Under the pieces are notes generated by a model that was given only the letters and a program-made list of their open reading frames with translations, did no database searches and had not been told where the DNA came from. A stretch of 64,000 nucleotides of DNA from Goekera deserti (GTDB lineage: Bacteria > Actinomycetota > Actinomycetes > Mycobacteriales > Geodermatophilaceae), in the NCBI RefSeq assembly GCF_010685995.1, contig NZ_JAAGWK010000024.1, forward strand, positions 62,001 through 126,000, written 5' to 3'. The position numbers and the translations under genes were made by a program. This document shows, one piece after another, positions 1 to 64,000 of this stretch (the first letter of the stretch is position 1; every line of letters begins with the position of its first letter).

Positions 1-2319
<2,319 letters not shown>

Positions 2320-2330
2320 CACCCTCCGGG

Positions 2331-3260
2331 TCAGGGCGCCGGGCGGGCGTGCGCCTCCCCGTCGATCCGGGCGGCGTAGCGGCGTACGGCGGCTCGCAGG
2401 GCGTCCTCGGCGTCCCAGCCGCGCTGCTGGGCGGCGACGACGAGGCCGAGCAGGTGCTCGCCGAGCTCGTCGGCGTCGGCCGCGGGGAGGTCGGCGGCGG
2501 CCGGCACCGGCAGCCCGGCCCGCCCGGCCCGGCGCACCAGGGCCGCGCCCCACGCCGACGCGGGCTGCGAGGTGGACACGCCCTCGGTGGGTGAGCGCCG
2601 GCCCTTCTCCGCCTTCTTGATCTCCTCCCAGCCGGCCTCGACCTGCGCCACGTCGCGGTGCCCGGCGTCGGCGAACACGTGCGGGTGCCGGCGCACCAGC
2701 TTGTCCACCAGGTCCCCGGCGACGTCGTCCACGTCGAAGCCGCGCGGCTGCGGTGCCTCCGCGGCGATCCGGGCGTGGAACAGCACCTGGAGCAGGACGT
2801 CGCCGAGCTCCTCGCGCATGCCGGCCGCGTCGTCGTCGACGATCGCGTCGTAGGCCTCGTGCGCCTCCTCCAGCAGGTAGCCGCGCAGCGAGGCGTGCGT
2901 CTGCTCGGCGTCCCACGGGCAGCCGCCGGGCGAGCGCAGCCGGTCCATCACGGCCGCCGCCTCGAGCAGCCGGACGCCGGGAGGCTCCGGGCAGCCGTCG
3001 ACCACCGTGACCCCGGCGGGCAGGTCGGCGGGCAGCTCGGCCGGCGCCAGCAGGCACACGGCGCCGGGCGCGAGCTGCGGCAGCACGGCGGCGTCGGCCA
3101 CCGGGGTGCCGGCCGCGCGCACGGCCGCGGCGGTCGCGGCGGCCCCGGGCAGGGCGGCGACCGCACCGGCCGCGGCGAGCACCCGCCACCCGGCGGGTGC
3201 GAGCAGGCCGGGCAGCCGGGGGCTGACGGTGAGCAGGCAGGCAGGGGGCAGCGGGGGCAC
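2331..3260 (-). CDS. mazG: Nucleoside triphosphate pyrophosphohydrolase MazG
   Basis: All-alpha NTP pyrophosphatase that removes non-canonical or excess (d)NTPs. The 309-residue protein has an N-terminal region of about 100 residues that is weakly conserved, then one MazG domain. The signature GGCPWDAEQTHASLR starts near residue 111. The metal-binding helices follow: LLEEAHEAYDAI near 128-139 and MREELGDVLLQVLFHA near 147. KLVRRHPHVF comes after them. Length and architecture match the single-domain actinobacterial type (about 325 residues in Mycobacterium) rather than the tandem-domain E. coli protein. The GTG at 3258-3260 is chosen because it starts four bases after the stop of the SurA-like gene (3265), implying coupled translation. 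In-frame starts further upstream would run into that gene. Confidence 0.9.
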   Translation of the reverse strand: MPPLPPACLLTVSPRLPGLLAPAGWRVLAAAGAVAALPGAAATAAAVRAAGTPVADAAVLPQLAPGAVCLLAPAELPADLPAGVTVVDGCPEPPGVRLLEAAAVMDRLRSPGGCPWDAEQTHASLRGYLLEEAHEAYDAIVDDDAAGMREELGDVLLQVLFHARIAAEAPQPRGFDVDDVAGDLVDKLVRRHPHVFADAGHRDVAQVEAGWEEIKKAEKGRRSPTEGVSTSQPASAWGAALVRRAGRAGLPVPAAADLPAADADELGEHLLGLVVAAQQRGWDAEDALRAAVRRYAARIDGEAHARPAP

Positions 3261-3264
3261 CCGG

Positions 3265-4308
3265 TCAGTCTCCGGCAGCACCCGGGTCGGCCGGCACCTC
3301 GGTGCCGGGCAGGGTGTCGTCGATCGGGTCCTCGGCCGCGCCGCTGCCGTCGGTGAGGACGTCGACCACGCCGCCGTCACCGGCGACGATGTTCTCGCCG
3401 TCCGCGACGCCGTAGCGCGGGTTCACCGTGACGTCGAGGTCCTCGCGCACGTCGGCGACCAGGGCCATCCCGCTGTCGGCGGCCTCGGCGGCGGCCTGCG
3501 CCTCCAGCTCGGCGCGGGAGCCCTCGAACGTCGGGTAGACGATCCCGCCGACGAAGGCCACGACGACCCCGCCGGTCTCCGGGACGGCGAGGGTGAAGCC
3601 GTTGCCCGGGTCGGTGCCCGCCACCTGGTCCAGCAGGGCCTGCGGGATCTCGTCCGGCGCCCGGTCCTCCAGGGCCGGCAGCGTGTACTGCCCGGCGTAC
3701 TGCGCAGCCAGTGCCGGGTAGCTGGCCGGGTCGGCGGTCAGCTGGCCGAGCACCGCCTGGGCGGTGGCGTCGTCGGGCACGGTGATGAAGCCCAGGCTGA
3801 TCTTCGCCAGCCCCTCGCGGGAGGCGTCGAAGCGCTCGCGGAGGGCGGACTCGGACAGGTCGACCTGCCCGGACGCGACGGCGACCTGCTCCCGCACCAT
3901 CTGCTGGCGCACGTTCTCCAGCACGTCCTCGGCGTTCACGCCGTTCTGCTGGGCCAGCTGCTGGTAGGTCGCGGCCTCGTCCTGGCCGGCGAGCAGCTGG
4001 TCGATCCGGGCCCGCGCGTCGTCGTCGGAGACCTGGACGTCGTACCGGTCGGCGACCGCGGCGTAGACGTCCTCCTGGACGAGCAGGCCGAGCACGAAGC
4101 GCTGGTAGCCGGCGTCGTCGTCCCCGGCGAACGTGGCGATGTCCGGGTCGGCGAGCCGGTCGGCGACCGCCCGGTCCAGCTCGGCGCGGGTGACCTGCGA
4201 GTCGCCGACGTAGGCGGCGACCGAGGCGTCGGAACGGCAGCCGGACAGCAGCAGGGTCCCGGACACCCCGAGGGCGAGGACGGCCGTGAGACGACGGGAG
4301 CTCAGCAC
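3265..4308 (-). CDS. SurA-like (PpiC/SurA N-terminal) lipoprotein
   Basis: Probable extracytoplasmic chaperone or foldase lipoprotein, 347 residues. The start is the GTG at 4306-4308, which gives a short basic n-region (SSRRL), a hydrophobic core and the lipobox LLSGC with Cys24 as the lipidated residue. After it comes the SurA/PrsA N-terminal pattern (VAAYVGDSQVTRAELDRAV) and a helical region with DDDARARIDQLL and VLENVRQQMVREQVAV. The C-terminal third (ISLGFITVPDD, then LPALEDRAPDEIPQALLDQV) is parvulin-like but divergent, so isomerase activity is uncertain. The tail is acidic. An in-frame ORF continues to 4578 without a signal sequence and is rejected. It lies immediately upstream of mazG in the same transcript and is divergent from the phosphopantetheinyl transferase gene (168 bp gap). 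Confidence 0.85.
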   Translation of the reverse strand: MLSSRRLTAVLALGVSGTLLLSGCRSDASVAAYVGDSQVTRAELDRAVADRLADPDIATFAGDDDAGYQRFVLGLLVQEDVYAAVADRYDVQVSDDDARARIDQLLAGQDEAATYQQLAQQNGVNAEDVLENVRQQMVREQVAVASGQVDLSESALRERFDASREGLAKISLGFITVPDDATAQAVLGQLTADPASYPALAAQYAGQYTLPALEDRAPDEIPQALLDQVAGTDPGNGFTLAVPETGGVVVAFVGGIVYPTFEGSRAELEAQAAAEAADSGMALVADVREDLDVTVNPRYGVADGENIVAGDGGVVDVLTDGSGAAEDPIDDTLPGTEVPADPGAAGD

Positions 4309-4476
4309 GCTGTGCAGGTTCCCACACCGGTACGGGACAGCGGGCGCGGCGCGGGTGGGCAGGACGCGACCGGCAGGGGCGGACCCGTCGCCCGACCGGG
4401 TGGACGGTGCGGCCGGGCCCCGGCCGAGGCCCCGGGCACCCAGCCGATGCCCAGGTGCTGGTGACATCCTCCGGGC

Positions 4477-5232
4477 GTGACTGCGGAACCGGCGCACCGA
4501 GCCGGGGCCCGCGCGGCCCCGGCGCCGCCGGCCTCCCGGCCGTCCGGCAGGCACGCCCGGCCCCTCGCCGAGGTCCACCTGCTGTCGCTGACGCTGGACG
4601 ACGCGGCGCTGGAGCGGGCCCGGGCGGTCCTGTCACCGGCCGAGCGGGAGCACGCCGACCACGGCGTACCCGCGGTGCGCCGCCGCCGCACCGCGCTGCG
4701 CGCCGGCATGCGGGCAGCGCTCGGCAGCGCCCTGGGCGTCGCCCCCGCGGACGTGCCGCTGGTCGCCGACCCGCTGGGCAGGCCCGGGCTGGGTCCGGCG
4801 GCGCCGGGCCTCGACGTCAGCTGCTCGGCGGGCGGGGACCTGGGCGTGGTCGTCGTGGGCCACGGCGTCCGCGTGGGCGTGGACGTGGAGCCGGTCGCGC
4901 CGTGGACCGCGGCCGTGGCCGACGAGGGCTGGCTGACGGCCTCCGAGCTGCGCTGGCTGCGACTGCTGCCCCCGGCCCGGCGGGCGGTGGCCGCCACCCG
5001 CTGCTGGACGGCGAAGGAGGCCGTCGCCAAGGCGACCGGCCGCGGGCTGACCGGCCCGCTGCCCGAGGTGGGCACCCTCCGGGCACCGCGCACCCGCCGC
5101 ACCGCCGGCTGGCTGCTGCACCCGGTCCGGGTCCCCGCCGGGTCGGTGGCGACCCTGGCGACCGACACACCCGTCCGGCTCGTGCTGGACGACCTGCCCA
5201 CCACCGCACCACCGGAGAGGACGACGCGATGA
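4477..5232 (+). CDS. Sfp-type 4'-phosphopantetheinyl transferase
   Basis: Transfers 4'-phosphopantetheine from CoA to a serine of a carrier protein. The 251-residue length is typical of the Sfp/Gsp class. The two signature blocks are present: VGVDVEPV near residues 133-140 (Mg-binding Asp and Glu) and CWTAKEAVAKATGRGL near 176-191 (the W-x-x-K-E-A motif). A C-terminal strand region ends at VRLVLDDLP. The first 30 residues are Ala/Pro/Arg-rich and dispensable-looking, but the GTG at 4477 has no better in-frame rival. Its TGA overlaps the ATG of the next gene (ATGA), so it is translationally coupled to a synthetase with its own carrier domain; activating that carrier is the obvious role. Confidence 0.92.
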   Translation: MTAEPAHRAGARAAPAPPASRPSGRHARPLAEVHLLSLTLDDAALERARAVLSPAEREHADHGVPAVRRRRTALRAGMRAALGSALGVAPADVPLVADPLGRPGLGPAAPGLDVSCSAGGDLGVVVVGHGVRVGVDVEPVAPWTAAVADEGWLTASELRWLRLLPPARRAVAATRCWTAKEAVAKATGRGLTGPLPEVGTLRAPRTRRTAGWLLHPVRVPAGSVATLATDTPVRLVLDDLPTTAPPERTTR

Positions 5233-8195
5233 CGACGACCTCCGCGCCCGGCACCGGGATCGGCCCCGGCCCCGCCGCCGAGACCCGGCTCGCGTCGTTC
5301 CGCCGGTACTGCGCGCAGCGCACCGGCCGGCCGCTGGAGCGCCCCGGGGACCTGCACGCCTTCTCCCTGGACGACGCACCGACGTTCTGGCGTGCCCTGC
5401 TGGAGTGGTCGGCGCTGCCGTGGTCCGGGTCCGCCGACCGGGTGGTCGTGGGCACCGACGTGGAGACCGCCCGGTTCTTCCCCGACGTGCGGCTCAACTA
5501 CGCCGCGGCCCTGCTCGGCCCGCGCCCGGACGTCGACGACGCGTCCGCCGCGGTGACCTCGGTGCACGCGGACGGCTCGACCCGCACCGTGGACCGCCGC
5601 GGGCTCCGCGCGGCCGTCGGGCAGGCCGCGGCGGCGCTGCGCCGGCTCGGGGTGCGGCCCGGGGAGCAGGTGGTGGTGGTGGCCGGCAGCGACCTGCCGA
5701 CCGTGGTCGCGGTGCTGGCCGCCGCTGCCGTGGGCGCGACCGTGTCCACCGCGATGCCGGACATGGGCGCCCCGGTGCTCGTCGACCGGTTCGGCCGCAC
5801 CGACCCGGTGCTGCTGTTCCTGGACCGGGCGGCGGTGCCCGGCGACGCCGACGCCGCCGGGCACGCCCTCGTGAGCGGGCTGCCGGGCCTGCGGCACGTG
5901 CTGCTGCTCGACGACGGCGCGGCGCCCGAGAGGTGGCCGGTGGACACCCGGTCGTGGGCCGGCGAGCTGACCGGTGTCCCCGCCGAGCCGGTCGAGCGAT
6001 GGCCGGCCCTGCCCTTCGACCACCCGCTGTTCGTGCTGTTCTCCTCCGGCACCACCGGCCCGCCGAAGGCCATCGTGCACGGGGCGGGCGGCACCCTGCT
6101 GGAGCACGTCAAGGAGCACGCGCTGCACGGCGACCTGGGGCCGCGCGACGTCCTGTACGTCCACACGACCACCGCCTGGATGATGTGGCACTGGCAGCTG
6201 TCCGCCCTGGCGGTGGGCGCCCACGTCGTGCTGTACGACGGGCCGGTGAGCCGGCCGGCGACGCTGTGGGAGCTGGTCGCGCGGCACGGCGTCACGGTGT
6301 TCGGCACCAGCCCGGCGCACCTGCAGCTGTGCCAGGACACCGGCCTGCGGCCCGGCGAGACCCTGGACCTGGGCCGGCTGCGTGCCGTGCTCTCCACCGG
6401 GTCGGTGCTGCACGACTGGCAGTTCGACTGGGTCGCCGACGCCGTGGGGCCGGTGCCCCTGCAGTCGATCTCCGGCGGTACCGACGTGCTGGGCTGCTTC
6501 GTGCTCGGCCACCCCGAGCTGCCGGTGCGCCGCGGCTGGTCCCAGGCCCGGAGCCTGGGCCTCGACGTCGCCGCCGTGGACGAGGCCGGCCGCGAGGTGC
6601 GGGGCCGGGTCGGTGAGCTGGTGTGCCGGCGGCCCTTCCCGTCCCGGCCGGTCGGCTTCCGCCAGGACCCGGACGGCCGCCGGTTCCACGACGCCTACTT
6701 CGCCGCGCACCCCGGCATGTGGACCCACGGCGACCTCGTCGAGATCGCCCCCGACGGCGGGGCTCGGGTGCACGGCCGCTCGGACGGCGTGCTCAACGTC
6801 GACGGCGTGCGGATCGGCCCCAGCGAGGTGTACCGCGCCCTGCAGGGCGTGCCGGGCATCGCGCAGGCCATGGCGGTCGAGCAGCGCGACCCGCGGTACG
6901 CCGGCGCCTCCCGGATGGTGCTGCTGGTGGTGCTGCACCCGGACGCCGACCTGGACGGCGACCTCGCCCGCACCCTGCGGGCGACCGTCCGCCGCCGCGC
7001 GTCGGCGGCGCACGTGCCCTCGCTGGTCGTCGCCGTCGACGAGCTGCCGGTGACCCACAGCGGCAAGCCCTCGGAGACCGCCGCCCGGGACGCCGTCAAC
7101 GGCGACCCGGTCCGCAACGAGGGGGCGCTGCGCAACCCGGGCTGCCTGACCGGGATCCGCGCGGCGGTCGCCCGGGCCGGCCGCTCCACCGTGCCCACGG
7201 CGGACGCCGACGCCCGGGCGCTGACCACCTCCGCGGCCGCCGACGCCGACGCCGACCGGGTGGCCGCGGAGGCAGCCCGCCTGTGGCGCGAGGCCCTCGG
7301 CCTGGACCGGGTCGGCCCGGACGACCACTTCGCCGACCTGGGCGGCACCTCCCGGCAGGTGATGACCCTGCTGCGCCGGGTGGCACTCGAGTTGGGCGCC
7401 GACGTGCCGGTCGAGGACTTCCTCGCCGAGCCGACACCGGCCGGGTTGGCCCGGTGCGTCGCCCGCGCCCGGTCGGCGCCGATGCCGGACGTGGTGGAGC
7501 TGCGGGCCGGGGTCGGCCGGCCGGTGTTCCTGCTCTGCGACGCGTGGGGGCAGTTCAACTCCCTGCACGCCCTCGTGCGGGCCCTGCACACCGAGCGCCC
7601 GGTGCTCGGCCTGCACCCGCCGCTGGCGGACGCGGCGGGACGCCGGCGCAGCGTCGGCGAGCTCGCCGACGCCTGCCTGGTCGCCGCGGCCGGGCGCCAG
7701 CCGGCGGGCCCGCTGAGCCTGCTCGGCTACTCCTTCGGCGGGCTGGTGGGCTACGAGACCGCGGTGCGGGCCCGGGCGGCCGGCCGGCCGCTGGGCTGGC
7801 TGGGTCTGATCGACGTCTTCCCGCCCACCGCCTCGCTCACCCGAGGGGAGGCACGGGCGCGCCGCTGGGCGGGCCGGCTGGACACCCTGCGCTCCCCCGC
7901 CCGGTTGGCGCACCGGCTGCACCACCGCGTCCCCGGGGTGGGGCAGGGCGTCGAGGAGGCCGCCTGGACGCAGTCCTGGCTGGTGGCCGCGGCGCACCGC
8001 CTGTCGCCCTACGACGGGCCGGTGACCTACTACGCGGCCACCCGGGGTCTGCCGCTGGTGGGCAACACGCTGTCGGCGTGGCGCCGCGCGGCCCCCCACC
8101 TGCTGGTCACCGAGCTGGCCGGGGACCACGAGGACCTGCTGTCCGCCGCCCGCGTCGACCTGCTCGCCGCGCGGGTGTCCGCGACCCTGGCCTGA
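5229..8195 (+). CDS. Single-module NRPS-like synthetase: adenylation, carrier, thioesterase
   Basis: A 988-residue protein with three domains. Residues 20-660 form an acyl-adenylating domain whose N-terminus and length resemble acetoacetyl-CoA synthetase rather than an amino-acid A domain. Core motifs: LFSSGTTGPPKAIVH at about 269, SISGGTDVLGCF at 413, MWTHGDL at 496, GRSDGVLNVDGVRIGPSE at 515, and THSGKPSE with the catalytic Lys at about 612. Residues 685-755 are a carrier domain with DLGGTS (phosphopantetheine Ser about 707). Residues 765-988 are an alpha/beta-hydrolase thioesterase with GYSFGG (Ser about 834), LIDVF (candidate Asp about 861) and GDHEDLL (candidate His about 967). There is no condensation or ketosynthase domain. 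It would activate one carboxylic acid, load it on itself and release or transfer it. The substrate, perhaps a beta-keto acid, cannot be read from sequence. Confidence 0.88.
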   Translation: MTTTSAPGTGIGPGPAAETRLASFRRYCAQRTGRPLERPGDLHAFSLDDAPTFWRALLEWSALPWSGSADRVVVGTDVETARFFPDVRLNYAAALLGPRPDVDDASAAVTSVHADGSTRTVDRRGLRAAVGQAAAALRRLGVRPGEQVVVVAGSDLPTVVAVLAAAAVGATVSTAMPDMGAPVLVDRFGRTDPVLLFLDRAAVPGDADAAGHALVSGLPGLRHVLLLDDGAAPERWPVDTRSWAGELTGVPAEPVERWPALPFDHPLFVLFSSGTTGPPKAIVHGAGGTLLEHVKEHALHGDLGPRDVLYVHTTTAWMMWHWQLSALAVGAHVVLYDGPVSRPATLWELVARHGVTVFGTSPAHLQLCQDTGLRPGETLDLGRLRAVLSTGSVLHDWQFDWVADAVGPVPLQSISGGTDVLGCFVLGHPELPVRRGWSQARSLGLDVAAVDEAGREVRGRVGELVCRRPFPSRPVGFRQDPDGRRFHDAYFAAHPGMWTHGDLVEIAPDGGARVHGRSDGVLNVDGVRIGPSEVYRALQGVPGIAQAMAVEQRDPRYAGASRMVLLVVLHPDADLDGDLARTLRATVRRRASAAHVPSLVVAVDELPVTHSGKPSETAARDAVNGDPVRNEGALRNPGCLTGIRAAVARAGRSTVPTADADARALTTSAAADADADRVAAEAARLWREALGLDRVGPDDHFADLGGTSRQVMTLLRRVALELGADVPVEDFLAEPTPAGLARCVARARSAPMPDVVELRAGVGRPVFLLCDAWGQFNSLHALVRALHTERPVLGLHPPLADAAGRRRSVGELADACLVAAAGRQPAGPLSLLGYSFGGLVGYETAVRARAAGRPLGWLGLIDVFPPTASLTRGEARARRWAGRLDTLRSPARLAHRLHHRVPGVGQGVEEAAWTQSWLVAAAHRLSPYDGPVTYYAATRGLPLVGNTLSAWRRAAPHLLVTELAGDHEDLLSAARVDLLAARVSATLA

Positions 8196-8203
8196 GCCGG
8201 CGG

Positions 8204-11749
<3,546 letters not shown>

Positions 11750-12043
11750 GGTGGGTCCACTCCTGGGTGCCGGTGGCCGCGCTCGTCGCGCCGGGTGCAC
11801 GGGGGGCCGGTCCCCAGGTTAGCGCCGTCGCGCAGCGTGCTGGTCCGGCGCGGACGTACCCCGTTCGGTGGAGGGCGACAGCAACCGGCACACCCCTTGG
11901 GATGACACCGGGCCTCGAGACGTCAATGCAGGTCAGGACGTTGCCGACTCTGTCCTCACAAGATCCGCAGCGGATCCCCACGTCGCCCCCGGCACGTCGT
12001 CCGTGACAGCTGCGGGTCGTCGCTCGACGCGTGGAGGACCGGT

Positions 12044-12958
12044 ATGCGCACGACCGTGGACACCGCCTGGCTCGGCCCTGTCTCCGTGACGGGGCTCACC
12101 GAGCGAGCGGTGGGCGACTCCGTCGTCCAGGCCATCTCCGAGGGTCGAGGCGGGTCGATCGTGACCGTCAACATCGACATCCTGCGCGCCGCCACCCGGG
12201 ACCCCGCGTACGCGCGGCTGGTCGCCGCCGCCGAGCTCTCCGTCGCCGACGGGATGCCCGTGGTGTGGGCCGCCCGGCTCGCCGGGGCGCGCGTGCCCGA
12301 GCGCGTCACCGGCGCCTCGCTGGTCTTCTCGCTGTGCGAGTCCGCTGCCCGCACCGGCCGCTCCGTCTACCTGATCGGCGGTCTGCCCGGGGTCCCGGAG
12401 GCAGCGGGGCAGGCCCTCGCCGCCCGCTACCCCGGGCTGCGGGTGGTCGGGGCGGTGTCACCGCCGTTCGGGTTCGACCAGGACGAGCAGGAACTGGCCG
12501 CCCTGGAGTCGGCCGTCACGGCGGCCGCGCCGGACCTCGTCCTCGTCGGCCTCGGCTTCCCCAAGCAGGAACGGCTGATCGCCCGGCTGCGGCCGCTGCT
12601 CCCGCACGCCTGGTTCCTCGGCTGCGGTGCGGGCATCCCGATGGCGGCGGGCCAGTTCCGGCGCGCACCGCAGGTCGCCCAGCGGCTCGGGGCCGAGTGG
12701 CTGCACCGGCTCGCCCAGGAACCGCGGCGCCTGGCCCGCCGGTACCTGGTCGACGACCTCCCCTTCGCCGTCCTGCTGCTGGCCCGGACCCTGGCCGCCC
12801 GGGTGACGGCGACCGCCGCCCCGCGGCCGGTGCTGCCGGTGGCCGTCCCGCCGACCCTCACCCTGGTCCCGCCCGTGCTCGCCGAGGCGGTCGAGGAGGG
12901 CGCGACGGTGCACGTGCTGCCGCAGGCCGCCCTGCTGCCCCCCGTGGTGCAGGCGTGA
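12044..12958 (+). CDS. WecG/TagA/CpsF family glycosyltransferase
   Basis: Inverting glycosyltransferase family (GT26) that adds a sugar such as N-acetylmannosamine(uronic acid) to a polyprenyl-linked acceptor early in wall or surface polymer assembly. It has 304 residues. Family blocks: VTVNIDILRAATRDPAYARL near residue 40, LSVADGMPVVWAARL near 66 with the conserved catalytic-type Asp, VYLIGGLPGVPEAA near 107, VLVGLGFPKQERLIA near 167, then AWFLGCGAGIPMAAGQFRRA. The RLGAEWLHRLAQEPRRLARRY block marks the membrane-contacting end. A Pro/Val-rich tail of about 50 residues is extra. A GGAGG lies 7 bases before the ATG. The preceding 294 bp (11750-12043) hold no gene and should contain this operon's promoter; I found no convincing -35/-10 pair. 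The stop overlaps the next start. Confidence 0.9.
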   Translation: MRTTVDTAWLGPVSVTGLTERAVGDSVVQAISEGRGGSIVTVNIDILRAATRDPAYARLVAAAELSVADGMPVVWAARLAGARVPERVTGASLVFSLCESAARTGRSVYLIGGLPGVPEAAGQALAARYPGLRVVGAVSPPFGFDQDEQELAALESAVTAAAPDLVLVGLGFPKQERLIARLRPLLPHAWFLGCGAGIPMAAGQFRRAPQVAQRLGAEWLHRLAQEPRRLARRYLVDDLPFAVLLLARTLAARVTATAAPRPVLPVAVPPTLTLVPPVLAEAVEEGATVHVLPQAALLPPVVQA

Positions 12959-15039
12959 GCGGGGGCACGACCCCGCCGGCGGGACGGCCGCTGGCCGTCG
13001 TCGTCGTCACGTTCCACAGCGCCGAGGTGGTGGCCGGGTGCCTGCAGTCGGTGGGCCACGCGCTGGCCCGCGCCGGTCGCGCCGACGCCGAGGTGATCGT
13101 GGTGGACAACGCCTCCGGCGACGGCACGCTGGACGCGGTGCGCGCGGCCGCGCCCGCGGCCACCGTGCTCGCGCAGGCCGGCAACGACGGCTTCGCCGCC
13201 GGGGTGAACGCCGGCCTGCGGCACGCCGCCGGCCGGGACGTGCTGGTGCTGAACCCCGACGTCCGGTTGGCCCCCGACGCGGTCCGGCTGCTCCTGGAGG
13301 GCCTCGCCGTCCCGGGGACGGGCATCGCCGTCCCGCGGTTGCTCGGCGCGGACGGGACGACGCAGCCGTCCCTGCGCCGCGCACCGACGGCGCGGCGCGC
13401 CTGGGCCGACGCGCTGCTCGGCGGCCGCCGGGCCGGACGGCTGGGCGAGATGGTCACCGACCCGTCGGCCTACCGGGGCGAGCAGCTGCCGGACTGGGCC
13501 ACCGGTGCGGTGTGGCTCGTCTCGGCCGAGTGCAGCGCGGCGCTGGGCCTGCTCGACGAGCGGTACTTCCTCTACAGCGAGGAGACCGAGTACATGCTGC
13601 GCGCCGGCGACCACGGGCTCGCCGTCCGCTACGTCCCGGAGGCGGAGGCGGTGCACATCGGGGGCGAGCAGTCGACGTCCCCCGCGCTGTGGGCGCTGTC
13701 GGTGACCAACCGGGTGCGGCTGCACCGCGAGCGCGCCGGCCGCGCGGCCGCGGCGGGCATGCGGCTGGCGGCCGTCACGAACGAGGCGCTCCGGTCGGTG
13801 CGCGGGCCGGATGCCGCCGTGCACCGGGCCGGCCTGCGGGCGCTGCTGCGGATGCCGGCCTGGCCCGAGCGCCCGGCCGCCCCGCGCGGACCCGCCTACG
13901 TCTGCTTCGCCGCGCAGGACTGGTGGTACCACAACACGGCCCACTCGGACTTCCAGCTGATGCGGTCGCTGGCCGAGCAGCGGACGGTCCTGGTGGTCAA
14001 CAGCATCGGCATGCGGATGCCCACGCCCGGCTCCAGCACGCAGGTGACCCGGCGGGTCCTGCGCAAGCTGCGCAGCGTCGCCAAGCTCGTGCGCCGACCG
14101 CTGCCCGACGTGCCCGGCTTCCACGTGATGTCCCCGCTGCCGCTGCCCTTCTACGGCTCCGCCGCCGGGCGTGCCGTGGGTGCCGCCGTCGTGCGGCTGC
14201 AGGTGCGCGCGGTGTGCCTGGCGCTCGGCATCCGGCGCCCGGTCGTGGTCGCCACCCTGCCCACCGCCTGGGACGTCGTCCGGCCGATGGCCCGCACGGC
14301 GCTGGTCTACAACCGGTCGGACAGGCACTCGGACTTCCCGGAGGCCGACCGCGAGGCGATCGCCGCGCTCGAGCAGCAGATGCTCACCCACTCCGACCGG
14401 GTGCTGTACGTCAGCCGGGCGCTGATGGAGGAGGAGCGAGCGCTCACCGGCGAGCGCGCGGTGTTCCTCGACCACGGCGTCGACGTCGACCACTTCGCGC
14501 CGCGCGAGGACGACGACCTGCCCGCCGACCTGCGCGCGATCCCCGGCCCGCGGATCGGGTTCTTCGGGGCACTGGACGACTTCGTGGTCGACTTCGACCT
14601 GCTGGAGCGGGTGGCCGTGGAGCTGCCGGACGCCTCGCTGGTGCTGGTCGGCAGCTCCTCGCACCCCATGGAGCGCCTCACCCGGCACCCGAACGTGCAC
14701 TGGCTGGGCCGGCGGCCCTACGCCGAGATCGCCGGCTACGGCGCGGGCTTCGACGTCGCGCTGATGCCGTGGGTGGACCAGCCGTGGATCCACCGCTGCA
14801 ACCCGATCAAGCTCAAGGAGTACCTGGCCCTCGGCCTGCCCGTGGTCAGCACGCCGTTCGCCGAGCTCGACCACTACCGGGACCGGGTGCGGGTGGCCGA
14901 CGCCGACGGGTTCGTCGCCGCCGTCCGGGAGTCCCTGGAGTTCGGCCCGCTGCTGGAGCCGGAGAAGCTGCGCACCTCGGTGCTGCCCTGCTCCTGGACC
15001 TCCCGGGCCGAGCTGCTGCGCGAGATCGTGGAGGGCTGA
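12955..15039 (+). CDS. Bifunctional GT2-GT4 glycosyltransferase fusion
   Basis: A 694-residue protein joining two glycosyltransferases. Residues 10-260 are a GT2 (rhamnosyltransferase-like) domain: LAVVVVTFHSAEVV, EVIVVDNASGDGT near 44, VLNPDVRLAPDAV near 97 as the DXD-equivalent region, and LPDWATGAVWLVSAE. Residues 315-694 are a GT4/GT-B domain starting AYVCFAAQDWWYHNTAHSD, with a nucleotide-sugar region IGFFGALDD, and NPIKLKEYLALGLPVVSTPF near 620. There is no membrane segment. The GTG start overlaps the TGA of the WecG-like gene by four bases, so both are made together. It ends 5 bp from the convergent DUF4082 gene. Two consecutive sugar additions by one polypeptide is the simplest reading; the sugars are unknown. 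Confidence 0.88.
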   Translation: MSGGTTPPAGRPLAVVVVTFHSAEVVAGCLQSVGHALARAGRADAEVIVVDNASGDGTLDAVRAAAPAATVLAQAGNDGFAAGVNAGLRHAAGRDVLVLNPDVRLAPDAVRLLLEGLAVPGTGIAVPRLLGADGTTQPSLRRAPTARRAWADALLGGRRAGRLGEMVTDPSAYRGEQLPDWATGAVWLVSAECSAALGLLDERYFLYSEETEYMLRAGDHGLAVRYVPEAEAVHIGGEQSTSPALWALSVTNRVRLHRERAGRAAAAGMRLAAVTNEALRSVRGPDAAVHRAGLRALLRMPAWPERPAAPRGPAYVCFAAQDWWYHNTAHSDFQLMRSLAEQRTVLVVNSIGMRMPTPGSSTQVTRRVLRKLRSVAKLVRRPLPDVPGFHVMSPLPLPFYGSAAGRAVGAAVVRLQVRAVCLALGIRRPVVVATLPTAWDVVRPMARTALVYNRSDRHSDFPEADREAIAALEQQMLTHSDRVLYVSRALMEEERALTGERAVFLDHGVDVDHFAPREDDDLPADLRAIPGPRIGFFGALDDFVVDFDLLERVAVELPDASLVLVGSSSHPMERLTRHPNVHWLGRRPYAEIAGYGAGFDVALMPWVDQPWIHRCNPIKLKEYLALGLPVVSTPFAELDHYRDRVRVADADGFVAAVRESLEFGPLLEPEKLRTSVLPCSWTSRAELLREIVEG

Positions 15040-15044
15040 CCGGG

Positions 15045-17090
15045 CTACAGGCGCACCCGGTAGACGTGGGTCGTGTGCTCCTGGGCGAAGGCGTCGGTGA
15101 ACGACCCGTCCGCCGCGTCCAGGGTCCGGCCCTCGTCGAGCACCTCCACCGACCCGGAGACGCCCGGCGGCAGCGCGAACGTGTACGTGCCCGACGTGCT
15201 GGCCGAACGGGCCTGCTGGGCGAACACGTAGAGGTGGCCGTCGTAGGCCTTGGTCATCGTGACGGTGCCGCTGCCGTGGTCCCAGGCGTAGGACTGCGTG
15301 TTCAGCACCGGCGCCAACGCCTGGATCCGGGCGTCGAGAGCGGTCACCCGCGCCTGCACCGAGCGGTAGTGGGAGCTCGTGGACTCGGTGAGCGCGTCGG
15401 GGGTCGGCTGGGTGCCGAAACCGTGGGAGAAGTAGCCCACGATCCGCGCCTCCCCGATCAGCGAGGACCAGACGGCGCCCTCGATGCGGTCCGGGGTCAT
15501 GGTGGCGTGGGCGAAGTCGCCCGGCGCCTCGGCGTTCTGCTGGCCCAGCTCCACCAGCGTGCCGATGGCGGTGTACCGGCCGTCGGCGGCGTCCAGCTGG
15601 CGCAGGCGCGCCATCGTGACCTGCCCGTAGTTCGCCGCCCGGTGCACCTGGTCGCGGGGCACGTCGTAGAAGGTGGTCGCCTCCCCCGGGATGGCAGGGT
15701 CGCCGCCGTGCAGGTTGGCGTCGGTGTACCAGTACATCGAGGCGGTGGTCACGTCGACCGGCCGGTCGGGGGTGCCGTTGACGTAGTCGGCGGCGGTGGC
15801 GGCAGGCCACCACATGTTCGCCCCCTTGCCGGTCTGCAGGTACCGCACCCGGCCGTCGGTGGCCACCGAGGCGGACTGCTGCCGGCGCAGCACGTCCTGC
15901 GCGCAGCCGGTGCCGGCGGTGGTGCAGATCGTGCCCTGCCCGGGCCAGCGGCCGGTCCAGGTGCCGCTGCCCGTGCCGGCCCACATGTCGGCCTCGTCGG
16001 CGTACATCCGGCCGACCCACTCCGTCCCCGAGCCGCCCGGGTCCCAGCCCAGGTTCTGGATGCCGGCGCTGCGCATCCGGGCCGCCGAGCCCGCGTCGGT
16101 GGCGTACAGCTCGCCGTAGGTGGTGATGCCCGCGGCGGCGTGCCGGTCGACCCGCTGCTGGTCGTCGACGTAGGCGCCCCAGTACATGATCGGGAAGTGG
16201 TCGGCCGAGGCGAGCCGGGTGCCCGCCGTGGCCGGGAACTGCGACCAGTAGGCCGGCCCGCCGTTCCAGGGCACTCGCGGCAGGTCCGCCAGCGCCGCCG
16301 GGGCCCCGGCCGAGGGGGCCGGCGCGGTGGCCGGCGCGGTGGTCGGCGCCGGGCCGGCCGTGGTGCCCGGGGCGGTGGTGGTCGTCGGGGCCGGCGTGGT
16401 GGGGGCGGCTGTGGTCGGAGGCGGGGTGGTCGGGGCCGGCGCCGTCGTGCCCGGCAGCGTGGCTGGCGTCGTGGCCGTGGGTGCCGTGGGGGCGGTCGTG
16501 GTCGGCACGGGCGTCGGACCGGGCCGGAACACCGGGGTGACGCCGTAGTCCGAGGACCGCCACACGTCCTGCGGCAGCGCCGCGGTGCGGCCGTAGTGGT
16601 AGACCCCGGCGCCCGCCGGCGCGGACAGCGGACCGGATGCCCGGGGCACGTCCCACCAGCCGACCGTGGCGGAGTACCGCCCGCGCGGGGCGAGGTAGGA
16701 GGCCACGTAGGTCCGGCCCGCCAGGACGGGCACCGGTGCCGCGAAGGGGGTGGACACCGTGCCCGTGCGGGTGCCGGAGCCGGTCGCGGCGGCCAGCTGC
16801 GCGCCGGTCGCGGCGTCCCACAGCTGGACGGCGCGGGCGGTGTCGGCCGTCGTCGCGCGCCGGAACTCGACCGCGGTGACCACGCCGTCCACGGCCGGGG
16901 TGAACCGGACGCCCAGCGTCACGGCGGCCCGGTCGTCGTCGACCGCGCTGCTGACCGGCAGCGGCAGCCGCACGCCCGCCCCCTGGGTGGCCGACACCGT
17001 GCTGAGGTGCACCGCGCCGCCACCGAGCAGCGCCACCAGTGCCGACGCGAGCAGGCACACCCACAGACGCCAGCTCGACCGGTTGCGCAC
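15045..17090 (-). CDS. Secreted DUF4082 plus glycoside-hydrolase-like protein
   Basis: A 681-residue exported protein. Residues 1-35 form a signal peptide (RNRSSWRLWVCLLASALVA). Residues 40-165 form a DUF4082-type beta-sandwich (VTLGVRFTPAVDGVVTAVEF, then YVASYLAPRGRYSATVGWW). Residues 180-245 are a Thr/Pro linker. Residues 250-681 are a second domain that I cannot assign to a named family. It shares ITTYGEL, YADEADMWAG, HRAANYG, GTLVELGQ and VWSSLIGEA with the protein at 17385. Strands ending in acidic residues followed by a late aromatic/Gly strand resemble clan A TIM-barrel glycosidases, with the ADE and VELG acids as candidate catalytic pair; this is inference. The GTG at 17088-17090 is fixed by AGGAGG four bases upstream. 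The 294 bp upstream gap (17091-17384) carries no other gene I can support. Confidence 0.8.
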   Translation of the reverse strand: MRNRSSWRLWVCLLASALVALLGGGAVHLSTVSATQGAGVRLPLPVSSAVDDDRAAVTLGVRFTPAVDGVVTAVEFRRATTADTARAVQLWDAATGAQLAAATGSGTRTGTVSTPFAAPVPVLAGRTYVASYLAPRGRYSATVGWWDVPRASGPLSAPAGAGVYHYGRTAALPQDVWRSSDYGVTPVFRPGPTPVPTTTAPTAPTATTPATLPGTTAPAPTTPPPTTAAPTTPAPTTTTAPGTTAGPAPTTAPATAPAPSAGAPAALADLPRVPWNGGPAYWSQFPATAGTRLASADHFPIMYWGAYVDDQQRVDRHAAAGITTYGELYATDAGSAARMRSAGIQNLGWDPGGSGTEWVGRMYADEADMWAGTGSGTWTGRWPGQGTICTTAGTGCAQDVLRRQQSASVATDGRVRYLQTGKGANMWWPAATAADYVNGTPDRPVDVTTASMYWYTDANLHGGDPAIPGEATTFYDVPRDQVHRAANYGQVTMARLRQLDAADGRYTAIGTLVELGQQNAEAPGDFAHATMTPDRIEGAVWSSLIGEARIVGYFSHGFGTQPTPDALTESTSSHYRSVQARVTALDARIQALAPVLNTQSYAWDHGSGTVTMTKAYDGHLYVFAQQARSASTSGTYTFALPPGVSGSVEVLDEGRTLDAADGSFTDAFAQEHTTHVYRVRL

Positions 17091-17094
17091 GTGT

Positions 17095-17100
17095 CCTCCT
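17095..17100 (-). promoter_or_regulatory. Ribosome binding site AGGAGG fixing the start at 17090
   Basis: On the minus strand AGGAGG is followed by four bases and GTG. This decides between the signal-peptide start at 17090 and the longer in-frame ORF reaching 17279. Confidence 0.8.
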
Positions 17101-17384
17101 GCAGGGCAGCCACTGTCGGACGGCCCGCGCGCGCGGCGGGTGCCGTGCGGGCCGGGCCGTTCGGCGACACCCCCGTGCCGGAGCACTGCGCTCCACCGCG
17201 GCGCACCGCCGGGGCGATCGAGGTCCCGGCCGGTGCGCCGACCGTCGGCCGACGGCGCACAACATGGCACGCCGCACACACCCGGGGACAGGTTCCTGAT
17301 CGTGGAGGTGCCCCGCGCGTGCCCTGGCTGCCCACGAGCCCCACCCGCCGCAGCACCACCACCGTGCCGCGCCGGCCCGACGGG

Positions 17385-18752
17385 TCAGAACCGGCAGCCG
17401 GCCCCGTCCGGGACCTCGTACACGTGGGTGCTCCCGGCGCCGGCGAACCGGTCGCTGAACACCCCGCCGGTCATCGGCACGCTGCGCTGCTCCCCGAACA
17501 CCGACACCGTGGCGTCACCGGCACAACCCACCCGGAAGGTCGCGCCCGAGGCGCCCTCGCCGGTGGCGGTGGCCAGCAGGTGCAGGTCGCCGCCGCTGTA
17601 CTTGGTCAGCACGTCGACGTCGCCGGCCACGGTGGTGGCGCCGTCCACCGTGGGGGCGTTGAGCACCGGCGCCAGCGAGCGCAGCTGCTCGTGCAGCTCG
17701 GTCACGGTGGCCCGCACGTCGGCGTAGCAGGGGTCGCGCAGCGCGTGCTGGGTGGGGCAGGGGCCACCGAAGCTGTGGCCGAAGTAGACGATCCCGCGCG
17801 CCTCGTGCACCAGGCTGCTCCACACTGCGGCGCGCACCTGCGCGGCGGTGATCGAGGGCTCGGCGTCATCGGTGGAGGGGTGGCCGAGCTCGACGAAGGC
17901 CCACACCGGCCGGCTGCCGGCCGGTTGCACCAGCGAGCGCACGCGGTCGACCATCAGGCCGTAGTTGGCCGCCCGGTGGCAGAGCGCGTCGGGCAGCCGT
18001 CGGTCGGCGTCCAGTGCCTCGGTGCCGAGCAACCGGGCGCCCTCCCCCTCGCCGCACAGGTGTCCGTCGGTGGACCAGTACGCGTCCACCGACACGACGT
18101 CCTGGTAGGCGTTGACGAAGCGGGCGGCGTCGGCGTCGTCCATGCCGAACAGGACGCCCTTGCCGTAGTTGGCGAACCGCAGCCGCCCGTCGGCCGGCAG
18201 CTGGTCCAGCAGCGTCTGCTGGACCGTGTAGCCGCAGGGGGCCTCGACCGGTGCGCACACCTCACCCTGCCCCGGGTAGGAGCCCGTCCACGGCGCCTCG
18301 CCCGGACCGGCCCACATGTCGGCCTCGTCGGCCAGCAGCCAGCCGGTCACCGGTCCCGGCCGCGGCCCGGACACGATCGCGGACATGCCGGCCCGGCGCA
18401 CGGCGTCGAGGTCGCTGCCCTCGGTCAGCTCGACGTAGGTGGTGATGCCGGCCGCCGCGTCGTCCCGGGCGGTGGTCAGGTCGGGCACGTCCTGGTACCA
18501 GAGCCCGATCGGGAAGTACGACGGGTCGACCGGCAGCCCGTCGGCGAACCGGGCGTGGAAGTCCGGCCCGCCGTCGACCGGCCGCAGCCGGGGCGGCCCC
18601 GGGGCGGCCGGCGGGGGCGCCGGTGCGAGCACCCGGGCCGCGCCGAGCCGGTCCGTTGCAGGTCCGGCACCGGCGAGCCCGGCCCCGGTCAGCAGCGCAC
18701 CGGTCAGCACGGCGACCGCGACCGACACCAGCACGCGCGGCGTGCGCGTCAC
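17385..18752 (-). CDS. Secreted glycoside-hydrolase-like protein, paralogue of the gene at 15045
   Basis: A 455-residue protein with an N-terminal signal or anchor (RTPRVLVSVAVAVLTGALLTGAG in part, about residues 3-30), a short Ala/Pro linker, then one domain of about 380 residues. It shares ordered motifs with the C-terminal half of the protein at 15045: ITTYVEL, LLADEADMWAG, RFANYGKG, HRAANYG, WAFVELG and VWSSLVHEARGIVYF. Several Cys residues, absent from the paralogue, suggest disulfides outside the cytoplasm. I cannot name the family; a clan-A-like glycosidase acting on the polymer of this cluster is the working guess. The GTG at 18750-18752 overlaps the TGA of the Wzy-like gene (GTGA), making this the last gene of the long operon. 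Confidence 0.78.
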   Translation of the reverse strand: MTRTPRVLVSVAVAVLTGALLTGAGLAGAGPATDRLGAARVLAPAPPPAAPGPPRLRPVDGGPDFHARFADGLPVDPSYFPIGLWYQDVPDLTTARDDAAAGITTYVELTEGSDLDAVRRAGMSAIVSGPRPGPVTGWLLADEADMWAGPGEAPWTGSYPGQGEVCAPVEAPCGYTVQQTLLDQLPADGRLRFANYGKGVLFGMDDADAARFVNAYQDVVSVDAYWSTDGHLCGEGEGARLLGTEALDADRRLPDALCHRAANYGLMVDRVRSLVQPAGSRPVWAFVELGHPSTDDAEPSITAAQVRAAVWSSLVHEARGIVYFGHSFGGPCPTQHALRDPCYADVRATVTELHEQLRSLAPVLNAPTVDGATTVAGDVDVLTKYSGGDLHLLATATGEGASGATFRVGCAGDATVSVFGEQRSVPMTGGVFSDRFAGAGSTHVYEVPDGAGCRF

Positions 18753-20668
18753 GACAGGCGCCCCCGGAGACGGCGCAGCACCGCGGACAGGGTCAGGGCC
18801 GCCAGCCCGGCGAGCACCGCCGCGGTGGCCAGCCCGATGGACCGGCGCACCGGCAGCTCGACGACCTCCGCGGTGGTGAAGGACTCGACGGCGGCGACCT
18901 CGTACGTCGGGTCGACGCCGCGCTCGCTCTGCAGGGCGTGCAGCTCGGCGACCAGCTCGTCGCGGACCAGGGCGGCGCGGGCCTGCGCCTCGGCGACCGT
19001 CGACCCGCTGGTGCCCACCCACATCACGTCGCCGTACCCCACCACCTCGGTGTTCGGCGCGAGGCTGCCGGTGCCCACGGCCACCTGGTAGTCACCGGCG
19101 CCGAGCTGCACCAGCCGGGCCCGCTCGCGCGGGCTCTGCATCACCTGGTGCACGAGGTCGGTGACCCCGGTGATCTCCAGCTTGCCGTAGAAGATGTTCT
19201 GCCCCGGGCGGGGCGGCACGGCGAGGGCGATCGACCCCCGGGCCTCGTAGCTGGGCACGGCGACCGAGACGTGGGCGGCACCGGCCAGCAGCACCGAGGC
19301 CGACACGACGACCACCGACGCCCGCTCGGCCAGGGACGCCCCGCGGCCGGCGCCGGCCGGCGGGACCGGGGGTCGCACGGTCGCCGACGCAGCACCGATC
19401 AGCCCGATGAGCACGAAGAGCACGCCCATCGCCATCGGGAAGCTGAAGGCGTCGAAGGTGAGGAACAGCAGCGCCGCGACGGCGACCCCGGTGGCCAGCG
19501 CCGCCGCCAGGAGCCGGTCGGGCCCCGGCTCGGACAGCACGGCGACCCGGGCGGCCAGGAGCACGGCGCCGCCGAGCAGCGCCAGCAGGACCGCGAGCCC
19601 GAGCAGGCCGCCCTCGACCACCGACCCGAGGTACTGGTTGTCCAGGGTCCGGTAGATCGAGGGCAGGAAGGTGAACGGGCCCCGGCCCAGCCACGGCACC
19701 TCGGACACGAAGGCCTCGACGGCCGGGTAGTCGCCGGTGCGCGCGGTGATGCTGGTGTCCGAGCCCGCCGCCAGGAACAGGTCGCGCAGCGTGCCCAGCA
19801 GGCCGGGGCTGGCCACCACGAAGCCCCCGACGGCGACGGGGCTCAGGGCCACCATCAGCCAGCGGATCCGCCGCGGGACCACCACGAAGGTGAACAGCAG
19901 CCCGACGGCGAGCCCGATGATCCCCGACCGGGCCACGGTCAGCGGCATGGCGCCGGCGATGAGCAGGGCCTGGAGCAGTGCGGTGCGGGTGCGCAGCCGG
20001 AGGGCCTCGGTGGCCGCCAGCGGCAGGATCATGGCGAGCACGGCCGCGAACTCGATGGAGTGGATGGCCGTCGCGTTGACCCGGTGGAAGCCCGCGCGCT
20101 CGTACAGGGACGCCGAGGCGTTGCGGGACAGGCCGGGCACGGACAGCTGGGCGATGAAGTCGAAGCCGGTGGCGAACTGGAACAGCCCCAGCAGGGCCAG
20201 CACCGTCCCGAGGCCGACCAGCAGGCGGACCACGGAGAACAGCCGGAGCCGCCCACGGGCGCAGTCGGCGAGGAACAGGGCGACACCGGCCCAGCCGAGC
20301 ACGACGATCACGCCGCGCACCATGCTGTTGGTCTCCAGGGCGCTCATCGGCCGGGCGGCCGCCGAGGTCACCGCGGCGAGCAGCCCGGAGACGAACAGCA
20401 GCACCAGCCAGTGGACCGCCGTCGTGCCCAGGTCCGGCCGTGCCCGGGTGACCCGGGCGAACACCCACAGCACGAGCAGCAGCAGCCCGACCAGGCCGGC
20501 GGGTGTGCCCGCCGCCCCGAGCGGGCCGACGACGAACACCGACGGGACGAGGACGAGCAGGACGAGGTAGGCGGTCGCCGGCAGCGTCGAGGCCCCCGGG
20601 TCGGCCGGGACCCCGCCCCCGGTGGTGCCGACGGCGCGAGGAGCCTCCAGCGTCGGACTAGGGGACAC
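18749..20668 (-). CDS. O-antigen ligase/Wzy-like polymerase fused to a Wzz-like module
   Basis: A 639-residue polytopic membrane protein. About a dozen hydrophobic segments span residues 20-440. They include the long periplasmic loop typical of Wzy_C/WaaL proteins, with RTGDYPAVEAFVSEVPWLG and GPFTFLPSIYRTLDNQYLG between helices. From about 446 the protein changes: one TM helix (ASVVVVSASVLLAGAAHVSV), an extracytoplasmic stretch with ARGSIALAVPPRPGQNIFYG, then a final TM helix (IGLATAAVLAGLAALTLSAV) and a basic tail. That topology and the start of the loop match Wzz-type chain-length proteins. The GTG at 20666-20668 overlaps the end of the separate Wzz-like gene by 11 bases. Predicted role: polymerisation of the repeat unit with built-in length control, at the cytoplasmic membrane. 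Confidence 0.83.
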   Translation of the reverse strand: MSPSPTLEAPRAVGTTGGGVPADPGASTLPATAYLVLLVLVPSVFVVGPLGAAGTPAGLVGLLLLVLWVFARVTRARPDLGTTAVHWLVLLFVSGLLAAVTSAAARPMSALETNSMVRGVIVVLGWAGVALFLADCARGRLRLFSVVRLLVGLGTVLALLGLFQFATGFDFIAQLSVPGLSRNASASLYERAGFHRVNATAIHSIEFAAVLAMILPLAATEALRLRTRTALLQALLIAGAMPLTVARSGIIGLAVGLLFTFVVVPRRIRWLMVALSPVAVGGFVVASPGLLGTLRDLFLAAGSDTSITARTGDYPAVEAFVSEVPWLGRGPFTFLPSIYRTLDNQYLGSVVEGGLLGLAVLLALLGGAVLLAARVAVLSEPGPDRLLAAALATGVAVAALLFLTFDAFSFPMAMGVLFVLIGLIGAASATVRPPVPPAGAGRGASLAERASVVVVSASVLLAGAAHVSVAVPSYEARGSIALAVPPRPGQNIFYGKLEITGVTDLVHQVMQSPRERARLVQLGAGDYQVAVGTGSLAPNTEVVGYGDVMWVGTSGSTVAEAQARAALVRDELVAELHALQSERGVDPTYEVAAVESFTTAEVVELPVRRSIGLATAAVLAGLAALTLSAVLRRLRGRLS

Positions 20669-21419
20669 GCGCGCTGCTGAGACCGGAGTCGAACCTGCGC
20701 ACGTCGGCCGAGCCGGCCCGCTCCGGCAGACGCTGGACGGTCCGGTCGTCCGCGCCGGTCGCGGACTGCAGCGGGTCCTCGGCCACGCCACCGGGCTGCT
20801 CCCGGCTCGCCCCGTCCGCGGCCCGGCCGCGACGCCGGCGCTCGAGCAGCAGCAGGAGCAGCAGGCCGACGACGAGCACGCCGAGCACGCTCACCGCGGC
20901 CGCACGCAGCCGGGCAGAGTCCACCGGGGTGGCCGACGGGTCCCGGGTGAGCTGGCTGATCGTCACCCAGGAGATCTGCGGCGCACCGCTGTCCTGCTGC
21001 AGCTGGGCCAGCTGGACCACCAGCTGCTCGCCGACCCGGTCCAGCACGCGGGCCACGTCGGCCCGCTGCGGTCCCTCGGCGACGACGACGACGACGGGTG
21101 CCGCGGTCGCCGGGTCCCCGGCGATGGTGAAGCTCGCGCCCGGCACGCCGTCGGTGATGCCGGCGGCCGTCTGGCCGGCGGCGACCTTGGTCATCAGGAC
21201 GCCGGCGGCCATGCTCACGCCGTTGCCCAGCTGCAGGAAGGGGTTGCCGGGACCCTGCTCGGTCACCACCGGGGACAGCAGCAGGAAGCGCTCGGTCTGC
21301 GACCAGGTCGGCGGGGTCGTCCGGTAGACGAGACCACCGGCCAGGACGGCGACGACCAGGACCGGGGCGATCAACCACCGCCACCGGAGCAGCACCCGCG
21401 CCAGCTCAGCGAGGTTCAT
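20658..21419 (-). CDS. Wzz-like chain-length determinant protein
   Basis: A 253-residue membrane protein. An N-terminal TM helix at about 13-33 follows NLAELARVLLRWRW, the usual Wzz opening. The extracytoplasmic segment (about 35-170) contains SQTERFLLLSP and GNPFLQLGNGVSMAAGVL and ends PRADVARVLDRVGEQLV-like in helical character. A second TM helix follows at about 178-200 with a basic cytoplasmic tail rich in Arg and Gln. No ATP-binding or kinase domain is attached. ATG at 21417-21419 with a purine-rich GGAAGG upstream. It is directly followed by, and overlaps, the Wzy-Wzz fusion, so it probably works with it to set chain length. Confidence 0.82.
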   Translation of the reverse strand: MNLAELARVLLRWRWLIAPVLVVAVLAGGLVYRTTPPTWSQTERFLLLSPVVTEQGPGNPFLQLGNGVSMAAGVLMTKVAAGQTAAGITDGVPGASFTIAGDPATAAPVVVVVAEGPQRADVARVLDRVGEQLVVQLAQLQQDSGAPQISWVTISQLTRDPSATPVDSARLRAAAVSVLGVLVVGLLLLLLLERRRRGRAADGASREQPGGVAEDPLQSATGADDRTVQRLPERAGSADVRRFDSGLSSARVP

Positions 21420-21502
21420 GGGGGCCTTCCCGTCGCAGTGATGTCCCGGGCCGACGACGCAGCCCCGCGGTTGATCTCCCACTCTAAGCGAGTCGGACGC
21501 TC

Positions 21503-22789
21503 TCAGTCATCGAACAAGGACTCCGCGTCACCCATTGGGTGGACGTGTCCCCTCTCCCACGGCGCACTGGCGGTGGGCGGGGGCGCCTGCCCGGCGCAGG
21601 CCGCCTCGATCGCGCGGACCACCGCGCGACCGGCCGGCTCCCAGCCGGTCCCGCGCACGCTGTGGCTGATCTCGGTCGGGGAGGACGACCGGGCGGCGTC
21701 GACCGCGTGCTCCAGCGCCGCCGCGACCGCGGCGGGCGTGGGCCGGGCCCACCGGACGTGCGGGTTGTCCAGGTCCGCGCGCGGGCCGGGCGAGTCGTTG
21801 ACCACCGGCACCGCGCCGGCGGCCAGGAGCTCGGCGGCGATCAGCGAGATGTTGGTGAACGACAGGGCCAGCCCGGCGGCACAGCGGTTGTAGAGCACGT
21901 TGAGCTCCGCCGGGGACAGATGGGTGTGCGCCCGCACCGGGAAGGGCAGCCGGGGACCGGCCGAGCCGAAGGTGTTGATGACGACGTCGGGACGCCGGGC
22001 GGCGAACAGCTCCAGCGACCACACCCCCAGCTCGTACCCCCGGCGGGCGGCTCCGGGGCGCGCGTAGAACACGACCTCGTCCCGGGGCCGGGGGTCCAGC
22101 AGCCCGTAGGTGTCCAGGTCGGTGCCGAACGGGGCGACCGTGGCCTGCACACCGAAGCGGTCGTGCAGCTCCTCGGCCACCATGTGCCCGATCGAGATCA
22201 CCTGGAAGCCGAAGCGGTAGGTGTCCTCGGCGAGCGCGGCGACCGCCCCGCGGCCGTAGAAGTACGGCTCGTAGTCCTGGACCAGGTAGAAGCGCCGGCC
22301 CGCGGTCGCGGTGTGCCGGGCCAGGACGTGGGCGGTCTGCCAGGCGGTCGCGACGTGGGCGTCCAGGGAGGGCAGCCCGTCGGCGACCGCCCGCACCGGG
22401 GCGACCACCTCCGGCCACGCGGCGCGGATCACGGCCTCCCGTGCGGGCAGGTCGGCCGGTGCGACGTCGACGAGGTACAGCACGCACCGGTGCCCGGCCT
22501 GCTCGAGGGCCCGCACCATCCGGAAGACCGTGGTGTGCCCGCCGGAGCCGGCCGCCGGCGGGGTCAGCACCCAGCCGATGTCCAGCGGGCTGCCCGGCGC
22601 CCGGGTGGGGCCCACCGGTGCCGGGGCCAGGGTGGCCGAGTCGACGATCTCCTCGGGCCGCAGCAGCAGCGCCTCGGGGGCCACGTTGAGTCGCCGGTTG
22701 GCCGCGCGGACCAGCCGCTCGGCCACGCCCTCCCAGCCCTCCTGCCGCAGTGTGCGGACGCCCTTGCTGGCGGTGCCGACGACGTTCAT
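21503..22789 (-). CDS. WsaF-like GT4 (rhamnosyl)transferase
   Basis: A 428-residue soluble glycosyltransferase. It has the WsaF-type pattern: an N-terminal helical extension, DIGWVLTPPAAGSGGHTTVF near residue 69, FYLVQDYEPYFYGRG near 171, and the GT-B second half with VVFYARPGAARRGYELGVW near 247 and LSFTNISLIAAELLAAG near 313. In the characterised family member the enzyme adds beta-linked rhamnose to an S-layer glycan; the donor here is not proven. ATG at 22787-22789 with GGGGAG upstream. It sits between a GT2 gene and the Wzz-like gene in the long operon. Confidence 0.85.
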   Translation of the reverse strand: MNVVGTASKGVRTLRQEGWEGVAERLVRAANRRLNVAPEALLLRPEEIVDSATLAPAPVGPTRAPGSPLDIGWVLTPPAAGSGGHTTVFRMVRALEQAGHRCVLYLVDVAPADLPAREAVIRAAWPEVVAPVRAVADGLPSLDAHVATAWQTAHVLARHTATAGRRFYLVQDYEPYFYGRGAVAALAEDTYRFGFQVISIGHMVAEELHDRFGVQATVAPFGTDLDTYGLLDPRPRDEVVFYARPGAARRGYELGVWSLELFAARRPDVVINTFGSAGPRLPFPVRAHTHLSPAELNVLYNRCAAGLALSFTNISLIAAELLAAGAVPVVNDSPGPRADLDNPHVRWARPTPAAVAAALEHAVDAARSSSPTEISHSVRGTGWEPAGRAVVRAIEAACAGQAPPPTASAPWERGHVHPMGDAESLFDD

Positions 22790-22856
22790 GCGCTCCCCCT
22801 CTGCTGGTGCGGGCGTGGGCCCGCCGTGCCCGCACCGCCGCCGGCCGCTGACCGGG

Positions 22857-24050
22857 TCACAGGCCGGTCCGGCGCCAGAGCAGGCGGCGTGCCTCCGTCG
22901 CGAGCCGGTGGCCCACCGCCGGCAGCAGCAGGGTCGGCACGAATCGTGCCCGTCGCGGGCCCACCCGCAGGGCCACCGCGAGTCGACGCGCCGAGGGCAG
23001 CGCGGCGGGGTCGTCGACCTGCGAGGCGGCGAAGGCCAGGTAGGCGTCGGTGGTGGCGTCGCCGCCCCAGCCGCGGGTGACCGCCTGCGCCACCCGGGCG
23101 ACGGCCTCCTCGGCCAGCGCGGCGCGGGCGACGGCGAGCAGCCGGGCGTCCTGCAGAGGGTCCCCGAGGCCGTCGGTGAACAGCACCGTCATCGCGTCGG
23201 CCCGCTCGCGCAGGTCGGTCAGCACGTCGACGTCCCGCGCGGAGCGGCTGGCCGGGTGCTCGCGGTGGAACGCCTGGTCCGGTCCGTCGACGCGGCCGAC
23301 GTCGGCCGCCCGCGCCAGCCGGTACCACATCTCCATGTCGTGGGTGTGGTCCAGATCGCGCTGGCCGCCGACCTGCTCGACCACCGAGGTGCGCATCAGC
23401 ACCTCCGGTGAGGTGATGCAGTTGACCCCGGTGCGGCACCGCAGGTCCAACCACTCCGGCCCGGACCAGACCGTCCACGAGCGCACCCGGGTGCGTGCGG
23501 GCGGCAGCCGGTCACCGGAGAAGTGCCGTGGCGAGCCGTAGACCAGACCCACTTCGGGGAAGGCGTCGGCCAGCGCGGTCGCCCGGGCCAGCGAGCCCGG
23601 GGTCAGCGCGTCGTCGGCGTCCAGCCGGACCAGGTACTCACCGCGCACGTGCCGCAGGCCCTCGTTGAAGGTGGCGACCGGCCCGCCGTTCACCGGCCGC
23701 GCCACCACGGTGACCCGCGGGTCGGCGGCGGCGAGCCGGCGGGCGACGGCCAGCGAGTCGTCGGTCGATGCGTCGTCCACCACGACCACGTCGACGTCGA
23801 CGTCCTGCTGGTCCAGCGCGCTGCCGACGGCGACCGGCAGGTGACGGGCGTAGTCGAAGCAGGGCACGACGACGGTCACCCGCGGGCGCCGCGACGGCGC
23901 GACGCCGGTCGGGGCGCCGGTCGGGGTGCGGGCACCGGAGACCAGCCCGCCGCGGGCCCCGGACAGCCGGCGCGCGAGGCGGAGCCACGGGCCGGCACCG
24001 AGCCGGGGTGGCCGGGGCGCCGTCGGCGACTCCGGGGTCAGCACGCTCAC
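22857..24050 (-). CDS. GT2 family glycosyltransferase
   Basis: A 397-residue GT-A transferase. A Pro/Arg-rich lead of about 55 residues precedes RVTVVVPCFDYARHLPVAVG. VVVVDDASTDDSL follows near residue 88, and YLVRLDADDALTPGSL near 135 contains the DXD metal and sugar-nucleotide motif. DHTHDMEMWYRLARAADVG near 235 supplies the ED-like catalytic region. A C-terminal helical and basic region ends RRLLWRRTGL. Start GTG at 24048-24050 with GGAGC upstream; the in-frame ORF that continues to 26132 would overlap the flippase and is a shadow. It acts on the cytoplasmic face on a polyprenyl-linked intermediate. Confidence 0.88.
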   Translation of the reverse strand: MSVLTPESPTAPRPPRLGAGPWLRLARRLSGARGGLVSGARTPTGAPTGVAPSRRPRVTVVVPCFDYARHLPVAVGSALDQQDVDVDVVVVDDASTDDSLAVARRLAAADPRVTVVARPVNGGPVATFNEGLRHVRGEYLVRLDADDALTPGSLARATALADAFPEVGLVYGSPRHFSGDRLPPARTRVRSWTVWSGPEWLDLRCRTGVNCITSPEVLMRTSVVEQVGGQRDLDHTHDMEMWYRLARAADVGRVDGPDQAFHREHPASRSARDVDVLTDLRERADAMTVLFTDGLGDPLQDARLLAVARAALAEEAVARVAQAVTRGWGGDATTDAYLAFAASQVDDPAALPSARRLAVALRVGPRRARFVPTLLLPAVGHRLATEARRLLWRRTGL

Positions 24051-24106
24051 GGGATGCTCCGATCGGGGGTGGGTGGTGCCAGGGGTGGCGGGGGCGGCGG
24101 TCCGGT

Positions 24107-25621
24107 TCACGACGACCCGGCCGCGGACGCCGGGACGGCGACCGGGGCGGTGCCGCTGGGACCGGGAGCGGGCAGGTCCGCCGTGCCGGTGCCGGTACTG
24201 GTGTCGGTGCCGGCCGGCGTGGTGCGCGCCCAGCCCAGCGCCCACCGGCCGATCAGCAGGGCGTAGACGGCGAGCCCCACGGTGCCGCCCAGCAGCAGGG
24301 CGAGCGCCGGGTGCTCGACCCGGGCGGACAGCAGGCCGCTGGCCAGGACCGCCGGCACGACGGCCAGCAGCGGCGGCCAGAGCCGGCCGAGCACGGTCCA
24401 CGGCGAGGCGCCGGCCCGCCGCACGGCGACGAGGTAGCCGGGCAGCACGACCAGCAGCGCGACCGCCAGGTGCGCCCAGCCGGCCGCGGCCAGCCCGCCC
24501 CGGGCGGTGGCCAGGACCATCACCGGGACGAGCGTCACCGCCCACACCACCTGCAGGACCAGCACGGCGGTGACCGAGCCGCGGGCGATGAGGAAGGTGG
24601 CCAGCACGTCGAGCACGATCCGCAGGGCACCGAAGGCGGCCAGCCCGGCCAGCGCGGCCGCCGAGGGCGCCCACCGCTCCCCGTAGAGGACGGCGACGAC
24701 CGGGCCGGCCAGCACGGCGAGCAGTGCACCGGCGGGCACGGCCACGGCGGCGGTGAGCGCCGTCGCGCGGCCGAGCCCGGGCCCGGGGTCCTCGTCCTGC
24801 TGCCGGCTGAAGGCGGCGAGGGTGACCGGCCGGATGGCCTGCCCGATGGCGGTCATCGGCCAGGAGGAGACGTTGAAGGCGAGCACGTAGAAGCCGAGCG
24901 CGACGACGCCCAGGCTGCGGCTGACCACCACGTTGTCGATGTTCAGCAGCGCCCAGGAGAGCATGTTCGCCAGTGCCAGCGGCGCGCCGAAGCGCAGCGC
25001 GCTGCCCGCCACCTGCCGGTCGAACCCGAACCGCGGCCGCACCCGGGCCAGGGCGAACTGCAGGCACGTGGTCACCACCTGCCCGACCAGCCGGGACAGT
25101 GCCAGGGCCATCGGCCCCACCCCGAGCAGGACCAGCGCCACGACGACGGCGGTGGAGACAAGGAAGGCGCTCGCGTCGACGGCGAACAGCTTCTTCTGCT
25201 CGAACCGGCGCTGCAGCTGGGCGTACGGCACGACACCGGCGCCACTGAGCACCAGGGTGCAGGCCAGCACCACGATGACCGGCGTCGCCGCCTCGCTGCC
25301 CAGCGCGATCGCCACCGGCCGGGCCGTGACGATCATCAGCACGGTCAGCAGCGCGCCGCTGACCAGGCTGAGCGTGGCCACCGTGGGCGCCCGGCGCTCG
25401 GGGTCCTCGGCGCGGACCAGGTCCGCGCTGAGACCGAGGTCGGCCAGGGTGACCAGCACGGCCTGCACGGTGAGCGCGACGGCGAAGACCCCGAAGTCCT
25501 CCGGGGCCAGCAGCCGGGCCAGCACGATCCCGGTGACCAGGCTGCCGGCGCGCAGCAGCAGGCTGCTCACCGCGCTCCAGCCGAGCCCGCGGCGCACCTG
25601 GCCGTCCAGCGTCGCGCTCAC
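24107..25621 (-). CDS. Polysaccharide flippase, Wzx/MOP family
   Basis: A 504-residue polytopic membrane protein with 12-14 predicted helices. It begins MSATLDGQVRRGLGWSAVSS, a classic lipopolysaccharide/teichuronic-type exporter opening (MurJ/MATE/Wzx superfamily), followed by GIVLARLLAPEDFGVFAVAL near residue 31. It would flip the undecaprenyl-PP-linked repeat unit across the membrane. The last 50 residues are Thr/Gly/Ala-rich and disordered. The GTG start overlaps the stop of the upstream GT4 gene by four bases. Confidence 0.9.
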   Translation of the reverse strand: MSATLDGQVRRGLGWSAVSSLLLRAGSLVTGIVLARLLAPEDFGVFAVALTVQAVLVTLADLGLSADLVRAEDPERRAPTVATLSLVSGALLTVLMIVTARPVAIALGSEAATPVIVVLACTLVLSGAGVVPYAQLQRRFEQKKLFAVDASAFLVSTAVVVALVLLGVGPMALALSRLVGQVVTTCLQFALARVRPRFGFDRQVAGSALRFGAPLALANMLSWALLNIDNVVVSRSLGVVALGFYVLAFNVSSWPMTAIGQAIRPVTLAAFSRQQDEDPGPGLGRATALTAAVAVPAGALLAVLAGPVVAVLYGERWAPSAAALAGLAAFGALRIVLDVLATFLIARGSVTAVLVLQVVWAVTLVPVMVLATARGGLAAAGWAHLAVALLVVLPGYLVAVRRAGASPWTVLGRLWPPLLAVVPAVLASGLLSARVEHPALALLLGGTVGLAVYALLIGRWALGWARTTPAGTDTSTGTGTADLPAPGPSGTAPVAVPASAAGSS

Positions 25622-26859
25622 GGCGCCGCCCCGACGCCGAGCGGCTCGTCGGCCGCCCGCCGGTGCGCGCGCCGCTCGGTCCAGGCGCGCAGCGCCGGGG
25701 ACGCGGTGACGGCCTTGAACTTGCCGACCTCCAGCGCCGGCCCGGCGAGCAGCCGGCGCCGGGCGGCCGGCGCGGCCGGCCCGGCGAGCACGTCGCGGTA
25801 CAGCTGGTCCAGGGCCGCTGCCGCGGCGGTGAGCGAGAACCGCTCGGTGACCAGCCCGCGGCCGAGGGCCCCGAGCTCGGCCCGGTGGCCCGGTGCGTCG
25901 AGCAGCGGGGCGAGGGCCGCCCGCAGCGCCGCCGGCCCGTCACCGTCGCCGGCGCCGTACCAGCCCTGCGCGGCGAACAGCGGCTCGGTGGCCGGGGTGA
26001 GCAGCCGCCAGAAGCCGGTGTGGCCCTGCACGACCAGTGGCCGGGCGAAGGCCATGCCCTTGAGCGCCGAGCTGCCCATGCCGAGCACGACGTCGGCGGC
26101 GTCGTAGGCCGGGCGGGGGTCCAGCAGCCCACCGGTGACGACGACGGTGGGTGCGCCGGTGGCCGCGTTGACCTGCGCGGCGGCGGCCCGGACGTCGTCC
26201 AGGCCGGGCCCGTCGCCGGCGACGAGCAGCCGGACCGGCCGGGAACGGGCCAGCTCGCCGACGACCTGCACGGCGGTCAGCACGCCCTGGAGCTTCTCCA
26301 GGTCCGGCGTCAGCCGGCAGACCACCGACAGCAGCAACTCGCCGGGGCCGACGCCGAACCGGGCGCGGGCCGCCGCGCGATCGGGTCCGGGCGCGTTGAG
26401 CTCGGTGTCGATCGGCGGCTCCATCAGGTGCACCTCGGCGTACCGGAGGCGCGCCTCGGCCACGAGGTCCCGGGTGCCGACGACGAGCGGCACGTGCGGG
26501 GCCAGGAAACCGGGCACGTCCATCGACAGCACGGTGGTGACCGCGGGGGTCCCGAGGAGCAGGTGCGGGCCGTAGGCCAGCTCCAGGGCCGGCCCCCACT
26601 CGTAGCCGTGCACCACGTCGATCCCGCGCCGGCGCACCAGGGAGGTGAGCGCCGCGACGTTGCGCGGCGCGGGCCACCGGTGCGGCACCGGCAGCTGCAG
26701 GTACTCCAGCCCGAGAGCGCGGGCCCGCGGCACCAGGGCGCCGTCGGGGCCGACGACGACCACCTCGTGGCCGGCCTGCTGGACCCGGGCGGCGAGCTCG
26801 ACGGCGTTGAGCTGGCTGCCGCCGATCTCCATCAGGTGCGGGTACACCAGGACCCTCAT
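25618..26859 (-). CDS. GT4 family glycosyltransferase
   Basis: A 413-residue GT-B transferase. The N-terminal Rossmann half opens MRVLVYPHLMEIGGSQLNAV, with a Gly/Ser acceptor-side loop and HEVVVVGPDG. VVHGYEWGPALELAYG lies near residue 83. The donor half contains LLSVVCRLTPDLEKLQGVL near 178, RLLVAGDGPGLDDVRAA and the nucleotide-sugar motif DVVLGMGSSALKGMAFARP near 255. Fits the retaining GT4 fold. Donor and acceptor are unknown. Transcribed after the sugar-nucleotide genes and overlapping the flippase gene. Confidence 0.87.
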   Translation of the reverse strand: MRVLVYPHLMEIGGSQLNAVELAARVQQAGHEVVVVGPDGALVPRARALGLEYLQLPVPHRWPAPRNVAALTSLVRRRGIDVVHGYEWGPALELAYGPHLLLGTPAVTTVLSMDVPGFLAPHVPLVVGTRDLVAEARLRYAEVHLMEPPIDTELNAPGPDRAAARARFGVGPGELLLSVVCRLTPDLEKLQGVLTAVQVVGELARSRPVRLLVAGDGPGLDDVRAAAAQVNAATGAPTVVVTGGLLDPRPAYDAADVVLGMGSSALKGMAFARPLVVQGHTGFWRLLTPATEPLFAAQGWYGAGDGDGPAALRAALAPLLDAPGHRAELGALGRGLVTERFSLTAAAAALDQLYRDVLAGPAAPAARRRLLAGPALEVGKFKAVTASPALRAWTERRAHRRAADEPLGVGAAP

Positions 26860-26887
26860 CGCGCCTGCTCCGTCCGGGTCATCGGCC

Positions 26888-27472
26888 TCAGCCGACCGGG
26901 GTGACGACGTCGGCGCGCACGCGCAGACCGTCGGTGCCGTGCTCGTACGCCCGCCCGCAGCCGCAGCCCAGGTCGGCGCCCAGCCGCTCCCCGCAGGAGC
27001 ACACCCACCCGCGGTGCACCGCCGGGTTGCCGGCGACGAAGGAGTGCGGGGCGACGTCGCGGGTGACCACCGACCCGGCGCCGACGAAGGCGTGCCGGCC
27101 CAGGGTCGTGCCGCAGACCACGACGGTGCCGGCGCCGAGGGTGACGCCGTCCTCGACGACGGTGGGGAGCAGGGCGTCGGTGCCCTTCTTGACGTGTGCC
27201 CGCGGCCGCAGGTCGTTGGTGAACAGCACGTTGGGGCCGAGGAAGACGTCGTCGCCCACCGTGACGCCCTCGAACACCAGCACGGCGTTCTTGACCGTCA
27301 CCCGGTCGCCGAGCACGGCGCCGCCCTCGACGTAGGCGTGGTCGCCGATGTTGCAGTCGGCACCGACGCGCGCGCCGGGCATGACGTGCGCCCACGCCCA
27401 GACCCGGGTGCCGGCACCGACGTCCTCGCTCTCGCACAGGCCCAGCGGGTGCACCCGCACGCCGTCAGCCAC
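26888..27472 (-). CDS. WbpD/WlbB-type hexapeptide N-acetyltransferase
   Basis: A 194-residue left-handed beta-helix acyltransferase. Hexapeptide repeats run from about residue 20 to 150 (VGAGTRVWAWAHVMPGARVG, GDHAYVEGGAVLGD, GPNVLFTNDLRPRA, TLGAGTVVVCGTTLG, AGSVVTRDV). It belongs to the group that acetylates the 3-amino of UDP-2-acetamido-3-amino-2,3-dideoxy-glucuronate. The C-terminus carries two Cys pairs, CSCGERL and CGCGRAY, resembling a small metal-binding ribbon seen in this group. It overlaps the preceding aminotransferase gene by 8 bp and completes the oxidoreductase, aminotransferase and acetyltransferase set for a 3-acetamido sugar. Confidence 0.85.
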   Translation of the reverse strand: MADGVRVHPLGLCESEDVGAGTRVWAWAHVMPGARVGADCNIGDHAYVEGGAVLGDRVTVKNAVLVFEGVTVGDDVFLGPNVLFTNDLRPRAHVKKGTDALLPTVVEDGVTLGAGTVVVCGTTLGRHAFVGAGSVVTRDVAPHSFVAGNPAVHRGWVCSCGERLGADLGCGCGRAYEHGTDGLRVRADVVTPVG

Positions 27473-28604
27473 GGTGGGCCACCGCAGCGGTGAGCGCCTC
27501 GGCGACGCGCTCCTGCTGCGCCACGGTGATGCCGGGGAACAGCGGCAGGGACAGGATCTCGCCGGCGGCGCGGACGGTCACCGGGAAGTCGGCGTGCGCG
27601 TACCCGGCGTCGGCCAGGCCACCGGTGTGGTGCACCGGCACGGGGTAGTGGATGCCGGCGCCGATGCCGGCGGCGTTCAGCTCGGCGAGCACCGCGTCCC
27701 GCTGGGCGACCCGGACGACGTAGAGGTGCCACACGTGCTCGTTGCCGGCGGCCACACCGGGCAGCCGCACCCCGGGCACGTCGGCGAGCAGCGCGGCGTA
27801 CCGGTCGGCGGCGGCGACGCGCTCGGCGTTCCACTCGGCCAGCCGGCGCAGCTTGGCGCGCAGCACCACGGCCTGCACGGTGTCCAGCCGGGAGTTGAAG
27901 CCCAGCACCGGGTGCTGGTACTTCACCTCGCTGCCGTGCGCGGCGAGCATCCGCACCCGGCGGGCCAGCGCGGCGTCGTCGGTGGTGATGCCACCGGCGT
28001 CGCCGTAGGCGCCCAGGTTCTTGCCGGGGTAGAAGCTGGTGCCCGCGGCGGCACCCCAGCCGCCGATGCCGATCCCGTGGTGGGTGGCGCCCTGGGCCTG
28101 GGCGGCGTCCTCGACCACGACGAGCTGGTGCCGGTCGGCGATCTCGCGGATCGCCGCCATCGGCGCCATCTGGCCGAACAGGTGCACCGGGAGCACGGCG
28201 CGGCAGCCGCCGGCCACCTCGGCCAGCGCAGCCGGGTCCATCAGCAGGTGCTCGTCGTCTACGTCGACGAGCACCGGCGTGGCGCCGGCCCGGAGCACGG
28301 CCTCGGCGGTGGCCACGAACGTGTTGGCGGGCAGGGCCACGCCGTCGCCGGGGCCGATGCCGGCCGCCCGCAGGGCGAACTCCAGCGCGTCGGTGCCGTT
28401 GCCCAGCCCCACGCAGTGCGCGCGGCCGGAGAAGGCGGCGAACTCCTCCTCGAAGGCGGTGACGTCCGGGCCGCCGATGAAGGCGGTGGTGGCCAGCACG
28501 CGGGCCAGGCCCTCGGCGACCTCGTCGGCGATGCGGTCACGCTGGATGCCGAGGTCGACGAGCGGGACGGGCAGGGTCGAGGTCGGGGTGTCGAGAGCGG
28601 TCAC
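27465..28604 (-). CDS. DegT/DnrJ/EryC1/StrS aminotransferase (WbpE/WlbC-like)
   Basis: PLP-dependent sugar-nucleotide aminotransferase, 379 residues. VPLVDLGIQRDRIADEV opens the family fold. CVGLGNGTDALEFALRAAG near residue 64 binds the cofactor phosphate. VVEDAAQAQGA near 158 has the cofactor-pairing Asp. GTSFYPGKNLGAYGDAGG near 183 contains the Schiff-base Lys. HYPVPVHHTGG lies near the C-terminus. The FYPGKNLGA form is typical of enzymes transferring an amino group to 3-keto sugar nucleotides. Its GTG overlaps the upstream stop by four bases, and the acetyltransferase follows at once, so the product is probably a 3-amino sugar that is then acetylated. Confidence 0.9.
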   Translation of the reverse strand: MTALDTPTSTLPVPLVDLGIQRDRIADEVAEGLARVLATTAFIGGPDVTAFEEEFAAFSGRAHCVGLGNGTDALEFALRAAGIGPGDGVALPANTFVATAEAVLRAGATPVLVDVDDEHLLMDPAALAEVAGGCRAVLPVHLFGQMAPMAAIREIADRHQLVVVEDAAQAQGATHHGIGIGGWGAAAGTSFYPGKNLGAYGDAGGITTDDAALARRVRMLAAHGSEVKYQHPVLGFNSRLDTVQAVVLRAKLRRLAEWNAERVAAADRYAALLADVPGVRLPGVAAGNEHVWHLYVVRVAQRDAVLAELNAAGIGAGIHYPVPVHHTGGLADAGYAHADFPVTVRAAGEILSLPLFPGITVAQQERVAEALTAAVAHRG

Positions 28605-29320
28605 GGGGAGGACTCCAGGGGGACGGGGTGCACGGGCGGGCGCCCGTGCGCGGGGTGGAGCAGGCGGGCGGGCGAGCCCGCCCAGGTCTCGCCGGCGGGC
28701 ACGTCGGTGAGCACGACGCTGCCCATGCCGACGACGGCGTCGGCACCGATCCGCCGGCCCTCCCGGACCAGCGCACCGGAGCCGAGGTAGGCGGACTCCC
28801 CCACCTCGACGGTCCCGGCCAGCCGGACGCCGGCGCCCAGGGTGGCGGCGTCGGCGACGACGTCGTCGTGGGTGAGGACCACGTGCGGCATGACCGCCAC
28901 GTGCCGGCCCACCTGCACGGCGGCGGTGAGCACGACACCGGCGTGCAGCACCGTGCCGGCGCCGACGACGCTGTCGGGCGAGACGCTGGCCAGCGGGTGG
29001 ACGACGGTGGCGAACGCCTCGTCGGGCAACCCGAGCCGGGCGACCAGGCGCCGCCGCGAGGTGGGTGCGCCGGGGTTGCCGACGCAGACCAGCAGGGCGG
29101 TGCCGGCGGCGGCCAGGTCGGCCGCCAGCCCGGTCCCGCCGAGCACGGGCGCGCCGTCGACCAGCGTGCCGTGCCGGGCCGGGTCGTCGTCGAGGAAGCC
29201 CTCGACGGCGTAGGAGCGGCCGTCGGGCCCGCAGCCCGGGTGCGCGCGCAGCAGCTGCACGGTCTCGCGGGCGAACCCGCCGGCGCCGAGCACCACCAGC
29301 GGCTGCGGGGCCGCGGTCAC
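28601..29320 (-). CDS. NeuD/PglD-like sugar acyltransferase
   Basis: A 239-residue protein. The N-terminal Rossmann-like part opens LVVLGAGGFARETVQLLRA, the NeuD/PglD hallmark. VEGFLDDDPARHG follows near residue 40 and LLVCVGNPGAPTSRRRL near 75. A left-handed beta-helix occupies about residues 105-225 (VVGAGTVLHAGVVLT, VMPHVVLTHDDVV, GSGALVREGRRIG, GMGSVVLTDVPAGETWAGSP). Members acetylate amino or hydroxyl groups of sugar nucleotides using acetyl-CoA. The GTG at 29318-29320 overlaps the stop of the aminotransferase at 29317, suggesting the two act in sequence, as in the PglE-PglD pair. Confidence 0.85.
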   Translation of the reverse strand: MTAAPQPLVVLGAGGFARETVQLLRAHPGCGPDGRSYAVEGFLDDDPARHGTLVDGAPVLGGTGLAADLAAAGTALLVCVGNPGAPTSRRRLVARLGLPDEAFATVVHPLASVSPDSVVGAGTVLHAGVVLTAAVQVGRHVAVMPHVVLTHDDVVADAATLGAGVRLAGTVEVGESAYLGSGALVREGRRIGADAVVGMGSVVLTDVPAGETWAGSPARLLHPAHGRPPVHPVPLESSP

Positions 29321-30480
29321 CGGCCGAACACCGCGTGCAGCACCGCGACGACGCGGTCCTGCTCGGCCTCGGTCATCTGGTGGTACAGCGGGAGCACCAG
29401 GCTGTCGGCGGTGAGCCGCTCGGTGACCGGCAGCGCCACCGCGGGCAGGTCGGCGTAGGCCGGTTCCAGGTGCGAGGCCATGATCCCGCGCCGGGGGGAG
29501 ACGCCGGCCTCGGTGAACCGGGCCAGCAGCTCGTCCCGGCCGACCGGCGAGTCGACCGGCAGCAGCACCCAGCAGGACTGGTAGTTCGTCGTCCCCCAGG
29601 CGGGGTCGGCGACCAGCTGCAGCTGCGGCAGGCCGGCCAGCTGCTCGCGGTAGCGGGCGGCCAGCTCGCGGCGGCGGGCCACCATCGCGTCCAGCTTGGT
29701 GAGCTGCACCCGGCCGATGGCGGCCTGCACGTCGGTCATCCGGAAGTTGAAGCCCGGCTCGAGGTACTGCTCGGGCGCCACGCTGCCGGTGGCGTGCCGG
29801 TCGGCCGCGCTGGCGCTCATGCCGTGCTCGCGCAGCCGGCGGGCCCGGGCGGCCCACGCCGGGTGCCGGGTGACCAGCATGCCGCCCTCGCCGGTGGTGA
29901 CCAGCTTGCGCGGGTGGAAGGAGAAGACCGCGAGGTCGACGTCGGAGCCCACCGGCGCGCCGTAGAGCGTGCTGCCGATGGCGCAGGCGGCGTCCTCCAC
30001 GACGGCGATGCCGCGGGCGCGGAGCAGGTCGTAGATCGGCCGGGTGTCGGCCGGCACCCCGGCCTGGTGCACCACGATGACCGCGCGGGTGCGGTCGGTG
30101 AGCACTGCCGCGATGGTCTCGGCGGTCAGGTTGCCGGTGACCGGGTCGACGTCGGCGAACACCGGCGTGGCCGCCACGTACCGCGCGGCGTTGGCGGTGG
30201 CGATGAAGGAGAACGACGGGACGACGACCTCGTCACCGGCCCCCACGCCCAGCAGGTGCAGCGCGAGGTGCAGCCCGGTGGTGCAGTTGGAGACGGCGAC
30301 CGCCTCCACCGCACCGACCCGCGCGGCGAACTCCTGCTCGAAGGCGCGCACCCGGGGGCCCTGCGCCACCCAGCCGGAGGTCACCGCCTCGGCCGCGGCG
30401 GCGGCCTCCTCCTCGCCCAGCCACGGCTTCATCACCGGGATGGTCGGGAGGGTCGCCGGCGGCTCGGTCACGAGCGTCAC
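29317..30480 (-). CDS. DegT/DnrJ/EryC1/StrS aminotransferase
   Basis: PLP-dependent sugar aminotransferase, 387 residues. It has PVMKPWLGEEEAAAAAEAV near residue 14, VAVSNCTTGLHLALHLLG near 56, VVEDAACAIGS near 160 and the Schiff-base region FSFHPRKLVTTGEGGML near 180. The HPRK-x-x-T-T-GEGG form differs from the second aminotransferase in this operon (FYPGKNLGAYGDAGG). It is the form found in enzymes such as PglE/ArnB/perosamine synthase that act on 4-keto sugars, so the two are unlikely to be redundant. GTGA overlaps on both sides link it to the epimerase and to the NeuD-like acyltransferase. Confidence 0.9.
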   Translation of the reverse strand: MTLVTEPPATLPTIPVMKPWLGEEEAAAAAEAVTSGWVAQGPRVRAFEQEFAARVGAVEAVAVSNCTTGLHLALHLLGVGAGDEVVVPSFSFIATANAARYVAATPVFADVDPVTGNLTAETIAAVLTDRTRAVIVVHQAGVPADTRPIYDLLRARGIAVVEDAACAIGSTLYGAPVGSDVDLAVFSFHPRKLVTTGEGGMLVTRHPAWAARARRLREHGMSASAADRHATGSVAPEQYLEPGFNFRMTDVQAAIGRVQLTKLDAMVARRRELAARYREQLAGLPQLQLVADPAWGTTNYQSCWVLLPVDSPVGRDELLARFTEAGVSPRRGIMASHLEPAYADLPAVALPVTERLTADSLVLPLYHQMTEAEQDRVVAVLHAVFGR

Positions 30481-31463
30481 GGTGCGGCCACCTGCTCGGC
30501 CTGCCACCAGGAGACGAGGCCGCGCAGGCCCTCGTCCATGGTGATCCGGCTCTGCCAGCCCAGCTGCTCGCGGGCGGCGGTGACGTCGGCGAGCCGGCGG
30601 ACGACGGAGTTGACCTTGCGGGCCGGGCCGTGCTCGGGCACCAGGTGGGAGTCCATCGCGGCCAGCAGGTGCCCGGCCAGGTCCAGCAGGCTGGTCTCCT
30701 CCCCCGCGGCGATGTTGAACACCTCGTCGGTGACGTCGGCCTGGGCGGCCAGCAGGTTGGCCCGGGCGATGTCCTCGACGTGCACGAAGTCCATCGTCTG
30801 CAGCCCGTCGCCCTGGATCAGCGGCGGCTGGCCGGCGGCGATGCGCTCCATCCAGCGGATGAGCACCTCGGTGTAGACGCCGTGCACGTCCATCCGCGGG
30901 CCGTAGACGTTGAAGTAGCGCAGCGCGACGTAGTCCAGGCCGTTCATGGCGTGGAAGCTGCGCAGCATGCCCTCGTTGAACGCCTTGGCGGCGCCGTAGA
31001 AGGTGTCGTTGTTGTACGGGTGGTGCCGCTCGGTGGTCGGGAACTGCTCCGCCATGCCGTACACCGACGCCGACGACGACGCGACGACCTTGCGCACGCC
31101 GTGCTCGACGGCGGCCTCCAGCACGGTGAAGGTGCCGTCGACGAGCGACTCCAGCGCCAGCCGGGGTTCCTCGGCGCACTGGGTGATCCGCAGGGCCGCG
31201 AGGTGGAAGACGACGTCCTTGCCGCGGGTCAGCTCGTGCACCGTGCGGACGTCGCGGATGTCGCCCTCGACCAGGCGCACGACGCCCGGCCCCTCGGCCA
31301 GGGCGCGCTCGAGGTTGGCGACGCGGCCGCGGACCAGGTTGTCCAGCACGACGACCTCGGCGGCACCGGCCTGGACCAGCTGGTCCACGACGTGCGAGCC
31401 GATGGTGCCGGCACCGCCGGTCACCAGCGCACGGGCGCCCTGCAGGTCGACCGCGGCGCTCAC
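30477..31463 (-). CDS. NAD-dependent sugar nucleotide epimerase/dehydratase
   Basis: Extended short-chain dehydrogenase, 328 residues. The NAD-binding Rossmann motif is ALVTGGAGTIGSHVVDQL near residue 12. VFHLAALRIT follows near 85, the catalytic Ser region is VASSSASVYGM near 127, and the Y-x-x-x-K pair is in FYGAAKAFNEG near 152. LRYFNVYGPRMD and GDGLQTMDFVHVEDIARA complete the UDP-glucose 4-epimerase/GalE-WbpP group. The substrate is not determined by sequence alone. In the long operon it lies between the Gfo/Idh oxidoreductase and the first aminotransferase, with 4 bp overlaps at each end. Confidence 0.9.
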   Translation of the reverse strand: MSAAVDLQGARALVTGGAGTIGSHVVDQLVQAGAAEVVVLDNLVRGRVANLERALAEGPGVVRLVEGDIRDVRTVHELTRGKDVVFHLAALRITQCAEEPRLALESLVDGTFTVLEAAVEHGVRKVVASSSASVYGMAEQFPTTERHHPYNNDTFYGAAKAFNEGMLRSFHAMNGLDYVALRYFNVYGPRMDVHGVYTEVLIRWMERIAAGQPPLIQGDGLQTMDFVHVEDIARANLLAAQADVTDEVFNIAAGEETSLLDLAGHLLAAMDSHLVPEHGPARKVNSVVRRLADVTAAREQLGWQSRITMDEGLRGLVSWWQAEQVAAP

Positions 31464-32509
31464 GCGAGCACCCCGGCGACCGGCACGGCCACGCCCTGGT
31501 TGCGGAGGCTCTCGCTGGCCGCCTCCAGCAGGGCGAGGACCCGCAGGCCCGACCGCCCGTCGGTCAGGGCCGGGCGGCCCTCGGTGATCGCGGCGTGGAA
31601 CTCGGCCATCATGGTGCGCAGCGCTTCCTTCTCGGGCAGGGCAGGGGCGACCATGTCGCCGATGCGGTAGGAGACCCGGGTCTGGTTGCGCACGTCGGCG
31701 CCCAGGGTGCTCGGGTCGAGGGTCTCGATGCCGCGGTCGTACACGGCGAGGCGCGCGGCCGGGTTCAGGTCGTCCCAGACGACGGTCTTGCGTGACCCGC
31801 CGACGATCGTGGTGCGGACCTTCGTCGGGGACAGCCAGTTGACGTGCACGTGGGCGATCGCGCCGTTGGACAGCTCGATGCTCAGGTGCGCGACGCAGAC
31901 CTGGCCGCAGGACAGCGGGTCCGACCCGCGCGCGGACACGCTGACCGGGACGACGCCGTCCGGCAGCAGCGAGTCCAGGATGGACAGGTCGTGCGGCGCG
32001 AGGTCCCAGACGACGTCGACGTCGGCCTGGACCAGGCCCAGGTTGATCCGCACCGAGTCCAGGTACTGCAGCTCACCGAGCTCGCCGCTGCGCACCAGGG
32101 CGCGCAGGTGCTGCACGGCCGGGGTGTAGCAGTAGGTGTGGTCCAGCATGAGGACCAGGCCGGCGTCCTCGGCGGCGTGGACCACCGCGGCCCCGTCGGC
32201 CCAGTTCGACGCCAGCGGCTTCTCCACCAGCACGTGCTTGCCGGCGGCGAGGGCGGCCAGGGCCACCTCGACGTGCGTGCCGGCCGGGGTGGCGATGGCC
32301 ACCGCGTGCACCGCCGGGTCGGCCAGGACGGCGGCCAGGTCCGAGCTCACCCGGACCGTGCTGTAGTCCCCGAGCACGGTGCGCGCCCGCTGCTCGTTCA
32401 GGTCCACCAGGTACTCCAGGCGCATGCCGGGGGTCGCCTGCGCGTTGCGGACCAGGTTCGGCCCCCAGTAGCCGGCCCCGATCACCGCCACACCGATGTC
32501 TGTGCTCAC
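31460..32509 (-). CDS. Gfo/Idh/MocA oxidoreductase (WbpB/WlbA-like)
   Basis: NAD(P)-dependent sugar dehydrogenase, 349 residues. The N-terminal Rossmann fold opens VAVIGAGYWGPNLVRNAQ. AIATPAGTHVEVALAALAAG near residue 70 and the family signature HVLVEKPLASN near 92 follow, then LMLDHTYCYTPAVQHLRALV. DLAPHDLSILDSLLPDG near 170 contains the Asp/His of the active site. This subgroup oxidises C3 of UDP-N-acetylglucosaminuronic acid before amination. It is the first gene of the 13-gene minus-strand operon. Its GTG start has GAGGGG upstream. The short upstream gap (32510-32594) contains a 7 bp inverted repeat, GCGTCGC to GCGACGC at 32527-32544, possibly regulatory. Confidence 0.9.
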   Translation of the reverse strand: MSTDIGVAVIGAGYWGPNLVRNAQATPGMRLEYLVDLNEQRARTVLGDYSTVRVSSDLAAVLADPAVHAVAIATPAGTHVEVALAALAAGKHVLVEKPLASNWADGAAVVHAAEDAGLVLMLDHTYCYTPAVQHLRALVRSGELGELQYLDSVRINLGLVQADVDVVWDLAPHDLSILDSLLPDGVVPVSVSARGSDPLSCGQVCVAHLSIELSNGAIAHVHVNWLSPTKVRTTIVGGSRKTVVWDDLNPAARLAVYDRGIETLDPSTLGADVRNQTRVSYRIGDMVAPALPEKEALRTMMAEFHAAITEGRPALTDGRSGLRVLALLEAASESLRNQGVAVPVAGVLA

Positions 32510-32594
32510 TCGTGCCCCTCACCAGCGCGTCGCGGGCGCGACGCTTCCTGCTGATGGTGACGGCAGGACGAGGCCGCACCTACACTCCGAAAGC

Positions 32595-32622
32595 GCTCCG
32601 TCACCCCGGGGAGTGACGGAGC
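32595..32622 (-). terminator. Intrinsic terminator of the 2603-residue mosaic gene
   Basis: Perfect 10 bp inverted repeat GCTCCGTCAC / GTGACGGAGC with an 8-base loop, beginning 9 bases past the stop at 32631-32633. On the minus-strand transcript it is followed by a short TTT run. It separates this gene from the sugar-nucleotide operon. Confidence 0.75.
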
Positions 32623-32630
32623 GGACCCGG

Positions 32631-35600
32631 TCAGGCGGTGGTGAACGTCCAGGTCACCGGCGCGAGCGTGTTCCCGGCGGCGTCCCGCTGGCCGGACACC
32701 GTCACCGTGTACGTCGTCCGGCCGGACAGGAAGAACCAGGGGTTCAGGCGGCCGGTCAGGGTGGCGGCGTCGAACGAGTACGCGGCGGACACCGTGGAGC
32801 CGCTGGGCGAGGTGAGCGTCGCGGTCCCCGTGCTCGCCAGCTGCTCGCTGACCTGGAACGTGACGTCGGACGTCGCGGACACGCCGGTGCCGGTGGGCCC
32901 GTAGCCGGTGAGCACCGGTGCGGTCGTGTCCGGGGCGGCGCCGGCCGGGGCCGAGGTCACCAGCACGACGTCGACCCAGTAGTTGGCGCCGCTGCCGCTG
33001 GTCGACGGGTAGGCACCGGCGGCGCCCGAGACGCCGTTGGCGGTGGCGGACGTGGCCGGGCTGCTCAGGTTGCCGCTGCTCCTCGCCGTGGCGAAGTACG
33101 ACGGCGTCTCCGACCAGCGGCCGGCCGGAGCGGTGTAGCTGACCACGTAGGTGGTGCCCGCCGTCACCTGCACCGGCTGCGCGAGGGTCGCGGTCTGCCA
33201 GCCGGTCGCCGTCTCGTCGCTGAACCGCACCGTGGCCAGCCGCTGGCCGCCCGTGGTCCACACCGACCCGGTGTGCACGCCGGTGGCCCCGGTGCCCTTG
33301 TGGAAGCGGACGGCGGTGACCCAGCCACCGGTGAGCGAGCTGAACTTCATGCCCCGCTCGGTGGCCGTCGTGGCGGTCACCGCAGCGGTCGGCGGCACGT
33401 CCGCGCTGCCGAACAGGCTGCACGGGCACGGCGGCGTCACCGTGGAGAAGGTGCCGCTGGACGCCGCGGCCAGGGCGTTCCCGGCGAGGTCGGTCGCTGC
33501 CGGGACGGCCAGCGTGTACGTGGTCGACCCGGCGAGCGCCGCGGCCGGGGTGAAGGTCGCGGTCCGCTTGTCCGCGCCCAGCGCCACGCTGCCGGTCACG
33601 GCACCGGCCGGCCCGGTCAGTGTCACCGTGGCCGCGGTCACCGGCTCGGAGAAGGTCACGACCGGGGTCACCGAGGTGGCCACGCCGGTGGCACCGGCCG
33701 TCGGGGAGACGGCGGTGACCGTCGGCGCGGTGGTGTCCGGGGTGCTGCCGTCGCCGTAGACGGCCAGCTCGGCGAACGCCATCCGGTAGGAACCGCCGTC
33801 GGACGGGTTGGCCCGCAGTGACGTGCCGGTGACCTTGACGTAGCGCGCTGTCCGGTTGGCGAACGTGGTGCGCTGCACGCCGGTCGGGATCGGGGCGCCG
33901 GTGACCGAGGCCACCGTCGTCCACGTCGTGCCGTCGACCGAGGTCGCGATGGTGAAGTCGACCGGGTAGCCGTAGCCCGCGTTGGCCCCGTCGGTGCGCG
34001 GCCACACGGTCACCTCGTTGACCGACCGGGCCGCCCCCAGGTCGACCTGGAACCACTCGGTGTGGTTCGTGGTCAGGCTGTTGCTGCTGCGCCAGCCGGC
34101 CGAGGACGACGTCGAGGTGAGCACCCCGTCGACCGCCCTGGCCCGGCCCCACGGCGCGACCTCGCTGGAGGAGCTGGCGGTGACCGTCCTGGACAGCGCC
34201 AGGTCGACCGGCGTGCTGAACGACCACGTGTACGCGGCAGCGAGGGCGTTGCCGGCCCGGTCCTGCACCGTGCGCACGGTCACCGTGTAGCTGGTGCCGG
34301 TGACCAGGGCCGAGGACGGCGTGAACGTGGCGGCGGTGCCCGCGGCGTCCACGGTCGCCGTGCCGGCCACCGCCGTGCCGGAGGGCCCGGTCATGGTCAT
34401 GGTCAGCGTCGCCGGGGCGACCGGCTCGGAGAACGTCGCCGTCGGGGCCACGGTCAGCGGTGCGCCGGTGGAGGCCGCCCGGGGGCTGACCACGGTGACC
34501 GTCGGCGCGGTGGTGTCCGGGGTGGCCCCGTTGCCGAAGACGCCGACCTCGGCGAACTGCATCCGGTAGGAGCCGCTGTCGGCCGGGTTGGCCCGCAGCG
34601 ACGTCCCGGTCACCTTCACGTAGCGGGCGGTCCGGCTCGCGAAGGTGGCGCGCTGCGCGGTCGTCGGCAGCGCCGCACCGGTGACGGTCGAGACCGTCGC
34701 CCAGGTGGTGCCGTCCACCGAGGTCGCGACGGTGGAGTCGACCGGGTACCCGTACCCGGCGTTCGTGCCGTCCGTGCGCGGCCACAGCACGACCTCGTCC
34801 ACCGACCTGGCGGCGCCCAGGTCGACCTGGAACCACTCGGTGTGGTTCGTGGTCAGGCTGCTGGTGCTGCTCCAGCCGGCCGAGGTCGAGGTCGACGTGA
34901 ACACGCCGTCCACCGCCTTGGCCCGGCCCCGCGGCGCGACCTCGTCGGAGGAGCTGGCGGTGGCGGTGGCGCCCAGCGCCAGGTCGGTCCGGGTGCTGAC
35001 CGTGGCCGCCGGGGCGCCCACCGCCGGGGAGGTGCTGCTGTTGCCCGCGGCGTCGGCCGAGACGACCCGGTAGGAGTACGCCGTCCCGGGGACGAGCCCG
35101 GTCACGGTGACGCTGTGCGCGAGCACCCCGCCGGGACCGGTCGTCGTGCTGCCGAGCACGGTCGGTGACGTGCCGGACTGCACGGTCGAGGAGGCCGGCT
35201 CGTCGGTCGTCCAGGTGATAGTGGCCGACGTGGCGGTGGCCGTGGCCGCGACCGCGGTGACCACCGGGGGTGCGGTGTCGGAGGTGGTGAACGTCCAGCT
35301 CACGGGCGTGGCCATGGCGTTGCCCGCGACGTCCCTCGCCGTGGCCGTGGCCGTGTGGCCGGCGACCGAGCCCAGCGCCGCGGCTGGGGTGAACGTGGCC
35401 ACGGCGCCGCTGAGGGTGACCGCGCCGGCCACCGGCCCGCCGGGGCCGGTCAGGGTGAGGACGACCGACGACGGGTCGACCGGCTCGGAGAACGTGGCGC
35501 TGGGGGCGACGGTCCCCGCGACCCCGGTGGCGCCGGCGGCCGGGGTGGTGCCGGTGACCGTCGGCGCGGTGGTGTCACCGACCAGGGAGAACACCGGGTC

Positions 35601-38600
35601 GACCCAGTAGTTGGTGGCCCCGCCGGAGACCGGGAAGGTCGACGCCGAGCCGTAGGAGTAGACGCCGTTGGGCACGCTGCTCGTCGCCTGCGGCGCCGTC
35701 AGCGGCCCGCGGGTCAGCGAGCCGGCGGCGAAGGCGTCCCGGTCGTAGGAGTACCGGCCCACGGTGGTGTGGTAGCTGACCACGTAGGTCGTCCCGGCGG
35801 TGACGGGCACCGGCGAGGCGAACTGCACGGTCTGCCAGCCCGAGGACGTCTCGGCGCCGAAGGTGGCGGTCGCCAACCGGGTGCCGTCGGCGCTCCACAG
35901 CGAGCCGGTGTGGGTGCCGGTGTTGGCCGCTCCCTTGTAGAAGCGGACGCCGGTCACGTAACCGGAGGTGTCGGAGCTGAAGCGCATGCCCAGTTCCACC
36001 GCCGAGCCGTCGGTGGCCGAGGCGATGGCCGGGACCGCCGAGGGCAGGAACAGCGAGCAGGGGCAGGCGGCCGTGGCGGTGGCCGCGGTGGTGAAGCTCG
36101 TCGACCCGGTGGTCGCCAGCTGGTTGCCGGCGGTGTCGCGCACCCCGGACACCGTCGCCGTCACCTGGGCGCCGGCCGGCAGCGCCGCGTCGGGCTGGAA
36201 GCGCAGCGTGGCGGTGCCGACCAGCGAGGTCGCACCGGTCACCGCGGTGCCCGTCCCGGTGCTGACGGTGATCGTGGCCGAGGCGGCCTGCACCGGCTCG
36301 TCGAAGGTGAACTCGACCGGGTCGGTCACCGTCACCGACGCCGCGCCCGTCGCCGGGTAGGTGCCGGTGAGCGTCGGTGCCACCGTGTCGGTCACCGCGG
36401 TCGTCTGGAACACGGCGTCGACGGAGTAGCTGGTCGAGCCGTAGGAGGACACCGGGAAGCTCGAGGCAGCGCCGTAGGAGAACACGCCGTTGTGGTCGTC
36501 GGCCACGTCGGCCACCGCGCGCAGCGGGGCGTTGTCCAGCGCGCTGGTGAAGGCGCCGGGGCTGGCCGAGTAGTGCCCGTTGGGCGCGTAGTAGGAGACG
36601 ACGTAGGTCGTCGCGGCGGTGACCGCCACCGGCCGGTCGAAGCTCAGCTGCTGCCAGCCGGTCGCCGTCTCGTTGGTGAACGTGCCGGTGGCCAGCAGCG
36701 CGCCGCCGTCGGTCCACAGCGAGCCGGTGTGGGTGCCGGTGTTGCCCGCACCCTTGTAGAAGCGCACGCCGCTGATGTAGCCGGCGATGTCCGTGCGCAG
36801 CCGGACACCCAGCTCCACGCCGGCGCTCTCGTCGACGGCGGCGGTGGCCGGCGTCTCGTCCGACAGCAGCGTGCAGGGGCAGACCGTGGGGCCCGACGTG
36901 GTGAACGACCAGGTGTACGGGGCGGCCAGCGTGTTGCCGGCCGCGTCCCTGGCCCCGCTGAGGGTCGCGGTGTAGGAGGTGGCGGCGGTCAGCGCGGAGC
37001 TCGGCGTGAGGATCACGCTGCGGCCCGACGTGCTGGAGGTGACCGCACCGTCGACCGGGGTGCCGCCCTGGCTCAGGGTGAGGCGCGCGCCGCTGACCGG
37101 CTCGGACAGGGTCACCGAGAGCGTGCGGCCCACCCGGACGCTGGTCGCGCCCGGACCCGGGGTGGCGCTGGTGACGACCGGGGCGGTGGTGTCGGCGTCG
37201 GAGGTGAAGGTGACGTCGACCCAGTAGTTGCTTCCCCCGCCGTCCCGGGCCGGGAAGCTGCGCGGGCCGTAGGCGTACACGCCGCTGCCCTGCACGGTGA
37301 TCGGACCGGAGACCACCGGCGCGGTGAGACCACCGGCCGTCACCGAGTAGCCGCCGGCGTCGGTGTGGTAGCTGACGACGTACGTCGTGCCCGCGGTGAC
37401 CCGCACGGGGCTGCCGAAGGTGATGGTCTGCCAGCCGGTGGTCGACTCCGCGGTGGCGGTGGCGGTGGCCAGCTCCGTCCCGGTGGCCGACCACAGCGTG
37501 CCGGTGTGCGTGCCGGTGTTGCCCGCGCCCTTGTAGAACCGGACGCCGGCGACGACGCCGTCGGACTCCACGGTGAACCGCATGCCGAGCTCGACCGCGG
37601 CCCGGTCGTCGGCGCTGGTCACGGCCGGCACGGCGGTGTCGTCCCACACGCTGCACGGGCAGGCACCGGCGACGGCCGGGGCCTTCATGGTGGTGAACGT
37701 CCAGCTCACCGGGGCGGTGAGCGCGTTGCCGGCGCGGTCGCGGGCGCTGAGCAGGGTGGCCGTGTAGGCGGTGCCCGCGGCGAGCTGCTCGGTCGGCGTG
37801 AAGGTCGCCGTCCGGGTGGTGTCGTCGTAGCCGACCGTGCCGGCCAGCGTGCTGCCGGCGGGGTCGGTGAGCTGCATCGCGACGCTGGTGGGCTGCACCG
37901 ACTCGCTGAGCGCGACGCTCACCGGGCCGGTGCGCGCCACGCTGGACGCCCCCGCCGGCGGTGCGGACGGGCCGGCGGTCGGCGGCAGGGTGTCGGTGGG
38001 CTCGACCGTGGTCACGATCGGGTCGACCCAGTAGTTGGTGCTGCCGTAGCTGGCCGTCGGGAACGCCGAGCCGCCGGCGTTGAAGACCCCGGCGGGGGAA
38101 CCAGCGCCGTCCGGGGCCACCGCGAGCGGCTCGTTGGTCACGCCGGACGTGGCGAAGTAGCCCGCGTCGGCGGCGTACCGGCCGACCGGGGCGTAGTAGG
38201 AGGCGACGTAGGTCGTCCCGGCCGTGATCGCCACCGGGGTGGCGAAGATCAGCGTCTGCCAGCCCGACGCCGTCTCACCGGTGAAGGTGCCGGTGGCCAG
38301 CCGCTGGCCACCGGTCGACCACAGCGAGCCGGTGTGGGTGCCGGTGTTGCCCGCGCCCTTGTAGAAGCGGACGCCGGTGACGTAGCCGGACGTCGTCATG
38401 GAGAACGGCATGCCGAGCTCCAGGGGGGTGGCGTCGTCGGCGGCGGTGGTCGTGGGCACCGCGGCGGTGGCGAAGACGGTGCACGGGCAGGTGCGGGCGC
38501 CGACGGAACCACTGACGCCGACCGGCGCGGACAGGTTGGTGCTGTCGTCGACCGCACGCACCCTCACCGACAGGGCGCCGGAGGTGGTGGGCGTGTAGGT

Positions 38601-40442
38601 GTAGGACCAGGTGGCCCGGCCGGTGGCCGGGTGCCAGGTGGTGCCGCCGTCGACCGAGACCTCGACGCCGGCGACGGCGCCGCCGCCGATGTCGGTCGCG
38701 GTGCCGCTGACGGTCACCGGGCTGCCCACCGTGATCGTGTCCTGGGTGCGGGGCGAGCTGATCGTGACCGTCGGTGCGGTGGTGTCGGTGCTGGCCGAGG
38801 CCCGCGACAGGTCCCCGGCGAGGGTGCTCGGCTGCACGCCCATGTCGGCGAACACGTTGACCGTGGCCTGGCGCATCGGGGTGTTGGCCACCTGGCCGTC
38901 GCCGCTGTGGTCGTCGTCCAGGCCCCAGGACCACTGCACGGTGCCGGCGCCGAACACCAGCGCGCCGCTGGCCTGGTCGCGGTAGAGGCTGAGGTTGTGC
39001 CGCGCGGTGCCCGGGGCGTAGGAGGTGCCGTAGTCGTTCTGCAGCACGTCGGCCTCGGCGATCTGCACCGTCGTCTCCGACAGGTGCGCCAGCCCGGCCG
39101 GGCGGAAGCCGTTGTCGTAGTCGGCGTCCCACTCGTAGCCCAGGGTCCCGGCCCCGAACGTGTACGTCTGGCCGGCCGGCTGGGCCGCGACCGCGGTGTT
39201 GCGCCACAGCCGCATGGCCCCGAACTCCGCCGGCACCGACAGGGCGTCGCGGCGGGAACCGAACCCGTTGCCGTTGACCTTGAACTGCTGGCCGATCAGG
39301 GCGTTCTCCGGGGTCGAGCCCGAGCCGAAACGCTGGTCGCGGAACGTGCCCGTCCACGGCACGCTGGCGTCGGCGCGGGCGCCGTCCAGGCTCTCCTTGC
39401 GCACCACCATCGACCGGTACGGGGTCGGGGCGCCGGCGACGGAGTCCTCCCAGCGGACCTTCCACCACATCTCGTTGCCGCTGAGGAAGGCCAGGTCGAC
39501 CCCGGCGGCCTTGGCGGCCTCCACGTGGGAGCGCTGGGCCCCCGACCAGTACTCGTCGTGGCCGACGGACAGGAACAGCTGGTGCGTGATGAGCCGGGCG
39601 CCGTCGCGGTCGGTGTCGATGCCGCTGACGTAGGAGACGTCGTAGCCGTTGCTCTCCAGGAACCGGATCATCGGGTACTCGGCGTAGAGCACCTGGCCGG
39701 CGGACTCCGACGGGGCGAGCGGGCGGTTGTAGCTGACGGCGTAGGCGCGACCGGCGGCACCGGGGCCGTTGCCGCCGTACAGGCTCGCGCCGCCCCAGGT
39801 GTTGTAGGCCTGCCAGGTCGTGTCCGATGTCTGGAACACCACGTCGGAGGCGCCGGCGTCGTCGCGCACGACGAAGGTGACCGAGTTCTGGGCGTCGGTG
39901 TCCAGCCGGTGCAGGACGGCGGTGTAGACGCCGGACACCGCCGTGGTCGGCACCGTCCAGCTGGCCGACACGGCCCAGTTCCCGCAGTCGACCATGCCGG
40001 TGGCGGGCACGCGCACGCAGTCGGGCTGGGTCTGCGGCAGCGGCACGCTGGGGCTCAGCGAGGTGATCAGCCGCCCGCCGCGGTCGGCGTACCAGCCCAG
40101 CCGGTAGACGTCGATGCGGTAGCTCGTGGAGTCGGTGCGCACCTTGAAGTCGACGCGGCCACCGACGTTCGTGCTCATGTCGGCGGTGAAGCCCTCGATG
40201 CTGGTGTCCGGGGTGATCTTCCACGCCTCGGTGCCGGGCTTGGTGTTCTCGCAGGCGACGGGGTTGGTCAGCGGGAGCGCGCACAGGTCGACGGCCGCCC
40301 GGGCGGCGGGCGGGGAGGCGAACGTCAGCCCGACCATCGCCGTCAGGGTGACCGCGAGCGCGGCCAGGGCGCGCCGGACCGTCGCAGGTCCACGCCGGGG
40401 CTGGACCCCGCCGAGCGGGTACACGTGCGGGACCGCGGTCAT
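32631..40442 (-). CDS. Giant secreted mosaic protein: dimethylformamidase-like domain plus DUF4082, Ig-like and discoidin modules
   Basis: A 2603-residue exported protein. The signal peptide covers about 1-48 (ending ARAAV). Residues 60-530 resemble the large-subunit C-terminal domain of N,N-dimethylformamidase (FQTSDTTWQAYNTWGGASLY, SVGHDEYWS, FLSGNEMWWKVRW). Then follow an Ig-like domain (555-645) and five DUF4082 modules (about 647-812, 926-1081, 1186-1342, 1457-1617, 2337-2499), each opening with a Cys-Pro-Cys motif. Seven SbsA/Big_5-like modules of the DTTAPTVT type start near 814, 1086, 1351, 1624, 1976, 2236 and 2506. There is one fibronectin III (1722-1817) and two discoidin-like modules (1819-1971, 2079-2231). 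No sorting signal or C-terminal anchor is seen. ATG at 40440-40442 has GGGGAGAG upstream. Whether the amidase-like domain is catalytic is unknown; an adhesive or matrix role is plausible. Confidence 0.87.
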   Translation of the reverse strand: MTAVPHVYPLGGVQPRRGPATVRRALAALAVTLTAMVGLTFASPPAARAAVDLCALPLTNPVACENTKPGTEAWKITPDTSIEGFTADMSTNVGGRVDFKVRTDSTSYRIDVYRLGWYADRGGRLITSLSPSVPLPQTQPDCVRVPATGMVDCGNWAVSASWTVPTTAVSGVYTAVLHRLDTDAQNSVTFVVRDDAGASDVVFQTSDTTWQAYNTWGGASLYGGNGPGAAGRAYAVSYNRPLAPSESAGQVLYAEYPMIRFLESNGYDVSYVSGIDTDRDGARLITHQLFLSVGHDEYWSGAQRSHVEAAKAAGVDLAFLSGNEMWWKVRWEDSVAGAPTPYRSMVVRKESLDGARADASVPWTGTFRDQRFGSGSTPENALIGQQFKVNGNGFGSRRDALSVPAEFGAMRLWRNTAVAAQPAGQTYTFGAGTLGYEWDADYDNGFRPAGLAHLSETTVQIAEADVLQNDYGTSYAPGTARHNLSLYRDQASGALVFGAGTVQWSWGLDDDHSGDGQVANTPMRQATVNVFADMGVQPSTLAGDLSRASASTDTTAPTVTISSPRTQDTITVGSPVTVSGTATDIGGGAVAGVEVSVDGGTTWHPATGRATWSYTYTPTTSGALSVRVRAVDDSTNLSAPVGVSGSVGARTCPCTVFATAAVPTTTAADDATPLELGMPFSMTTSGYVTGVRFYKGAGNTGTHTGSLWSTGGQRLATGTFTGETASGWQTLIFATPVAITAGTTYVASYYAPVGRYAADAGYFATSGVTNEPLAVAPDGAGSPAGVFNAGGSAFPTASYGSTNYWVDPIVTTVEPTDTLPPTAGPSAPPAGASSVARTGPVSVALSESVQPTSVAMQLTDPAGSTLAGTVGYDDTTRTATFTPTEQLAAGTAYTATLLSARDRAGNALTAPVSWTFTTMKAPAVAGACPCSVWDDTAVPAVTSADDRAAVELGMRFTVESDGVVAGVRFYKGAGNTGTHTGTLWSATGTELATATATAESTTGWQTITFGSPVRVTAGTTYVVSYHTDAGGYSVTAGGLTAPVVSGPITVQGSGVYAYGPRSFPARDGGGSNYWVDVTFTSDADTTAPVVTSATPGPGATSVRVGRTLSVTLSEPVSGARLTLSQGGTPVDGAVTSSTSGRSVILTPSSALTAATSYTATLSGARDAAGNTLAAPYTWSFTTSGPTVCPCTLLSDETPATAAVDESAGVELGVRLRTDIAGYISGVRFYKGAGNTGTHTGSLWTDGGALLATGTFTNETATGWQQLSFDRPVAVTAATTYVVSYYAPNGHYSASPGAFTSALDNAPLRAVADVADDHNGVFSYGAASSFPVSSYGSTSYSVDAVFQTTAVTDTVAPTLTGTYPATGAASVTVTDPVEFTFDEPVQAASATITVSTGTGTAVTGATSLVGTATLRFQPDAALPAGAQVTATVSGVRDTAGNQLATTGSTSFTTAATATAACPCSLFLPSAVPAIASATDGSAVELGMRFSSDTSGYVTGVRFYKGAANTGTHTGSLWSADGTRLATATFGAETSSGWQTVQFASPVPVTAGTTYVVSYHTTVGRYSYDRDAFAAGSLTRGPLTAPQATSSVPNGVYSYGSASTFPVSGGATNYWVDPVFSLVGDTTAPTVTGTTPAAGATGVAGTVAPSATFSEPVDPSSVVLTLTGPGGPVAGAVTLSGAVATFTPAAALGSVAGHTATATARDVAGNAMATPVSWTFTTSDTAPPVVTAVAATATATSATITWTTDEPASSTVQSGTSPTVLGSTTTGPGGVLAHSVTVTGLVPGTAYSYRVVSADAAGNSSTSPAVGAPAATVSTRTDLALGATATASSSDEVAPRGRAKAVDGVFTSTSTSAGWSSTSSLTTNHTEWFQVDLGAARSVDEVVLWPRTDGTNAGYGYPVDSTVATSVDGTTWATVSTVTGAALPTTAQRATFASRTARYVKVTGTSLRANPADSGSYRMQFAEVGVFGNGATPDTTAPTVTVVSPRAASTGAPLTVAPTATFSEPVAPATLTMTMTGPSGTAVAGTATVDAAGTAATFTPSSALVTGTSYTVTVRTVQDRAGNALAAAYTWSFSTPVDLALSRTVTASSSSEVAPWGRARAVDGVLTSTSSSAGWRSSNSLTTNHTEWFQVDLGAARSVNEVTVWPRTDGANAGYGYPVDFTIATSVDGTTWTTVASVTGAPIPTGVQRTTFANRTARYVKVTGTSLRANPSDGGSYRMAFAELAVYGDGSTPDTTAPTVTAVSPTAGATGVATSVTPVVTFSEPVTAATVTLTGPAGAVTGSVALGADKRTATFTPAAALAGSTTYTLAVPAATDLAGNALAAASSGTFSTVTPPCPCSLFGSADVPPTAAVTATTATERGMKFSSLTGGWVTAVRFHKGTGATGVHTGSVWTTGGQRLATVRFSDETATGWQTATLAQPVQVTAGTTYVVSYTAPAGRWSETPSYFATARSSGNLSSPATSATANGVSGAAGAYPSTSGSGANYWVDVVLVTSAPAGAAPDTTAPVLTGYGPTGTGVSATSDVTFQVSEQLASTGTATLTSPSGSTVSAAYSFDAATLTGRLNPWFFLSGRTTYTVTVSGQRDAAGNTLAPVTWTFTTA
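34036..34860. repeat. 45 bp exact direct repeat inside the mosaic gene, 780 bp apart
   Basis: Positions 34036-34080 and 34816-34860 are identical. They encode the same stretch (LTTNHTEWFQVDLGA) of the two discoidin-like modules. The surrounding modules are similar but not identical, which points to duplication of a discoidin plus Ig-like unit. Confidence 0.9.
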
Positions 40443-40689
40443 CGAGCTCTCCCCCTGGCTGCCGGCCCTGCCGGTCAGCCCATGGACGCCCGGGACGTGG
40501 GGTCACGGAGCGTGGTGTCCTACCTGTCGACCACGGAACGCAGTCGACTCGCCCATGAGACGGCAGCCGGGGGGCCGGTGAGAAGCGCAGTGGACACGGG
40601 TTCACCCGTTGTGGCAGGTCCTGGGCCCGAGATCCCCCCGGACGGGTGCCGCTCGACTCCCGCGCGCGGGCAGCAGTGAGGGTGGGCGA

Positions 40690-41784
40690 TCAGTCCCGCG
40701 CGGGGACGACGACCGACGGCGACGAGGCGTCCGGCACGAGGCGCGTCGCGGGACGGCCGTCGATCGGGGCGGCCCAGACGTCGGAGTCGACGGTGGCGGC
40801 CACCCCCCGGCCGACGGCGTAGGCCACCGTGTCCGCGTCCAGCCAGGCGACCTGGTCGTCGACCACGCGGCCCTCCGGCAGCGCGGTGAGCCGGCCCGAG
40901 TCCGCCGACCACGCGACGAAGCGGTCGCTGCCGGACTGGGCGTCCTGCTGCTTGTAGACCACGTGCGCGGCGTCCGGCGAGACCGACGGGCAGGCGCCGT
41001 CGTCGGCCACCACCTGCATCGTGCGGGTCGAGGCGTCGCCCCGGACCAGCAGCCGGCGTCCACCGGTGCCCAGCGTGGCGTAGAAGCCGGGGCCGTCGCC
41101 GATGAAGCTGACGCCCCAGTAGTTGCGGTCCACCGCGGTCACCGGCACCCCGTCACGGGTGGTGACCCACTGCTCGAGGTCCGGGAGCTCGCGGCCGGTC
41201 GGCACGTCGGTGAGGACGGTCCGGGTGCTGAACTGGGCATCGGTGTAGGCGTGCCCGGTGACGAACACCGTGGACGCGGCCCAGCTGCCCGCGGCGGACA
41301 TCCGGGCCCGGCTGGGGATGCCCCCGAGCTCGGTCGTGGACACCACGCGCATCGAGGCATCGAGGAGGATCGAGCGGTAGGTGGTCACCAGCCCCGGCAC
41401 CTCCTGCAGGCACAGGCCGGCCCGCGGCGAGGCCGCGACCCGGGCGCACGCGAGGTCGACGATCGCCCGCGGGCCGGCCGGGTCGGACACCGGCACCAGC
41501 GCGATCTTGCCGTAGCTGGGCCCGGGCTCGGTGTTGCGCACCACCAGGTGCGGGACGGCGAGCACGTCGTCGACCGCCAGCCGGGTGCGGCCCGCCTCGG
41601 CGTCGGCCGCCGAGGCGGCGGCCCGGACCTGCGCCGACCGGCTCCACGCGAGGTACCCGCCGGTGCCGGCCAGCAGCAGCACCAGCACCACGACGACGGC
41701 GACCACCCGGGCGCGTCCCGGCCCCGCGTCGGTGCCCCGGAGGTCCGGGCGGGTGCGCGTGGTCCGATCGGGCCGCTCAGCCAC
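40690..41784 (-). CDS. Membrane-anchored TolB/beta-propeller-like protein
   Basis: A 364-residue protein with a short basic cytoplasmic lead, one TM helix at about 26-45 (ARVVAVVVVLVLLLAGTGG) and an extracytoplasmic domain. Repeated beta-strand blocks resemble WD40-like/TolB propeller blades: GKIALVPVSDPAGPRAIV, SVSPDAAHVVYKQQDAQSG, RFVAWSADSGRLTALPEG, DVWAAPIDGRPATRLVPD. No enzymatic motif is visible. The start overlaps the stop of the MFS gene by 8 bp, so the two are probably cotranscribed. The 247 bp downstream (40443-40689) lead to the mosaic gene and hold no ORF I can support, only a short palindrome ACGGGT-TC-ACCCGT near 40598. Function not recognised. Confidence 0.75.
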   Translation of the reverse strand: MAERPDRTTRTRPDLRGTDAGPGRARVVAVVVVLVLLLAGTGGYLAWSRSAQVRAAASAADAEAGRTRLAVDDVLAVPHLVVRNTEPGPSYGKIALVPVSDPAGPRAIVDLACARVAASPRAGLCLQEVPGLVTTYRSILLDASMRVVSTTELGGIPSRARMSAAGSWAASTVFVTGHAYTDAQFSTRTVLTDVPTGRELPDLEQWVTTRDGVPVTAVDRNYWGVSFIGDGPGFYATLGTGGRRLLVRGDASTRTMQVVADDGACPSVSPDAAHVVYKQQDAQSGSDRFVAWSADSGRLTALPEGRVVDDQVAWLDADTVAYAVGRGVAATVDSDVWAAPIDGRPATRLVPDASSPSVVVPARD

Positions 41785-43048
41785 CGGAGGCCACCGGTGC
41801 CCGGCGCGTCCCGTTCTCGGCGTCGCGCAGCAGACGCCAGGTCACGGGCAGGCCGGCGACGAGGGCGGCGACGAAGACGGTCATCGCGGTGTCCTGGTCC
41901 AGCGCCGACCAGAGCAGGCCGAAGAGGACCGCCGAGACGAGCCGGCCCGCGGCGAGGGCCGTCTGGACCAGCGCGATCCCGGACCCGCGCAGCGGGGCGG
42001 GGGTCAGCGATGCGGCGAGCGCGGCCAACACACCGTCGGTCGCCGCGTAGTAGACGCCCAGCGCGCCGAGCACCAGCACGAGCAGGGCCGGACCGGGCAG
42101 ACCGGCGCCCCACCGCAGGGCGGCGTAGCAGAGCAGCAGCGCCCCGTGGCCGCCGACGAGCACCGGCACGCGGCCGACCCGGTCGGCCAGCCGGCCCAAC
42201 GGGACGGCGAGCACGAGGTAGGCGACCGCGGTACCCACGAACAGCAGCGGGAACGCCGTGGCGCTGACCGCGTCGCGGTCGCGGAGCAGGAGGTAGAGGA
42301 AGCCGTCGCTGACCGTCAGCGCGCCCAGGGCCAGGGCGGCCAGGGCCACCCGCCGCAGCGACACGTCGCGGACCAGCCCGGCCAGCGACCGCAGCCGGAC
42401 GGCGACGGCGCCGGCCACGGCGGGCCGTTCCCGGACGAAGGCCCACAGCACCGTGCAGCCGGCCGCGGCGAAGGCGGCGCTGGTGAGGAAGACGCTGTCG
42501 TAGTCGTCGGGCAGGTACAGCAGCAGCGCGAACGCGACCAGCGGGCCCAGCAGTGCACCGGCGGTGTCCATCGCGCGGTGGACACCGAACGCGCGCCCCA
42601 GCAGCTCCTCGGGCACCGCCGCTGCGATCAACGCGTCCCGCGGCGCCGTCCGCAGGCCCTTGCCGGTGCGGTCGACGGCCAGGACCGCGCCGATGCCGGT
42701 GGGCGAGGACACCGCCAGCAGCCCGAGCTTGCACACCGCGGACAGCCCGTAGCCGACCTGGGCGGTCACCTTCGGCCGGGCGAAGCGGTCGGCGACGTAC
42801 CCGCCGAGCAGGCGCACCAGCACCGTGACGCCCTGGTAGAGGCCGTCCAGCACGCCGAAGGCCAGCGGGGACAGCCCGAGCGCCATGGTCAGGTAGAGCG
42901 GCAGCACGGCGGTGACCATCTCCGAGGAGACGTCGGTGAGCAGGCTGACCGTGCCGAGGGCGACGACCGTGCCGCCCACGCGGGTGGTGCTGCGTCCCGG
43001 CGGCGGGGGTCCCCCCGGGAGGTCGCGGACGGAGGTGTACACCGCCAC
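41777..43048 (-). CDS. Major facilitator superfamily transporter
   Basis: A 423-residue MFS protein with about 12 helices in two halves. The loop 2-3 signature region reads LLGGYVADRFARPKVTAQVG near residue 83, and the equivalent in the second half is VPLGRLADRVGRVPVLVGG. VDRTGKGLRTAPRDALIA near 125 resembles drug/metabolite efflux members. The substrate cannot be inferred. It lies between the initiating phosphotransferase and the propeller protein, so export of a cell-surface component is possible but unproven. Confidence 0.85.
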   Translation of the reverse strand: MAVYTSVRDLPGGPPPPGRSTTRVGGTVVALGTVSLLTDVSSEMVTAVLPLYLTMALGLSPLAFGVLDGLYQGVTVLVRLLGGYVADRFARPKVTAQVGYGLSAVCKLGLLAVSSPTGIGAVLAVDRTGKGLRTAPRDALIAAAVPEELLGRAFGVHRAMDTAGALLGPLVAFALLLYLPDDYDSVFLTSAAFAAAGCTVLWAFVRERPAVAGAVAVRLRSLAGLVRDVSLRRVALAALALGALTVSDGFLYLLLRDRDAVSATAFPLLFVGTAVAYLVLAVPLGRLADRVGRVPVLVGGHGALLLCYAALRWGAGLPGPALLVLVLGALGVYYAATDGVLAALAASLTPAPLRGSGIALVQTALAAGRLVSAVLFGLLWSALDQDTAMTVFVAALVAGLPVTWRLLRDAENGTRRAPVASGG

Positions 43049-43170
43049 CTCCTGACCTTGCCGATCGTCGGTACCGCCGGCGCCCGCGGGCGGGCGCGCC
43101 GGCCACCCTCGGGCCGGTCACCCTGGTCATCGGCAGCCGGCGCGGCCGACCGGCAGGCGTGCACGGCAGC

Positions 43171-43188
43171 GTCACCCGGGCGGGTGAC
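43171..43188 (-). terminator. Hairpin after the initiating phosphotransferase gene
   Basis: Stem GTCACCC / GGGTGAC with loop GGGC, 20 bases past the stop at 43208. No clear T run follows, so termination efficiency is uncertain. Confidence 0.5.
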
Positions 43189-43207
43189 CCGGGCGGCCGG
43201 GCGACGG

Positions 43208-44704
43208 TCAGTAGGCGCCGGAGCTGGACAGCACGGCCCGCGCGGTCTTCCACAGGATCAGCAGGTCCATCGCCAGCGACCAGTTCTCCACGTACCGCAG
43301 GTCCAGCCGGACGGCGTCCTCCCAGGCCAGGTCGCTGCGACCGGAGATCTGCCACAGCCCGGTGAGCCCCGGCTTGACCAGCAGCCGGCGGCTGACCTGG
43401 TCGTCGTAGCGGGCCACCTCGCGGGGCAGCGGGGGCCGGGGGCCGACCAGGGACATCGAGCCGCCGAGCACGTTGAGCAGCTGCGGGACCTCGTCGACGG
43501 AGAAGCGCCGCATCCAGCGGCCCACCCGGGTGATCCGGGGGTCCTCGCGCATCTTGAACAGCAGGCCGTCGGACTCGTTGGCGGCGTCCAGTCCGGCGAG
43601 CTGCTGGTCGGCGTCGACCACCATGCTGCGGAACTTGACCATGGTGAACGGCTCCCCGCGCAGGCCGATCCGCTCCTGGCGGTAGAACACCGGGCCCGGT
43701 GAGGACATCCGCACGGTGAGCGCGACGGCCAGCAGCAGCGGTGACAGCAGCACCAGGGCCGACCCGGCGACCGAGCGGTCGACCAGGCCCTTGACCACCC
43801 GCCGCCAGCCGGTGAACTGCGGCTCCTCCACCGACAGCAGCGGCAGGCCCTCGAAGGGCCGGATGTGCAGCCGGGGGCCGGCCACCTCCACCAGTCCCGG
43901 GGCGACCAGCAGCTCGATGCCGGTGCCCTCCAGCTGCCAGGACAGCCGGCGCAGGTACTCGGCGGCGGTCTCGCTGGCCGAGGTCACGGCGATGGTGTCC
44001 GCCCGCAGGCGCGCGGCCAGGTCGACGACGTCGTCCAGGCTCCCCACCGGGAGGTCGACCAGCCGGCGGAAGCGCTCGCGGTCGGCGGGCGTCACGCAGG
44101 CGGCGACCACCTCCAGGCCGGCGAAGCGCTCCCGGTCCAGCTGGCGCACCAGTGTCAGGGCTGCGCCGCCCCGGCCCACGACGACCACCCGCTTGGTGCA
44201 CCGCCCGGTCGCCCGCAGCCGGCGCAGCTGCCGGCGGGCGCCGTAGCGCACCAGCAGGCCGACCGCGGTGAGCCCGGGGACGGCGACGACGACCAGCGAC
44301 CGGCTCAGCTCCAGACCGAAGGCGTAGGAGGTGAAGCCCACCGTGGCCAGCCCGAGCAGGCCCGCCCGGAGGACCCGGCGGTACTCGTCGCTGCCGGTGC
44401 CGATGAGCCGGCCGTCGTAGGTGCCGGCCGCCGACAGCAGCAGCGGCCACACGACCAGCAGGCTGAGCGCTGCCCAGGTGAGCGTGGAGTCCCGGGCGAC
44501 GACGCCGTCGCGGGTGAGCACCACCAGTCCACCCGCGACGGCACCGGCGAGCACGTCGGCGGCGCCGAGACCGGCGAGGTACCAGCGCACCCACGCCGGG
44601 CGGGGCCGGCGGAGCGCCGCGCGGACCGGGGCTGCGGAACGGGACGGGACGGGCGTCCCGCCGGCTCCCGAGCCGGTCCCGGCATGCTCCAGCAGCACGT
44701 GCAC
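43208..44704 (-). CDS. Initiating undecaprenyl-phosphate sugar-1-phosphate transferase (WbaP/ExoY-like)
   Basis: Polyisoprenyl-phosphate hexose-1-phosphate transferase, 498 residues. It loads the first sugar phosphate on undecaprenyl phosphate at the membrane. Several TM helices lie in residues 40-150. A CoA-binding-like Rossmann segment contains KRVVVVGRGGAALTLVRQL near 170. A fifth helix at about 310 leads to the catalytic domain with RQERIGLRGEPFTMVKFRSM, RRFSVDEVPQLLNVLGGSM, SLVGPRPPLPREVARYDD and KPGLTGLWQISGRSDLAWED. The conserved Asp-Glu pair is in the VDEVPQ block. It is the only initiating enzyme of this family in the window and may prime both glycan systems. The GTG at 44702-44704 is the only plausible start. 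Confidence 0.93.
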   Translation of the reverse strand: MHVLLEHAGTGSGAGGTPVPSRSAAPVRAALRRPRPAWVRWYLAGLGAADVLAGAVAGGLVVLTRDGVVARDSTLTWAALSLLVVWPLLLSAAGTYDGRLIGTGSDEYRRVLRAGLLGLATVGFTSYAFGLELSRSLVVVAVPGLTAVGLLVRYGARRQLRRLRATGRCTKRVVVVGRGGAALTLVRQLDRERFAGLEVVAACVTPADRERFRRLVDLPVGSLDDVVDLAARLRADTIAVTSASETAAEYLRRLSWQLEGTGIELLVAPGLVEVAGPRLHIRPFEGLPLLSVEEPQFTGWRRVVKGLVDRSVAGSALVLLSPLLLAVALTVRMSSPGPVFYRQERIGLRGEPFTMVKFRSMVVDADQQLAGLDAANESDGLLFKMREDPRITRVGRWMRRFSVDEVPQLLNVLGGSMSLVGPRPPLPREVARYDDQVSRRLLVKPGLTGLWQISGRSDLAWEDAVRLDLRYVENWSLAMDLLILWKTARAVLSSSGAY

Positions 44705-44839
44705 CCCCGCGGTCGTCGGACAGGCGCCCGGCGAGCGTGCGTGGGGAGGGACGTCCCGGTCACCGGGCTCCTCGTGCCGCTGCGTCGGGCCGTGACCCGA
44801 CGATCCCCGCGGGTCCGGCTCGCCGACAAGGGGGACGGC

Positions 44840-44873
44840 GCCCGCGTCACCCGTCCGGGCGGGTGACGCGGGC
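44840..44873 (-). terminator. Intrinsic terminator downstream of pth
   Basis: A 13 bp GC-rich inverted repeat, core CCCGCGTCACCC / GGGTGACGCGGG with an 8-base loop, 26 bases past the pth stop. It isolates pth-rplY from the phosphotransferase gene, although no long T run is present. Confidence 0.65.
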
Positions 44874-44898
44874 CGGCTCGGTGGCCCGTCCTCGCAGG

Positions 44899-45534
44899 TC
44901 AGGTGCGGGGGTGCACCACGTTCTGGGCGGCTTCCAGGCCGTGTGCCAGCAGCTCCTCGACGGCGTCCGCGGCCTCGGCGAGGAGCAGGTCGAGCACCTT
45001 GCGCTCGGTGGACGAGAAGTCCTTGAGCACGAAGTCGGCCGGGTCCTGCCGGCCGGGCGGGCGCCCGATGCCCACCCGCACCCGGAGGTAGTCCTTGGTG
45101 CCGGTGGAGCGGGTGATCGACCGCAGCCCGTTGTGGCCGCCCTCGCCGCCGCCGCGCTTGAGCCGCACGGCCTCGAAGGGGATGTCGAGCTCGTCGTGCA
45201 CGACGACCAGTTGCTCGGGTGCCAGGTGGTGGTAGTCGAGCAGGCCGCGGACCGGGCCACCGGACTCGTTCATGTAGGTGGTGGGCTGGGCGAGGACGAC
45301 CTTGCGGCCGGCGAGGCGACCCTCACCGGACACCGACCGCGCCCGCGGGCCCTTGCCCGGCGAGAGCTTCGTGCCCACCCGCTCGGCCAGCAGGCCGAGC
45401 ACCATGGCGCCCACGTTGTGCCGGTTCCCGGCGTAGCCGGGACCGGGGTTGCCGAGCCCGACCACCAGGACGGGCCCGTCGGGCAGCGGCCCGGGGGCAC
45501 CGGCGGTGCCGGGGCCCCCGGGGTCGGTGCTCAC
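44899..45534 (-). CDS. pth: Peptidyl-tRNA hydrolase
   Basis: Cleaves peptidyl-tRNA released prematurely from ribosomes. It has 211 residues from the GTG at 45532-45534. The first signature [21 protein letters not shown] with the catalytic His lies near residues 22-42. Then come [17 protein letters not shown] near 85, [19 protein letters not shown] near 113 (active-site Asp) and [12 protein letters not shown] near 133. It follows rplY by 16 bp on the same strand, the usual actinobacterial order. The longer in-frame ORF to 45708 is a shadow inside rplY. Confidence 0.95.
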
Positions 45535-45550
45535 GATCGAGCGGGGTCGC

Positions 45551-46240
45551 TCAGGAGGACTTCTCGGCGGAGTCCATCGACTCGCCGCTGCCCTGGTCGG
45601 ACGGCTCGGGCACGACGTCGCCGTCGGCGTCGGACTCCTCGCGCTCGATGCCGGCCTCGGCCTCGGCCTCCTCCAGCTCGGCCTCGAGCTGCTCGGCGGT
45701 CGGGGCACCCAGGAAGCCGATGACCAGCTGGTCGGGCTCGGTGACCAGCGTCGAGCCGGCCGGCAGGCGCAGGTCGCCGGCGGTGACGTTGTTGCCGGCG
45801 GTGCGGCCGGTGATGTCCAGCTCGATCGAGTCGGGCAGGTTGGTCGCGTCGGCCTCGATGGACACGGTGTTCAGCTGCAGGTTGCTGATCGTGTCGGGGG
45901 CGGGCTCGCCGGTGATGACCACCGGGACGTCGACGGTGGTCTTCTCACCGCGGCGGACGACGACGAGGTCGACGTGCTCGTGCCGGCGGGAGATCGGGTC
46001 GCGCTGCACGGCCTTGGTGAGGGCCAGCTGGTCCTTGCCGTCGAGCTCGATGGTCAGCAGGGCGTTGCCGCCGCCGTTGCGCAGCGCCGCGGCGAACTCG
46101 CGGGCGGGCAGCGACAGGTGGATCACGTCCTGGCCGTGCCCGTACATGACGGCGGGGATGCGGCCCTCGCGGCGGGTCCGGCGGGCGCTGCCCTTGCCGA
46201 ACTCGGTGCGGGGCTCGGCGACGAGGCGGTAGTCGGCCAC
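45551..46240 (-). CDS. rplY: 50S ribosomal protein L25/general stress protein Ctc
   Basis: Binds 5S rRNA in the large ribosomal subunit. The 229-residue long (CTC/TL5) form has an N-terminal L25 domain ([20 protein letters not shown] near residue 11, [18 protein letters not shown] near 83). A C-terminal beta domain contains [20 protein letters not shown] and [12 protein letters not shown]. The tail of about 45 residues is strongly acidic (Glu/Asp/Ser-rich). GTG at 46238-46240 with AGGAG nine bases upstream. In this window it is separated from prs, its usual neighbour, by glycan region B. Confidence 0.95.
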
Positions 46241-46321
46241 GGTGGTGTGCTCCTGTCCAGGTGGATCGGGTCTGCGTGCCCGGTCGGCGACGACCGCGAC
46301 ACACCCCGGGGTCTCCCCCAC

Positions 46322-47554
46322 CTACAGGCGCGCACGTCGATCACGGAGCAACGGCCGGTGCCGTCTCCCTCGCCGGGCAACCTGCTCATCGTAGACCGAG
46401 CCCATGGCGACCGCGAGCACGACCGCCGAGAAGACGTTGTTGAAGGCCGAGACGGACAGCCCGCTGACCCAGATCAACGTCAGCAGTGCCAGCGTCTCGC
46501 GACGTCCCGTGCCCGAGCGGCGCAGTCCGTACCAGATCAGCCCGGTGAGCAGCACCATGCCCAGCAGCCCGTGGTCGAACACCACGCGCAGGACGTAGGA
46601 GTGCAGGATCACCGAGTAGCACACGCCCGGGTCGGTCGAGCTGAACAGCGGCGTGTAGTAGGAGAGGCTCTGGCACGAACCCGGGGTCAGCGGCGTCAGC
46701 GGTGGGGACCCGAGCAGCCACTCCAGCACCGACCAGTCCTGCACCTCGTAGCGGAACGTGTCCAGGAAGTTGAGCCGGTCGAGGCGGGCACCCGCATCGA
46801 ACTGAGCGCGGCCGAGGAACACCGCCGCCGCCGCGCCCACGACCAGCGCCACCCGGGCCACGAGCAGCGGCCAGGCGCGGGGGCCCGTGCGGCGGTCGAG
46901 GAAGAGGACGACGACCAGCAGGCCCAGCGCGGCACTCCTCGAGCCGGACAGCAGGACGATGACGACCAGGGCGCCGAGCACCCAGCCGCGCCGGCTGCCC
47001 AGGTGGGGGTCGGCCAGGAGGAACAGTCCGAGCAGCATGACCAGCTCGAAGTTGTTCTCCAGGTACACGCCGGGACGGTCCGCCAGTCCGAGCACCGCCG
47101 AGTACCCGTACTTCACGAGGAACACGACCACCAGGAACGTGGTGAACCGGGCCAGCCGCGCCCGGTCGAACACCCCGGAGCCGACCAGCGCCCCGAGCAA
47201 CGCGACGTAGACGAAGGCCTTGTACGCCTGGAGGAAGTCCACGGCACTCGCCGAGCTGAAGAAGACCAGCACGAGCGCCTTGAGGACGACGTACCCGGCG
47301 CCCACACCGGTCAGCACCGTGCCCGCCGGTGTCATCCGCCCGATCCCCATCAGGGCGACGAGGACGAAGACCACCTCCAGGACGGTCTGGGCCGGCACGG
47401 CCGAGAACCGTCCTGGCGAGAGGAGGCCGATGACGGCCAGCAGGCCGAGCCCGCCGTAGAGCAGGCGTTCCTGACCGCTCGGCCGGTCACGCAGCAGGGG
47501 CGGCGTGGCGCGGCGTGTCGCCGGCCCCCACCGCCGGAGCTCGGCGAGGGTCAC
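46322..47554 (-). CDS. O-antigen ligase/Wzy-like polymerase
   Basis: A 410-residue polytopic membrane protein, about 11 helices. Wzy_C-type features: SGSRSAALGLLVVVLFLDRR near residue 200, then a large extracytoplasmic loop (about 235-320) with LLGSPPLTPLTPGSCQSL and VCYSVILHSYVLRVVFDHG, then three terminal helices. Two Cys lie in the loop. It would polymerise or ligate the repeat units exported by the flippase of the same operon (50959). It is the last gene of region B; the GTG overlaps the stop of the beta-helix gene (GTGA). No Wzz module is fused here, unlike its counterpart at 18749. Confidence 0.82.
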   Translation of the reverse strand: MTLAELRRWGPATRRATPPLLRDRPSGQERLLYGGLGLLAVIGLLSPGRFSAVPAQTVLEVVFVLVALMGIGRMTPAGTVLTGVGAGYVVLKALVLVFFSSASAVDFLQAYKAFVYVALLGALVGSGVFDRARLARFTTFLVVVFLVKYGYSAVLGLADRPGVYLENNFELVMLLGLFLLADPHLGSRRGWVLGALVVIVLLSGSRSAALGLLVVVLFLDRRTGPRAWPLLVARVALVVGAAAAVFLGRAQFDAGARLDRLNFLDTFRYEVQDWSVLEWLLGSPPLTPLTPGSCQSLSYYTPLFSSTDPGVCYSVILHSYVLRVVFDHGLLGMVLLTGLIWYGLRRSGTGRRETLALLTLIWVSGLSVSAFNNVFSAVVLAVAMGSVYDEQVARRGRRHRPLLRDRRARL

Positions 47555-49107
47555 GTCACCTCCAGCCCGACGCGCCAGGCCGTGGGGCCGGTGTTGCGCA
47601 CCGACACCTCCAGCACGGCCCCGTCCGGCTGCACCGACGCCGACACCTGGAGGACGCCGTCCGTCGTGCCGAACGACGTCCCGACCACGTTCTGCACAGC
47701 GCCGACCGTCACGGCGGCGGGGCCGTCGTCCCGGGAGACCAGCAGCGTCGTCTCGGCGGCCGCTCGACTGCCGTCGGCGCCGTCCCGGGCGACGAGCCGC
47801 ACCCGGTAGGCGGTGCCGAGCGACCCGGTGGGCACACCGCCGAGGGCCACCGGCAGCGACCCCGAGGACAGTGCCGGCGTGCTGAACTCCCCGCCGGCGA
47901 CGAACGCCCGTGACCCCGGCAGGTCCTGCACCCCGGCGACACCGATGTTCAGCATGCTGTGGGTGCGGGACGCCCCCTGCGCCCCGGCGACGGCGACGCC
48001 GGACGTCTGCCCGGTCAGTTCGTTGCCGATGTAGCCGACGTCGGCACCGCCCTCCTCGCGGACGGCGACGGACGGCGACCGGTACCCGGCGTCGTCGTCG
48101 TCCCGCCCGGCGCCGGTGGCCACACCCGTCAGCAGGAACGACCGGCAGTCCCGCTGGTAGAGATGGCAGTCGTCCTCGGGGGAGTCCTCCGCGAGGCGTC
48201 CGTTGCGGCGCAGGACGACGCCGGTCACGGTCGTGTGCTCGCACTCCACGACCCGGATCCCGGTCCTGCCGTTGCGGTCGACGACCCCACCCACCACCAC
48301 GTTGTGCAGGGCCTGGAAGACGTCGATGCCGTGCCCGTCGTTCCACTCCACCTTGTTGCCGAGCAGGGTGTTGTCGTTGGCGCCGGCGCCGAGGCTGATG
48401 CCCTCCGAACCGTTGGCGTTGACGGTGCACGACACGATCATCGAGTCGACCACGTCCTTGATCCCGACGTCGTTCTCGTGCACCTGGCAGCCGGTCAGCA
48501 CGGTCCCGCTGACGTAGTCGCCGTCGTACCCGACGGACCCGTCGGTCATGGTGACCCGGTCCAGCACGACCCCGAACCCCGCCGGCCGGACGGCGGGACC
48601 GGTGCGGCCCTGCCCCTCCACGGCGATGTCGGTGACCCGGCCGAACGCACCGACGGTCAGCACCGGGGCGGTCATCCCGGGCGCCCGCGCTCGCAGCCGG
48701 GCCCCGGACCCGGCCCGGCCGGCGTAGGTGCGAGCCGACGGGCCGCTCAGCGTCTGCCCGGCGCGCAGCACCACGCCGTCGACCAGGTGCACGCCGTCCG
48801 GGAGCCAGAGCCGCGCACCGTCCGCGGCCGCGTCCACCACCGCCTGCAGGCCCGCCGTGCTGTCCGTCGTGCCCGTCGGGTCGATCCCCCGACCGGCGAG
48901 CACGGTGCTGCCGGCGGGAGCGGCCACGGCGACGCGCTCGTCGCCGGCGGTCACCCGCCCCACCACCGCGGCGGTGGCCACGGACCCGCCGACCACGGCG
49001 CCGGCGATGAACCCGCGCCGGCCGAGCCGACGCCCAGGGGCCGGGGCGACGTCCCCGCCGTCGGCGTGCCCGACTCCCCCGGGATCCGACGTCGGCGGGA
49101 CCGTCAT
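47551..49107 (-). CDS. Tat-exported right-handed beta-helix protein
   Basis: A 518-residue secreted protein. The twin-arginine signal RRGFIAGAVVGG lies at about residues 29-40, followed by a hydrophobic stretch. From about 75 a pectate-lyase-like/NosD-like parallel beta-helix begins (GIDPTGTTDSTAGLQAVVDA, then LWLPDGVHLVDGVVL). Repeated coils contain N-ladder features: VNANGSEGISLGAGANDNTL, GNKVEWNDGHGIDV and VDRNGRTGIRVVECEHTTV. The last 120 residues form a separate beta-rich domain. Such proteins are often polysaccharide lyases, hydrolases or epimerases; catalytic residues cannot be assigned with confidence. Its position between the Wzz-kinase-like gene and the Wzy-like gene suggests it acts on, or edits, this operon's polymer outside the membrane. 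Confidence 0.82.
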   Translation of the reverse strand: MTVPPTSDPGGVGHADGGDVAPAPGRRLGRRGFIAGAVVGGSVATAAVVGRVTAGDERVAVAAPAGSTVLAGRGIDPTGTTDSTAGLQAVVDAAADGARLWLPDGVHLVDGVVLRAGQTLSGPSARTYAGRAGSGARLRARAPGMTAPVLTVGAFGRVTDIAVEGQGRTGPAVRPAGFGVVLDRVTMTDGSVGYDGDYVSGTVLTGCQVHENDVGIKDVVDSMIVSCTVNANGSEGISLGAGANDNTLLGNKVEWNDGHGIDVFQALHNVVVGGVVDRNGRTGIRVVECEHTTVTGVVLRRNGRLAEDSPEDDCHLYQRDCRSFLLTGVATGAGRDDDDAGYRSPSVAVREEGGADVGYIGNELTGQTSGVAVAGAQGASRTHSMLNIGVAGVQDLPGSRAFVAGGEFSTPALSSGSLPVALGGVPTGSLGTAYRVRLVARDGADGSRAAAETTLLVSRDDGPAAVTVGAVQNVVGTSFGTTDGVLQVSASVQPDGAVLEVSVRNTGPTAWRVGLEVT

Positions 49108-49147
49108 GGCAGCTCCCGCCCCGGGGGTGCTCCGGGACGGCCGGTGG

Positions 49148-50830
49148 TCACCCCCGGGTACCGGGCTCATCGAGCCACGACTCCGGCCAGCCGGCGGGCG
49201 TCCTCGCGTCGTGCCCGGACGTGTCGCGTCCGGCCGGGCCGCCGGCACCCGGGCCGCTGCCGATCTGCCGGGCGTCCCCGGTCGGCTCCCCGACGTCGTC
49301 GCCGGGTGCCGACGTCCCGGCCCGGGTGGCGACGACCCGGGCGACACCGTTGGAGGAGCCGCCGGGCCGCCGACCGGTGGTCGGCACGGCAGCGGGTCCG
49401 GCGGCCGGGACAGGGCCGCCGGCGCCGTCCCGACGGCCACGCGGAGGGCTCGTCGACACCGGGTCAGCGCCCCGCGTCCTCGCCGGTCGCGGCGACGGAC
49501 CGACCGGGGGGCTGTCGCCCCGGTGGGCGGGTCCGGGAGCCAGGACCGACCCCAGCTCCCCGTGAGCGGGCACGTGCGTCAGGACGGTCCCGAGCAGCTG
49601 CGCACCGACGGCGTCGAGGGCGCTGACGGCCTCCGCCAGCTCGGTCTCGGTGGTCTCGCCGTACCCGGCGACGAGCAGCACCCCGTCCGCCTCGGCGGCG
49701 AGGGCGCGGCTGACGGCGAACGGGAGCAGCGGAGCGGCGGCGACCAGCACGACGTCGACGTCGGCGAGCAGCCCGTCCAGCACCCCGGCCATCCGCGTGG
49801 GCGCGACGACCCGCCCGGGGTCCGCCTGGGCCCGTCCGGCCCCGAGGACGGTGAACCCGTGGGACCCGGAGAACTGGAGGACGTCGCCGAGCACGGCGTC
49901 GCCGGCCAGGACGTCGGCGAGCCCGGCACCGGCGACCATGCCCAGCCGCTCGACCAGTCCCGGCCGCCCGGGATCGGCGTCCACGACGGCCACGGAGCGC
50001 CCGCTCTCCACGAGGGCCTCGGCCAGGTGGATCGCGACCGCATCGACGCCGTCGGCAGGCACGGGGCTGCTGAGCACCACCACCTCCGGGGGCGGCCCGC
50101 CGGCGAGGTGCTGCAGGTTGACGGCGAGCTGCCGGTACTGCTCCGGGGCACCGGTGACGCCGGACTCGCGATCACCGAAGAGCACACCGGCGACGCGCCC
50201 GCCGGTCGACTCCTCCACCTGCCGCCTGCCGCGGACCGTCCGGTCGAACACCGCGCGGGTGACCACCACGGCGGCCCCGACCAGCAGGCCCACCGCCAGG
50301 CCGAACGTCGCGTTCCGGGCCAGCACGTCACTGGGCGCCGGCGTGCTGGGCTCGTCGGTCAGCGAGACCACCACCGGCGCACGGTCGCTGTTCGCGGTCT
50401 CCAGACCGGCGACCAGGCGCGGGAACTCGACGGCGACCGCCGTCGACACCCGGCGTGCGACGTCCCGGGAGGAGTCGCTCACGGTGACGTCGATCAGCAC
50501 CGTGCCGGTCACCGTCGACGCCCGGATGTCCGACGCCACGCGCTCCGGCGTCACCGCCCAGTCCACCCGGTCGGCCACCCGGGCCGCCAACTCGGCTCCG
50601 GTGAGCAGTTCCGTGTAGGACGCCACCCGCTGCTGGGCCAGCTGCTCGCCCTGCAGGGCGTCACTCGCGCTGGACGAGCCGGCCGTGGACACGAAGAACT
50701 GCAGCCGACTCGAGTAGGAGGGCCCGAGGACCACCGTCACGAGTGCCGCCGCGAGCCCGCCGAGGAGAGCGGCCACCAGGACGACCACCCACCCACGCCG
50801 CAGCGCTGCCCAGACTGCTCTCGGTTCCAC
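49148..50830 (-). CDS. Wzz-type chain-length protein fused to a degenerate BY-kinase-like domain
   Basis: A 560-residue protein. TM1 is at about 16-36 after EPRAVWAALRRGW. The extracytoplasmic Wzz loop (about 37-170) contains SYSSRLQFFVSTAGSSSASD and AQQRVASYTELLTG. TM2 is at about 180-205. The cytoplasmic part opens with QYRQLAVNLQHL near 230, the bacterial tyrosine kinase lead. A P-loop NTPase-like fold follows, but the Walker A site reads SSPVPADGVDAVA with no GK[ST], and the Walker B strand VDVVLVAAAP has lost its Asp. Only the Walker A' strand (VAVVDADPGRPG, about 277) looks normal. The Pro/Gly/Arg-rich tail (410-560) lacks a Tyr cluster. Start GTG at 50828-50830, supported by AGGGGAG; an ATG at 50896 is possible. 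Confidence 0.85.
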   Translation of the reverse strand: MEPRAVWAALRRGWVVVLVAALLGGLAAALVTVVLGPSYSSRLQFFVSTAGSSSASDALQGEQLAQQRVASYTELLTGAELAARVADRVDWAVTPERVASDIRASTVTGTVLIDVTVSDSSRDVARRVSTAVAVEFPRLVAGLETANSDRAPVVVSLTDEPSTPAPSDVLARNATFGLAVGLLVGAAVVVTRAVFDRTVRGRRQVEESTGGRVAGVLFGDRESGVTGAPEQYRQLAVNLQHLAGGPPPEVVVLSSPVPADGVDAVAIHLAEALVESGRSVAVVDADPGRPGLVERLGMVAGAGLADVLAGDAVLGDVLQFSGSHGFTVLGAGRAQADPGRVVAPTRMAGVLDGLLADVDVVLVAAAPLLPFAVSRALAAEADGVLLVAGYGETTETELAEAVSALDAVGAQLLGTVLTHVPAHGELGSVLAPGPAHRGDSPPVGPSPRPARTRGADPVSTSPPRGRRDGAGGPVPAAGPAAVPTTGRRPGGSSNGVARVVATRAGTSAPGDDVGEPTGDARQIGSGPGAGGPAGRDTSGHDARTPAGWPESWLDEPGTRG

Positions 50831-50832
50831 GA

Positions 50833-50839
50833 CTCCCCT
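50833..50839 (-). promoter_or_regulatory. Ribosome binding site AGGGGAG for the chain-length/kinase-like gene
   Basis: AGGGGAG sits two bases before GTG 50830 on the minus strand. It favours that start over the in-frame ATG at 50896, which has no comparable site. Confidence 0.55.
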
Positions 50840-50958
50840 GTCAGGTGTTCGGTGGTGCGGTCGTCCCCCAGCCGTCCCCCGCGGCCAGCTTGTCATGTGG
50901 GTCCCGTCTCCCCCGGCATCGGCGTCCTGCCCGACCCCGACGGGTGACGGCGCCGCTC

Positions 50959-52272
50959 TCACCTGGGCCGGGCCGGCGCGGACGGCGTCCCGGCGCCCCC
51001 GGCGTCCCGTGTCGACCCCCTGCGCAGGCTGGTCACCTGGACCACCAGCGCCCCGAGCTGAGCGAGCAGCAGGGCGAGTGCGCCGCCGGCCGCCCCCCAG
51101 GACGGGGCGAGGACGGCGACACCGGCGACGGTGAGCAGACCGCTCGTCGCCGTGCTGGCGAGGATCGTCCTCGACATGCCCAGGGGCGCCAGCACGTCGA
51201 AGGTGACGGCGGAGACCACTGCCCAGCTCGCCAGTGCCGCACCGAACAGGAGGCTCACCCGGGGGTCGACGGCGACGGCCCCGGCGAACAGCCAGCGGTC
51301 CACCACCGGCAGCCCCAGACCGATCGCGGTCCCGGCCAGGAGTCCCGCCGTGCCCGTGCTCGTCACGGCCAGCCGCATGCGCCTGCCGCGAGCGAGGTCG
51401 GCAGTCTCCGACACCCACCCCTGGAACGCGTGGTAGACCGGCTGCACCCCCGCCTGTGCCAGCCGTTGCACCCGGTCCCCGGCTGCGAACGCGGCGAGGG
51501 AACCGGGCGCCACGGCGGCGAGGATGCTCATCGGCGCGGAGTTCACCACGGCGACGACCACGTCGGTCGCCGCGGAGGTCCGCTGGGTGCGCAACGACCC
51601 CCAGGCCTGCGACCACGTGCGCCGGGACAACGACGGCTCGCTGAGCCGGCGGGTCAGCGTCGCGGTGATCACGAGTTGACCGCACAGCAGGACGGCGGGG
51701 TACCAGAAGGGGTCCCGGGTCACCAGGACGGCGACCACCGAGACGAGCTGGACGGCCAGCCGAGGGATCGTCTCGTACCGCGCCTCGCGTCCCGGACGAC
51801 CGGTGCCGACGAAGAACCAGTGGGCGGACAGGCCCACCGTGCCCAGCGCCACCGCCGTCAGGGCCGCCAGCACCGCGTACCCGTCCGGCGCCAGGAGCGC
51901 GGCGGCGACAGCCCCGACCGGGAAGACGACCGCCCCCACCAGCAACCGGGCCAGCGTGCTCACCCACAGCAGCTGCGCCCGACCCGGCCCGTCGAGCCCG
52001 ACGACGAGCGTCGGACCGACGAACCCCCAGCCGTACTGGAGCACGGTGGCCACGCCGGTGCCGATGGCCTGCCCCAGCGCGACCGCCGCCCAGCCGGGTG
52101 CCCCGCCGACGGAGCTGATGACCGGGATGACCGCCACCGAGCCCAGCAGGGAGATCAGCGGCAGGCCGACGAACGACGTGACCCGGGCCCACGGCATCCT
52201 CGGGCGAGCGGCACCGGCCTCGTCGTCGAGCACGCCGGCGGGGCCCTGCCCTGCCTCAGAAGGAGCAGCCAT
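50959..52272 (-). CDS. Polysaccharide flippase, Wzx-like
   Basis: A 437-residue polytopic membrane protein with about 12-14 helices. An N-terminal hydrophilic lead of about 28 residues precedes VTSFVGLPLISLLGSVAVIP. GWAAVALGQAIGTGVATVLQ follows near residue 60, and AAFAAGDRVQRLAQAGVQPV near 258 fits the Wzx/MATE-type repeat. It would move the lipid-linked repeat unit across the membrane for the Wzy at 46322. Its start overlaps the stop of the GT4 gene (52256) by 17 bp. Confidence 0.83.
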   Translation of the reverse strand: MAAPSEAGQGPAGVLDDEAGAARPRMPWARVTSFVGLPLISLLGSVAVIPVISSVGGAPGWAAVALGQAIGTGVATVLQYGWGFVGPTLVVGLDGPGRAQLLWVSTLARLLVGAVVFPVGAVAAALLAPDGYAVLAALTAVALGTVGLSAHWFFVGTGRPGREARYETIPRLAVQLVSVVAVLVTRDPFWYPAVLLCGQLVITATLTRRLSEPSLSRRTWSQAWGSLRTQRTSAATDVVVAVVNSAPMSILAAVAPGSLAAFAAGDRVQRLAQAGVQPVYHAFQGWVSETADLARGRRMRLAVTSTGTAGLLAGTAIGLGLPVVDRWLFAGAVAVDPRVSLLFGAALASWAVVSAVTFDVLAPLGMSRTILASTATSGLLTVAGVAVLAPSWGAAGGALALLLAQLGALVVQVTSLRRGSTRDAGGAGTPSAPARPR

Positions 52273-53371
52273 GGTCCGCCGCCAGCGCGGCCCAGTCGTC
52301 GGCCGTGACGTCGATCGAGTACCGGCGGACGTGGTCCTGCATCTCGGCCAGCCCGGGCCTCCCGGCCAGGTCCGCGGCGCGGCGCGCGAGGACCTGCGAC
52401 AGTGCCTGCGCGTCCCCGACCGGGAAGAGGCTGAGGACCTCCGGCCGGTCCCCCAGCAACCGCACCATCTCCGTGGGACCCGATGTCGCCGAGGCGACGA
52501 CCGGCACGCCGCACCCGATCGCTTCGAGGACCACCAGCCCGAGCGCCTCGGAGTGCGAGCCGTGCACCAGCAGGTCGGCGTCCTTCACCAGCTCGTACGG
52601 GCGCGGGTGCCCCCCGTGCACGCGCACGAGGACCGGGCCGTCCGACGGCAGGGCCTCCAGCCAGCCGCGCAACGGCCCCTCGCCCACGACGTGCCACTCG
52701 ACCTCCAGGCCGGAGGAGAGCAGCCCCTGGTAGACCACGTCCAGCCCCTTGAGCGGCACCAGCGCACCCACCGAGACCACCGACAGCGGTCGCTGCCGGG
52801 CGACCGGGGTGGCCGGGGACTCCACTGCGGCCCGGAGCGCCGGCAGGTCGACGGCGGGGCTGATCACGCGGGGTCGCCGCTCCAGCCCGTACACCTGGAC
52901 CATGGCGTCGGCGACGCCCTCGGTGTTGGCCACCACGACGTCCCGACGTCGGAAGACCTGACGCACCAGGGCCTGCTTGGCCCGTCCCAGGCGGATGAAC
53001 CGGGCGTGCTCACGAGGGTCCAGGTCCTCGTAGTAGACGAACGTGAAGCCGTCGTCACGAGGGCGGTCGGCCAGCGCCCCGGCCAGGATGCTGGCCCACA
53101 GGTGCAGCCCGACCAGCGACCTCTCCCCGTCCCGGAACCGCTCGTCCAGCAGCCGGCGGAGCCTGCGGGCCACCAGCGGGGTGCGCAGGTGGTCGTCCAG
53201 GCCCAGGCTCTCGACGGCGACGCCCGGGTCGAGACCGTCGAGCAGGCCACCGACCCGCTCGTGCAGCACGACGGCTGCCCGGCCGTACCGGCGGTGCACC
53301 GCGTTGGACAGCAGCACCGTCTGCCGCTCCGCCCCGCCGTAGCGGAGGTGCGGCTGCACGCTGATCAGCAC
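52256..53371 (-). CDS. GT4 family glycosyltransferase
   Basis: A 371-residue GT-B transferase: VLISVQPHLRYGGAERQTVL opens the acceptor half. The donor half contains LSVVSVGALVPLKGLDVVYQ near residue 195, VEWHVVGEGPLRGWLEAL and the E-x7-E motif region SHSEALGLVVLEAIGCGVPV near 288 with both Glu residues present. A retaining transferase acting on the region B repeat unit is expected. GTG 53369-53371 overlaps the stop of the WecG-like gene by 7 bp and has a GGGGGA upstream; a longer in-frame ORF to 53653 is out of keeping with the family N-terminus. Confidence 0.88.
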   Translation of the reverse strand: MLISVQPHLRYGGAERQTVLLSNAVHRRYGRAAVVLHERVGGLLDGLDPGVAVESLGLDDHLRTPLVARRLRRLLDERFRDGERSLVGLHLWASILAGALADRPRDDGFTFVYYEDLDPREHARFIRLGRAKQALVRQVFRRRDVVVANTEGVADAMVQVYGLERRPRVISPAVDLPALRAAVESPATPVARQRPLSVVSVGALVPLKGLDVVYQGLLSSGLEVEWHVVGEGPLRGWLEALPSDGPVLVRVHGGHPRPYELVKDADLLVHGSHSEALGLVVLEAIGCGVPVVASATSGPTEMVRLLGDRPEVLSLFPVGDAQALSQVLARRAADLAGRPGLAEMQDHVRRYSIDVTADDWAALAADHGCSF

Positions 53372-54348
53372 GGCGTCCCCCGGGTGCCCGGTGCGCCGTC
53401 CCCGGCTCCGGGCCGTGGTCCGCCCCGACCCTGGCCGGCGGCCGGCGCCTGGCCCGGTCCGACGACGTACGCGGTCAGCTGGCGACGGAGCAGCACGGCT
53501 CGCCAGGCCTCCGTGGAGTACCGGCGCCACAGCCGCCGGGGCTCCCGGTACAGCCGCACCAGCCAGTTGAGCCTGAGCGGGTAGGCCCACGGCGGGTAGT
53601 AGTGGTCCTGCGAGAACTGGTCGATCCACCCACCGCACGTCACGACCAGGCAACCGGGTGCTCGCAGGGCGAGTGCGTAGGCGTCCTGGCGCGGCGCGCC
53701 CAGACCGACGATCACCAGGTGGGCCTCGAGCTCGCCGAGACGTCGGCGCAGGTCCCCCGGCGCCGGCAGACCGTCGTAGCCGTCGACGGCCAGGACGACG
53801 TCGTGACCGAAGTCCTCCCGGATCCGGGAGCTGGTCGCGGCGAGCGCGGCAGCCGACGACCCGACCAGTGCCACCCGGAGGTCCCGGAGGTCCCCCAGGA
53901 GCACCGGCAGGACGAGGTCAGCAGTCGTGCGCGGCCGGCCGGCCCGCACGAGGCGCGACAGCAGGGTGCCGTCGATCCCCACGTGGTCGAACTGGGCCAG
54001 GGGCACGCCGGCGCGCATGCTCTCCAGTGCGCTGTGGTGGTTCAACCACGTCACGACCGCCCCACCGCGGCGCAGCAGGACGGAGGTCAGCACCTCCGCG
54101 AGCCCCCCGGCGCCCGGGGAGCCGGTCGGCGACACGTGGTCCGGCACGCGCAGGGACGGAGCTGCCCGGTGACTCGGCCGGCCGGTCGGTCGTTCGGCCG
54201 CGCCCCGACGTGGCGGGCCCTGGACAGGATGTGCACCGCCTGCCGTGGGAGGACGCTGTCCCACGCGGCGCGTGCCGGTCAGGTCGGCGGTCCTCTCGCG
54301 GTACAGCGACGGTTCCCCCCGGGTCCAGCGGACCCGACCCTCAGCCAC
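53365..54348 (-). CDS. WecG/TagA/CpsF family glycosyltransferase
   Basis: GT26 transferase, 327 residues as drawn. Family blocks: VVTWLNHHSALESMRAGVPL near residue 98, VGIDGTLLSRLVRAG near 123 (conserved Asp), LVIVGLGAPRQDAYALAL near 217, and LVVTCGGWIDQFSQDHYYPP. PLRLNWLVRLYREPRRLWRR near 266 is the membrane-contact end. The family core starts only near residue 80. The GTG at 54346-54348 overlaps the upstream stop by 8 bp, but the first 67 residues are low-complexity with poorer third-position GC. The GTG at 54147, giving about 260 residues, is a serious alternative start. Second gene of region B, probably adding the second sugar of the repeat unit. Confidence 0.85.
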   Translation of the reverse strand: MAEGRVRWTRGEPSLYRERTADLTGTRRVGQRPPTAGGAHPVQGPPRRGAAERPTGRPSHRAAPSLRVPDHVSPTGSPGAGGLAEVLTSVLLRRGGAVVTWLNHHSALESMRAGVPLAQFDHVGIDGTLLSRLVRAGRPRTTADLVLPVLLGDLRDLRVALVGSSAAALAATSSRIREDFGHDVVLAVDGYDGLPAPGDLRRRLGELEAHLVIVGLGAPRQDAYALALRAPGCLVVTCGGWIDQFSQDHYYPPWAYPLRLNWLVRLYREPRRLWRRYSTEAWRAVLLRRQLTAYVVGPGQAPAAGQGRGGPRPGAGDGAPGTRGTPC

Positions 54349-56308
54349 GTGGGGAGGAGGCGGAGAACGTCTGCAGTTCCGACAGACCCACGTTGGTCGT
54401 CGCCAACCCGACCGAGGTCACGGTGACCCGGACAGAGGACGTCGTGCGGGCCGGGAAGGTCACCGTGGTGGCCTTCCCCCCGTTGTCCAGCGCGGGCACC
54501 GTCACACTCGACCCGTCGGAGAAGGTCAACCGCGCACCCGTGATCCGGTCGAACGGGTTCGGGCGGTCGTACAGGACGATCCGGTCGGTGCGGACCGGCG
54601 CCGGCCAGGACAGCTGCAGCCACGCCCCGGTGCGTTGGCCGGCGGTCGCCCACTCCGCGGTCGGCGTGCCGGGTGCACCGGCGATGACCCCGTCGACCGC
54701 CCTCACCGCCGTCTGGCCGGTCCGGGTGTTCTGCGAGGAGGCGGTCACGGTCGCCGAACCGGCCAGGTTGACCGGCGGGGCCGGGGTCGGAGTGGGAGTC
54801 GGGGTGGGAGTCGGCGTAGGGGTCGGGGTCGGCGTCGGGGCTGCCGACACACCGAAGGCCCGCAGCTCCGCCAGACCGGTGTTGGCCGTGGTGGCGCTGA
54901 CCGACGCGACCGTGATCCGCAGGGACGTCGTGGTGCGCACCGGGAAGGTGACCGGCACGGCAGCCCCGGCGTCGTCCAGCGCGGGCACCGGGACGGTCGA
55001 CCCGTCCGAGAAGCTCAGGGTCGCACCGGTGACCTGGTCGTACTGGTTGGGGCGGTCGTACAGGACCACCCCGTTCAGCTGGACGGGGGCGGCCCAGGTC
55101 AGCTGCAACCAGGCGCCCGCACGCTCGCCTGCGCTCGCCCACTCCGCCGTGACGTCCCCGGGGAACCCGTCGACCCGCCCGTCGACCGCCTTCGCCGCCG
55201 TCTGGCCGTCCGCGGGGTTGTCCGACGACGCCGACACGGTCGCCGACGACGTCAGGTCGGAGCCGGTGGGGGTGGGCGGCGGGACGACCGCGGCGTTGGT
55301 GTGACTGCGGACGAGCCAGTCGCCGGAGCTGCCGTAGGCGCACTCCTCGCGGCTCAGGCAGGAACCCGGGTCGTACGGCGCGTAGGCGAAGAAGGCGGCG
55401 TACTTGGCGTCGAGGTCCGGTCCGGAGACGTTCGGCGGACGGGTGGTCGACAGGTAGCCGAGGTACCCCGAGAAGGGCACCGACGGCGCCGCCGCGGCCC
55501 GCGCGTCGGCGGCCAGCCGGCCGATCGCGTGGTGGTCGCTGTGGTCGCCGTCCCCGTAGGCGCCCTTGTCGTCCAGGGTCCGGACCACGGTCGGCGCCGC
55601 CGCCGACATGATGCCGCCGAGCACGGCGACCACGTCCGGGCGGGTGTAGCTCTGCGCCGGGGTCTCCAGGGTCGACAGCGACGCCGTCCGACCGGCCTCC
55701 AGCTGCTCCAGGCTCCGGTAGTCCGACCGCGGGCTGCCGGAGCCGTCCTGGAACCCGTCCGGCAGACGCAGGAAGTACAGCTGGACGCCGGGCCGTGCGG
55801 TCAGGGAGGCCCGTGCCACGGACTTGCCGGCGACCGACACCCGGCTCGTCGTCCACTGGTCGGCCACGCCCGCCATCCGCGCGTACGCGGCCCTGACCCC
55901 GGACTCGCGCCCGAGGGGGTAGCTGTCGTCCCGGCCGGCGTCCCCCGAGGTCGCGAACACCGAGGTCACGCACCCCCCGGCCGCGATGTCACGGAGGACG
56001 GCCGGGTTGATGAAGAAGAGATCGTCGTCGGGGTGCGCGACGACGTTCACCGAGGTCGTCGCGCACGGGGCGGCCGCGGCCGGTCCGACCAGCCCGACGA
56101 CGAGGGTCACGGCCGCCGTCCCGAGGCCGGCGACCAGGCGACGGGACCGCCGGAGGCGTCCCTGCGTGGGGACGTCGGGCGAGCGGACGGCTCCTCGCGC
56201 CGACGCTGGTCGGGACACCTCCGTCGACGTGGACGACCTCGCCGCCTCGTGGTGCCCGGCGGACCGGCGCTCCCGTCCGGACGCCCACCATGCTGACGTG
56301 CCGCTCAC
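54341..56308 (-). CDS. Secreted PIG-L/LmbE deacetylase with two discoidin-like modules
   Basis: A 655-residue exported protein. A basic N-terminal region is followed by a signal/anchor helix at about 48-72 (RRLVAGLGTAAVTLVVGLVG). The PIG-L N-deacetylase domain covers about 75-330: VVAHPDDDLFF near 87 (zinc-binding His-Pro-Asp-Asp), ATSGDAGRDDSYPLGRE near 112 and DHSDHHAIGRLAAD near 251 with further metal ligands. Two F5/8-type C modules follow, about 351-488 and 516-655. They are joined by a linker of about ten Thr-Pro repeats. PIG-L enzymes remove N-acetyl groups from GlcNAc-like sugars. Its position heading a Wzx/Wzy operon suggests deacetylation of the exported polymer. GTG at 56306-56308 with GGGGGGA upstream. 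Confidence 0.85.
   Translation of the reverse strand: MSGTSAWWASGRERRSAGHHEAARSSTSTEVSRPASARGAVRSPDVPTQGRLRRSRRLVAGLGTAAVTLVVGLVGPAAAAPCATTSVNVVAHPDDDLFFINPAVLRDIAAGGCVTSVFATSGDAGRDDSYPLGRESGVRAAYARMAGVADQWTTSRVSVAGKSVARASLTARPGVQLYFLRLPDGFQDGSGSPRSDYRSLEQLEAGRTASLSTLETPAQSYTRPDVVAVLGGIMSAAAPTVVRTLDDKGAYGDGDHSDHHAIGRLAADARAAAAPSVPFSGYLGYLSTTRPPNVSGPDLDAKYAAFFAYAPYDPGSCLSREECAYGSSGDWLVRSHTNAAVVPPPTPTGSDLTSSATVSASSDNPADGQTAAKAVDGRVDGFPGDVTAEWASAGERAGAWLQLTWAAPVQLNGVVLYDRPNQYDQVTGATLSFSDGSTVPVPALDDAGAAVPVTFPVRTTTSLRITVASVSATTANTGLAELRAFGVSAAPTPTPTPTPTPTPTPTPTPAPPVNLAGSATVTASSQNTRTGQTAVRAVDGVIAGAPGTPTAEWATAGQRTGAWLQLSWPAPVRTDRIVLYDRPNPFDRITGARLTFSDGSSVTVPALDNGGKATTVTFPARTTSSVRVTVTSVGLATTNVGLSELQTFSASSPRG
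54778..54842. repeat. Short tandem repeat encoding the Thr-Pro linker
   Basis: Imperfect 6 bp units (plus strand GGGGTC/GGAGTG-like) encode about ten Thr-Pro pairs between the two discoidin modules of the deacetylase. Such a low-complexity tract can change length by slippage without a frameshift, because units are multiples of three. Confidence 0.75.
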
Positions 56309-56734
56309 AGACCGTTCCCCCCGTCGACCCTGCACCGTTGCGGCCGGCCCGACCCTGGTCGCGGACCGAGGGCTCCCGGTCAGCCGCGCAGGGAGTTTCA
56401 CGATCAACCGATCGGGCGTCAACCCATCGGGTGACGACCACGGCGGAACATCGCGCCGAGCCCTGCCCACGCGATCATCACTGGCGTGGCGATGACACTC
56501 GGTGAAGATGTGCACGCGCCACCTGGGCGAATGCACCGTGACCCGTCGACTGCACCGAGTGACGGTTACTGTGTGTCATCACTTCTGGTCAACGGTTCGG
56601 CGCATCGACCGGCCGCGAGCGCCTGCGGCGCCAGACACCGGGTCGTGGTCGTGCTCGATCCAGACCCAGCTCGGGCAGGCGAGCCGCCGACCGCCAGGAC
56701 GACGTCATGGCCGTGGGGTCGACGGCGGAGCCCC
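56309..56734. other. Intergenic region upstream of operon B
   Basis: About 425 bp without a supportable gene. It has visibly lower GC and less codon periodicity than its surroundings, and holds the putative promoter at 56394-56422. Small plus-strand ORFs here run into the tandem repeat and have no ribosome binding site. Confidence 0.6.
56394..56422 (-). promoter_or_regulatory. Putative sigma-A-like promoter of glycan operon B
   Basis: On the minus strand TTGACG (56417-56422) is followed, after 17 bases, by GAAACT (56394-56399). This would start transcription about 80 bases before the GTG at 56308. The -35 is good and the -10 is weak. No other candidate of equal quality was seen in the gap. 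Confidence 0.35.
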
Positions 56735-56890
56735 GGTGACGGGGCTCCCAGGTGACGGGGCTCCCGGTGACGGGGCTCCCGGTGACGGGGCTCCCGGTGA
56801 CGGGGCTCCCAGGTGACGGGGCTCCCAGGTGACGGGGCTCCCGGGTGACGGGGCTCCCGGGTGACGGGGCTCCCGGGTGACGGGGCTCCC
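56735..56890. repeat. Ten-unit tandem repeat, 15/16 bp
   Basis: Ten consecutive units of GGTGACGGGGCTCCC; six carry one extra base (A or G) at the end, so unit length alternates between 15 and 16. The copies are otherwise identical. The array lies 38 bp past the prs stop and is not in a credible gene on either strand. The mixed unit length excludes a protein-repeat explanation. Confidence 0.95.
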
Positions 56891-56928
56891 GGCCGGCGGG
56901 TACAGCTGGGGGTGCGGGACCTGCAGGC

Positions 56929-57909
56929 TCAGCCGTTGCCGTCGAACAGGCTGGTGACCGACCCGTCCTCGAAGACCTCGCGGATGGCGCGGGCCAGCAG
57001 CGGGGCGATGGAGAGCACCGTCAGCTTGTCGAAGTCCTGCTCGGGGGTGATCGGCAGCGTGTTGGTCACGATGACCTCGCTGACCTGGCTGTTCTTCAGC
57101 CGGTCGGTGGCCGGGCCGGAGAGCACGCCGTGGGTGGCGGTGACGATGACCTCGGCCGCACCGGAGGCGAACAGCGTCTCGGCGGCCTTGGCGATGGTGC
57201 CGCCGGTGTCGATCATGTCGTCGACCAGGATGCAGACCCGGCCGGACACCTCGCCGACGACGCGGTTGGCCTTGACCTCGTTGGGCTTGGACGGGTCGCG
57301 GGTCTTGTGGATGAACGCCAGCGGCACCCCGCCCAGCTTGTCGGTCCACCGCTCGGCCACGCGCACCCGGCCGGAGTCGGGAGAGACGACGGTGATGTCC
57401 CGGTCGCCCCACTTGGCCTTCACCTGCTCGACGAGGAGGTCCAGGGCGAAGAGGTGGTCGACGGGGCCGTCGAAGAAGCCCTGGATCTGCGCGGTGTGCA
57501 GGTCGACGGTCATCAGCCGGTCGGCGCCGGCGGTCTTGAACATGTCGGCGACCAGGCGGGCGGAGATGGGCTCGCGGCCGCGGTGCTTCTTGTCCTGCCG
57601 GGCGTAGGGGAAGAACGGGGCCACGACGGTGATCCGCTTGGCCGAGGCGCGCTTGAGCGCGTCGACCATGATCAGCTGCTCCATGAGCCAGGTGTTGATC
57701 GGCGCGGTGTGGCTCTGCACCACGAAGGCGTCGCAGCCGCGCACCGACTCCTCGAACCGGACGAAGAGCTCGCCGTTGGCGAACTCGTAGCTCGAGGTGG
57801 GCACCGGCTCGACGCCGAGGTGGCCGCCGATCTCGCTGGCCAGTTCGGGGTAGGCCCGGCCGGAGAAGAGCATCAGGCTCTTGCTGGGCGTCTGCCGGAT
57901 CGCGCTCAT
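56929..57909 (-). CDS. prs: Ribose-phosphate pyrophosphokinase
   Basis: Makes PRPP from ribose 5-phosphate and ATP for nucleotide, His and Trp synthesis. The 326-residue class I enzyme has LMLFSGRAYPELASEIGGHL at the N-terminus, YEFANGELFVRFEESVRG near 41, FFPYARQDKKHRGREPISAR near 99, DLHTAQIQGFFDGPVDHL near 135 and the PRPP-binding loop VCILVDDMIDTGGTIAKAAE near 220. ATG at 57907-57909 overlaps the glmU stop (ATGA), giving the common glmU-prs operon. Downstream the transcript runs into the tandem repeat rather than into rplY. Confidence 0.97.
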   Translation of the reverse strand: MSAIRQTPSKSLMLFSGRAYPELASEIGGHLGVEPVPTSSYEFANGELFVRFEESVRGCDAFVVQSHTAPINTWLMEQLIMVDALKRASAKRITVVAPFFPYARQDKKHRGREPISARLVADMFKTAGADRLMTVDLHTAQIQGFFDGPVDHLFALDLLVEQVKAKWGDRDITVVSPDSGRVRVAERWTDKLGGVPLAFIHKTRDPSKPNEVKANRVVGEVSGRVCILVDDMIDTGGTIAKAAETLFASGAAEVIVTATHGVLSGPATDRLKNSQVSEVIVTNTLPITPEQDFDKLTVLSIAPLLARAIREVFEDGSVTSLFDGNG

Positions 57910-59462
57910 CGGGTGGTCGTCCCCTGCTCGTCGTCGTCCCGCTCGGCGGGGGTGGTGGCGTTCCCGGGCGCTGCCGCGGCCGGCGTCGCCGACCTGCTCT
58001 CGGCCGCCTCGGCCGCGTGTGCAGCCGGGGTGCCCGGACGTCGTCGTCCCACCCAGCCTGCCACATTCCGCTGCCGCGCCCGACCGACGGCCATGGCCCC
58101 CGGGGGGACGTCGTGGGTGATCACCGAGCCCGCCGCGGTGTACGCGCCGTCCCCGACGGTGACCGGCGCCACGAACATGTTGTCCGCCCCGGTGCGGGCG
58201 TGGCTGCCGATCGAGGTGCGGTGCTTGGCCACGCCGTCGTAGTTGACGAACACCGAGGCGGCCCCGATGTTGGTGCCCTCGCCGATCGTCGCGTCCCCGA
58301 CGTAGGTCAGGTGCGGGACCTTGGCCCCGGCTCCGACCTCGGCGTTCTTGGTCTCCACGAAGGTGCCGACCTTCGCCCCGGCGCCCAGGTCGGTGCCCGG
58401 GCGCAGGTAGGCGAACGGGCCCACGGAGACGTCGGCGCCGACCACCGCGCGCTCGCAGTGCGCCCGCACGACCCGGGCCCGCTCCCCCACCACGGTGTCG
58501 GTGAGCGTGCTGTCCGGGCCGACCACCGCCCCGCCGGCCACGGTGGTGCTGCCGTGCAGCTGCACGCCGGGGTGCAGCGTGGCACCGGCCGCCACCCGGA
58601 CGGTGACGTCGACCCAGGTGGTCTGCGGGTCGACGACGGTGACGCCGTCGCGCATGAGCCGGTCCAGCACCCGGTCGTTGAGGGTGCGCCGGCGCTCGGC
58701 GAGCTCGCGCTGGTCGTTGCAGCCGAGGGTGTCGGCGGGGTCCTCCGCGCGGTGTCCGCCCACCGGCCGGCCGTCGGCGACCAGCAGGCCCAGCACGTCG
58801 GTGAGGTACTGCTCGCCCTGGTCGTTGGCCGCGCCCACCCGGCCGAGCGCCTCGCGCACGGCGTCGGCGTCGCCCAGGTAGACCCCGGCGTTCACCTCGC
58901 GCAGCGCCCGCTGGGCGGCGTCGGCGTCGCGCTCCTCCACGATCGCCCGCACGGCGCCGGCGCCGTCCCGGACGATCCGGCCGAGGCCCGTGGGGTCCTG
59001 CACCTCGGCGGTGAGCACGGTGAGTGCGGCGCCCTCGGCCCGGTGCTGCGCGACCAGGCCGGCGACGGTCTCCGGGCGCAGCAGCGGCGCGTCCCCGTTG
59101 ACGATCAGCACCGGGCCGGTCAGGTCACCGACGGCGTCCAGGGCCACGGCCGCGGCGTGACCGGAGCCGTTCTGCTCCTCCTGCACCGCGGTCAGTGCGT
59201 CGGGTGCGACCTCGGCGAGGTGCTGCTGCACGGCCTCCCGGCCGGCCCCGACGACGACCACGACCCGGGGCGCCCCGAGCGGGGCCACCGCGGCCAGCAC
59301 GTGGCCGAGCATGCTGCGCCCGCCCAGCGTGTGCAGCACCTTGGGCGTGCCGGACCGCATGCGGGTGCCCTGCCCGGCCGCCAGGACGACGACCGCCTGG
59401 ACGGCCGGCTCGGCCACCGTGGCCCCGGCTGCGGGCTGGGCGGGGGGCGGGGGCACGGTCAC
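57906..59462 (-). CDS. glmU: Bifunctional GlcNAc-1-phosphate uridyltransferase/GlcN-1-phosphate acetyltransferase
   Basis: Produces UDP-GlcNAc, the precursor of peptidoglycan and of the amino sugars made in this window. It has 518 residues. The pyrophosphorylase domain contains VVVLAAGQGTRMRSGTPKVL near residue 20, QEEQNGSGHAAAVAL near 95, and VNGDAPLLRPETVAGL. The left-handed beta-helix acetyltransferase domain (about 270-480) contains PFAYLRPGTDLGAGAKVGTF, KVPHLTYVGDATIGEGTNIG and VNYDGVAKHRTSIGSHARTG. The last 40 residues are Ala/Glu-rich. GTG at 59460-59462 is fixed by a GAGGAG four bases upstream. tRNA-Gln lies just upstream on the same strand. Confidence 0.97.
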   Translation of the reverse strand: MTVPPPPAQPAAGATVAEPAVQAVVVLAAGQGTRMRSGTPKVLHTLGGRSMLGHVLAAVAPLGAPRVVVVVGAGREAVQQHLAEVAPDALTAVQEEQNGSGHAAAVALDAVGDLTGPVLIVNGDAPLLRPETVAGLVAQHRAEGAALTVLTAEVQDPTGLGRIVRDGAGAVRAIVEERDADAAQRALREVNAGVYLGDADAVREALGRVGAANDQGEQYLTDVLGLLVADGRPVGGHRAEDPADTLGCNDQRELAERRRTLNDRVLDRLMRDGVTVVDPQTTWVDVTVRVAAGATLHPGVQLHGSTTVAGGAVVGPDSTLTDTVVGERARVVRAHCERAVVGADVSVGPFAYLRPGTDLGAGAKVGTFVETKNAEVGAGAKVPHLTYVGDATIGEGTNIGAASVFVNYDGVAKHRTSIGSHARTGADNMFVAPVTVGDGAYTAAGSVITHDVPPGAMAVGRARQRNVAGWVGRRRPGTPAAHAAEAAESRSATPAAAAPGNATTPAERDDDEQGTTTR

Positions 59463-59466
59463 GGTT

Positions 59467-59472
59467 CTCCTC
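59467..59472 (-). promoter_or_regulatory. Ribosome binding site GAGGAG of glmU
   Basis: GAGGAG followed by AACC and the GTG at 59462 on the minus strand. It excludes the much longer in-frame ORF that continues through the tRNA to 61247. Confidence 0.75.
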
Positions 59473-59487
59473 GGGACGGCGGGCGAC

Positions 59488-59563
59488 TGGCTGGGGGACT
59501 CGGACTCGAACCGAGACTGCACGGCACCAAAGGCCGGCGGGCTGCCGATTACCCCATCCCCCA
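59488..59563 (-). tRNA. tRNA-Gln, anticodon TTG
   Basis: A 73-base tRNA plus encoded CCA (59488-59490). The acceptor stem TGGGGGA pairs with TCCCCCA and the discriminator is G. The D arm contains GGGTAATCGGCAGCCC. The anticodon loop is CTTTGGT, giving anticodon TTG (Gln, CAA/CAG). The T arm has TTCGAGTCC with stem CTCGG/CCGAG. The first pair of the anticodon stem is mismatched (C-T), the rest pair well. tRNA-Gln beside glmU is conserved in Actinobacteria. Confidence 0.96.
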
Positions 59564-59867
59564 TCGACGCCGACCGGGGGACGACGCCACGAGGACGCCG
59601 GACGAGCCGCTCCCCGCCTCCCGAGCCTAGGGCCTCCGACGCCGGGTGCACGCCGTCGGGCGGCCACCGGGAGGCGGCCGGCCGGGCCGGCACCCCGGCG
59701 CCGCGTCGTCGCCGGAGCCGTGCCGCGCCGTCGTCGGAGCCCCTGCCGTGGGGCACCGCGGACCGGTAGCTGCCCCGCCGGGTCCCGCATCCGAGCGGCG
59801 CCACCGGCCTGAGCTGGGCAGTTCCCCGCAGCCCTCCCGGCCCGCCGCTGCCGGGCGCGCGGGCCTC

Positions 59868-59883
59868 CCTACGCTCCCGTAGG
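59868..59883 (+). promoter_or_regulatory. Palindromic operator candidate upstream of the desaturase
   Basis: CCTACG-CTCC-CGTAGG is a perfect 6-4-6 inverted repeat about 90 bases before the TTG start. It contains TACGCT, which fits a -10 hexamer (TAnnnT), so a bound repressor would cover the promoter. No good -35 is visible. The desaturase is followed by a TetR-family gene whose product could be the ligand-responsive regulator, though that link is only inferred. Confidence 0.4.
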
Positions 59884-59963
59884 TTCCTGTGCACCAACCG
59901 TGCCCCGAGCGCCGTCGTGCGCACCGGCACCCCCGGAACCCGGCACCCCCGGAACAGAGCCCT

Positions 59964-59968
59964 GGAGG
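59964..59968 (+). promoter_or_regulatory. Ribosome binding site GGAGG deciding the TTG start of the desaturase
   Basis: GGAGG, four bases, then TTG at 59973. The alternative GTG at 59889 has no comparable site. Confidence 0.6.
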
Positions 59969-59972
59969 CCCC

Positions 59973-60965
59973 TTGTCCGCTCCCGCCCGCACCCGACCGA
60001 CCGCAGCGCCGCGGCCGGCCGACCCTGACGTGGGGCTGCCGGCCAACGCCCTGGGCAAGGAGAAGGGGGTGCTGGAGCAGATCGTGCTGTACGTGTTCGT
60101 CGTGGTGCCGTTCCTGGCCCTCGCCGCCGTCGTCCCGGTGGTGTGGGGCTGGGGGCTGTCGTGGCTGGACGTGGGGCTGTTCGTCGGGTTCTACGTGTTC
60201 ACCGTGCTGGGCATCACCGTGGGCTACCACCGCTACTTCACGCACGGCTCGTTCAAGGCCTCCCGCGCGCTGCGGATCGGCCTCGCGGTCGCCGGCTGCA
60301 TGGCCGTGCAGGGCCCGGTCGTGCAGTGGGTGGCCGACCACCGCCGGCACCACGCGTTCTCCGACCGGGCCGGTGACCCGCACTCCCCGTGGCGCTACGG
60401 CACCGACGCGCGCTCGCTGGCCAAGGGCATGTTCCACGCGCACCTGGGCTGGCTGTTCGACCGCCGCCAGACCAACGCCGCGCGCTACGCCCCGGACCTG
60501 CTCAAGGACACCGTGCTGCGACGCACCAGCCGGCTGTTCATCGTGTGGGCCGGCCTGGGCATGTTCCTGCCCGCGCTGATCGGTGGCCTGGTCACCTCCA
60601 GCTGGGCCGGTGCGGCGACGGCGTTCTTCTGGGCCGGCCTGGTGCGGGTCGCGCTGGCGCACCACGTCACCTGGTCGATCAACTCCATCTGCCACACCGT
60701 CGGCAGCCGGCCCTTCGCCGCCCGGGACCGGTCGACCAACTTCTGGCCGCTGGCCGTGCTGAGCATGGGCGAGTCCTGGCACAACCTGCACCACGCCGAC
60801 CCGACGTGCGCCCGGCACGGCGTGCTGCGCGGCCAGGTCGACATCAGCGCCCGGGTGATCTGGGTGTTCGAGAAGCTCGGCTGGGCCCGGGACGTCAAGT
60901 GGCCCGACCCGGTGCGGCTCGCCGCCAAGCGTCGCGTCGAGGCGACCGCGGGCGCCGCGTCCTGA
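59973..60965 (+). CDS. Membrane acyl-CoA/acyl-lipid delta-9-type desaturase
   Basis: Di-iron fatty acid desaturase, 330 residues, which puts a double bond into acyl chains and so adjusts membrane fluidity. Three histidine boxes are present: HRYFTH near residues 85-90, HRRHH near 122-126 and HNLHH near 269-273. Four or more TM segments surround them, for example VLYVFVVVPFLALAAVVPVV and DVGLFVGFYVFTVLGITVG. The start is taken as TTG 59973 because GGAGG lies four bases upstream. An in-frame GTG at 59889 would add 28 Pro/Arg-rich residues. An electron donor (ferredoxin or ferredoxin reductase) is not encoded in the window. Confidence 0.9.
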   Translation: MSAPARTRPTAAPRPADPDVGLPANALGKEKGVLEQIVLYVFVVVPFLALAAVVPVVWGWGLSWLDVGLFVGFYVFTVLGITVGYHRYFTHGSFKASRALRIGLAVAGCMAVQGPVVQWVADHRRHHAFSDRAGDPHSPWRYGTDARSLAKGMFHAHLGWLFDRRQTNAARYAPDLLKDTVLRRTSRLFIVWAGLGMFLPALIGGLVTSSWAGAATAFFWAGLVRVALAHHVTWSINSICHTVGSRPFAARDRSTNFWPLAVLSMGESWHNLHHADPTCARHGVLRGQVDISARVIWVFEKLGWARDVKWPDPVRLAAKRRVEATAGAAS

Positions 60966-61147
60966 GCCAGGCCCCGCCGCCGGGCGGCACCGCCGGCCCG
61001 TCCCCCGGCGGGACGGGTGCCGGTGGCACGGCGCCCGCGACGGTCGGCTCCCCCGCAGCACCCCGCACGGCGCCGGCCCGGCCCGCCCGGCGGCCCGCCG
61101 AGCCGGGCCCGCCCGGCCCCCGGGCACCGGGCCGGGCGCGGGTGCGG

Positions 61148-61750
61148 ATGACCGGCCCGCAGCGTCGCGAGCAGCTGCTGGACATCGGCCGCGAGGTGTT
61201 CGGCCGCCGCGGGTACGCAGCGACCTCGATCGAGGAGATCGCGGCACGCGCGGCGGTGAGCAAGCCCGTCGTCTACGAGCACTTCGGTGGCAAGGAGGGC
61301 CTCTACGGCCTGGTCGTCGAGCGGGAGATGCACCGGCTGCTGGAGCGGTTCACCTCCACGCTGACCGTGGACGGGCACCCGCGGGTGCTGCTGGAGCGCG
61401 CGGCCCTCGTCCTGCTCGGGTACATCGAGGAGGAGACCGACGGCTGGCGGGTGCTGACCCGGGACGCACCCGTGGTCGGCGGCAGCAGCACGTACTCCTC
61501 GCTGATCGGCGAGGTGGCCAGCCGGGTCGAGCACATCCTCGCCCAGCAGTTCTCCCGCCGCGGCTACGACCCGCGGCCGGCCCAGCTCTACAGCCAGGCC
61601 CTGGTCGGGATGGTGGCGCTGGTGGGCCAGTGGTGGCTGGAGACCCGCACACCGGACCGGCACGAGGTGGCCGCCCACCTGGTCAACCTGGCCTACAACG
61701 GCCTGTCCCACCTGGACGCCGCCCCGCGGCTGTCCCCGCACAGCCCCTGA
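61148..61750 (+). CDS. TetR family regulator, Rv1019-like
   Basis: A 200-residue TetR/AcrR repressor. The N-terminal DNA-binding domain is highly typical: RREQLLDIGREVFGRRGYA near residues 6-24, then the helix-turn-helix TSIEEIAARAAVSKPVVYEH and FGGKEGLYGLVVEREMHRLL. The C-terminal ligand and dimer region follows. By sequence and by position near glmU and tRNA-Gln it resembles Rv1019 of M. tuberculosis, a conserved syntenic regulator there adjacent to mfd. A GTG two codons upstream (61142) is an equally possible start. The 182 bp before it (60966-61147) are GC-rich and hold no separate gene. Target genes are not known from sequence; the desaturase just upstream is one candidate. Confidence 0.9.
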   Translation: MTGPQRREQLLDIGREVFGRRGYAATSIEEIAARAAVSKPVVYEHFGGKEGLYGLVVEREMHRLLERFTSTLTVDGHPRVLLERAALVLLGYIEEETDGWRVLTRDAPVVGGSSTYSSLIGEVASRVEHILAQQFSRRGYDPRPAQLYSQALVGMVALVGQWWLETRTPDRHEVAAHLVNLAYNGLSHLDAAPRLSPHSP

Positions 61751-61761
61751 CGACCACGGGC

Positions 61762-61797
61762 CTGCGTGAGCGGCGCGCCGACGTGTCGCTCACGCAG
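61762..61797. terminator. Bidirectional hairpin between tetR and ispE
   Basis: Perfect 11 bp inverted repeat CTGCGTGAGCG / CGCTCACGCAG with a 14-base loop. It lies between two convergent genes, 12 bases after the tetR stop, where a shared terminator is expected. No T run is visible on either side. Confidence 0.65.
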
Positions 61798-61855
61798 CTC
61801 CATGATCACTGCCGGCAGGGGGCGGGGCGGGGCGGGGGTGGGGGTGGCGGTTCGG

Positions 61856-62808
61856 TCAGCCGACGAGGCGGGCGCCGGGGACCGGGCCGTGCACCGCGCG
61901 GACGGTGCGGAAGACCCCGGCGCCGGCCAGCTCGGCGGCCACCCGCACCGCGGCGTCCTCGTCGTCGACCAGCGCCGCGACGGTGGGGCCGGAGCCGCTG
62001 ACCAGGGCCCGGCGCGCCCCGGCCTCCTCCGCCGCCCGCAGCGCCCGCTGCAGGTCCGGGCGCAGGCTGAGTGCCGGGGCCTGCAGGTCGTTGCCCAGCG
62101 CCGCCGCCAGCGCCTCGGTCGGTCCGCCGTGCAGCGCGGTGATCACCGCGTCGCAGCGGCCCGCGGCGTCGTGGACCCGGGCGTGGCCCGCAGCCCGCAG
62201 CCGGTCCAGCTCGGCGTAGACCCGCGGCGTGGACAGCCCCTCGCCGGCGATGCCGAGCACCCAGTCGCTGCGGCGCCGGGCGAGCACCGGCGACAGCTGC
62301 TCGCCCCGGCCGGTGCCCAGCGCCACGCCCCCCACCAGGCTGAACGGCACGTCGCTGCCCAGCTCGGCGGCCAGCCCGGCGAGGTCCGCGCGGGTGGCCC
62401 GGGTGCCCCACAGGCTGTCCAGCGCCACCAGGGCCGCGGCGGCGTCCGCGCTGCCCCCGGCGAGGCCGGCGGCAGCCGGGATCGACTTGGCGATGTCGAT
62501 GGCCGCGTGCGCGGCGACACCGGCGTGCTGCGCAAGCAGCTCCGCCGCCCGCCAGGCCAGGTTGCCGCTGTCGGTGGGCACCGTCGCCGGGCCGCCGTCG
62601 GCACCGCTGCCCTCACCGCTCACGGTCAGCGACAGCCGGTCGTCCGGGCGGACGGTGACCGTGTCGAAGAGCGAGACGGCCAGGTAGACGGTGCGCAGGT
62701 CGTGGAAGCCGTCCTCGCGCAGCGGCCCCACCTGCAGCTGGGCGTTGACCTTGGCAGGTGCCCGGGCCACCACGGTGCCGTGACCGGCGCCGCGGCCCGC
62801 TCCGGCGC

Positions 62809-62812
<4 letters not shown>
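61856..62812 (-). CDS. ispE: 4-diphosphocytidyl-2-C-methyl-D-erythritol kinase
   Basis: GHMP-family kinase of the MEP isoprenoid pathway, ultimately supplying undecaprenyl phosphate, the carrier for the glycan systems here. It has 318 residues. [20 protein letters not shown] lies near residue 14 (substrate Lys), [16 protein letters not shown] near 39, the ATP-binding GHMP motif [17 protein letters not shown] near 112, [20 protein letters not shown] near 153 and the C-terminal [19 protein letters not shown] at 62810-62812 overlaps the ksgA stop (ATGA). The rpfB-ksgA-ispE order is conserved in Actinobacteria. Confidence 0.96.

Positions 62813-64000
<1,188 letters not shown>

Follow-up and report, generated by a model that had tools for sequence, protein, structure and literature searches.

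Why would an operon for polysaccharide synthesis also encode proteins that resemble glycosidases? The question is raised by two neighboring genes, here called A and B, in the window (the whole stretch of 64,000 nucleotides of Goekera deserti DNA that was analyzed). What a synthesis operon needs a glycosidase for is still debated (PMC9075953). Most of the known glycosidases encoded in such operons, PslG and PelA among them, come from Gram-negative biofilm systems, and the genes described here belong to Gram-positive actinobacteria. On balance, we favor the reading that A and B are glycosidases of clan GH-A type, exported and attached to the envelope, which act on the polymer of their own operon. 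Sequence and predicted structure, as far as they reach, support their glycosidase-like character.

Two paralogues in a Wzy-type operon

Both open reading frames were found on the minus strand. Protein A (15045..17090) most likely starts at the GTG at 17090, directly behind an AGGAGG ribosome site and about 295 bases past B, which gives 681 residues. Protein B (17385..18752) most likely starts at the GTG at 18752 and has 455 residues. BLASTP aligned the two over 421 columns covering a whole domain of about 400 residues, with 148 identical positions (35%, E 1e-48), a similarity far beyond chance. The five motifs that a sequence-only reading of this DNA had listed (ITTY-x-EL, ADEADMWAG, RAANYG, VELG and VWSSL) are all present in both proteins in identical order, and its claim that the two are paralogues is borne out by the alignment. 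The common domain, designated X, spans residues ~53-451 of B and ~268-681 of A; these are the sole copies of X in the genome. A hydrophobic export or anchor stretch is found at both N-termini, in line with the proposed secretion. As had also been noticed, only A carries in addition a DUF4082 domain (residues 49-184; 16539..16946, minus strand) and a Thr/Pro-rich linker (about residues 190-265; 16296..16523, minus strand), both placed ahead of X.

On the minus strand, domain matches define a transcription order of GT4 glycosyltransferase (25618..26859), Wzx-type flippase (Polysacc_synt_3; 24107..25621), GT2 glycosyltransferase (22857..24113), WsaF-type glycosyltransferase (21503..22789), Wzz-like chain-length protein (PF02706, sub-threshold; 20658..21482) and Wzy-type polymerase (PF04932; 18749..20668), followed by B and A. 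At its C-terminus the polymerase is extended by a conserved segment that resembles a Wzz domain. The attachment to a Wzy operon suggested earlier is therefore seen in the gene order itself, with B directly 3' of the Wzy_C gene and the genes for Wzz, Wzx and the glycosyltransferases lying farther 5'. The GTG start of B overlaps the stop codon of Wzy (GTGA), so that the two are probably translationally coupled. Convergent with A, on the plus strand, lie genes for a WecG/TagA/CpsF glycosyltransferase (12044..12958) and a two-domain GT2-GT4 glycosyltransferase (12955..15039); the GT4 half of this fusion is the most conserved operon neighbor of X, with ~65-70% identity in close relatives. Upstream of the GT4 gene, positions 27465-32509 hold nucleotide amino-sugar genes, encoding two DegT aminotransferases, a hexapeptide acetyltransferase, an epimerase and a Gfo/Idh/MocA dehydrogenase, and from this gene content an acetamido sugar is a probable constituent of the polymer.

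The earlier reader could not place the proteins in a named family, and searches with models led to the same outcome: the X domains of A, B and 19 homologues gave no above-threshold match in Pfam, NCBIfam or PHROGs. Single-sequence and profile comparisons with PDB sequences returned chance matches only. No relative was found among viral contigs, and the plasmid search gave one distant Arthrobacter record, which lacks the operon neighbors. Sub-threshold matches to Glyco_hydro_42 (PF02449) were obtained in three divergent X members (best 5.8e-4); the best of them scored 19.8 bits against a gathering score of 21, and A and B gave no match.

A predicted barrel with a conserved glutamate pair

The structure of X was modeled with AlphaFold2 from 8 sequences, in a numbering (A2) that is converted to that of B by adding 40. 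The model (mean pLDDT 78.6, pTM 0.86) is a (beta/alpha)8 barrel whose eight predicted strands follow one another in order (42-47, 65-69, 84-87, 97-102, 151-155, 179-184, 243-250 and 281-285). Helices separate most of these strands, and a C-terminal beta-sandwich begins at residue 328. Comparison with the PDB gave 442 fold matches at E <= 1e-3. The 50 listed were barrel glycosidases, mainly of GH13, GH29 and GH30 types, with E values down to 3e-11 and TM-scores that were low (0.3-0.47), so that the structure supports the fold class but does not identify the nearest family. A viral fold library gave weak barrel matches of no use for naming. The clan-A-like barrel put forward in the sequence-only reading thus agrees with the TIM barrel of the model and with the barrel glycosidases among the listed matches.

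Two acidic residues, in ADE and VELG, had been picked as candidates, and both glutamates fall at informative places in the model and in the alignment with the conserved Glu pair of GH42. Glu103 lies directly past the fourth strand (97-102) and Glu248 ends the seventh (243-250), a predicted layout which, judged by strand position, is that of clan GH-A and would bring the two side chains into one pocket. In B they correspond to Glu143 (18324..18326, minus strand), the proposed acid/base, and Glu288 (17889..17891, minus strand), the proposed nucleophile, and in A to Glu366 (15993-15995) and Glu514 (15549-15551). The pair Asp102-Glu103 is present in 21/21 X homologues and Glu248 in 20/21, the exception being the homologue at locus L025.

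Profile comparison was made with a GH42 alignment drawn from the same and related genomes. With hhalign, X scored 39-44 against GH42, whereas 100 column-shuffled GH42 profiles stayed at or below 27, the reversed profile reached 14 and GH5 18-20. The link is confident over strands 6-8 only (about 100 columns, probability 47-69%), where Glu248 is placed on the invariant Glu of GH42 'LLMEQ', which we take to be the nucleophile position. When the alignment is extended, Glu103 coincides with the Glu in the Asn-Glu motif of GH42, in a part that is of low confidence alone. X shares with the GH42 beta-galactosidases the clan GH-A barrel, the profile similarity, the glutamates on strands 4 and 7 and the motifs S-x-D-x-Y of strand 6 and GA-x-G-x-x-(Y/F)F of strand 8. 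It differs in having Asp-Glu instead of Asn-Glu at strand 4, in lacking the long insertion between strands 3 and 4 and in possessing its own C-terminal beta-sandwich. The Asn preceding the acid/base Glu, usual in clan GH-A but apparently not universal, is replaced by Asp in all 21 sequences. This replacement and the scores of every member below the Pfam cut-off led us to reject X as a member of GH42. GH5 (cellulase, PF00150) was discarded as a parent family (probability < 1%), and for GH39, the family to which PslG belongs, itself in clan GH-A, no Pfam match above cut-off was seen with X of A, B or the 19 homologues.

Taken together, strand positions, residue conservation and the GH42 profile alignment argue for a clan GH-A type. 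Members of this clan use a retaining mechanism, which is probably also that of X. Our best reading is that X forms an unclassified family of clan GH-A type, unnamed as judged by Pfam and NCBIfam.

The two paralogues are not equivalent. A keeps both glutamates of the candidate pair, but Gln419 replaces the strand-5 Asn and Ser451 the strand-6 Asp that nearly all homologues have kept, and its branch in the tree of X homologues is longer (1.36 vs 0.55); the tree did not place the point at which A and B split. A is likely to have a changed specificity or a reduced activity, and with these two residues replaced A and B need not share one job. Some X members may even be inactive, as judged by these replacements and by the loss of the strand-7 Glu in L025.

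Distribution and genomic neighborhood of X

X is rare. Counting the genome of A and B each time, it was detected at E <= 1e-3 in 8 of 199 relatives (one of them a weak fragment), in 5 of 395 genomes of the class and in 3 of 396 genomes of the phylum. It also occurs in Arthrobacter, Pseudarthrobacter, Citricoccus, a MAG and Microbispora, the last with two tandem copies. At least 3 of 8 operon families (Wzx/Wzy/Wzz/WecG/GT) were encoded in 16 of 18 X neighborhoods (~20 kb), compared with none of 20 control regions taken at random from the same set of related genomes, in which more than one such family was never found. The two X loci outside such operons are L025 and L036. Among the relatives, X and the operon GT4 occur together in 6 of the 8 genomes with X, where ~0.4 would be expected (hypergeometric 7e-8, uncorrected for kinship). 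The link between X and this operon thus holds across several families of actinobacteria. Two genomes (G060 and G038) possess the operon GT4 at >= 66% identity and lack X, which indicates that X is sporadic and not essential for every such polymer.

Proposed action on the polymer

A lipobox-like N-terminal motif was recognized, by eye and with a simple pattern, in about nine X homologues, and a signal or anchor helix in several others, probably including B. X is accordingly placed, as a prediction from these N-termini, outside the membrane and close to the site of Wzy polymerization. There, A and B would act on the heteropolysaccharide made by their own Wzx/Wzy/Wzz operon, the Glu after strand 4 serving as acid/base and the Glu ending strand 7 as nucleophile in a retaining double displacement. 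Cleavage of nascent or stray chains could control chain length, free the polymer or remove chains that accumulate near the polymerase, and A may be kept on the polymer or matrix by its DUF4082 module.

Several known enzymes occupy a similar position. PslG of Pseudomonas aeruginosa is co-transcribed with the psl genes and acts on its own polymer, with activity and phenotype both shown (PMC9075953); in X, which differs from PslG in family and host, activity is predicted only. PelA, whose hydrolase activity makes a secreted short form of Pel (PMC9894940), and AlgL, which removes polymer from the periplasm (PMC8829089), are likewise encoded in the operon for the polymer that they release or clear, although they belong to families unrelated to X. 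In Pantoea stewartii, the glycosidase WceF is linked to a Wzc-containing cluster for polysaccharide biosynthesis and has an unrelated, trimeric beta-helix fold that is tailspike-like (PMC7949094). By analogy, X may work like these four enzymes; membership of X in any of their families was not found by any test made, and a literature search for this kind of actinobacterial cluster returned nothing specific. The PelA and AlgL systems rely on Gram-negative synthase-type export, not on Wzx/Wzy. X would then be a new family inside a known enzyme kind and in a known kind of place, its newness being judged against Pfam and NCBIfam. What sets it apart is an unnamed family standing almost always beside one kind of Wzy-type operon, with a clear prediction of two catalytic residues. 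If the reading is true, a new enzyme family and a means of cutting actinobacterial polysaccharides would be gained, and DUF4082 would for the first time have a functional setting.

The DUF4082 domain of A (PF13313) is full-length (E 6e-32; score 111 bits, cut-off 28.4) and was confidently modeled as a beta-sandwich (pLDDT 90.3, pTM 0.88). Its PDB matches were PHR domains, viral capsid and fibre sandwiches and, weakly, CBM6/CBM35, which fall short of proving carbohydrate binding. This cluster contains all six DUF4082 domains of the genome, five of them in a secreted surface protein of 2603 residues (32631..40442, minus strand) that also contains DMFA2_C, 7 Big_5 and 2 F5/8-type-C domains and is a possible matrix partner. 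Similar multi-DUF4082 proteins adjoin X at L003, L004 and L031, and fusions of DUF4082 to X occur, besides A, at L005, L031, L033 and L034. A bolder version of our reading, which we hold to be doubtful as a whole, combines these observations into a division of labor: B would process chains at the polymerase, A, with its DUF4082 and altered pocket, would re-attach or hold polymer on the surface together with the giant DUF4082 protein, and X would be a new clan GH-A family dedicated to actinobacterial Wzx/Wzy polymers.

Among the alternatives to glycosidase action, transglycosylation is the least improbable, if still unlikely. X would form a glycosyl-enzyme on the same Glu pair and pass the polymer to another chain, the cell wall or a surface protein, resulting in anchoring or cross-linking. 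Retaining clan-A barrels can transglycosylate (GH17/GH72), and such a role fits the surface anchoring of many members, the fused DUF4082 and the giant surface protein nearby; sequence cannot separate it from hydrolysis, and the operon-encoded enzymes studied so far (PslG, PelA, AlgL) cut their own polymer. We give less weight again to the view that little or no catalysis is left in the barrel of X, or of A at least, and that it binds polymer, guiding it or organizing the surface. The replaced residues and long branch of A, the L025 protein devoid of its second Glu and the beta-sandwich nature of DUF4082 speak for it, whereas binding alone would not require a Glu pair, and 20 of 21 homologues, including those at about 20-30% identity, retain this one.

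Glycosidase action on the operon's own polymer has finally to be set against mere coincidence, in which X would be an ordinary secreted nutritional glycosidase for foreign glycans that came to lie next to the operon by chance. Most TIM-barrel glycosidases are catabolic, and L025 and L036 show that X can occur elsewhere. This explanation appears very improbable given an operon common to 16 of 18 loci in several actinobacterial families. It is further opposed by a single frame of 1047 residues in the MAG (L005), possibly due to a sequencing slip or a missed internal start, which joins Wzy, DUF4082 and X, and by the overlap of start and stop codons between B and Wzy.

The Wzy polymerase and a possible fused relative

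The Wzy gene (window 18749-20668, - strand) carries a C-terminal extension, and the stretch beyond the final polymerase helices reads like a Wzz-type periplasmic domain. With this Wzy as tblastn reference, the C-terminal part was traced to some relatives (loci L003, L027 and L028), and others gave a shorter Wzy match. In the MAG locus L005, a single 1047-aa frame (8048-11191, + strand) joins Wzy_C, DUF4082 and the glycosidase-like domain X; if real, it would make polymerase and processing enzyme one protein.

A plasmid-borne X homologue

The X homologue of L025 (11956-13134, + strand) is carried by a 1.35-Mb Arthrobacter plasmid, with no Wzx/Wzy/glycosyltransferase-type operon around the gene. 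Thr replaces the strand-7 Glu, the proposed nucleophile, and this homologue is probably inactive.

Polymer composition and a giant surface protein

Genes for two DegT aminotransferases, an acetyltransferase, an epimerase and a Gfo/Idh/MocA dehydrogenase (window 27465-32509, - strand) suggest that the polymer contains an acetamido sugar. The domain content of a 2603-aa secreted protein (window 32631-40442, - strand) comprises an N,N-dimethylformamidase-beta-like domain, seven Big_5, two F5/8-type-C and five DUF4082 domains; it and the exported X protein A hold all six DUF4082 domains of the genome.
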